A stretch of 36,881 bases of DNA, taken from positions 18,443 through 55,323 of the forward strand of contig PLLC01000093.1 in assembly GCA_003141195.1 (NCBI GenBank), given 5' to 3'. The position numbers and the translations under genes were made by a program. This stretch comes from Syntrophaceae bacterium. GTDB taxonomy: Bacteria > Desulfobacterota > Syntrophia > Syntrophales > UBA5619. The notes under the pieces were generated by a model, which did not search any database, was not told where the DNA came from, and saw only the letters and a program-made list of their open reading frames with translations. Shown here one piece after another: positions 1 to 36,881 of the stretch (positions are counted from its first letter, which is position 1; every line of letters begins with the position of its first letter).

Positions 1-944
1 TCGAGGGACTCGTCCAGCCTGTGCCGGTCCCGGAAACGCATGGCGTAATAGGACAGAGGTGCGGCGACCATCCCGATTACCATAGCCGCCATAGGCGTCA
101 CATAGCCGGAAGCGGGGGTCACCGCTGCCAGACCGACGACCATCCCCGTGGCGATCCCCAGGGGGCTGGGCCGGCCATCCAGCCAGGAGAGCATCATCCA
201 GACCAGACCGGCCGTCGCGGCCGAGGTGTTGGTTGTCAGCAGGGCGTTCACCGCCACGCCGTTCGCAGCGAGGGCGCTGCCGGCGTTGAAACCGAACCAG
301 CCCACCCACAGCAATCCGGCCCCCAAGACCGTGAGCGGTATGTTGTTTGGCTCCATCGGAGACTTGCCGAACCCCTTGCGCGGCCCGATCACCAGCGCAA
401 AGGCCAAGGCCGAAAAACCGGCCGCGATGTGCACCACCGTTCCCCCGGCGAAATCAAGAACGCCCAGCGCCTTCAGCCATCCTCCCTGCCCCCAGACCCA
501 GTGGCACAGGGGATCATAGACCAGCGTGGCCCAGAGTAGGCTGAACAGAAGAAAGCTTTTGAATTTCACACGCTCGACGAAGGCGCCGGTGATCAACGCC
601 GGGGTGATGACCGCAAACATCATCTGAAAGGCGGCGAAAAGTCCATGCGGAACAGTCCTGCTGTAGTCCGGATTGGGCAGCGCGCCGACACCGTTGAAGC
701 CCAGGAAATTCAACCCGCCGATGATTCCCTGGATGTCCTCGCCGAATGCGAGGGAATAGCCATAGAGCAGCCATTGCACCCCGATCAGGGCCATAAAGGT
801 ATAACTCAGGGTCAGCGTGGAAAGGACGTTTTTCCGGCGGACCATCCCCCCGTAAAACAGCGCGAGGGCCGGCGTCATCAACAGAACCAGTGAACAACAG
901 ACCAGCACCCAGGCGGTGTCGCCCGCATTGATTGGATTCAGCAT
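1..944 (-). CDS. amt: Ammonium transporter (Amt family), C-terminus truncated by window edge
   Basis: Manual minus-strand reading from ATG at 944: MLNPINAGDTAWVLVCCSLVLLMTPALALFYGGMVRRKNVLSTL...; open to the window edge, so missing from the ORF track. Strongly similar to the second Amt at 5212..6447 (ALFYGG, WGQGGWL, WFGFNAGSALAAN). Confidence 0.93.
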   Translation of the reverse strand, partial: MLNPINAGDTAWVLVCCSLVLLMTPALALFYGGMVRRKNVLSTLTLSYTFMALIGVQWLLYGYSLAFGEDIQGIIGGLNFLGFNGVGALPNPDYSRTVPHGLFAAFQMMFAVITPALITGAFVERVKFKSFLLFSLLWATLVYDPLCHWVWGQGGWLKALGVLDFAGGTVVHIAAGFSALAFALVIGPRKGFGKSPMEPNNIPLTVLGAGLLWVGWFGFNAGSALAANGVAVNALLTTNTSAATAGLVWMMLSWLDGRPSPLGIATGMVVGLAAVTPASGYVTPMAAMVIGMVAAPLSYYAMRFRDRHRLDESL

Positions 945-994
945 TCTTCCCCCCATCCTTCTTGATGAAATCAGACCGGTTCGGGGGATGATCA

Positions 995-1009
995 GCAATT
1001 ATCCTGCCA
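995..1009 (-). promoter_or_regulatory. Putative sigma-54 (-24/-12) promoter of amt
   Basis: Minus strand reads TGGCAGGATAATTGC, matching TGGCAC-N5-TTGC with correct spacing, ~50 nt upstream of the amt start. Confidence 0.65.
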
Positions 1010-1191
1010 AGGATAACGAACCGCTGCCTTTCTCGCAAATAGTCATCATTGCCGCGCACCTCCTGGCCTGGATCGGATCGGGGCTGTGCGGCCAACATGT
1101 TCACGTCAATCCGATGTACCTCACCCGCCACGGCCAAAATCATGCATGGCATGGGGGTGGAGGTGGCGAGTGGATGAGGGCAGGCAGGGAT

Positions 1192-1401
1192 TCAGAAGAG
1201 GCCCTCTTCCCTGATGCCGTAGCGCTCCTCCATCAACCGGGTCGATTCGAGATCCATCAATGGACCATACGGCTGCGGGACAGATTGCTTCCCCGGACCC
1301 GAAACCCCTCCGACAGGCTGTGCGTGGGACCCGTCGGTGGCACGGGCGTCGATATTGAACGCTTCGCTTCCAAAGATCCTCCGTTGCGAAATCATCTCCA
1401 T
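1192..1401 (-). CDS. Small hypothetical protein (MEMISQRRIFGSEAFNIDARATDG...)
   Basis: 69-aa ORF with GGAGG a few nt before the internal ATG, same strand as neighbouring genes; no family recognised. Confidence 0.35.
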   Translation of the reverse strand: MEMISQRRIFGSEAFNIDARATDGSHAQPVGGVSGPGKQSVPQPYGPLMDLESTRLMEERYGIREEGLF

Positions 1402-1925
1402 GGTCTGGACCTCCATCAACCACTTGGCTTAAAACGATCCTCAAAAGAATCGACTTTTCATTATGCACCGCAAGAACGGTGCCATCCGGCCATGCCGGAA
1501 CGATAGATGCAACATTCTGTATTTATTATTGTTGTGGTGTGTCGGGTCAGGCGGGACTTTTCAAGAAAAGGCAACAATATTGTACCAGCTTTCAAAAGCG
1601 ACACAAAAGCGTTCGGACGCCCTTGAACAACGGGAAAATCATGGTCCTTCAATGCGCCTTCAACAGATGTCCTGAGCGCCAAAGGGACCGATTTTGAAGG
1701 GAAGAGATTTTAAATAATCCTCACCGCAAGGCTGAGCCAAAACTACCGATAAGGTGAAAGTCAATCAAGGCTTAATTCAACAAATTATAAAATCATAAGG
1801 ACGCATCAACCGGATGAACCAGAAGATGTTTGTTTTTGCTTGATTTGTTCGGAACCGTTTCAGTTTTACCAGGAAAATCCAGGATGGGACATTAGAATGT
1901 TCCGCCCTGTGGACGGGGCATTCAT

Positions 1926-4562
1926 TCAACGGTCCGGTTTTCCCGCATCCAGATAGCAGATCGCCCGCTGGCTCTGCGGGTCGGCCACGACATGGGCATA
2001 GAGCCCGCCTGTCGCCACCGGAAGGTCGAAAACGCGAATGATCTCCCGGAACCGTTCCGCATCGGGAAGGAGGTCCGTCAGAATATTCGGAAGGTTCTCG
2101 AAGACCTCCCGATTGAACTCCGCCTCCGGATCACTTGGATAGACGGGCAGGTAGATGATCTGCGCCTCGACGAGATCGAGGAAGAAATGGGTCCCGTAGG
2201 AAACCTCCGGCACCTGCCCCACCTCCTCCCGCGCCATCTCCACCAGAACAACCGTGTTGTTGATGTCGGCGTAGGTTACGTTCACGCCGAGGTCAATGTT
2301 GCTGCTCCCCCACCGCCCCGGCCCCATCATCAATATCCGTCCCCGGGCTACATCGGGATGCTCGTTGATCCGCCCAACGACGCGGCCAAGCGACTTTTTC
2401 GCCTCCAGGGAACCGACAGCCCCGTACCCGACCGGATCGATGTAGAGGAGGTAGCGGATGGGCGGCGTGACGCCGCCGCTGATCGTCCGACCCGACCGGA
2501 AGAGGACCCGCTTGGGGGGGATACCCTCGGGGAGCTGAACCCGGCCCGTAGCCCCGGGGAGCCGCATCGGGCGACACTGAAGGAGGTTGATCCGGACCCG
2601 GCCTTCGGCGTACACCGCGGCGGTGAATTCCGTGTCGATCGGCTGGCCGTAAGCCTTCTCCAAGCGGGTCAGCATCTCTCCGATGAAGCAGACGAAGCTG
2701 GTTTTAGCGAGGAGGTGGTTGAAGGTAAGGACCAGCTTGTCCTGGGTAGTCTCAAGGCGGCTTGTCCAGGGGTCGGCAGGATAGCCGTCTTTCATCAGAG
2801 AAACGAGGAGGTGGAGATTCGGGTAGTCGCGTCCCTCCAGAACTTCCGCAAGCGGCCTGGTCGTGAAGGCATTGTCTTCAAGATCGATGAGATCGACCTC
2901 CCACTGGGAGTATTTGGCGATCTTGGCGCCGGACTCGGGCCGCAGCTGGGGGTGGCTCACAGCAATCATTCGGGGGTAATCGTTTCCGACCCGGTTAACC
3001 GCCCGTGTTCCCAAGCCGAAGACAAGACGGATCATACCTCGGGCGGGGTCGATCCGGTCCGTCCAGGCGTAAGGATTCCTGGAGAAGGCCACCCCGGCCA
3101 GGCTCGGGAAGAAGAACTGTTTGTAAGGCGCCCCGGAAACGCGCTGGACGAGGATCGCCATTTGCTCGTCGCTCTCGCCCAGATCCCGAGCGCGGCGGTA
3201 GGCCATGGCGTCCGGGTTCAGGGTGCTCGCGTAGACGAGTTTCACGGCGCGAAGAAACGCATTGAGCCTCTCCTCCGGCGTCCCTTGGTTGGCACAGTAT
3301 TCGCTGCGGTACTTACCGGCAAAGGCGTTCCCGAAGCTGTCCTCCAACAGGCTGCTGGAGCGGGCGATGATCGGCGCCTGGCCGAAGTAGGCAAGCATGT
3401 CCCGGAACTGTTCCATGATCTCCGGCGAAAAACACCCGACGAGGAATCGCTGCTCCACCTCCGAGAATTCCTTATGGGAGATGTGTGATGCGCGGGAGAG
3501 GTGAAGGCGTAAACGGAAGAGGTCGTTGTTTACCAGAAAGGTGAAAAAAACATCCGAACCGATGTAGAAGGAGTCGTGGGCCTCGAGAACCTCTGCAAAG
3601 TCGATCTCGCCCGGTTCCGCGAGAAGTATCCGCCGGGCGATGAGCATCCCCGCCGCCTTCCCGCCGATCCGCCCCGAACCGATGAGACGGTCCCGGATGG
3701 CGAAGAGATCGTCGAGTGTGAAATAGGCGTCCACCAGGCGGTTAAGCTCGGGATGCGTCCCAATCATCATCCGGGAGAACTCCTGCTTGAGGGCTGCGAC
3801 CTCCGGCGTTTTCTCGTCGAGATCCATCCCCGCCTCGTGGTACTGCATGAGACGCCGGTATACGCTTTCCCAGGGAGCGATCGATCTCGCTTTCACCTGG
3901 AGCGGCTTGCGGCGCGCCGACACCGAAAGGGCCGCGGCCTCCCCGCTCCCGAAGACCGGTGTCCAAACCCCGTCCGCCATCACGTGGGGAATGAACATCT
4001 GGGGGGAGTAGCGGTCCCAAACCTTGAGCGGGTGGAGATACATGTTCCCATCGACCTGGTAGACATCCAGCAGGACCTGCGTGGTGTCCCGGATCCGGGC
4101 GACGGCGCTATGGCTGTGCTGGCCGCGGGTGAGTGCGAAATAGGCGACCGTGTCGAGTTCGAAGAGGAATGGACAGGTCACCTGGAAGAAGTTTGCCAGG
4201 AGTTCGTCGGTGGTCCACTCGACGACGAGCGCCGAGAGGTTGTCGAAGACGTAGAAGACCTCCCGTCCCTCCGTCGCGATGATTTCGTGCAAGGCGCCGC
4301 TGAAGGCGTCGAAACCTGTGTGGGGATTGATTTCAATCGTGGCGAGCCCGTTCAGCGGGGGCAAGATCGGCGAGTGGGGGGCGAACCGCAGATAGACGCA
4401 CCGCCGCCCGTCCCGGATCGTCTGCCGGACGAAGGGTTCCGCGAATTGTACGTAGTCCTCCAGGCAATCCACCTGCCAGACGACATTGTCGCCCAGCCGG
4501 AGACCCTGGAGTACCTGATCCAGCGCCGGAAGACCGCTGGAAACGATTCTGGCTGGCATCAT
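1926..4562 (-). CDS. PEP/pyruvate-binding (PPDK N-terminal, ATP-grasp-like) protein with N-terminal KaiC/RecA-like region
   Basis: 878 aa; GGKAAGMLIARRIL and ARSSSLLEDSFGNAFAGKYRS are typical of PPDK_N domains; N-terminus (SSGLPALDQVLQGLRLGDNVVWQVD) resembles KaiC/RecA-like folds with a degenerate Walker A. Confidence 0.85.
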   Translation of the reverse strand: MMPARIVSSGLPALDQVLQGLRLGDNVVWQVDCLEDYVQFAEPFVRQTIRDGRRCVYLRFAPHSPILPPLNGLATIEINPHTGFDAFSGALHEIIATEGREVFYVFDNLSALVVEWTTDELLANFFQVTCPFLFELDTVAYFALTRGQHSHSAVARIRDTTQVLLDVYQVDGNMYLHPLKVWDRYSPQMFIPHVMADGVWTPVFGSGEAAALSVSARRKPLQVKARSIAPWESVYRRLMQYHEAGMDLDEKTPEVAALKQEFSRMMIGTHPELNRLVDAYFTLDDLFAIRDRLIGSGRIGGKAAGMLIARRILLAEPGEIDFAEVLEAHDSFYIGSDVFFTFLVNNDLFRLRLHLSRASHISHKEFSEVEQRFLVGCFSPEIMEQFRDMLAYFGQAPIIARSSSLLEDSFGNAFAGKYRSEYCANQGTPEERLNAFLRAVKLVYASTLNPDAMAYRRARDLGESDEQMAILVQRVSGAPYKQFFFPSLAGVAFSRNPYAWTDRIDPARGMIRLVFGLGTRAVNRVGNDYPRMIAVSHPQLRPESGAKIAKYSQWEVDLIDLEDNAFTTRPLAEVLEGRDYPNLHLLVSLMKDGYPADPWTSRLETTQDKLVLTFNHLLAKTSFVCFIGEMLTRLEKAYGQPIDTEFTAAVYAEGRVRINLLQCRPMRLPGATGRVQLPEGIPPKRVLFRSGRTISGGVTPPIRYLLYIDPVGYGAVGSLEAKKSLGRVVGRINEHPDVARGRILMMGPGRWGSSNIDLGVNVTYADINNTVVLVEMAREEVGQVPEVSYGTHFFLDLVEAQIIYLPVYPSDPEAEFNREVFENLPNILTDLLPDAERFREIIRVFDLPVATGGLYAHVVADPQSQRAICYLDAGKPDR

Positions 4563-4851
4563 CCCGTCCTGACTGAGAAAATAGTGTCACCCTGAGCAAA
4601 TTCTCCCGTCACTTCAAAACACGCTCTATCGACTATGGTACCACGTTTTTAGTTCAATTTTTACCTTTTTTCAATTTTTCCATAAGAGAAACGACCGTTG
4701 ACCACCGTTGAACGGGATAAAAAATAGCGGATCCTTTTCCTCTCGGGCGTAGGACCTCCCGAAGCTTTATGAGGTGTGACCCCGTTGGAGACGTCTGCAT
4801 ACCGTTATTTTGTCCATGTATTAACGATAACCCCCTATTGCAGGCTCAGCC

Positions 4852-5199
4852 TCAGCCGATGGCGATCCCACCCCGTTCGCCGGAACTGATCCGGACGCAA
4901 TCGGCGAGGTCCAGTACGAAGATCTTCCCGTCCCCCACCTCGCCCTTGCCACTCCGGGCGCCCTTGTTGATTGCGGCGATGGTCGGCTCCACGAATGCCT
5001 CGTTCACGGCAATGTCGAGCCGGACCTTCCGAAGGAGGCCGCCGACCTCCTTCGCCCCGCGGTAGATCTCCGTGAATCCCTTCTGCCTCCCTTGTCCGAG
5101 AACGTTGGAGACGGTCATCAGATTCACGTCCACCGCTTCGAGCGCTTGTTTGACCTCTTCCAACTTATGCGGCTGGATGATTGCAACGATGTATTTCAT
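4852..5199 (-). CDS. glnK: PII family nitrogen regulatory protein
   Basis: 115 aa, MKYIVAIIQPHKLEEVKQAL...GQGRQKGFTEIYRGAK...GDGKIFVLDLADCVRISSGERG; adjacent to amt. Confidence 0.93.
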   Translation of the reverse strand: MKYIVAIIQPHKLEEVKQALEAVDVNLMTVSNVLGQGRQKGFTEIYRGAKEVGGLLRKVRLDIAVNEAFVEPTIAAINKGARSGKGEVGDGKIFVLDLADCVRISSGERGGIAIG

Positions 5200-5211
5200 G
5201 ATCTTTTCCTC

Positions 5212-6447
5212 CTATTCAACGACCGTATAGGCCGATTCACTCTGTTGGGTCAGGTCCAGACCGACGATCTCATCCTTCTTCTCCACCCTCATTCCGACCA
5301 GGCCGTCCACGACCTTGAAGATGATCCAGGTCATCCCGGAAGCAAAGATCGGCGCGATGATGATCAGCAGGAACTGGACAAGGAACTGATGCGGATTTCC
5401 GAACAAAAGCCCGTCCGCCCCGGCGGCGTTGACCGCCTTCTCCGCAAAGAGTCCCGTCGCCAGGGTTCCCCACATCCCCCCGACCCCGTGGACGCCGAAT
5501 GCGTCGAGGGAGTCGTCGTAGCCGAGCTTCGTCTTGATCAGAACCACGGCGATGTAGCAGAACAGGGCCACCAGCATGCCGATGAAGATCGCATTCATCG
5601 GGTTGACAAAACCGCAGGCTGGCGTGATCGCGACCAGCCCCGCGACGGCGCCCGTTGCCGCTCCCAGGATGGTCGGCGCCCCGCGATGGTACCATTCAAT
5701 CAGCGCCCAGGTGAGCCCCGCCGCCGCCGTGGCGATATGGGTCGTCACGAAGGCATTGGCGGCCAGTTCATTGGCCCCGAGTGCGCTTCCCGCGTTGAAC
5801 CCGAACCAGCCGAACCAGAGCAGCGCAGCGCCGAGGACGGTGAAGGGCAGGTTGTGCGGCCGAAACGGCTGCTGCGCGTACCCGCACCGCTTTCCCAGCA
5901 GGATTGCCAGCGTCAGGGCCGAGATCCCGGAACTGACATGGACGACGATGCCGCCCGCGAAATCCAGCGCGCCAAGGTTCCTCAACCAGCCACCCATCCC
6001 CCAGACCCAGTGAGCCAGGGGATCGTAGACCAGCGTCGCCCAAAGGACGGTGAAGATCAGAAAGGCCGAGAATTTCATCCGCTCCGCGAAGGCCCCGATG
6101 ATCAGGGCCGGCGTGATCACGGCGAACATCGCCTGGAAGATCATAAAGGCCTGATGGGGGATCGTCGCCGCGTAATCGGCATTCGGCTGGCCGCCGACGA
6201 AGTTGAGTCCCGCCCATTTTAGGCTGCCGATGATCCCCCATCCGGTATCCGGCCCAAAGGCCAGCGAATAGCCGTAGAGGACCCACTGCAGGCTGATGAC
6301 GCAAGTGATGATGAAACACTGCATTAAAATGGAAAGAACGTTTTTCCTCCGCACCAGTCCGCCGTAGAAGAAGGCAAGTCCCGGAATCGTCATTCCCAGG
6401 ACTAGGACCGATGAGGTCAATACCCACGCTGTATCGCCTGTATTCAT
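5212..6447 (-). CDS. amt: Ammonium transporter (Amt family)
   Basis: 411 aa; MNTGDTAWVLTSSVLVLGMTIPGLAFFYGGLVRRKNVLS..., multiple TM segments, typical Amt motifs; 12 nt upstream of glnK. Confidence 0.96.
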   Translation of the reverse strand: MNTGDTAWVLTSSVLVLGMTIPGLAFFYGGLVRRKNVLSILMQCFIITCVISLQWVLYGYSLAFGPDTGWGIIGSLKWAGLNFVGGQPNADYAATIPHQAFMIFQAMFAVITPALIIGAFAERMKFSAFLIFTVLWATLVYDPLAHWVWGMGGWLRNLGALDFAGGIVVHVSSGISALTLAILLGKRCGYAQQPFRPHNLPFTVLGAALLWFGWFGFNAGSALGANELAANAFVTTHIATAAAGLTWALIEWYHRGAPTILGAATGAVAGLVAITPACGFVNPMNAIFIGMLVALFCYIAVVLIKTKLGYDDSLDAFGVHGVGGMWGTLATGLFAEKAVNAAGADGLLFGNPHQFLVQFLLIIIAPIFASGMTWIIFKVVDGLVGMRVEKKDEIVGLDLTQQSESAYTVVE

Positions 6448-6553
6448 GATAAATACCTCCTAAATGGTTTCCAGAATCCGTTCCGCCGGAATTTTGGGAT
6501 TCGGTTGTCCCAAGATACCCGTCCGGCGGTGATCCCGTTCGAGAGGGAATAAG

Positions 6554-6568
6554 GCAAGGGGAATGCCA
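6554..6568 (-). promoter_or_regulatory. Putative sigma-54 (-24/-12) promoter of amt-glnK
   Basis: Minus strand TGGCATTCCCCTTGC matches TGGCAC-N5-TTGC, ~107 nt upstream of the amt start. Confidence 0.6.
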
Positions 6569-6926
6569 AAGGCAATCATGAATGATAAGCATAAGAAATC
6601 CTTCGTTTATCTAATTCAATGGCTCGGGAATGCAGGGGGAGAATGATCGTGACAATTTTGTACCTTTCCCGGACCGTCCGACAAAAATGTAGTCTGCTTG
6701 AAGCGATCATGGGGATCCCCTCCGGGGGAGAAAACATTTGCCCTATCCAAGGACTTTGAGGTATGAAACGACCATTGTCGGCCATAATAAAATATTGTGC
6801 GCTTTGGAAAAGAGTCTCACCCTGCACCCGGACTCTTTTTTCGACCAGGAACATCCCCTTCGTTTCTCAGGACTCCGTCGGTCAGGGAGAGGAAGGACGC
6901 CATTTAAGGAAAAATGGGGAGGGGCA

Positions 6927-7658
6927 ATGATCACGGATGAAGAACGGAAACGATACGCCCGCCAGATTCTGATGATCGGAGAGGCGGGACAGGAAAGGCT
7001 CAAGTTGGCGCGCGTCCTCGTCGCCGGCGCCGGGGGACTGGGAACGGTGATCTCCCTCTACCTGGCCGCCGCCGGTGTGGGCCATCTGCGGATCATCGAC
7101 TGCGACGTCGTCGAGACGAGCAACCTGAACCGCCAGATCCTCCACTGGAGCGGGGACGTCGGACGGCCGAAAACCGCATCCGCCGAGGAGAAGCTCGCCG
7201 CCCTGAACCCCCTGATCCGCATTGAGACGGTCTCCGGAAGAATCGCAGAGGAAAGCATCGAGGAAATGGCGGAGGGCTGCGACCTCATCGTCGATGCGAT
7301 GGACAATTTCCCGACCCGTTATCTGCTGAACCGGACCACAGTCGAAAAAGGCATTCCGTTCATCCACGGCGCCGTGCGGGGGTTCTTCGGCCAGGCGACG
7401 ACGGTAATTCCCGGGAAGACCCCCTGCCTGCGCTGCTTGTTCCCCAAGAGCCCCCCGCGGGAGGTGTTTCCGATTATCGGGGCGACGTGCGGCGTTATCG
7501 GCGCCATCGAGGCGACAGAGGCGATCAAGCTGCTCACCGGTCAGGGAGAGCCGCTGGCCGGCCGGCTTTTCCTCTGGGACGGCCTCGCGGGCAGCGCCGA
7601 TTCCATCACGGTCGAAAGGGATCCGTCCTGTCCCGTCTGCGGAAAGTTGAAGAAATAG
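6927..7658 (+). CDS. ThiF/MoeB/HesA-family E1-like adenylyltransferase
   Basis: Start set to the internal ATG at 6927 (MITDEERKRYARQILMIGEAGQERL); GAGGLG nucleotide-binding motif, DNFPTRYLLN, and zinc CxxC pairs (CLRC, CPVC). Confidence 0.92.
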   Translation: MITDEERKRYARQILMIGEAGQERLKLARVLVAGAGGLGTVISLYLAAAGVGHLRIIDCDVVETSNLNRQILHWSGDVGRPKTASAEEKLAALNPLIRIETVSGRIAEESIEEMAEGCDLIVDAMDNFPTRYLLNRTTVEKGIPFIHGAVRGFFGQATTVIPGKTPCLRCLFPKSPPREVFPIIGATCGVIGAIEATEAIKLLTGQGEPLAGRLFLWDGLAGSADSITVERDPSCPVCGKLKK

Positions 7659-7771
7659 CCGTGGCGCCGTCTCTCCCCATCTCCCCGTCGGCACGGATCG
7701 TGCGGAATCAGCAGATCCTTGGGATAAATGGCCGGGGAAATTGAATTGTTGCATGTAAAAAGGATCGCAAT

Positions 7772-8053
7772 ATGAAGATCACGTTCAGGACATTTGCCAC
7801 GTTTCGGGAGGTCATCGGCGCAAGGGAGATGGAGCTTACCCTACCCCCGGGGGAAAAGATCAGGGACCTGTTAGAGAACCTCTGCAACACCCATCCCGGG
7901 CTGCGGGAACACCTCTTCGACGCCGCCGGGCAGATCAAGCCCTATATCCTCATCCTGAAGAACGGCCGGAGCATCACGTCGCTGCAACAGCTCGACACGG
8001 TCATCGACGAGGGCGACGTGATCGCCGTCTTTCCCCCCGTCGCCGGCGGCTGA
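7772..8053 (+). CDS. MoaD/ThiS-family ubiquitin-like sulfur carrier protein
   Basis: 93 aa ending in GDVIAVFPPVAGG (C-terminal diglycine); follows the E1-like gene. Confidence 0.9.
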   Translation: MKITFRTFATFREVIGAREMELTLPPGEKIRDLLENLCNTHPGLREHLFDAAGQIKPYILILKNGRSITSLQQLDTVIDEGDVIAVFPPVAGG

Positions 8054-8210
8054 GCGACCCTCCCGGGCCTGACCTGAGGTTTTTGGCCATGGAAGCGTTC
8101 CAAAAGATTGCTATCGAGAGGATGATTTTCACGGATAAAGGAGGGAATCGGGAAAAGGCGGGGGGGGAGGAATCCATGGGCTGCCCGGGAGGATTACGGG
8201 AGAAAAAGGA

Positions 8211-8241
8211 AAAAAAGGAGGCCGGCGGTTTGCCGGCCTCC
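8211..8241 (-). terminator. Rho-independent terminator of the C4-dicarboxylate operon
   Basis: Minus strand GGAGGCCGGC-AAACC-GCCGGCCTCC followed by TTTTTT: perfect 10-bp stem plus T-run downstream of dctM. Confidence 0.85.
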
Positions 8242-8301
8242 TCCCATTTCACGATGCCAATCCCCCGGCGCACGGTCCGGGGGTCGGCAACCGGTTGTGC
8301 A

Positions 8302-9579
8302 TCAACGCATCCGCGAGGGGAGATACGTGGAGACGTCGGGCCAGATGATAAAGAGGATCATGCCGCCGATCAAGATAAGGATGAAGGGCCAGACCCCCTT
8401 GACGACCTCCTCGAGCTTGGCCTTGGCCATGGCCGACACGACAAAGAGGTTCAACCCCACGGGAGGCGTGATCATGGCAAGTTCCATGTTCACCGTCATG
8501 ACCACGCAGAACTGGACCAGGGGAATATCCAGGGCCTTGATGATGGGGAGCAGGATAGGCAGCGTGATCAGGGTGATGGAAATGGCCTCGAGGAAGGTCC
8601 CCATGACGAAGAACATAAACTGGGTGATGAACCAGAACATCCACTTGTTGACATGGCCCTCCGTCATTGCTTGGAGGACCTGCTGGGGGATCTGCTTGGC
8701 CGTGAGGAACAGGGAGAAGACCATGGCCGCGGCGATGATCAGGTAGATCATGGAGGAGATATTGACGGACTCGACCAGGATCCGCCGGATGCCGCCCCAC
8801 TTCAGCTCCTTGTAAACGAACACGGAGATGATGATGGTATAGAACACGGACAGGACCGCCGCCTCCGTGGGGGTAACGACGCCCAGGTAGATGCTCCCGA
8901 GGATGAAGACGGGCAGGAAGGCGCCGGGGAGGGACTTGAAGGTGCTTTTCCACCGCTCGTCCCAGGTGGCCTTCGGGAGTATGCCGAACTTTCCGATCTT
9001 CGCGTAGATGACGGCGCTGACGATGAGGATGCAGGCGAGGATGATGCCCGGGATCATCCCGGCCGCGAAGAGCTCGCCGATGGAGTACTCGGAGACGATG
9101 CCGAAGATGACCATGGTCACGCTCGGAGGGATGAGGATGCCCAGGGTCCCCGAGGCGGCGACGAGCCCCATGGAGAAGCGCTTGGGGTAGCCCGCCTCGA
9201 TCATGGCGGGAAGCATGATGGCGCCGATGGCGGCGGCCGTGGCCGGGCTGGAGCCGGAGATCGCCGCGAAGATGGCGCAGGCGGCGATGGTCACGACGGC
9301 GAGGCCGCCGGTTATGTGGCCGACCCAGGACCTGAGCCCGCCGATCAGGTACTTCGAAATGCCGCCGTGGGCCATGACTACCCCCGCAAACACGAAGGCG
9401 GGGATGGCCAGCAGGGGCGGGGAGAGAAGGGCGGCGAACATGCGCTGGGCGATCATGTAAAGGGTAAAGTCCGTCGTCGCCCACAGGACGACGATAGCCG
9501 CCGTGGCGAGCGACACGGCGATGGGAACGTTCAGGCAGAACAGGGCAATAAAGATTCCGAACAAGATTGCAGTTTCCAT
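8302..9579 (-). CDS. dctM: TRAP transporter large permease (DctM)
   Basis: METAILFGIFIALFCLNVPIAVSLATAAIVVLW..., GSSPATAAAIGAIMLPAMIEAGYPKRFSMGLVAASGTLGILIPPSV is a DctM signature; start overlaps the dctQ stop. Confidence 0.95.
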   Translation of the reverse strand: METAILFGIFIALFCLNVPIAVSLATAAIVVLWATTDFTLYMIAQRMFAALLSPPLLAIPAFVFAGVVMAHGGISKYLIGGLRSWVGHITGGLAVVTIAACAIFAAISGSSPATAAAIGAIMLPAMIEAGYPKRFSMGLVAASGTLGILIPPSVTMVIFGIVSEYSIGELFAAGMIPGIILACILIVSAVIYAKIGKFGILPKATWDERWKSTFKSLPGAFLPVFILGSIYLGVVTPTEAAVLSVFYTIIISVFVYKELKWGGIRRILVESVNISSMIYLIIAAAMVFSLFLTAKQIPQQVLQAMTEGHVNKWMFWFITQFMFFVMGTFLEAISITLITLPILLPIIKALDIPLVQFCVVMTVNMELAMITPPVGLNLFVVSAMAKAKLEEVVKGVWPFILILIGGMILFIIWPDVSTYLPSRMR

Positions 9580-10103
9580 CAGACGATCGCTCCTTTCTCC
9601 ATCTCGTCGCTCCAGGACCGCCCGCCGTCCCTGTACAGGAACAGGAGCTTCTGGATGAACCGGGCGCCGAACATGACCCCGCTGACGGGCATGATGAGGT
9701 ACACGATCCACAGCGGGAACTGACTGTCCGTGGAACCCTGTCCCGTGGCGTAGTAATCCTGGACGAGGAGGATCCCGAAGTAGGTGTAAAAGAGGCAGAA
9801 GGCGATGCCCAGGGAGTGGGCAAACGTGCTGACACCCCGCTTCAGCCTGACGGGCATCATGTCGTAGAACATGTCCACCTTGATGTGGTGGTTGGTCCGG
9901 AGGGCCTGGGACATGCCCGCAAAGGTCCCCCAGACGACGAAATATACGGAGAATTCATCCAGAAGCGACTCCGGCATGCCCCAGACGTACCGGAGGGTGA
10001 CGTTGACCATGATGAGGGTGAGGCCGGTGAAGAGGAGGATCCCGGAGGTCCATTCCTCAAAGGCCTCGTAGAATCGAGACCATCTGCTTTTTTCCTTGTT
10101 CAT
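9579..10103 (-). CDS. dctQ: TRAP transporter small permease (DctQ)
   Basis: MNKEKSRWSRFYEAFEEWTSGILLFTGLTLIMVNVTLRYVW..., hydrophobic, between dctP and dctM. Confidence 0.92.
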   Translation of the reverse strand: MNKEKSRWSRFYEAFEEWTSGILLFTGLTLIMVNVTLRYVWGMPESLLDEFSVYFVVWGTFAGMSQALRTNHHIKVDMFYDMMPVRLKRGVSTFAHSLGIAFCLFYTYFGILLVQDYYATGQGSTDSQFPLWIVYLIMPVSGVMFGARFIQKLLFLYRDGGRSWSDEMEKGAIV

Positions 10104-10182
10104 GTTTCCTCCGCAAAGGCTATGGGGGCGGGCCCGCCCGCAGCGGGACCGCTCCCCCGTTTCCATGGATGGCCGCCGGCCG

Positions 10183-11187
10183 CTATTTCAGACTCTTGGC
10201 GTAATCGAGGTTGGCCTTGCCGATCTTGTCCTCATACGACTTGTACAGGGGCGCCAGGGCTTTGACGAATTCCTGCCGCTCCGCCGGAGTGAGGGTGTAA
10301 ACCTCCACCTTGCCGGACTTCTTCATGATCTCGAGGCTCTTGTCGTTGAGATCTTCGCTCAGGCTCCGTTCATAGGCGGTCGCCTGTTTCATGGCATCCG
10401 TGAAAAGGTTCTGCTGGTCCGGCTTCAGGCTGTCCCAGAACTTCACGTTCGTCATGACGATGTAGTCGATCCGGGTGAAGTTGCCGATGGTGAGGTACTT
10501 GGCCACTTCGTAGAACTTCATCGTCTCATGGTTGTTGAAGGTGTTGTCCAAGCCGTCGATGGCCTTGCTGTTGAGGGCCTGGTAAACCTCGGCGAAGGCC
10601 ATGGTCTGGGACCCGGCGCCGAGGGTCTTGTTGCGAGCGTCGAGCAAGCCGCCGCTCTGTACGCGGAGCTTCAGCCCCTTGAAGTCCTCCGGCTTTTTGA
10701 GGGGACGCTTCTGGTTGATAAACTGCGTGAAGCCGTTCGGCCACTGCGCGATCCCGATGAATCCCGCCCGCCGAAGGCTGTTGAACATTTCCTTGCCCTT
10801 GTCGGACGCCCAGAAGGTCTCGGCGGCATCCTCGCTGGCGAACAGGAACGGCATGTCCACGATCTGGAACTGGGGGTTGAATCCCACCATCTTCGTCATG
10901 GACGGGGCGATGACCTGGACGTTGTTGGCCCGCAGGGCCTCTAATTCCTCCTTGTCGCCGTAGAGCATGGAGGAGGGGTAAAGCTTCACGTCGAAGACGC
11001 CGGTTTTGTCAAGGAGTTCCTTGAACTTCATGCATGCCTGCCCCTTGGGCGTCATATCGGCGACGACGTGGGAGAACTTGACTTCGATCTTCTGGGCGTT
11101 GGCGATGCCCCCGTACAGGAGAAACGCGGCGGCCAGAAATACGACGGTAAAGACAACTCCGGTCTTTCTTGCTTTGATCCTTTTCAT
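10183..11187 (-). CDS. dctP: TRAP transporter substrate-binding protein (DctP family)
   Basis: Signal peptide followed by AQKIEVKFSHVVADMTPKGQAC...; typical DctP sequence (LKLRVQSGG, AFAEVYQALNSKAIDGLDN). Confidence 0.95.
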   Translation of the reverse strand: MKRIKARKTGVVFTVVFLAAAFLLYGGIANAQKIEVKFSHVVADMTPKGQACMKFKELLDKTGVFDVKLYPSSMLYGDKEELEALRANNVQVIAPSMTKMVGFNPQFQIVDMPFLFASEDAAETFWASDKGKEMFNSLRRAGFIGIAQWPNGFTQFINQKRPLKKPEDFKGLKLRVQSGGLLDARNKTLGAGSQTMAFAEVYQALNSKAIDGLDNTFNNHETMKFYEVAKYLTIGNFTRIDYIVMTNVKFWDSLKPDQQNLFTDAMKQATAYERSLSEDLNDKSLEIMKKSGKVEVYTLTPAERQEFVKALAPLYKSYEDKIGKANLDYAKSLK

Positions 11188-11253
11188 GAACAACCTCCTT
11201 CTTTTGGTTTTGATGGTTCTGGTGCAGGATTTGACTTCCCTTCCCTCTTTGCC

Positions 11254-12084
11254 CTACGTGCCCGCCGTAAAAGGCGGCGCCTCAATCTTAGGCTTCCGTT
11301 CCGCATTCGGCGGCAGGGGATGGGTCTTGGCGCAGGCATGATCCTTCCCCAAATGTAAGTAATCCCGTACAAGATCCCGCTTCAGAAGCTGGATCGCCCG
11401 GGCGGGGTCCACGCCCTTGGGACAGGCGTTGGAGCACTCGCCGGCGTAGTGACAGCCGAAGACCCCGTGGCTTTTCGCCACGAGATCCTTCCGTTCCCCG
11501 CCCCCGTCGTCACGGGAGTCCGTATTGTACCGGTAGGCCTGCGTGAGGGCCATGGGGCCGGGGTACTGCCTGTCCGTCGCCATGGTGGGGCAGGCGGCCA
11601 TGCAGACTCCGCACTTGATGCAGTAGGTAAACTGGAGGAACTCCTCAAGTTGATGCGGGCTCTGGAAATATTCCCCGGACGGTTTTTCCATCTCCTGGGT
11701 GTCCTTGCGGATGATGTAAGGCTGGACCCGCTGGTGGACGCCGAACATGGGAACGAGGTCGGGCACGAGGTCCCGGATGATGTTGAAGTTGGGCAGGGCC
11801 CCTACGGTAAGGACGCTGTCCGTCAAATCCAGGGTCTGCGTGTTGCACGCGAGCGTCGGCTTGCCGTTGATGAGCATGGCGCAGGATCCGCAGACGCCCA
11901 TGCGGCAGGAAAAGCGGAAGGCGAGGGACGGATCCTGCTCTTCCTTGATGACGTGGATGCAGTCCAGGACCGTCATGCCCTTTTCCACCTGCAGCACGTA
12001 CTTCTGGATCCGGGGCTCCTCATCCGTGACCGGATCGAACCGCCGGATGTAAAACGTAATGGGAACTTTCTTCATCTGTTCCAT
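11254..12084 (-). CDS. sdhB: Succinate dehydrogenase/fumarate reductase iron-sulfur subunit
   Basis: 276 aa; CRMGVCGSCAMLINGKPTLAC [2Fe-2S] motif, CIKCGVCMAACP and CxxxxECSNACPKGVDP. Confidence 0.95.
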   Translation of the reverse strand: MEQMKKVPITFYIRRFDPVTDEEPRIQKYVLQVEKGMTVLDCIHVIKEEQDPSLAFRFSCRMGVCGSCAMLINGKPTLACNTQTLDLTDSVLTVGALPNFNIIRDLVPDLVPMFGVHQRVQPYIIRKDTQEMEKPSGEYFQSPHQLEEFLQFTYCIKCGVCMAACPTMATDRQYPGPMALTQAYRYNTDSRDDGGGERKDLVAKSHGVFGCHYAGECSNACPKGVDPARAIQLLKRDLVRDYLHLGKDHACAKTHPLPPNAERKPKIEAPPFTAGT

Positions 12085-12093
12085 GTCTCCTCC

Positions 12094-12468
12094 TTACAGG
12101 GCTTTCCCGAGCGCTCTTGCGGCAATGGCGGCGTACGTCCCGATGACGAACAGAACAATCCCCGCGCACCACAGGAACTTCGTGATGAACCGCTGCCCCC
12201 CCCGGGAGGGGCCCAGCTCGAAAAGGATCGTCCGCAGGCCGAAGAATCCGTGGTAGAGAACGGCGGCCAGCAGGAAGATGTACGTCACGGTGAAGAAGAG
12301 GTTCTTGCCCCGCCAGGAGACGTTCTCCCAGGCCACGGCGTCCGAACCCGCGGGGTTGAAGATGCCGAGTATCGCACTCATATGCACCGCCGTCATGTGG
12401 AGCCCACCCAGGATGAAGATGACGATGCCCGCGATGATAAACCAGGTCCAGCTATATGTTTCACGCAT
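12094..12468 (-). CDS. sdhD: Succinate dehydrogenase/fumarate reductase membrane anchor (SdhD-like)
   Basis: 124 aa, three hydrophobic segments, between sdhC-like and sdhB. Confidence 0.8.
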   Translation of the reverse strand: MRETYSWTWFIIAGIVIFILGGLHMTAVHMSAILGIFNPAGSDAVAWENVSWRGKNLFFTVTYIFLLAAVLYHGFFGLRTILFELGPSRGGQRFITKFLWCAGIVLFVIGTYAAIAARALGKAL

Positions 12469-12480
12469 GTCGCACCCCCT

Positions 12481-12918
12481 TTAATGCAGGACAAAGATGT
12501 TCATGCCCCCCGCCAGAATGACCACGGCGGCGATGACCATGACGACGATCATGAGGGGTCTTTGCACGTTGAGGGAGGACCGGTACGGGTAAACCGGCTC
12601 CTCCGCCTTCCCCACGGCGAAACCGAGCTCGATGAGGATGAGCCGGAGGCCGTTGAGGGCATGGAAGGCGAACCCGAAGTACACGACAAACTCGCCGAGT
12701 TTGAAAACGGGGTGTTTGAGAACATTCATGGCCGCATTCCAGCTTTCCGGTCCGAAGATTCGGACGGAGCTTTCGAAGATGTGCATCATAAAAAAGAGAA
12801 GAATCCCCAGTCCGGCGACCCGGTGAATGATGTAGAGGTAGCGCTCGATACCCCAGCGGCCGCCGCCGAGCCAGCCGATGATGCCAAAATGATTGTCGAA
12901 TTGTTTCGTCTCTCTCAT
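12481..12918 (-). CDS. sdhC: Succinate dehydrogenase/fumarate reductase cytochrome b subunit (SdhC-like)
   Basis: 145 aa; IHRVAGLGILLFFMMHIFE and FHALNGLRLILIELG. Confidence 0.87.
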   Translation of the reverse strand: MRETKQFDNHFGIIGWLGGGRWGIERYLYIIHRVAGLGILLFFMMHIFESSVRIFGPESWNAAMNVLKHPVFKLGEFVVYFGFAFHALNGLRLILIELGFAVGKAEEPVYPYRSSLNVQRPLMIVVMVIAAVVILAGGMNIFVLH

Positions 12919-12928
12919 CGATCCCCCC

Positions 12929-14683
12929 TTAGTATTTCCGCTCTACCGGTTTCCAGTTCGTGATGGCCACCGGCTTGTAACTGAGCACGGGCCCTTCCTT
13001 GGTGTAGCCGACGAGGGTGTGCTTCAGCCAGTGGTTATCATCCCGGGTCTTGAAATCCCTCCGGGAATGGGCCCCCCGGGACTCCTGCCGGGCCAGGGCC
13101 GCCGTGATGATGGCCTCGGCGAGATCGAGGAGGTTTTCGATCTCCAGGACATTCACGAGGTTCGTGTTGTAGATGCCGCTCTTGTCCACAACGGAGACGC
13201 CGGCAAAGCGTTTCTTAAGGGCCTCGACCTTTTTCAGACCTTCCGCCATGCCCGCGGCATCGCGGTAAACCCCTGCGGACTTGTCCATCACCTCGCGGAG
13301 TTCCTTTTTGATGGCGTAGGGATCTTCCCCGCCCTTCCGCTCGCAAAGTCCGACAAAGATCCGCTCCCACTCCGCGTCGATGGGGCCCGCCGGCAGTTTT
13401 TGCAGGGGCGGGTCCGACTGGAGGTACTTCACGATCTCCCCCCCGGTGATGCCCCCCCACACGAGGCATTCCGCAGTGGAATTACAACCGAGACGATTGG
13501 CTCCGTGCAAAGAGTGGCAGGCAACCTCTCCTGCCGCCCAAACACCACGCATGGCGGTTGCACCGTTGATGTCCGCCTCGATCCCGCCCATGGAGTAATG
13601 GGCAACCGGTCTCACTGGAATCGGCGTGAGGATCGGATCCAGGGCCAGGAACTTCATGCAAACTTCCCGGATCAAGGGAAGGGCATGATTGATCTTTTCC
13701 GCCCCCAGGTGTGTCAGATCCAAGTGGACGTAATCCAAACCGCCGGGGCCGGGAAAACCCCGGCCTTCCAGGATCTCGGTCATTTCGGACCGCGAGACGA
13801 TATCCCGCGGCGCCAGTTCCATGAATTTCGCAGCATACTTTTCCATGAGACGCTTGCCTTCGGAATTTCTCAGATATCCTCCTTCGCCTCGGCAAGCCTC
13901 CGTCATCAGGATGCCCGAAGGGACAAGACCGGTGGGGTGAAACTGCAGAAACTCGGGATCTTCCATATGAAGACCGGCCCGGTATGCGATCGCCTGGCCA
14001 TCGCCGCTGACGGTCTGGGAGTAGGTCGTAAAAGCGTACAGCGTTCCCAGTCCGCCGGAGGCGACGAGCATCGCCTTGGCCCGCAGCACCATGAATTTCC
14101 CCGTGGGCATGAAGATCCCCGCCAGCCCGCAGAATTCGCTGTTCTCCACCAGGATGGACGTCGCGAAAAATTCATCGTACCGGGAAAAATTTTGATACTG
14201 CATCAAGGTGTCATAAAGGGTCTGGACCTCGAAGAAGCCGGTTTTATCCGCCGCCATCGTGGCCCTGGGGAAGCTGTGTCCACCGAAGGGACGCTGCTGG
14301 ATACGGCCATCGGGGCGTCTCGACCAAGGCATTCCCCAGTGATCCATTTGCAGGATCTCTTTCGGACTGGTTTCCACGAATCGATCCACTACGTCCTGAT
14401 CCGCGAGAAAATCGGCGCCTTTGACCGTGTCCCAGGAATGCAGCTCCAGGTTGTCGCCGTCCTCTTCGCGCATGACGGCCGCCGTGCCGCCTTCCGCGCA
14501 GACGGAATGGGGACGTTGAATTTGGACTTTCGAAACAAGCCCGATGTTGATGGTGTCTTTGGATTTGCGTGCGATCTCGACCGCCGCACGCAGTCCCGCA
14601 AGCCCCGTTCCAAAAATCAGCACATCGTGTGTAACCACTTCCATTTCTCTGCCACCATACCCTGAAGTTTTCATATCCCTCAT
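12929..14683 (-). CDS. sdhA: Succinate dehydrogenase/fumarate reductase flavoprotein subunit
   Basis: 584 aa; FAD-binding GTGLAGLRAAVE, RPHSVCAEGG, GVWAAGEVACHSLHGANRLGCNSTAE. Exact start uncertain (several ATGs). Confidence 0.95.
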   Translation of the reverse strand: MRDMKTSGYGGREMEVVTHDVLIFGTGLAGLRAAVEIARKSKDTINIGLVSKVQIQRPHSVCAEGGTAAVMREEDGDNLELHSWDTVKGADFLADQDVVDRFVETSPKEILQMDHWGMPWSRRPDGRIQQRPFGGHSFPRATMAADKTGFFEVQTLYDTLMQYQNFSRYDEFFATSILVENSEFCGLAGIFMPTGKFMVLRAKAMLVASGGLGTLYAFTTYSQTVSGDGQAIAYRAGLHMEDPEFLQFHPTGLVPSGILMTEACRGEGGYLRNSEGKRLMEKYAAKFMELAPRDIVSRSEMTEILEGRGFPGPGGLDYVHLDLTHLGAEKINHALPLIREVCMKFLALDPILTPIPVRPVAHYSMGGIEADINGATAMRGVWAAGEVACHSLHGANRLGCNSTAECLVWGGITGGEIVKYLQSDPPLQKLPAGPIDAEWERIFVGLCERKGGEDPYAIKKELREVMDKSAGVYRDAAGMAEGLKKVEALKKRFAGVSVVDKSGIYNTNLVNVLEIENLLDLAEAIITAALARQESRGAHSRRDFKTRDDNHWLKHTLVGYTKEGPVLSYKPVAITNWKPVERKY

Positions 14684-14700
14684 CCTAATTAAGGCACTTG

Positions 14701-15258
14701 TCAGTCTTTCCGATATTTTTTTGCGCCTTCGACATAAAGATCGTTGCCCTTCGTGTCGTTGATCACAACCACCGGAAAATCCTCTACTTCCAGTCTATGG
14801 ATGGCTTCAGGCCCGAGGTCTTCATACGCAACCACTTGCGCCTTCTTGATGCTCTTTGCGAGCACCGCTCCGGCGCCGCCGGTGGCCCCAAAGTAAATCG
14901 CTTTATTTTTTTTCATCGCCTGGATGACTTCGGGCGCCCGATTCCCCTTGCCGATCATCCCTTTCATGCCGATCTCCATCAGCCTGGGGGCGTAGGCATC
15001 CATCCGGTAGCTCGTCGTCGGTCCCGCAGAGCCGATCGGCTTGCCGGGCCTGGCCGGCGCCGGTCCCACATAGTAGATGACCTGGCCGCGAACATCCATG
15101 GGAAGTTCTTTCCCCTGATTCAGAAGGTCGATCATGCGTTTGTGGGCCGCGTCTCTGCCCGTGTAAATGACGCCGCTGATCAGAACCTTGTCACCGATCT
15201 TCAATTGATCGACATCTTCCTCGGTCAAGGGGGTCTTCAGTCGAATTACGTTTGCCAT
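14701..15258 (-). CDS. Class I fumarate hydratase, beta (C-terminal) subunit
   Basis: Start MANVIRLKTPLTEEDVDQLKIGDKVLISGVIYTGRDAAHKRM; YYVGPAPARPGKPIGSAGPTTSYRMD. Confidence 0.94.
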   Translation of the reverse strand: MANVIRLKTPLTEEDVDQLKIGDKVLISGVIYTGRDAAHKRMIDLLNQGKELPMDVRGQVIYYVGPAPARPGKPIGSAGPTTSYRMDAYAPRLMEIGMKGMIGKGNRAPEVIQAMKKNKAIYFGATGGAGAVLAKSIKKAQVVAYEDLGPEAIHRLEVEDFPVVVINDTKGNDLYVEGAKKYRKD

Positions 15259-15274
15259 GCTATCCCTCCATCTT

Positions 15275-16114
15275 TTAGATCGTCGCTTCCTTGTGTCTGT
15301 TTGCATGACACTGCACGTTCACTGCAAGCGGCAGGCTGGCGATATGACAGGGTTCCACCTCAAAAAAGACGTCCAGCGCCGTCGTATTGCCGCCGTAACC
15401 CATGGGACCGATCCCGAGTTTGTTGATCCTCTCCAGGACCTCCCGTTCCATCTTGGCAATTTCCGGGTCGGGATTCCGCTGCCCCACTTTCCGCAACAGG
15501 GCCTTCTTGGCCAGAATGGCTGTCCTCTCGAATGTACCCCCGATGCCGACGCCTACAATCGTCGGAGGACAGGGGTTGGAACCGGCTTCTTTCATGCGGT
15601 TGACGATGAAATCCTGGACGCCTTCAGCGCCCGCCGAAGGCGTCAGCATGTGGACGCGGCTCATATTCTCCGCCCCCCCCCCCTTCGGAACAGCCATGAT
15701 TCTGATCTTGTCGCCGGGAACGATATCATAATGGATGATCGCCGGGGTATTGTCCCCGGTATTCTTTCGGGTAAAGGGATGGCAGGCCGATTTTCTCAAG
15801 TATCCCTCTTGGTACCCCTGCCGCACGCCCTCGTTAATGGCGTCCCTCAGATTCCCCCCGACCACATGAACATCCTGACCCATATCGACGAATACGACGG
15901 CAAGCCCCGTATCCTGGCAGATGGGGTACTCACCCTGCGATGCGATTGCGACGTTCTGCTTCAGTTCCTTGATCACTTCCCGCGCAACGGGGGACTCATC
16001 GCTCTGAATCCTCCGGTCGAATTCGTCAACAACATCCTGCCCCAATTTATAATTGGCGTCGATAAAGAGGTCCTTGACCGTCTTGACAATCTTGTCAACC
16101 TGGATCTCCCTCAT
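15275..16114 (-). CDS. Class I fumarate hydratase, alpha (N-terminal) subunit
   Basis: 279 aa; CQDTG, CPPTIVGVGIGGTFE, MGYGGNTTALDVFFE. Confidence 0.95.
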   Translation of the reverse strand: MREIQVDKIVKTVKDLFIDANYKLGQDVVDEFDRRIQSDESPVAREVIKELKQNVAIASQGEYPICQDTGLAVVFVDMGQDVHVVGGNLRDAINEGVRQGYQEGYLRKSACHPFTRKNTGDNTPAIIHYDIVPGDKIRIMAVPKGGGAENMSRVHMLTPSAGAEGVQDFIVNRMKEAGSNPCPPTIVGVGIGGTFERTAILAKKALLRKVGQRNPDPEIAKMEREVLERINKLGIGPMGYGGNTTALDVFFEVEPCHIASLPLAVNVQCHANRHKEATI

Positions 16115-16132
16115 GCTTGACCCCCTTTCTCT

Positions 16133-17590
16133 TTATTTCTTCACCTGTTCAATGGCCCGTTTCAGGGCGTTCTGGAGCATGCTGAGAGGCGGTTTCCGGA
16201 TGAACCCTTCCTCCATGAGGTGGTGGATGAGTTTGCGGGATTCCTTGATGTCATCCTCGGCCTGCTTGAAGGCCTCCTTGGCCGTCATCTTCACCCGGGC
16301 CACGCCGTCTTTAATGGCCTGCATGGCCACGTCGCGGGCCTCGGCGGGAAAGATCTCCCACTCATCCATCTTGGGCATGATGTTGTCCGGGTTGATGCCC
16401 CGCTTCTCTGCGGTCTTGGCCATGGAGTGGGCCGCGGCGATGGCCATGTTATCCGTGATCTTCGAGGCCTTGACGAGGAGGGCCCCCTTCAGGATCCCCG
16501 GGAAGCCGAGGGAGTTGTTCACCTGGTTGGGGAAGTCCCCGCGGCCCGTGGCGGCGATGTAGGCCCCCGCTTCCTTGGCGGCGTAGGGGTAGATCTCCGG
16601 AACGGGGTTCGCGCAGGCAAAGACGATGGACTTCTTCGCCATGGAACTCACCCAGGCGGGCTTGATCACGTCCGGTCCCGGAGTGGAGAGGGCGATCAGG
16701 ACGTCGGCGCCCTTCATGGCCGCGTCAATGGAATTGACCTTCTTCGGGTTCGTGGCCTTGCAGATCTCCCACTTCCGGTAGAACCGCTTGTCCGCCTCGA
16801 GGTCCTTGCGGCCCTTGTGGAGTCCCCCCTTGGAATCGCACACGATGATCTTTCCCGGGTCCGCCCCGGCCTGGAGGATCAGGCGGATGGTCGTCGCGTT
16901 CGCGGCCCCGGCGCCGAACATGGTGAGGCGGACGTTCTTCAGTTCCTTGCCCGCCACCTTGAGGGCGCTGAGAAGCCCCGCTAGGGTCACGGAACCGGTC
17001 CCCTGGGCGTCGTCGTGCCAGACGGGGATCTGGCAGGCATCGCGCAGGGTGTCGAGAACCTTGTAGCAGTTCGGCTGGGAGATGTCCTCCAGGTTCACGG
17101 CGCCGAAACTCGGCTCCAGCATCTTGACGAACTCGATGATCTTGTCGGGATCATGCTGGCCCTTGGCGTTGTAACTGTTGATGCACAGGGCGACGCCGTC
17201 CACGCCGCCCAGGTACTTCATGAGGAAGGCCTTGCCTTCCATGACGCCGAGCCCGCCGGACGGCGTCACGTCGCCGTCCCCGAGGACGCGGGTGGAATCG
17301 CTGACGATGGCCACCAGGTTGCCCCGGTTGGTTAGTTCAAATGAGGCTTCGTTGTGGTCCCGGATGCTTGTGGAGATCTTGGATACGCCGGGGGTGTACC
17401 AAACGTTAAACCAGTTGAACCCGTAAACGCCGGCCTTGGGGATGGTCGTCATCTTGCCGCCATAGAATTTGTGGGCATCGTAGGCGAGCTCCTTCAGGAA
17501 CAGGGTCTGCCCCTTGGCGATCTGCGCTTCCGTAAAATTCTTCGGGAAGGCCTTCCGTAAATCGGTCAGTGCAAAGTCAATCTTACTCAT
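16133..17590 (-). CDS. NAD(P)-dependent malic enzyme
   Basis: 485 aa; VYTPGVS-like motif (VWYTPGVSKIS), VNLEDISQPNCYKVLDTLRDACQIPVWHDDAQGTGSVTLAG, FACANPVPEI. Confidence 0.95.
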   Translation of the reverse strand: MSKIDFALTDLRKAFPKNFTEAQIAKGQTLFLKELAYDAHKFYGGKMTTIPKAGVYGFNWFNVWYTPGVSKISTSIRDHNEASFELTNRGNLVAIVSDSTRVLGDGDVTPSGGLGVMEGKAFLMKYLGGVDGVALCINSYNAKGQHDPDKIIEFVKMLEPSFGAVNLEDISQPNCYKVLDTLRDACQIPVWHDDAQGTGSVTLAGLLSALKVAGKELKNVRLTMFGAGAANATTIRLILQAGADPGKIIVCDSKGGLHKGRKDLEADKRFYRKWEICKATNPKKVNSIDAAMKGADVLIALSTPGPDVIKPAWVSSMAKKSIVFACANPVPEIYPYAAKEAGAYIAATGRGDFPNQVNNSLGFPGILKGALLVKASKITDNMAIAAAHSMAKTAEKRGINPDNIMPKMDEWEIFPAEARDVAMQAIKDGVARVKMTAKEAFKQAEDDIKESRKLIHHLMEEGFIRKPPLSMLQNALKRAIEQVKK

Positions 17591-18028
17591 ACAATCCTTA
17601 CTCCTTTCTCTGTGTTTTTTCCTATTTAGGATTCGACGAACCTTCCGATGCGTCGTTGCTCTTCAACCGGGTTTCCTGTTGCAGTGTGCGGAGATGTAAA
17701 ACGAAGGGACGGAGAATGAAGTGCGCCGCCGGACGGGGCCTGTTTTCGAAGCCGTCCATATCGACAAACTGCGTATAATAACAATTCGGCATAGATGCAA
17801 GGGCTGTCTTGGATGGTCTAACCCAAAAGGAAAACCCGCCGCCTTGTGCAAAAAATGTATGTTTTATTATCCTAATCTATTCCATAAAGGCAAGAAAAAA
17901 GTGGAGAAAAAGAACGAGCCCCTGCACGACTCATCCGGCGCCGGTCAGAAATGCCTTGCAGCACGGGCTTTTACGGTGGTCCGCCGGGTCGTCCTGTCTT
18001 TTTCAACAACCTTTGGGAGGCGCGCGCC

Positions 18029-19312
18029 TCAGGATGGGAGGGCGCCCACATCGCGCAGGATTTTCTCGAGCGCCCTGCGCCCTTCGGGATCAAGCTGTTT
18101 CTGCGGCGGGAGGGGAGAACCCACGGGAAATCCCTGCATCTCGAGCCCCGCCTTGACGCAAGCGGCCAGGGAATACCGCTGGAAGGCCACGTTGAGGGGC
18201 CATTGCTTTTTCTGAAGGGCTGCCGCTTCTGCCCACCGGCCCTGCCGGGCTGTTTCGTACAGGGCAATGCTCTGCTCGGGAATGACGCACGCGGGACCGG
18301 ACATCCAGCCGACGCCGCCGATGAGAAACACGAACAGGGGAACGGAAGAGGTATCGCTGAAGAGTTTGATCCGGTCGCCGAGGGTCGTGACGATGGACAT
18401 GAGTTTGCCTACGTTCCCCGACGCATCCTTAAGGTATTGGATATTCGGTTCCCCGGCGAGCTCCCGGAGCGCCTCGACGGAAAAATCCCAGGTCTGGAAT
18501 TTCGGATTCGTGTACAGGGTGACGGGGCAAGACACAGCGCGGGCCACGGCCCGGAAATGGGCAACGACCTGCTGGTCGTTGAGGGGAAAGTAGCCCGGCA
18601 TGACGGCCAGGATCCCGTCCACGCCCAGTTTCTCCGTCTCTGCAGCCTCCCGGACGGCGCCGGGGGTTGACAGATTGCAGACACCCGCCACAACGGGAAC
18701 CCGTCCTGCCGCAGCCCGGACCGTGACCTCCACGGTCCGCCGCTTCGTCTCCCAGTCCAGATAGGGGGCCTCGCCGGTGCTGCCCAGGGGCGTCAGGCCG
18801 TGCACCCCCTTGCGGATCAGGTGTTCCACGAGATCGGCGAGGGGCTGTTCCTTCAGCTTGCCCGCCTCGGTGAGGGGTGTAACCAGATAGGGGAAAATGC
18901 CGGTGAATGCCTTGGCGCCCATGTGATCCTCCTTGTTGCTTCCTGCCTGCCCGTTGCCTCTGTCTGTTTTAATGGCAGAGCATTTTGCGCTCAGAATCGA
19001 CATAAGATGGCTCACGGCGACATCCCGCTGCGTCTTACGGCGCATGGGCCGCTCAAAGTCCACCAGATATCGGACACCTCTCCCCTCACGTTTTTTGCTG
19101 ATGTAGCCACCTTGGTCCAGATCGCTGATGATCAACCGGACGCTACGCTCCGTGATACCAACTTCCTGAGAAATCTCCCGGGCGGTGATCCGAGGATGTT
19201 TGGCCAGCAGCGATAGAACCGCCGCGTGGTTTGTGATAAAGGTCCACCGCTTTTCGCACTCACCGTAACGACTGATTTTTTTAGGGTCAACATTGGTCAT
19301 GGGACAAGCCAT
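18029..19312 (-). CDS. HTH (winged-helix) region in frame with a DapA/dihydrodipicolinate synthase-family protein; probably two cistrons, with DapA starting at 18922
   Basis: N-terminal ITAREISQEVGITERSVRLIISDLDQGGYI helix-turn-helix; C-terminal TPLGSTGEAPYL and YLKDASGN (Schiff-base Lys). AAGGAGGATCAC directly precedes an in-frame ATG at 18922. Confidence 0.85.
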   Translation of the reverse strand: MACPMTNVDPKKISRYGECEKRWTFITNHAAVLSLLAKHPRITAREISQEVGITERSVRLIISDLDQGGYISKKREGRGVRYLVDFERPMRRKTQRDVAVSHLMSILSAKCSAIKTDRGNGQAGSNKEDHMGAKAFTGIFPYLVTPLTEAGKLKEQPLADLVEHLIRKGVHGLTPLGSTGEAPYLDWETKRRTVEVTVRAAAGRVPVVAGVCNLSTPGAVREAAETEKLGVDGILAVMPGYFPLNDQQVVAHFRAVARAVSCPVTLYTNPKFQTWDFSVEALRELAGEPNIQYLKDASGNVGKLMSIVTTLGDRIKLFSDTSSVPLFVFLIGGVGWMSGPACVIPEQSIALYETARQGRWAEAAALQKKQWPLNVAFQRYSLAACVKAGLEMQGFPVGSPLPPQKQLDPEGRRALEKILRDVGALPS

Positions 19313-19463
19313 CTTTTACTTGACAAGCAACCTATTTAAGGGATAACTCATGAACAACATTTCATGAATTATAGTTCTTATGTTTTATGCATAGCAGAAC
19401 ATCAGTTATTCCGCAATCAATTTATGAGTCAATCCTCATAACTATGCGGAGCATGAGGAACCG

Positions 19464-19796
19464 ATGAGATTCTTTCGGTCAACATGGTTACAGAGAATCT
19501 TGCTTTTCGTATTGCTGGTCTTGCTGAGCGCAGGTCCCTGTGGTTTTATTGAACAACAGGGGGATCGAAAAGACGAATTCGTCATCCATGCCACGCAGTT
19601 CCTACCCGAACTCAGTTCCATCCTCCAGCAGCCTCAGATCAATTATGGTTTTGATGTCGTCCACGTTTCGGTAGTAACGATTTTCAATAAGATCACTTCA
19701 GACGATTACATTCCGGGAACATCTTGTGATCCTCTTTCCGCCGATCTTCTAACCTATCTTTGTCGGGGTCCCCCTCACCTCATTACCATTCTGTAA
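19464..19796 (+). CDS. Hypothetical protein with N-terminal hydrophobic segment
   Basis: 110 aa; RSTWLQRILLFVLLVLLSAGPCG signal-like N-terminus; SD-like GAGGAA upstream; no homology recognised. Confidence 0.3.
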   Translation: MRFFRSTWLQRILLFVLLVLLSAGPCGFIEQQGDRKDEFVIHATQFLPELSSILQQPQINYGFDVVHVSVVTIFNKITSDDYIPGTSCDPLSADLLTYLCRGPPHLITIL

Positions 19797-19963
19797 ATAT
19801 CCAGTGGACAAAACGGGAGTAACCCTCCCGGAAATTTCCTTTCCAACCGGATCTCTCGGGCAGGTGGCTCGCAGGTTGTAGTCTGGGATCGGGATACTTA
19901 GGAGGGAAACCCCCTTTTTATTGATACATGTCAACAAATAATAATTCGAGAAAGGAGTTAATC

Positions 19964-20326
19964 ATGGATAAACTTTTCAAATTAATAGGCATTTTATTCG
20001 TGCTTTCTCTATTGGCCTTGCCACTGACTGGGTGCGACAACCCCCCTTGGGAGGGTGGGATGATTCTAAATCTGAAGGTAGACACGCCTCGGGATGGCAC
20101 CACTGTTACTACGTCCACGGTAACGGTAAGCGGCCGCGTGAGTGGAACCCAAAGTGCAGGGGCAAGCGTGAGAATTAATGACGCAGACGTGCCTGTTAAG
20201 GACGGCAAGTTCTCCACCAATGTCACGCTGACCGAGGGCAAAAATGTCATTAATATTGTCGCTAAAGTTGATCAGGCCAAGCCAAATGAGACAGTGACTG
20301 TCACCTATGTCCCGGCTAAACAGTAG
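19964..20326 (+). CDS. Small lipoprotein with Ig-like/beta-sandwich repeat-type domain
   Basis: Start MDKLFKLIGILFVLSLLALPLTGCDNP with lipobox LPLTGC; DTPRDGTTVTTSTVTVSGRVSG...VRINDADVPVKDGKFSTNVTLTEGKNVINIVAKV is typical of secreted beta-sandwich domains; SD AAAGGAG. Confidence 0.75.
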   Translation: MDKLFKLIGILFVLSLLALPLTGCDNPPWEGGMILNLKVDTPRDGTTVTTSTVTVSGRVSGTQSAGASVRINDADVPVKDGKFSTNVTLTEGKNVINIVAKVDQAKPNETVTVTYVPAKQ

Positions 20327-20398
20327 ACTGGCACGTTTGACCATGTACATACGATCAAGTGATTATCGCTGAAGAACAATATCCGGGAGGATAAATCA

Positions 20399-20716
20399 AT
20401 GAACTGGATGTTTTGGAAAAGTGAGGGTCAGACCAAGAGGCTTCCGGGTCCAAAAGAACCCCCCCAACAAGTTGTCAACTATCTGGTGACAAATGCAAAA
20501 ATGTCTCCCGATCTGGTCTGGCGTCTGAAAGCAGTGACTATTCCCCGGTCAGATGAGAAAGATGTGATCGACGTCCGGGTGTACGACAGTAACGTTACGG
20601 AGCGCAATGGCGTCAAGGTGATAAACTATCATTCCTTAGATGATCATTCTGCCCTCGTAATTTTCGATGGCTGGTACAACAAAGTAACCCATGCTGTCGA
20701 TAAAAAGAAATTATAA
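20399..20716 (+). CDS. Small protein of unknown function (paralog of 34101..34433)
   Basis: 105 aa; shares FWK, PD.VW.LK.V, RV.D, VKV.N..SLD.H and a Trp/Gly-rich end with the ORF at 34101..34433; SD GGGAGG upstream. Confidence 0.75.
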   Translation: MNWMFWKSEGQTKRLPGPKEPPQQVVNYLVTNAKMSPDLVWRLKAVTIPRSDEKDVIDVRVYDSNVTERNGVKVINYHSLDDHSALVIFDGWYNKVTHAVDKKKL

Positions 20717-20819
20717 CAGCATCCAGAAACAACTCGAAGGACAGGAGAATATACCTGCGCTCCTGTCTTGCCTGGATGCTTCATCCTAACCAAGATTTTG
20801 GGGGCGAGTAAGGTGCAAC

Positions 20820-21068
20820 ATGCCGGAAGCAAAGGTCGTTTTGCATTTGATAAGGTCGGAGGATCTTAATCACCACGGGGCTTTGTTCGCCGGACAGATG
20901 GCGAAATGGTTAGTGGAGGCCGGTCTTATGGTAGTGCAAGATCTTTTGTGTGAAATTCATAGAGCATCAAAAAAGGTAGAAAAAAGTCTGAACCCCCAGA
21001 AAAAAATAGTTTCAGCGCAGGGTGATGTATTGATGAAGAAGGTTGACCTGATCTCTGGTCGATCTTGA
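20820..21068 (+). pseudogene. Acyl-CoA thioesterase (hotdog) N-terminal remnant
   Basis: RSEDLNHHGALFAGQMAKWLVEAGLMVV resembles the conserved N-terminal hotdog segment; similarity is lost after ~45 aa and the ORF ends at 82 aa. Confidence 0.5.
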
Positions 21069-21200
21069 CGCCCAGGGGTCCGCTTCCCTGTCGCTGGGGC
21101 TGACAAGGGGCGATCTTACGCCAGGGACCGCGGAAGTCATTCTGGAAAGACATCCGATCCCGGGCGCGCAGAAATAAAGGGGTATGGCAGGGAGGGAATT

Positions 21201-21314
21201 ATGGGATCGAAAACGATGTTATGGGTTGGCGTAGTTATCGTTATAGCGATTTTATTTTTAATCTCATCCGGGTTAATTCCCCGCAGCTTGCTGCGAAAGG
21301 CCTATTCCTTATAG
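21201..21314 (+). CDS. 37-aa putative single-TM microprotein
   Basis: MGSKTMLWVGVVIVIAILFLISSGLIPRSLLRKAYSL with GGGAGG 6 nt upstream; its end overlaps a REP-like repeat. Confidence 0.3.
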   Translation: MGSKTMLWVGVVIVIAILFLISSGLIPRSLLRKAYSL

Positions 21315-21356
21315 ATGCATTTGATACCCCGTAGCTTGCTGCGGGGTAGTTCATTC
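21274..21356. repeat. Two tandem REP-like palindromic units (CCCCGYAGCTTGCTGCG)
   Basis: Unit 1 AATTCCCCGCAGCTTGCTGCGAAAGG; unit 2 GATACCCCGTAGCTTGCTGCGGGGTAGTTCATTC with a 10-bp stem (21326..21347). Confidence 0.7.
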
Positions 21357-21783
21357 TTGTTTCGGAATTAAACGGAGCCGGAGATCCTGTTCCCACGGTT
21401 TGTCAATAATCATCCATTCCGCCACAGAATGAAGAGGCTACTTTTTCAAATTTTTTGAAATTTTTGGGGCATGGGTTTTTATACAGAGGAATAGTAAAAG
21501 GGAAGGCCGGGGGGGTCCTGGGTAAAAAAATCTCTCTCCGGGGAGGCGTGAGTTATAGACGCAGTAACCATAAGAGAGGCTCATACCCCCCTGCATCGCG
21601 TTTCCGGGTCATATGGGCGGTGCTGGTAAAGTAATTCTTTTTTGTGGCAGCTTTCAACCCGAACTGCGGAGGTGTGATCGAAGAAAAAAGGACATGCGCC
21701 GGACCTTGAGTCCACCTACCTATACTGTTCATCGGTGGATATACATCTAAAGTGAGGATTACGGATTGAACTTGATGGAGACA

Positions 21784-22737
21784 CTACCGTGTGGCTTTAA
21801 AGGACCTGCTCTGAACAGTAGCTTGGAGAGAATTCAAAATCTCCTCACATTGGGCGGCTACTTTCCGTTTCTGGCCCAGGGAGAGTTGCAGTGATTTTAT
21901 ATTTGTGTTCATCCTAGATAATCTGACCACTTCCTTATGCACCTCCATAAATTTCGAAAAGGCTAACAAAGAGTCACTAAAGATGATCCTGCCATGCTGG
22001 TTGGTAAGACGGGAAAGGTTGCTTAATGCATTGCGGACCTTTTTTTCATTCATGCCCATGAGGTTTTCCAGTTCGTCCATTTTCTTATCTTGAGCCTCAT
22101 TAATGTGCGGGGCTTCGAGGCTGTAAATCATAAATGCAGCGGTAGCAGCCTGATAGGCTAACTTTGCCATCTGCGCCCGTTCACCGTCAGATATAGGGAT
22201 ATCCATCAACTCAGATAAGAGTCGCTCGAAGTTTGCTATGGCTTGGGCGGCTGCGGTATAGGATAAATTTGCTGCTTTGATATTGGTATTCTCTACCGCT
22301 AGGGATAACAGTTCCTTGTCGATTACCCGGAAATTATTCCAATTATCACTGAATTCTTTCAGCAAATTCATCTCTTTGTCTATTTCTGCCGCATCTATCA
22401 GGCCTTTCAGTTCATGGTAATCTCGCTCGACGGCATCAGAACTCTTGCGCGATTGCTCGGCTAAGTCCTTCGATTCTTCGTCGGTAATGGCCATTACAGC
22501 GCCCTTTTCCAGGTCAGTCGATTTTAAAAGATTTATTCTCATCCGGGAGACAATTTCCACGACCTTTGTCGTGTTGCTAATGACGGTTTCATACTTGGCA
22601 TTCTGCCCTAGGAATCCTGAGAAGTACAAAACCAGCACTGACAATAGTAATGTAATGATCAGAACCAGGACAATCCGCACGCCGATTCCCGGAGTCTTTC
22701 TCCATGTTTTTAAGTCACTTCGATTTATTTCATCCAT
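21784..22737 (-). CDS. Membrane-anchored helical sensor-like protein (four-helix-bundle/MCP-type sensory region without recognisable output domain)
   Basis: Start chosen at MDEINRSDLKTWRKTPGIGVRIVLVLIITLLLSVLVLYFSGFLG (one TM) followed by ~260 aa of amphipathic helices; no HAMP, MA, HisKA or GGDEF motif seen. Confidence 0.6.
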   Translation of the reverse strand: MDEINRSDLKTWRKTPGIGVRIVLVLIITLLLSVLVLYFSGFLGQNAKYETVISNTTKVVEIVSRMRINLLKSTDLEKGAVMAITDEESKDLAEQSRKSSDAVERDYHELKGLIDAAEIDKEMNLLKEFSDNWNNFRVIDKELLSLAVENTNIKAANLSYTAAAQAIANFERLLSELMDIPISDGERAQMAKLAYQAATAAFMIYSLEAPHINEAQDKKMDELENLMGMNEKKVRNALSNLSRLTNQHGRIIFSDSLLAFSKFMEVHKEVVRLSRMNTNIKSLQLSLGQKRKVAAQCEEILNSLQATVQSRSFKATR

Positions 22738-22904
22738 GTACAAGCATCCCGCCTGACTGATGTTATATCTTTTTGCTGGTGTCGATATTGATCGATAAGG
22801 CATTGCTTTTTCACGATGGGAGTATATGAAGATTGGTCCTGTGTGTCAATTGAATCCTGGGTAGCAAGATTTAAACTTGACAAACCAGGAGACACGAAAT
22901 ATTC

Positions 22905-23040
22905 TCCACAAATGCCGAATCCTGGTATCTTAAGGAGCGGGGGAACCAGACATTTGGGGCGTATCGCCGCATGGCGTAGGGCAACCTCTTCGGTCCGAGC
23001 CCGTCAGCTAACCTCGCAGGCATCGATGAGGAGAACCTTC
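22905..23040 (+). ncRNA. c-di-AMP riboswitch (ydaO-yuaA type)
   Basis: GCCGAATCCT...AAGGAGCGGGGGAACCA...TTTGGGGCGTATC...GTAGGG...GGTCCGAGCCCGTCAGCTAACCTCGCAGGC matches the conserved blocks of the ydaO-yuaA family in order, directly upstream of kup. Confidence 0.9.
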
Positions 23041-23092
23041 CGGATTGATCCAGGAGTTCATCCTACAGTACGATGATTTCGGAGGTTCTTTT

Positions 23093-25030
23093 GTGACATC
23101 CTCGCCCAACCTTAGTAGTGGACCAACTAACTCCGTTCCCGATAAGGAATTTGATCAAAAAAGGCTGAACAGAAAGGTCCTCGCTCTTTCTATCGGCGCC
23201 CTAGGTGTGGTCTATGGAGATTTGGGGACGAGTCCCCTTTATACAATCAGGGAATGCTTCTACGGGACACACGCCATCGCGCCCACAATTGCCGACATAT
23301 TGGGCGCACTCTCGCTTATCTTCTGGACGTTGACCGCTGTCATAAGTATTAAATATGTCGTATTTATCCTCCGGGCAGACAACCGGGGCGAGGGCGGGAT
23401 ATTTGCTCTTCTTGGCCTGATCCCTACATCCGGGAGTAGCATGTCACCCCGAGTCCGCTCGATAGCAATGCTTGCCGGGGTTGTCGGGGCAGGGCTTCTC
23501 TACGGAGACGGCATCATTACTCCTGCCATCACGGTTCTTTCTGCCATTGAAGGGCTTGAGATTGCCACAAAAGCCGCAGCACCCGCGGTGCTGCCCCTTA
23601 CCTGTGTGGTGCTCCTTTTGCTTTTTCTTTTACAACATCAAGGAACCGCGCATATCGGCAAGCTATTCGGCCCGATTATGATGATTTGGTTTATGTCCAT
23701 TGCCGCCCTCGGGCTCGGCCAGATTATTCTTGAGCCACGGGTTTTGTACGCCATCAATCCGCTCTATGCCCTCGATTTCTTCGCGCATAACGGGCTTCAC
23801 GGGATAGTCGTTCTCGGTTCAGTCGTTCTCTGTATTACCGGCGGTGAGGCGCTCTACGCGGATCTTGGGCATTTCGGACGGCATGCTATAAGGTTCGCCT
23901 GGTTTTGGTTCGTCTATCCTGCTTTGCTCCTCAACTACTTCGGTCAGGGCGCTCTGTTGCTTGGACATCCTGAGATGAATATCAACCCCTTCTATGGAAC
24001 AGTGCCGAGGTTTCTCCTTTATCCCATGGTCGGTCTCACAACCATAGCCTCCGTAATAGCCTCTCAGGCCTTGATCTCCGGCGTCTTCTCACTGACGCAG
24101 CAGGCCATTCAGCTTGGCTTCTGTCCCCGTATACACATCGTCCATACATCACAAGATATAAGAGGCCAGATATATATCCCTTCCGTAAACTACGCCCTGA
24201 TGCTCGCCTGCATAGGCGTTGTCATCGGATTCGGCGAATCGAGTGGACTTGCCGGCGCTTACGGAATTGCCGTTACAGGGACCATGACCATCACTTCCTG
24301 CCTCTATTTTCTTGTGCTCACCCGCAACTGGAACTGGTCTCTCTGGAAGGCAGTACCGCTCGTAGGTATCTTCCTATTCTTTGACATTGCCTACTTCGGC
24401 GCAAATCTCCTCAAGGTTGCTACCGGAGGATGGTTTACTCTTCTTGTTGCGGCTCTCATTACAGTTGCCATGACCACCTGGAGGAGGGGGCGGGAAGAAC
24501 TCAAACGCAAACTGCTCGGCGCCAGGTTACCACTGGATCTCTTCATGTCCGATGTGGCAAAGCAAGGCCTGCCGAGAGTATCAGGCACAGCGGTATTCAT
24601 GACCGTGTCTCCTGAGGGAACGCCTCCGACTTTGCTCCACCATGTGAAACATAACCACATGTTGCATGAAAAAGTCGTGCTCCTTTCCATCCAGTCCGCC
24701 GATTTTCCAACTGTCCCAGCTGACGAAAGAGTGCAGGTGGGCGACCTGGGCGATGGCTTCTATCGGGTTGTGGCGCTCTACGGCTTTATGCAGCGGCCTG
24801 ATGTGCCGCAGATCATGAAAATCGCCGCCCGCCATGGACTTATGGCCGAACCTTTAACCACGACCTATTATCTAGGCAGAGAGACGCTTCTTACCATCGG
24901 CGACTCCAAGATGATGCGCTGGCGCAAGGCCCTTTTTGCCTTAATGTCGAGAAATGCAGGAAATCCAACCGCTTATTTCAAACTTCCGGCCAACCGGGTG
25001 GTGGAGTTCGGCACTCAGATAGAGTTGTAG
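23093..25030 (+). CDS. kup: Kup-family potassium transporter
   Basis: LSIGALGVVYGDLGTSPLYTIRECFYG, NRGEGGIFALLGLI and GDGIITPAITVLSAIEGLE are Kup hallmarks. GTG start at 23093 preceded by GGAGG; the upstream TTG start at 23045 overlaps the riboswitch region. Confidence 0.95.
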   Translation: MTSSPNLSSGPTNSVPDKEFDQKRLNRKVLALSIGALGVVYGDLGTSPLYTIRECFYGTHAIAPTIADILGALSLIFWTLTAVISIKYVVFILRADNRGEGGIFALLGLIPTSGSSMSPRVRSIAMLAGVVGAGLLYGDGIITPAITVLSAIEGLEIATKAAAPAVLPLTCVVLLLLFLLQHQGTAHIGKLFGPIMMIWFMSIAALGLGQIILEPRVLYAINPLYALDFFAHNGLHGIVVLGSVVLCITGGEALYADLGHFGRHAIRFAWFWFVYPALLLNYFGQGALLLGHPEMNINPFYGTVPRFLLYPMVGLTTIASVIASQALISGVFSLTQQAIQLGFCPRIHIVHTSQDIRGQIYIPSVNYALMLACIGVVIGFGESSGLAGAYGIAVTGTMTITSCLYFLVLTRNWNWSLWKAVPLVGIFLFFDIAYFGANLLKVATGGWFTLLVAALITVAMTTWRRGREELKRKLLGARLPLDLFMSDVAKQGLPRVSGTAVFMTVSPEGTPPTLLHHVKHNHMLHEKVVLLSIQSADFPTVPADERVQVGDLGDGFYRVVALYGFMQRPDVPQIMKIAARHGLMAEPLTTTYYLGRETLLTIGDSKMMRWRKALFALMSRNAGNPTAYFKLPANRVVEFGTQIEL

Positions 25031-25103
25031 TATCGATGTCATATCCTCAAAACACTCCTCGTCCATTGAGTCGAGTAGACCGGTTTTCTCCCAGTATTAC
25101 ACT

Positions 25104-25215
25104 TGACGACCTCGTAAAAAGTCGGAAAATGACCCTTTTTGAAAATTCGCACCTAATAATTACAGCAAGTTACAGAGCTACATTTGGCAAATTTTGACTT
25201 TTTACGAGCTCGTCA
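25104..25215. mobile_element. MITE-like element, 112 bp, 20-bp terminal inverted repeats
   Basis: TGACGACCTCGTAAAAAGTC (25104-25123) versus GACTTTTTACGAGCTCGTCA (25196-25215): 19/20 inverted match; flanked by CACT on both sides (possible 4-bp TSD). Confidence 0.65.
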
Positions 25216-25394
25216 CACTTGACTTCAGTCAATATTGAATACCGTTTGAAATAAAGTATGTCTGAGAAAATTGCAGAATGCTGCCTTACAGGAAGTTGTC
25301 CGTATCAATCCTGCCTCATCAGCCATCCACTCGGGCCTTCTGAAAAATCTTGCTGGGCTACAATTCCTTCCTGCCTAACCCCTGTCAAAAGTCA

Positions 25395-25416
25395 GCTGAT
25401 CCTTTATCCGATCAGC
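25395..25416 (-). terminator. Possible hairpin terminator at the end of the HU-SelW transcript
   Basis: Minus strand GCTGATC-GGATAAAG-GATCAGC (7-bp stem) overlapping the stop codon, then TGACTTTTG; T-run weak. Confidence 0.35.
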
Positions 25417-25628
25417 CTGGAGATTTCTCCATCACTGGGGAATCGCTGACCTTTAGTATTCAGCTTAGAGTAGATCAACTTGCCGTTACATTTTACATCA
25501 AAGATACCGCCACCGCCTTCGATCAATTTGATAATTGAGTCAGGATAATTTGCCTTCAATTCTGCCTCCACACGGGAAGCTTGAGGCAGATAGTTTCAAA
25601 CGCCACAATATTCAATAAAAATGTTCAT
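25404..25628 (-). CDS. SelW/SelT/SelH (Rdx) family selenoprotein, in-frame UGA decoded as Sec (CxxU)
   Basis: Manual translation: MNIFIEYCGVUNYLPQASRVEAELKANYPDSIIKLIEGGGGIFDVKCNGKLIYSKLNTKGQRFPSDGEISRLIG*; UGA at 25596-25598 falls at the second redox residue of the CxxC/CxxU motif; SD GGAGG 5 nt before ATG. Not in the ORF track because of the in-frame TGA. Confidence 0.88.
25561..25590 (-). promoter_or_regulatory. Candidate bacterial SECIS hairpin
   Basis: Minus strand TCTGCCTC-AAGCTTCCCGTGTG-GAGGCAGA, perfect 8-bp stem starting 5 nt after the UGA codon. Confidence 0.6.
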
Positions 25629-25637
25629 AACGCCTCC

Positions 25638-25913
25638 TCAACCATTCACTCTATCCTTCAATTCCCTCCCCACCTTGAAAAACGGCAACCTCTTGGAGTC
25701 CACCTGAGTCTTGGCACCGGTTTTTGGATTCCTTCCCGCATAGCTGCCATATTCTCTCACGGTGAAGCTCCCGAATCCCCTGATTTCAATCCTACCGCCC
25801 TTCTTGAGAGTATCGGTGAAACCGTCAAAGACCATGTTGACGATCTCAGATGCATTATTTTCAGTCAGGTTTTCTTTGGTGGATAAAGCGTCGATCAGAT
25901 CGGACTTGTTCAT
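25638..25913 (-). CDS. HU/IHF family DNA-binding protein
   Basis: 91 aa; MNKSDLIDALSTKENLTENNASEIVNMVFDGFTDTLKKGGRIEIRGFGSFTVREYGSYAGRNPKTGAKTQVDSKRLPFFKVGRELKDRVNG. Confidence 0.95.
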   Translation of the reverse strand: MNKSDLIDALSTKENLTENNASEIVNMVFDGFTDTLKKGGRIEIRGFGSFTVREYGSYAGRNPKTGAKTQVDSKRLPFFKVGRELKDRVNG

Positions 25914-26132
25914 GTGTGTGGCTCCTCCGTGAAATTTGAATAGAAAGACGTCTCTGGAAGATGCAAGGGTCTATTGCCGTTGGAATCAATATACCGGGAT
26001 TTAAATGGAAATCAATAGCATTATTGAAAATCTTTAGGAAGAGCTTCTAATAACAGTGCCCCGTCCCGTTTTCGTCATAATCACTCCCTAAATCCATTAT
26101 ATCCCCCCCGCCTCTACATATATTACTTTATT

Positions 26133-26177
26133 GAAATGACTGTCATTTTAAATGTCATGTGATTCATCAGTCATTTC
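26133..26177. repeat. Nested inverted repeat, possible operator
   Basis: GAAATGACTG (26133-26142) / CAGTCATTTC (26168-26177), perfect 10-bp arms; also inner palindrome AAATGAC-T-GTCATTT (26134-26148). Confidence 0.5.
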
Positions 26178-26254
26178 CACATATCCCCATCATCCCCTAA
26201 TCCACCAAGCACCCAATCCCCTTCATAACCCTTCAACAAACGGAGGAACCATGC

Positions 26255-26761
26255 ATGGAAACCGCCGACCAAGAAATCAGGAGAGAAAAAGTATTAATCC
26301 CGAGTGAGATGAGCAGAACAGAAATAATGCAAAAGTACGGTGTCTCGCCATCATGCGCATATGCTGCCATGAAGAAAGGCTGGCTAATCAAAAATTACAG
26401 CCGAAACCAGATCATCATCGACCGTGACCATTTCAACCCAGCGGTTTGCTACTCCATCGCCAAGCAAGTTTTCTGGAAAAAGTTTCGTTGGAATCCAGTC
26501 GCCATCTCCATCAAGGAAGACCTGATCCAGGAAGCGGTTTCACTCATGTTCATGCAAAGCGGAAAGATCAAGGCAGGCGCCAATGAGAAATACAACGATC
26601 GATATGGGTTCTGGTGGTGCGCCTACAATGCGATGCTGGCATATCTCAAGAAATGGATCAACCAGACCGAGCACGATGTGGAGCTCCAAGACGAACTCCA
26701 TCCGATGATGTTCAATGGAAATCGAAGATGGTCACCGGAATACGGATGGGGCTATTGTTGA
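26255..26761 (+). CDS. Hypothetical protein, possible N-terminal HTH
   Basis: 168 aa; MSRTEIMQKYGVSPSCAYAAMKKGW resembles an HTH; AT-richer than neighbours and next to IS remnants. Confidence 0.55.
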   Translation: METADQEIRREKVLIPSEMSRTEIMQKYGVSPSCAYAAMKKGWLIKNYSRNQIIIDRDHFNPAVCYSIAKQVFWKKFRWNPVAISIKEDLIQEAVSLMFMQSGKIKAGANEKYNDRYGFWWCAYNAMLAYLKKWINQTEHDVELQDELHPMMFNGNRRWSPEYGWGYC

Positions 26762-26925
26762 GATGGGTAACGGGGGGGATTAACCAGAGGGCCAGAGTGC
26801 ATGATCAATATCGGGGATAAGACGGAAGGGGATTATCTTTGCTTATTGAACGTGCCCTGGCCCTCTGTCTTGGGATGGGGATGGGGAGGGGGAGATGATG
26901 AGGGGATTTCTGTGTGGGCTATTTT

Positions 26926-27123
26926 TTTGAACCGAACAGAGATCTTCTACACCCTGAGAGAAGCACAGGTGCTGATTGAAAAATGGCGATTGGAATACAA
27001 CACGTTCAGGCCACACAGCTCCTTGAATTACCGCCCTCCGGCACCAGAGGCGTATCTGCATTGAGAAATAAAAATTGGCAGAATTCTAACTTTAAATGTG
27101 GTACATGTTCTGGGGGCAGGTCA
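26926..27123 (+). mobile_element. IS3-family transposase C-terminal remnant and putative right end
   Basis: FLNRTEIFYTLREAQVLIEKWRLEYNTFRPHSSLNYRPPAPEAYLH is the typical C-terminus of IS3-family OrfB (stop ends 27064); TGGGGGCAGGTCA at 27111-27123 resembles an IS3-type terminal sequence. Confidence 0.8.
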
Positions 27124-27680
27124 ATTACTTAATCAAACTGTGCGTGTCGTTCCTCATTACGGCAACCGGTGGTTTCATCGCCAAACAACTGGGACTGGAG
27201 CTGCCGAAAACTGTTACACCTGTGGCCTGGGCCTTGATCGTCGGCGGTGTGGTAATTCTGTTTATCGAGCGTTACGTCGGCCATCGTCAGATCAGAGAAC
27301 AAGACTCATGGAAAGTCGCGGTTGTGGTCGGTCTGGGGCAGATACTCGCTGCCGTGTTTCCGGGCACTTCACGTTCTGCCGCCACCATCTTTGCAGCCAT
27401 GTTGGCCGGCTTGAGTTCACGTGCAGCGGCTACCGAGTTTGCGTTTTTGGTCGGCATCCCCACCATGTTTGCCGCCACGAGCTATGAACTGCTGAAAGTC
27501 ATTAAGAATGGCACGGCCGTGAATGAAGACTGGACCGCGCTCGGCATCGGTTTTATGGTGTCCGCCGCGGCGGCTTTCATTGCGGTCAAGTGGCTGTTGC
27601 GCTACATCCAGACTCACCAGTTCACCGTGTTTGCCTGGTATCGCATCGTGTTTGGTGCGGCGTTATTCTTCCTGGTGTGA
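27124..27680 (+). pseudogene. uppP: 5'-truncated undecaprenyl-diphosphatase (UppP/BacA)
   Basis: ALIVGGVVILFIER and VFPGTSRSAATIFAAMLAGLSSRAAATEFAFLVGIPTM are UppP signatures; the N-terminal third including the first catalytic motif region is missing and the fragment abuts the IS3 end. Confidence 0.8.
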
Positions 27681-27684
27681 TCTT

Positions 27685-30600
27685 ATGGATACCAAAAAGA
27701 TGTCCCCAAGCCGATACCGATTCCCATGGTTTCTGATCTTTGCCGTTGTGATCGGCGTGACAGCCCTGTTTTTCATCGGCCGTTACCGAATTGCCGTCGA
27801 TACGGACATCCTTGCCTCCCTCCCCCAGGGAGATCCCATCATCGCCGATGCCCGTAACGTAATCACGCATCACCCCATCCAGGAACGCATCGTCATCGAC
27901 ATCGGCCATCGGGGCAACAATCCGGAGCGGCTGATTGCGGAGGCGGTTTCACTGGAAAAAAGACTGCAGGACAGCGGCCTCTTCAAAACCGTGGGTTTAA
28001 GCCGGGAGCAACAGCTTTTTCCCGCTTTGATTGCCCATGTGACGGAGAATTTCTCCGTTCTCTTTAACGAAAGTGATCTTCAGGAGAAGATCGGCCCTCT
28101 CATTGTGCCGGAGAAAATCCGGGAGGCCCTGATGAAGGCCCGGGCAGAATTGACAGGACTCGAAGGAATCGGCCAGGCAGACATCATTGCACGGGATCCT
28201 CTGAGTTTCCGTAGCATCATCCTCGAACGGATGGCCCCCCTCGCGCCTTCCGGGAAGGTCGTCTTCTTCCAGGGGCAACTTCTGTCTGCGAACCGGAAGC
28301 ACCTGCTGATCATCGCTGAGCCTGTCACCTCGGGATATGACACAGCCTTCTCCCGAAAAGTCACCGCCCTGATCGCCGATGCAGGCCGCCAACTGGACAA
28401 GAAGTTTGCAGGCTCGGATACCTTAACCCTGACGCCAGTCGGGGCCTACCGCGCCGCCCTGGATAACGAGACAGCGGCCAAGACGGGCACCCACCGGGCC
28501 GTCTTTATCTCCACCATCGCCATCGCCTTTCTGTTGCTGCTGGGATTTCCCCGGCCCTGGATCGGTCTCCTGGCACTCCTCCCAGCCTTCGCGGGGACTA
28601 TGGTCGCCGTCTTCGTCTATTCCCTCTTTCAGAAATCCATCTCTGTTATGGCCATCGGTTTTGGCGGCGCCATCATTTCCTTCACCGTGGATTACGGGAT
28701 TGCCTACCTCCTTTTCCTGGACAGGCCTTATGAAACTCACGGCCTGGAGGCCACGAAGGAAGTCTGGTCCCTGGGGCTCCTGGCCATGCTGACGACAGCG
28801 GTCAGTTTCGCTTTCCTTTTCGTTGCCGGTTTTCCTGCCCTTTCTCAACTTGGCGCCTTTGCCGCCCTCGGCGTCGTTTTTACCTATATCTTTGTCCACG
28901 CCGTGTACCCGTTCCTGTTCCCGAAGGTGCCGCCAGCCAAGCGGGACGGTTTCCTACCGCTTCAAGGCATCGCCGATACGATGACCAAAGGGGGAATGAC
29001 GGCGGCATTTGCCGCGCTCCTTTTCGGCGCCGTGATGCTCTTTTTCGCGAAGCCCGATTTTCACGTAGATCTCCAGGCCATGAACAGCGTGAGCCGGGAG
29101 ACCCTGGCGGCGGAGAAGCTGATCCGTGGCGTGTGGGGAGATGTTTTCAGCCGGATCTTCCTTGCTGTGGAAGGGAAAACCCTGCCGGAACTTCATGCCC
29201 GGGAGGATCGCCTTGCCGGACTGCTGGAGGAGGAGTCGAAGAAGGGAACCGTGACCTCCGCCTTTGTCCCTTCGATGATCTTTCCCGGAGAGGAACGGGC
29301 GAAGGGGAATTTCGCCGCCTGGCAGGCCTTCTGGACGGCGGAGCGCATTGCGGAACTTCGGCGGTCCATGGCCCCGCTGTCGCAGGAGTTGGGCTTTTCA
29401 CCCCAGGCCTTTGACGGCTTCTTCGCCGCCCTGAAAGCGAAGACGTTCCGCGTCCCCGCTATTCCCCCGCCATTCTTTTCTCTTCTGAGCATCGTTAAGA
29501 AGCAGGACGGAAAAGGATGGACGCAATTCGCATCCGTTCAACCTGGACCAGCCTACAATGGGGAAATCTTTTACGAAAAAATGGCGGCAAGCGACTTGGC
29601 CAAGGTCTTTGATCCCGCCCTCTTCGGCGATCGCCTGGGCGGCGTCATCCTGAACGGATTCATCGATGTGGCCATGATCGTCGGCATCATGACCTTTCTC
29701 GTTTCCCTACTATATCTCTTCCACTTGCGTCTGACCCTGATTGCCCTCCTGCCTACGGCCTTTTCCCTCATCTGCACCATCGGGACGCTCCGCCTGTGCG
29801 GGCAGACCCTCGGCATCCCCGTGATTATCGTTTCCGCCGTTGTCATCGGCATGGGAACGGATTATGCCCTCTACCTCGTCCGGGCATACCAGCGTTACAT
29901 GAATGAAGATCACCCCTCCGTAAGGTTGATCCGCCTGTCTATTTTCCTGTCTTTTGCCACGACCTTCATTGGTTTCGGCGTCCTCGCCCTGTCCGGGCAC
30001 ACGCTCCTTAGGAGCGCTGGGCTGGCCCTGGCCCTGGGCATCGGCTATTCCTACCTGGGAACTGTCACCCTGGTACCGCCGCTTTTAAGACATCTTCTTG
30101 TTCCAGTGCCTTTCGGTTATGAACCCCTAACAGCGGGATCGAAAGAGCATGCCCGGCGGACCCGCCGCCACTACCGGAATATGGAAGGCTATCCCCGTCT
30201 GTTCTCCCGCTTAAAGCTGATGCTGGATCCAATGTTTCCCAGACTGGCCGGTTTCGTGCGGGACCCCCGAGTGATCCTTGATGTTGGAACGGGTTTCGGC
30301 ATCCCCGCGGTCTGGCTTCTGGAACTCTTTCCCTGCGCCTGTGTTTACGGCATCGAACCGGACAAGAAGCGCGTCCTGTTTGCCTCTATGGCTATCGGTG
30401 AAAGGGGCGCGGTGACCGTCGGCTCGGCGCCGCATATCCCGGAAGCGCCGCAGAAGGCGGACACCATCACCATGCTCGATATGCTCCATTATCTGAGCGA
30501 TAGGGACCTAGCACTGACCCTGTCAAGGCTTCGTGAGGCAGCCGCCTCGGAATGCAGGCTCATCATCAGGGCGACCATCCCCACAATGACGCAATCTCCT

Positions 30601-30771
30601 TGGACGAAGCGCATCGAACAGCTTCGCCTAAGGATCTTCACGATCCCATACTATTACCGGCAGATTTCGGATATCGAGAAAACCCTGCTGAATGCGGGAT
30701 TCCGGGTAACGAAGATCGAGCCCTCGGCCCCGGGACGGGAGGAACAATGGATCATAGCCGAGGCTGCGTGA
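27685..30771 (+). CDS. RND/MMPL-family exporter fused to C-terminal SAM-dependent methyltransferase domain
   Basis: Start MDTKKMSPSRYRFPWFLIF at 27685; two RND-type TM blocks (VMAIGFGGAIISFTVDYGIAYLLFLDRP; VVIGMGTDYALYLVRAYQRY) followed by VILDVGTGFGIPAVWLLELFPCACVYGIEPD (SAM motif I). Confidence 0.88.
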   Translation: MDTKKMSPSRYRFPWFLIFAVVIGVTALFFIGRYRIAVDTDILASLPQGDPIIADARNVITHHPIQERIVIDIGHRGNNPERLIAEAVSLEKRLQDSGLFKTVGLSREQQLFPALIAHVTENFSVLFNESDLQEKIGPLIVPEKIREALMKARAELTGLEGIGQADIIARDPLSFRSIILERMAPLAPSGKVVFFQGQLLSANRKHLLIIAEPVTSGYDTAFSRKVTALIADAGRQLDKKFAGSDTLTLTPVGAYRAALDNETAAKTGTHRAVFISTIAIAFLLLLGFPRPWIGLLALLPAFAGTMVAVFVYSLFQKSISVMAIGFGGAIISFTVDYGIAYLLFLDRPYETHGLEATKEVWSLGLLAMLTTAVSFAFLFVAGFPALSQLGAFAALGVVFTYIFVHAVYPFLFPKVPPAKRDGFLPLQGIADTMTKGGMTAAFAALLFGAVMLFFAKPDFHVDLQAMNSVSRETLAAEKLIRGVWGDVFSRIFLAVEGKTLPELHAREDRLAGLLEEESKKGTVTSAFVPSMIFPGEERAKGNFAAWQAFWTAERIAELRRSMAPLSQELGFSPQAFDGFFAALKAKTFRVPAIPPPFFSLLSIVKKQDGKGWTQFASVQPGPAYNGEIFYEKMAASDLAKVFDPALFGDRLGGVILNGFIDVAMIVGIMTFLVSLLYLFHLRLTLIALLPTAFSLICTIGTLRLCGQTLGIPVIIVSAVVIGMGTDYALYLVRAYQRYMNEDHPSVRLIRLSIFLSFATTFIGFGVLALSGHTLLRSAGLALALGIGYSYLGTVTLVPPLLRHLLVPVPFGYEPLTAGSKEHARRTRRHYRNMEGYPRLFSRLKLMLDPMFPRLAGFVRDPRVILDVGTGFGIPAVWLLELFPCACVYGIEPDKKRVLFASMAIGERGAVTVGSAPHIPEAPQKADTITMLDMLHYLSDRDLALTLSRLREAAASECRLIIRATIPTMTQSPWTKRIEQLRLRIFTIPYYYRQISDIEKTLLNAGFRVTKIEPSAPGREEQWIIAEAA

Positions 30772-31003
30772 GAGATCGAACGGGTCAAGGCCAAGTCGAT
30801 GTAGTACCGGGAAGAAGTGGGAGTGATCTCCCGATCGAAATGTTGAAGGAACAGGCGCGGGAAAATATCCCTTGACAGGGCTGTCAAAATACAATAATTA
30901 ACCGTCCGTTTCTAATCAATGAACGGAGTAAGATGAAAAGTGCACACAGCCTTCAGTAGATTCGACATTACCCGCATCCCCTTCTATACCTATATGTATT
31001 AAT

Positions 31004-31037
31004 GCCTGCTGTCTGTCCAGAGGACGGGCAAGCAGGC
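31004..31037 (+). other. Strong hairpin upstream of dctP2
   Basis: GCCTGCTGTCTGTCC-AGA-GGACGGGCAAGCAGGC: ~15 bp stem with two G-U pairs and one bulge; no T-run. Confidence 0.45.
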
Positions 31038-31149
31038 CTTCCCCCACAATAACCACCGTCATCCCCACTATTTAAATGTTTGTAATGGAAGCGGTCTTAT
31101 CGACTGAGAAAGCATTGTCTCAGCGAGTAAAAAAATAAGGAGGATAACC

Positions 31150-32172
31150 ATGAGAAAGTTTTGGAGGTCTCTGTTTTTCACCGCTTGCATGTCCTGCATC
31201 GGGTTTACTGTTTTCACCCCTTCGGCATCCGCCCAAACCCCGATCAAGCTGAACTATTCGGTCTTTTTCCCTGCCTCCCATATTCACAGCGTCCTGGCCG
31301 TCGAATGGGGAAAGGAGCTGGAAAAGAGAACCAATGGGCGGGTCAAGGTGGATGTTTTACCGGGCGGCACCCTGACGCCTGCCGACAAATGTTATGACGG
31401 CGTTGAGAAGGGGATCTCCGATCTGGGGATGTCGGTCTTCGCCTATACGAGGGGGAAGTTTCCTCTGACGGAGGTGATCGACCTGCCTTTAGGCATCAGG
31501 AGCGGGTTGGCGGCAACTCGGTTGATCAACGACTACTACCGGACATTCAAACCGAAGGAGTTGGACGGCGTGAAGGTGATGTTTCTCCATGCCCACGGCC
31601 CCGGCCTTCTCCACAGCAAAACGGCCGTCAATAAACTTGAAGACCTCAAAGGGATGAAGGTCCGTTGTACCGGTCTGGCCACAAAAATCGTCACCGCCCT
31701 CGGGGGAACCCCGGTCGCCATGCCCATGGGGGAGACCTATGACGCCCTGAGCAGGGGAGTCGTTGACGCCTCCATGGCGCCGCAGGAATCGCTGAATACC
31801 TGGAATTGGGGAGAGGTGGTGAAGTTTACGACGGAGGATTTCGGCGCCTCGTATTCCACGGGGATGTTCGTCGTCATGAACAAGGAGAGGTGGAACTCCC
31901 TGCCGCCCGATATCCAGAAGACAATCGAGAAACTGAATGAAGAATGGATTGAAAAGTCGGGGAAGGGATGGGATGACATCGATAAGGCCGGAAGAGAAGC
32001 CACGCTCAAATTGGGCAATAAGATCATCTCTCTTTCCAAAGAGGAAAATGAGCGGTGGGCAAAGACGGTCCGCCCGCTTCTGGATGATTACGTGAATAAT
32101 ATGAAATCAAAGGGGCTGCCTGGAGACCAGGTGTTGAAGTTTGCCATGGATCGTTTGAAAAGCCTCCGGTAG
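31150..32172 (+). CDS. dctP: TRAP transporter substrate-binding protein (DctP family)
   Basis: 340 aa with signal peptide; PIKLNYSVFFPASHIHSVLAVEWGKELEKRTNGRVKVDVLPGGTL. Confidence 0.94.
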   Translation: MRKFWRSLFFTACMSCIGFTVFTPSASAQTPIKLNYSVFFPASHIHSVLAVEWGKELEKRTNGRVKVDVLPGGTLTPADKCYDGVEKGISDLGMSVFAYTRGKFPLTEVIDLPLGIRSGLAATRLINDYYRTFKPKELDGVKVMFLHAHGPGLLHSKTAVNKLEDLKGMKVRCTGLATKIVTALGGTPVAMPMGETYDALSRGVVDASMAPQESLNTWNWGEVVKFTTEDFGASYSTGMFVVMNKERWNSLPPDIQKTIEKLNEEWIEKSGKGWDDIDKAGREATLKLGNKIISLSKEENERWAKTVRPLLDDYVNNMKSKGLPGDQVLKFAMDRLKSLR

Positions 32173-32219
32173 GAGATCAACAGATGGGGTGTCGGCATGG
32201 GCGCCAAAAGGAGAAATCC

Positions 32220-32705
32220 ATGAACGGATTTGAAAAAACAGTGACGGAGATAAGCAGATTCCTCAATGGCATCGCCGGGATCAGTTTGATCTTTCTCATG
32301 TCGCTGACGATCGTCGATGTGATTTTGCGGGGCTTCAACAAACCCCTCGTGGGAACCTATGAACTGGTCGCCTTGGCGGGGGCGGTGGTGATCGGATTTT
32401 CGATGCCGCAGACCGCGACATTGAGGGGCCATATTTATGTCGATTTCCTTATCGCCAAATTCTCCCGCAAGGTGAGAAACCTCTTCAATATCGCCACACG
32501 ATTGCTGGTCCTCCTCCTTCTGCTCTTCATCGGATGGAACCTGTTCAAGTATGGCTGGGATCTCCAGAGATCGGGTGAGGTTTCCCTCACTCTCCAGATG
32601 CCTTTCTACCCCGTGGCGTACGGGGTCGGGATCTGCTGTTTTGTCCAGTGTCTGGTCATGGTCTGCGACATCATCAAGATCCATGGAGGGACGTTCGATG
32701 AGTGA
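32220..32705 (+). CDS. dctQ: TRAP transporter small permease (DctQ)
   Basis: MNGFEKTVTEISRFLNGIAGISLIFLMSLTIVDVILRGFNKPLVGTYELVAL. Confidence 0.93.
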   Translation: MNGFEKTVTEISRFLNGIAGISLIFLMSLTIVDVILRGFNKPLVGTYELVALAGAVVIGFSMPQTATLRGHIYVDFLIAKFSRKVRNLFNIATRLLVLLLLLFIGWNLFKYGWDLQRSGEVSLTLQMPFYPVAYGVGICCFVQCLVMVCDIIKIHGGTFDE

Positions 32706-33999
32706 GGTAATGGTTGGACTTCTGGGCATGGCGTCGCTCCTGCTCTTCTTCCTGACCGGGATCGAACTCGGTTTCGCCATGGCGCTGGTCGGTGTCATCG
32801 GATTCGGCATCATCGTCTCCCCGCATGCCGCCATGAATCTGTTGGCCAAGGATGTCTTCGACGTTTTTGCCTCCTACGGCTTTACCGTAATCCCGCTTTT
32901 TATCCTGATGGGTCAGATCGCCTTCAACGCGGGTATTGCCAAGAGATTGTACAACGCCTCCTATAAATTCGTCGGCCATATTCCCGGGGGAATGGCGATG
33001 GCCACGGTGGTGGGGGCCACGGCATTCAAGGCGATCTGCGGATCGTCGCCGGCCACGGCCGCCACGTTCGCCAGCATCGCCGTCCCCGAGATGGACCGGT
33101 ATCACTACGACAAAAAACTCTCCACGGGAATCGTGGCATCGGTCGGAACGTTGGGGATTCTGATGCCCCCGAGCGTCACCCTGGTTGTATTCGGAATGAT
33201 CACCGGGCTGTCGATCGGCAAGCTGTTCTTGGCCGGACTCATTCCCGGGCTGATCATTGCATCCTTTTTCATTGTGACCATCTACGGATGGTGCAAGATC
33301 AACCCCCGCCTGGGTCCGAAGGGGGAACGATCGACCTGGCGGGAGAGGATCGCCTCCCTTCCGGAGATCGGATTGGTCTTGCTGATTTTCCTGATGATGA
33401 TCGTGGGGTTGATGAAGGGACTCTTTACCCCGACCGAAGCGGGAAGCGTCGGAACCGGACTGGTTCTGCTCTTGTCCTTCGCCAGAAGGGACCTCGATTT
33501 CAAAGGATTCATCAAGTCGGTCGCCGAATCTCTAAAAACGGCCTGCATGGTCTTGATGCTAATCGCCGGGTCCACCATCCTGGGCCATTTCCTGGCAGTG
33601 ACGAAAATTCCGATGATTGCAGCCGATTGGGTTGCGGGGCTTCATCTCAACAGATACCTCATCATCGTGATCATCGGTTTGATCTACCAGACCGGCGGAT
33701 CCTTCATTGACGATCTGGCCTTCATGATCCTTGCCACCCCCATTTTCTTTCCGGTTATCATAAAGCTTGGGCTCGACCCCATCTGGTTCGGCATCATCAT
33801 CGCGATCACGGTGATGATCGGGGTCGTTATCCCCCCTGTGGCCATGAATGTATTCGTTGTCAAGAACATCACCAAGGTGCCGTTCAACGTCATCTATAAA
33901 GGGGTGTATCCCTTCTTGATCAGTCTTGTGGTGTGCGCCGCGCTGCTGTTCGTTTTTCCCCAGCTTGCCACGTTCCTGCCGAATCTTCTGATGAAGTAG
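32698..33999 (+). CDS. dctM: TRAP transporter large permease (DctM)
   Basis: Start MSEVMVGLLGMASLLLFFLTGIELGFAMALVG overlapping the dctQ stop; GSSPATAATFASIAVPEMDRYHYDKKLSTGIVASVGTLGILMPPSV. Confidence 0.95.
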   Translation: MSEVMVGLLGMASLLLFFLTGIELGFAMALVGVIGFGIIVSPHAAMNLLAKDVFDVFASYGFTVIPLFILMGQIAFNAGIAKRLYNASYKFVGHIPGGMAMATVVGATAFKAICGSSPATAATFASIAVPEMDRYHYDKKLSTGIVASVGTLGILMPPSVTLVVFGMITGLSIGKLFLAGLIPGLIIASFFIVTIYGWCKINPRLGPKGERSTWRERIASLPEIGLVLLIFLMMIVGLMKGLFTPTEAGSVGTGLVLLLSFARRDLDFKGFIKSVAESLKTACMVLMLIAGSTILGHFLAVTKIPMIAADWVAGLHLNRYLIIVIIGLIYQTGGSFIDDLAFMILATPIFFPVIIKLGLDPIWFGIIIAITVMIGVVIPPVAMNVFVVKNITKVPFNVIYKGVYPFLISLVVCAALLFVFPQLATFLPNLLMK

Positions 34000-34100
34000 A
34001 GGTGATATTCTACTGTATACACAGCAGCATAATATGATGGAATAAGAACGTATCTTTTTAAAAATGTCTACATTTGAAATTCAAGAAAAGGAGAATTAAA

Positions 34101-34433
34101 ATGTTATTTTGGAAACGAAAGGCCACCGAGGAAGGAGAAATAAAGTTGCCAAGGCCCTCAGACATACCTGGCATGGCAGGGAGGCATATGGTGACTGAAA
34201 TGAAGAAGGACCCGGATTGGGTATGGAAACTTAAAGGTGTGGTCCGGCCGGCGGACAAAAAGAAGGCATTCTATTGTCGCGTTTTTGATGAGACCCAGAC
34301 AAAAAAAGCGAATGTCAAAGTGGAAAACTGGACCTCGCTGGATGGACATCCGGAATTGATACTGTGGGAAGGCTACTTCGACAATGAAACATACACCGCC
34401 CGCACGGAGAAATTTGTTAAATCTGCAGAATAA
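34101..34433 (+). CDS. Small protein of unknown function (paralog of 20399..20716)
   Basis: MLFWKRKATEEGEIKLPRPSDIPGMAGRHMVTEMKKDPDWVWKLKGVVRP...; shares conserved blocks with 20399..20716; SD AAAGGAG upstream. Confidence 0.75.
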   Translation: MLFWKRKATEEGEIKLPRPSDIPGMAGRHMVTEMKKDPDWVWKLKGVVRPADKKKAFYCRVFDETQTKKANVKVENWTSLDGHPELILWEGYFDNETYTARTEKFVKSAE

Positions 34434-34716
34434 TCCCTATTTCCAAGGGGGATTGTGTCCCCTGATCGAAAGAAAGATAAAGGCTAAACGATCATCGAAA
34501 TAGAGCCGGGAACATCGCCAATCCAAGGAATCGAGGGTATCCGCTTGCAGATACCTCTCCAGCATTCGGCATATACATGGTAAGGGCATCACTATTCCGA
34601 CAACGATCCCTGAACCTTCGTTCTCACCTAGAAGCGGGGCTGATAATAAAAACCCTCCCCGGAACCTGCGTCGAAAATCGAACAACTATCGGGATCAAAC
34701 ATGCATTATAAAGCTG

Positions 34717-34923
34717 TTACTTTTCTTTGGCAACCTTCTTGCCCTTGCGGTGTTCTAAAATCTGTCCCTCAGCGAAGAGAAACACAACGCCGAAAAGACA
34801 AACAATGCTGCCGAGCAGCGCACAGATAATTTGGACGAATGTCGGTGGCTCATAAACACTTATAAGACATAATGCCGTAATTGCAATAACTATCGTAAGG
34901 AACCCACCTAGTTTTTCTAACAT
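34717..34923 (-). CDS. Small two-TM membrane protein
   Basis: MLEKLGGFLTIVIAITALCLISVYEPPTFVQIICALLGSIVCLFGVVFLFAEGQILEHRKGKKVAKEK; GGGAGG SD upstream. Confidence 0.6.
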   Translation of the reverse strand: MLEKLGGFLTIVIAITALCLISVYEPPTFVQIICALLGSIVCLFGVVFLFAEGQILEHRKGKKVAKEK

Positions 34924-35486
34924 ATTTAACCTCCCTGGAAACATGATTCAGAAATTGGGGTGATCTACTCCGATTGATGCGCGCGGAGCTCCAGACAAAA
35001 AAGTGGTCCTAGGACCAGGAGGGAGGTGACCTATAACCGTAGGGTAAAAGATGTAAAAATTGATTTTAATCGCTACATTCCACTGAACGAAGGGCGTTGT
35101 GAGTATCTGTTCTATATCGAATGGCTGGGTACTTGTTAAACCGGTTGAGACGTTATTATCCAGACTGCTGTATGGGCAGGAGAGGAGGTGGTGGAGTTGA
35201 CAAGCGATTAAACAGTCATTTTAGCCATGAAAAGCGCTGTAACCCTTAACTGATCAGGATTTGAGGAGCATTGATCGGAATTTAGTTCCGGCTTTGGCAA
35301 CTCAGAATTTTTGGGGTCGGATTGCGACGGCTTTTGTTGAAAATAGTTCCTGTTTTTGTGGCCTTTTGGTCACTTTTGAACATTCACACATCTGATGTAT
35401 CATACCGTAATTGCAATGAATCGCCTGAGATCACGACACTTTAGAATTTGTATGCCTTTCACTTTCCGATTCCGGCCGGGGCGCTT

Positions 35487-36839
35487 CTACGCCGAGAGGA
35501 GCAGGCCGATATCGGGGATTTCCTCGAGATGGAGAACCCGCTCTATGAGGATCTCCGCCCGGGACGGCGGAATCACCCCCGCGACCAAAGACTTGAATTT
35601 TCCGATGACCTCCTCCTTGGAAAGGGGGTTCTCCGGATCACCCTTGGGGTATTCATTCGCTGCGGCAAGCTGCCGCCCGTCCTTCAGGACAATCTGCACG
35701 CGCGCCGGCCATTTTCGCGGGTAAGCCCCGGTCAGTTCGGGGTCGCTCTGGATCCGGATCTTCTGCATGAGGGAACGAATGTCGGCGTCCCGGAGCCGGG
35801 CATCCGTGAAATCGCCAAGCTGAACCTGACCATACCGGAGGGCCGTCGCGACACAGAAGGGGAGGCAGAATTTCGCCAGGTAGGGGGTCTTGGGTTCCAC
35901 ATGGCCCAGAAGATCGAGGGCGGCCTGATACAAGGAAACATGAACCTCTTCCACGTCATCCGGCAGGAACGTCTTCCCGCCGGTCGCAAGGAGGATGGCA
36001 TCAAGCATGGAGTGGGTATGTCCACAGGAGGCATGGTATTTCAGGGAGTTGCGGTCCCCGTGGAAGACCTCCCCCAGACCGTCGCAGCATTTTTTCTCGT
36101 CGAAGTCCCGGGAGGTGGCGCGGAAGAACCCCTTCTCCCCTTCCAGGATGCGCCTCGCCCCGGTAAAACCTTCTTTCGCGAGGAGGGCCGCAAGCAGGCC
36201 GTTGAGGGCCGCCTTCCCCGGGTGAAGCTGTTTGCTCATGGCGCTTTCCACGAGGAATTCCCAGAGCCCGGCTGCCTGGGTCCCCGCGGAGCCCAGGGCC
36301 CAGGCGAGTTGATCCTCGTTCAGGCCCAGGAGTTTGGCCGCCCCGGCGGCGGCGCCGAAAACGCCGCACGTACTCGTCGTGTGCCAGTAATGGTAATGAC
36401 TGGGGCCGACGGCGAGGGCGATACGGATCCCAACCTCATAGCCGGCGGAGATGGCGACGATGAGGTCCCTGCCTGAGGCGTGCTGCCGTTCCGCCATGGC
36501 GAAGGCGGCCGGCAAAACCACACAGGCCGGATGGAGGATCGATTCACGATGAAGATCATCCATCTCCACGACATGGGAGGACGCCCCGTTGACGAGGGCG
36601 GCGAACAGGCAATTGCTCCGGGATCCGTCGGAAATCACCGTGGCCTCCTCCGTTCCCCCGAGGCCGCGGATCACGTCCCGCATCATCCGGACCGGAGGGA
36701 GGTTCCCTCCGGCATAGGCAGAGCCAAGCCAGTCCAGGAAAAAGACCTTCATCCGGGAAACATGATCCCGGCTGAGGTCGGGGAACGTAAGGCCGCATAC
36801 GTAGCGGGCCAAGCGGTCGGCAAGAATTTCGGCGGACAT
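35487..36839 (-). CDS. MmgE/PrpD family protein
   Basis: MSAEILADRLARYVCGLTFPDLSRDHVSRMKVFFLDWLGSAYAG..., NGASSHVVEMDDLHRESILHPACVVLPAAFA, KYHASCGHTHSMLDA; AGGAGGAACC SD. Confidence 0.92.
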   Translation of the reverse strand: MSAEILADRLARYVCGLTFPDLSRDHVSRMKVFFLDWLGSAYAGGNLPPVRMMRDVIRGLGGTEEATVISDGSRSNCLFAALVNGASSHVVEMDDLHRESILHPACVVLPAAFAMAERQHASGRDLIVAISAGYEVGIRIALAVGPSHYHYWHTTSTCGVFGAAAGAAKLLGLNEDQLAWALGSAGTQAAGLWEFLVESAMSKQLHPGKAALNGLLAALLAKEGFTGARRILEGEKGFFRATSRDFDEKKCCDGLGEVFHGDRNSLKYHASCGHTHSMLDAILLATGGKTFLPDDVEEVHVSLYQAALDLLGHVEPKTPYLAKFCLPFCVATALRYGQVQLGDFTDARLRDADIRSLMQKIRIQSDPELTGAYPRKWPARVQIVLKDGRQLAAANEYPKGDPENPLSKEEVIGKFKSLVAGVIPPSRAEILIERVLHLEEIPDIGLLLSA

Positions 36840-36881
36840 GGGTTCCTCCTTAGGTCTATTTTGCAGGCTGTTCAAAAATGC

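Follow-up and report, generated by a model that had tools for sequence, protein, structure and literature searches.

The leader of kup in the analysed DNA of a Syntrophaceae bacterium (36,881 nt of contig PLLC01000093.1, assembly GCA_003141195.1; hereafter the window) is almost certainly a member of the c-di-AMP riboswitch class RF00379. We consider it likely that this riboswitch represses kup when c-di-AMP, and hence cellular K+, is high, with translation as the most likely level of control. The leader is a further member of an already known class, and it is the proposed conserved translational platform that deserves attention. Through the riboswitch, c-di-AMP would control K+ import by Kup in a Gram-negative anaerobe related to Syntrophus, a lineage in which c-di-AMP physiology is little studied, judging by the literature found. 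If this reading is true, a phylogenetically conserved translational platform exists in a class chiefly known for terminating transcription, adding a conserved candidate to the one case of translational control claimed in the literature found (PMC9960051). Riboswitch and target gene also lie together in a variable genomic block.

Identity and extent of the aptamer

The sequence-only reading of this stretch had proposed a c-di-AMP riboswitch because conserved blocks appeared in the right order upstream of a potassium transporter gene. All the blocks that it quoted were found in that order, and a cmscan search of the window against all 4227 Rfam families returned RF00379 (c-di-AMP/ydaO-yuaA) as the sole gathering-level match, with 105.7 bits (E 2.3e-24), far over the threshold of 38. 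The alignment runs over model positions 1-134 of 134, without truncation and with no non-standard pair marked. The conserved helices in the window consist of standard pairs throughout (P1 with four, the adjoining helix with six and the inner helix with three), and the predicted loop-tail pseudoknot CCUCUUCG/CGAUGAGG forms 7 of 8 pairs here and 7-8 pairs in 25 of 25 loci. A search of the whole 3.27-Mb genome found this copy as the single RF00379 match.

With the match ending at 23037 and the kup GTG following at 23093, the aptamer precedes a K+ transport gene, one of the gene types expected behind this class along with osmolyte and cell-wall genes. The range first proposed for the riboswitch ended at 23092, the final base ahead of this likely start codon, and thus takes in both aptamer and expression platform; the aptamer proper ends at about 23022 (P1) or at 23031 (pseudoknot tail). 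That the downstream gene is kup, as had been read from the letters, is borne out by Pfam matches to K_trans (617.6 bits) and K_trans_C (172.7 bits) and by NCBIfam TIGR00794 (kup) above its cut-off. It is the genome's single PF02705 match. From the predicted promoter (Table 1), transcription would begin around 22911-22913, on the aptamer's 5' border and a few bases from P1. Promoter-like sites of such quality are expected by chance at 0.7 per 600-base region; TTGACA is also found upstream of the aptamer in most relatives. Divergently upstream of the kup leader, the minus strand carries an ORF (21784-22803) whose product has a 4HB_MCP_1 sensory domain.

Table 1. Features of the kup leader and gene, in window coordinates
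Feature	Position	Strand	Basis or remark
Sigma-70-like promoter TTGACA-17-TATTCT	22877-22905	+	10 of 12 consensus matches
c-di-AMP (ydaO/yuaA) aptamer	22903-23037	+	RF00379 full-length match
P1, 5' strand UGCC	22913-22916	+	Covariance-model alignment
Helix next to P1, 5' strand GCGGGG	22937-22942	+	Alignment, folding
Loop CCUCUUCG, 5' side of predicted pseudoknot	22985-22992	+	Matches the place of CUCCUUCG in crystallised ydaO RNA (PMC5393176)
Helix next to P1, 3' strand CCUCGC	23012-23017	+	Alignment, folding
P1, 3' strand GGCA	23019-23022	+	Covariance-model alignment
Tail CGAUGAGG	23024-23031	+	Pseudoknot 3' side (7 of 8 pairs), overlaps 5' arm of early hairpin; proposed switching strand
Early (anti-sequestor) hairpin	23027-23067	+	Complete before SD is transcribed
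Anti-SD strand AGAACCU-u-CCGGA	23032-23044	+	Comparison of leaders
Shine-Dalgarno (SD) GGAGG	23081-23085	+	7 nt before GTG
kup, 645-aa K+ uptake protein (KUP family)	23093-25030	+	Pfam, NCBIfam

Expression platform

In the leaders of 24 loci, bases that lie between P1 and the start codon and are transcribed ahead of the SD can fold into an early hairpin, and most of these leaders can also form an alternative stem in which part of the early hairpin's 5' arm covers the SD. These two leader folds are mutually exclusive. The early hairpin keeps 91.5% of its pairs in 15 relatives, versus 34-63% for slid controls, and includes a compensatory change of G21-C29 to A-U in 4 of 15 sequences. The SD sequestor keeps 91.8% of its pairs in 15 aligned sequences, versus 26-62% when slid, and its covariation in the same 15 sequences was no greater than in shuffles. 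We rely on such conservation because, for the window alone, chance complementarity to the SD is possible; the SD-opening cost of the window by itself is unexceptional, 15 of 200 shuffles being as high.

A terminator scan of 22700-23300 found no intrinsic terminator between aptamer and gene. This, together with the conserved anti-SD/SD pair beside the start codon, the layout expected of translation control, speaks against the same riboswitch acting with the same OFF logic on transcription, through Rho or through pausing of RNA polymerase. Such a mechanism has precedents: the prototype ydaO and kdp switches use termination (PMC6488665; PMC9960051), a Streptomyces case lacking a terminator still alters transcript level (cited in PMC9960051), and a ribosome-shielded leader could be prone to Rho. 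We regard it as unlikely, and control is probably translational rather than transcriptional.

Whether or not the aptamer fold was forced, predicted SD accessibility was low (means 0.18 and 0.16) and changed in no consistent direction. When the pseudoknot tail was blocked, the mean SD-opening cost over the 24 loci went from 7.4 to 8.2 kcal/mol in one register and was 7.4 in the other; in the window, the cost of 8.0 kcal/mol rose to 10.4 in one register and fell to 6.9 in the other. Static folding thus does not discriminate between the states, and switching would therefore have to be co-transcriptional. Minimum-energy folding of the whole leader was discarded as a test, as it did not recover the aptamer and its z of -0.88 was not exceptional. 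Because folding energies do not prove a switch, the direction and level of control are drawn from knowledge of the class and from conservation.

Proposed mechanism

Since the leader folds are exclusive and the tail is complementary to the loop as in the ydaO RNA, we infer the following order of events. With the ligand present, the aptamer would close and its loop CCUCUUCG would pair with the tail CGAUGAGG. The pseudoknot would thereby take the 5' arm of the early hairpin and free the anti-SD strand, which would then pair with the SD and turn Kup translation off. With the ligand absent, the tail would remain free, the early hairpin would form ahead of SD transcription, and the ribosome could load. 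In this scheme, the pseudoknot tail has about an even chance of being the switching strand. Somewhat more tentatively still, we suggest for the Syntrophales and other Desulfobacterota relatives that the tail acts in this way, freeing the anti-SD and shutting off kup translation, and that the conserved platform has been carried between genomes together with kup.

Regardless of the strand involved, repression of kup by c-di-AMP is very probable, judging by the class, by the place of the aptamer ahead of kup and by conservation of the pair. The reverse logic, an ON switch in which release of the tail by the bound aptamer lets the early hairpin form and uncovers the SD, finds some footing in the folding results: with P1 and its neighbouring helix blocked, the GAGGAG tail pairs with the middle of the aptamer in many relatives while the SD is still covered, and the unconstrained minimum-energy fold of the window has the aptamer strand AACCUC over the SD. 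However, nested folding cannot represent a pseudoknot, which occupies the equivalent tail in the ligand-bound crystal (PMC5393176), and an ON switch would raise K+ uptake at high c-di-AMP, opposite to the characterised K+ importer cases (PMC10284832; PMC6488665). We therefore hold an ON switch to be very improbable and retain the OFF logic.

Comparison with known c-di-AMP switches

Riboswitches of the RF00379 class repress the kdp K+ importer in Bacillus (PMC6488665) as well as kimA and ktrAB (PMC10284832). The OFF logic proposed here would match this repression of Bacillus K+ importers, and also the OFF case of Corynebacterium nlpC. The ydaO RNA was crystallised with c-di-AMP and has a stable pseudoknot (PMC5393176). 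In the printed ydaO sequence, CUCCUUCG is complementary to CGAAGGAG, as are loop and tail in the window; we infer that this pairing is the pseudoknot of the crystal, an assignment made here and not by PMC5393176. Bacillus subtilis ydaO/kimA has the same RF00379 aptamer, and a KUP-family K+ importer lies downstream in both systems. The B. subtilis transporter is KimA and its switch works by intrinsic termination, whereas the gene here is an E. coli-type Kup, preceded by an SD-covering stem and no terminator. Bacillus thuringiensis kdpFABC (PMC6488665) resembles the present case in that c-di-AMP represses K+ uptake through RF00379, but it combines Kdp with intrinsic termination; here the importer is Kup, and kdpA-linked copies occur in relatives.

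The Corynebacterium glutamicum nlpC switch, like the one proposed here, is reported to be most likely translational (PMC9960051). Its authors propose that the ligand relaxes an early stem and frees an SD-blocking CUCC, which is the same logic as ours. However, nlpC is a cell-wall peptidase gene and not a K+ importer gene such as kup, and, unlike in nlpC, the anti-SD/SD pair and the early hairpin are conserved here across many genomes, with the shared tail being the pseudoknot strand.

Conservation of the aptamer upstream of potassium transporters

The link between aptamer and kup seen in the window also holds in related genomes. Among 156 genomes of the order, we sampled 23 Kup loci with at least 63% identity, the window's own excluded, and the aptamer lies directly upstream in 20 of them; the other three (L064, L075 and L080) have no gathering-level RF00379 match. 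Six of the 8 named loci found with Kup have RF00379 upstream of kup, including those of the MAGs Syntrophus sp. PtaB.Bin001 and PtaU1.Bin005. Kup proteins of the window's own family are 36-49% identical to that of the window, and no RF00379 was found at those of their loci that were scanned, some of whose flanks are cut by contig ends. Under stricter filters, 31 of 149 genomes across the order had RF00379, and within the family it was confined to the genome of the window. The window aptamer has the highest score of all those found in the order.

By inspection, RF00379 also precedes kdpA at six loci (L021, L022, L024 and L026-L028), two of which were confirmed by Pfam, and at a further locus (L023) it precedes a transporter for which KimA is the closest relative of solved structure (E 6e-32). 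The leaders of these kdpA- and KimA-linked copies differ from that of the kup group. As the aptamer occurs in the order before kup, kdpA and a KimA-like gene, it is associated with K+ uptake in general, and from these sequence matches several K+ importers of the order appear to share a c-di-AMP aptamer.

Genomic block around riboswitch and kup

In the congener G119, a match to window positions 11259-18936 (88-92% identity) is followed by 186 bases and then by a match to 35464-35981. Because these flanks nearly abut, window positions 18971-35463 (about 16.5 kb), which include the riboswitch and kup, are absent there. The block has a G+C content of 0.45-0.57, versus 0.59-0.62 on either side. Loss in G119, instead of gain here, would leave the same arrangement; since relatives of the riboswitch-kup pair occur in other families, acquisition by transfer explains these sequences more simply. 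In one genome of another family (G060), the DNA similarity in the compared stretch extends from 22906 to 25024, which is exactly aptamer plus kup. Mis-binning of the contig was rejected, as two congeners encode a malic enzyme with 92% and 89% identity to the neighbouring one here, and the flanking DNA stays collinear over about 7.7 kb (88-92% identity). A tRNA-linked insertion was also rejected, as the window contains no tRNA; nor was any integrase noticed.

The block also holds an MMPL-like protein, bacA and a DctPQM set. The bacA/uppP ORF (27096-27680, 194 aa) matches its family only from profile position 82 onward, and a frame without the N-terminal third may reflect truncation, a frameshift or an upstream frame. 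The ORF at 27523-30771 appears to encode an MMPL/RND-like membrane protein of 1082 aa with, by eye, an apparent C-terminal methyltransferase domain; its orthologues are 50-56% identical in other families of the order and about 46% in its own. At the other end, a minus-strand ORF (18029-19312) combines a winged-helix DNA-binding part with a DHDPS-family enzyme. The two parts meet near the limit of the variable block (18936-18971), so the joined ORF may be a chance fusion.

Predicted synthesis and breakdown of c-di-AMP

The sequence-only reading had noted that the window encodes no diadenylate cyclase, which agrees with the genes identified there, and had looked to the rest of the genome for a c-di-AMP synthase. 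Both checks that it had set out as able to overturn its proposal, the covariance-model score and the search for such a synthase gene, came out in favour of it. In 108 contigs totalling 3.27 Mb and 96.3% complete, the genome encodes one DAC-domain protein, a predicted diadenylate cyclase of CdaA type with 487 aa, an N-terminal membrane domain (CdaA_N) and a DAC domain scoring 121.6 bits. Its gene, the sole one of this kind, is located outside the window (L002:745-2208, minus strand). The C-terminal part of the protein resembles a relative's YbbR/CdaR protein (E 6e-10), and Pfam YbbR matches the orthologue of a congener. The best sequence match in the PDB is a diadenylate cyclase, and the DGA motif is retained; the second motif is RHT, versus RHR in characterised enzymes. 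RHT with an intact DGA was also found in both family orthologues that were translated (L088 and L090), so the motif looks like a lineage trait rather than decay. A relative (G043, L087) has an additional, canonical RHR CdaA adjoining a separate CdaR-like gene.

A cyclase inactivated by this motif, or a newly arrived island, would leave the aptamer decayed or orphaned and no longer responding. The sole cyclase does carry RHT instead of RHR, and the riboswitch and kup do lie within a block missing from a congener. On the other hand, the aptamer has the top score in the order with no broken pair marked, DAC genes are present in 18 of the 21 genomes of the family, and the two translated relatives keep both motifs intact. 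We consider loss of response even less probable than an ON switch, and a functional OFF switch remains our preferred reading.

For breakdown, a DHH-DHHA1 protein of 352 aa is a possible c-di-AMP phosphodiesterase candidate by its likeness to NrnA, with 93.6 bits against the NrnA model, well under the cut-off of 350. A domain search of the genome found no PgpH-type 7TM-HD domain. The genome has three TrkA_C matches, and these proteins are possible protein receptors. One TrkA_C match, L093 (G000:C26:1206-1403), is located in an open frame with one in-frame TAG.
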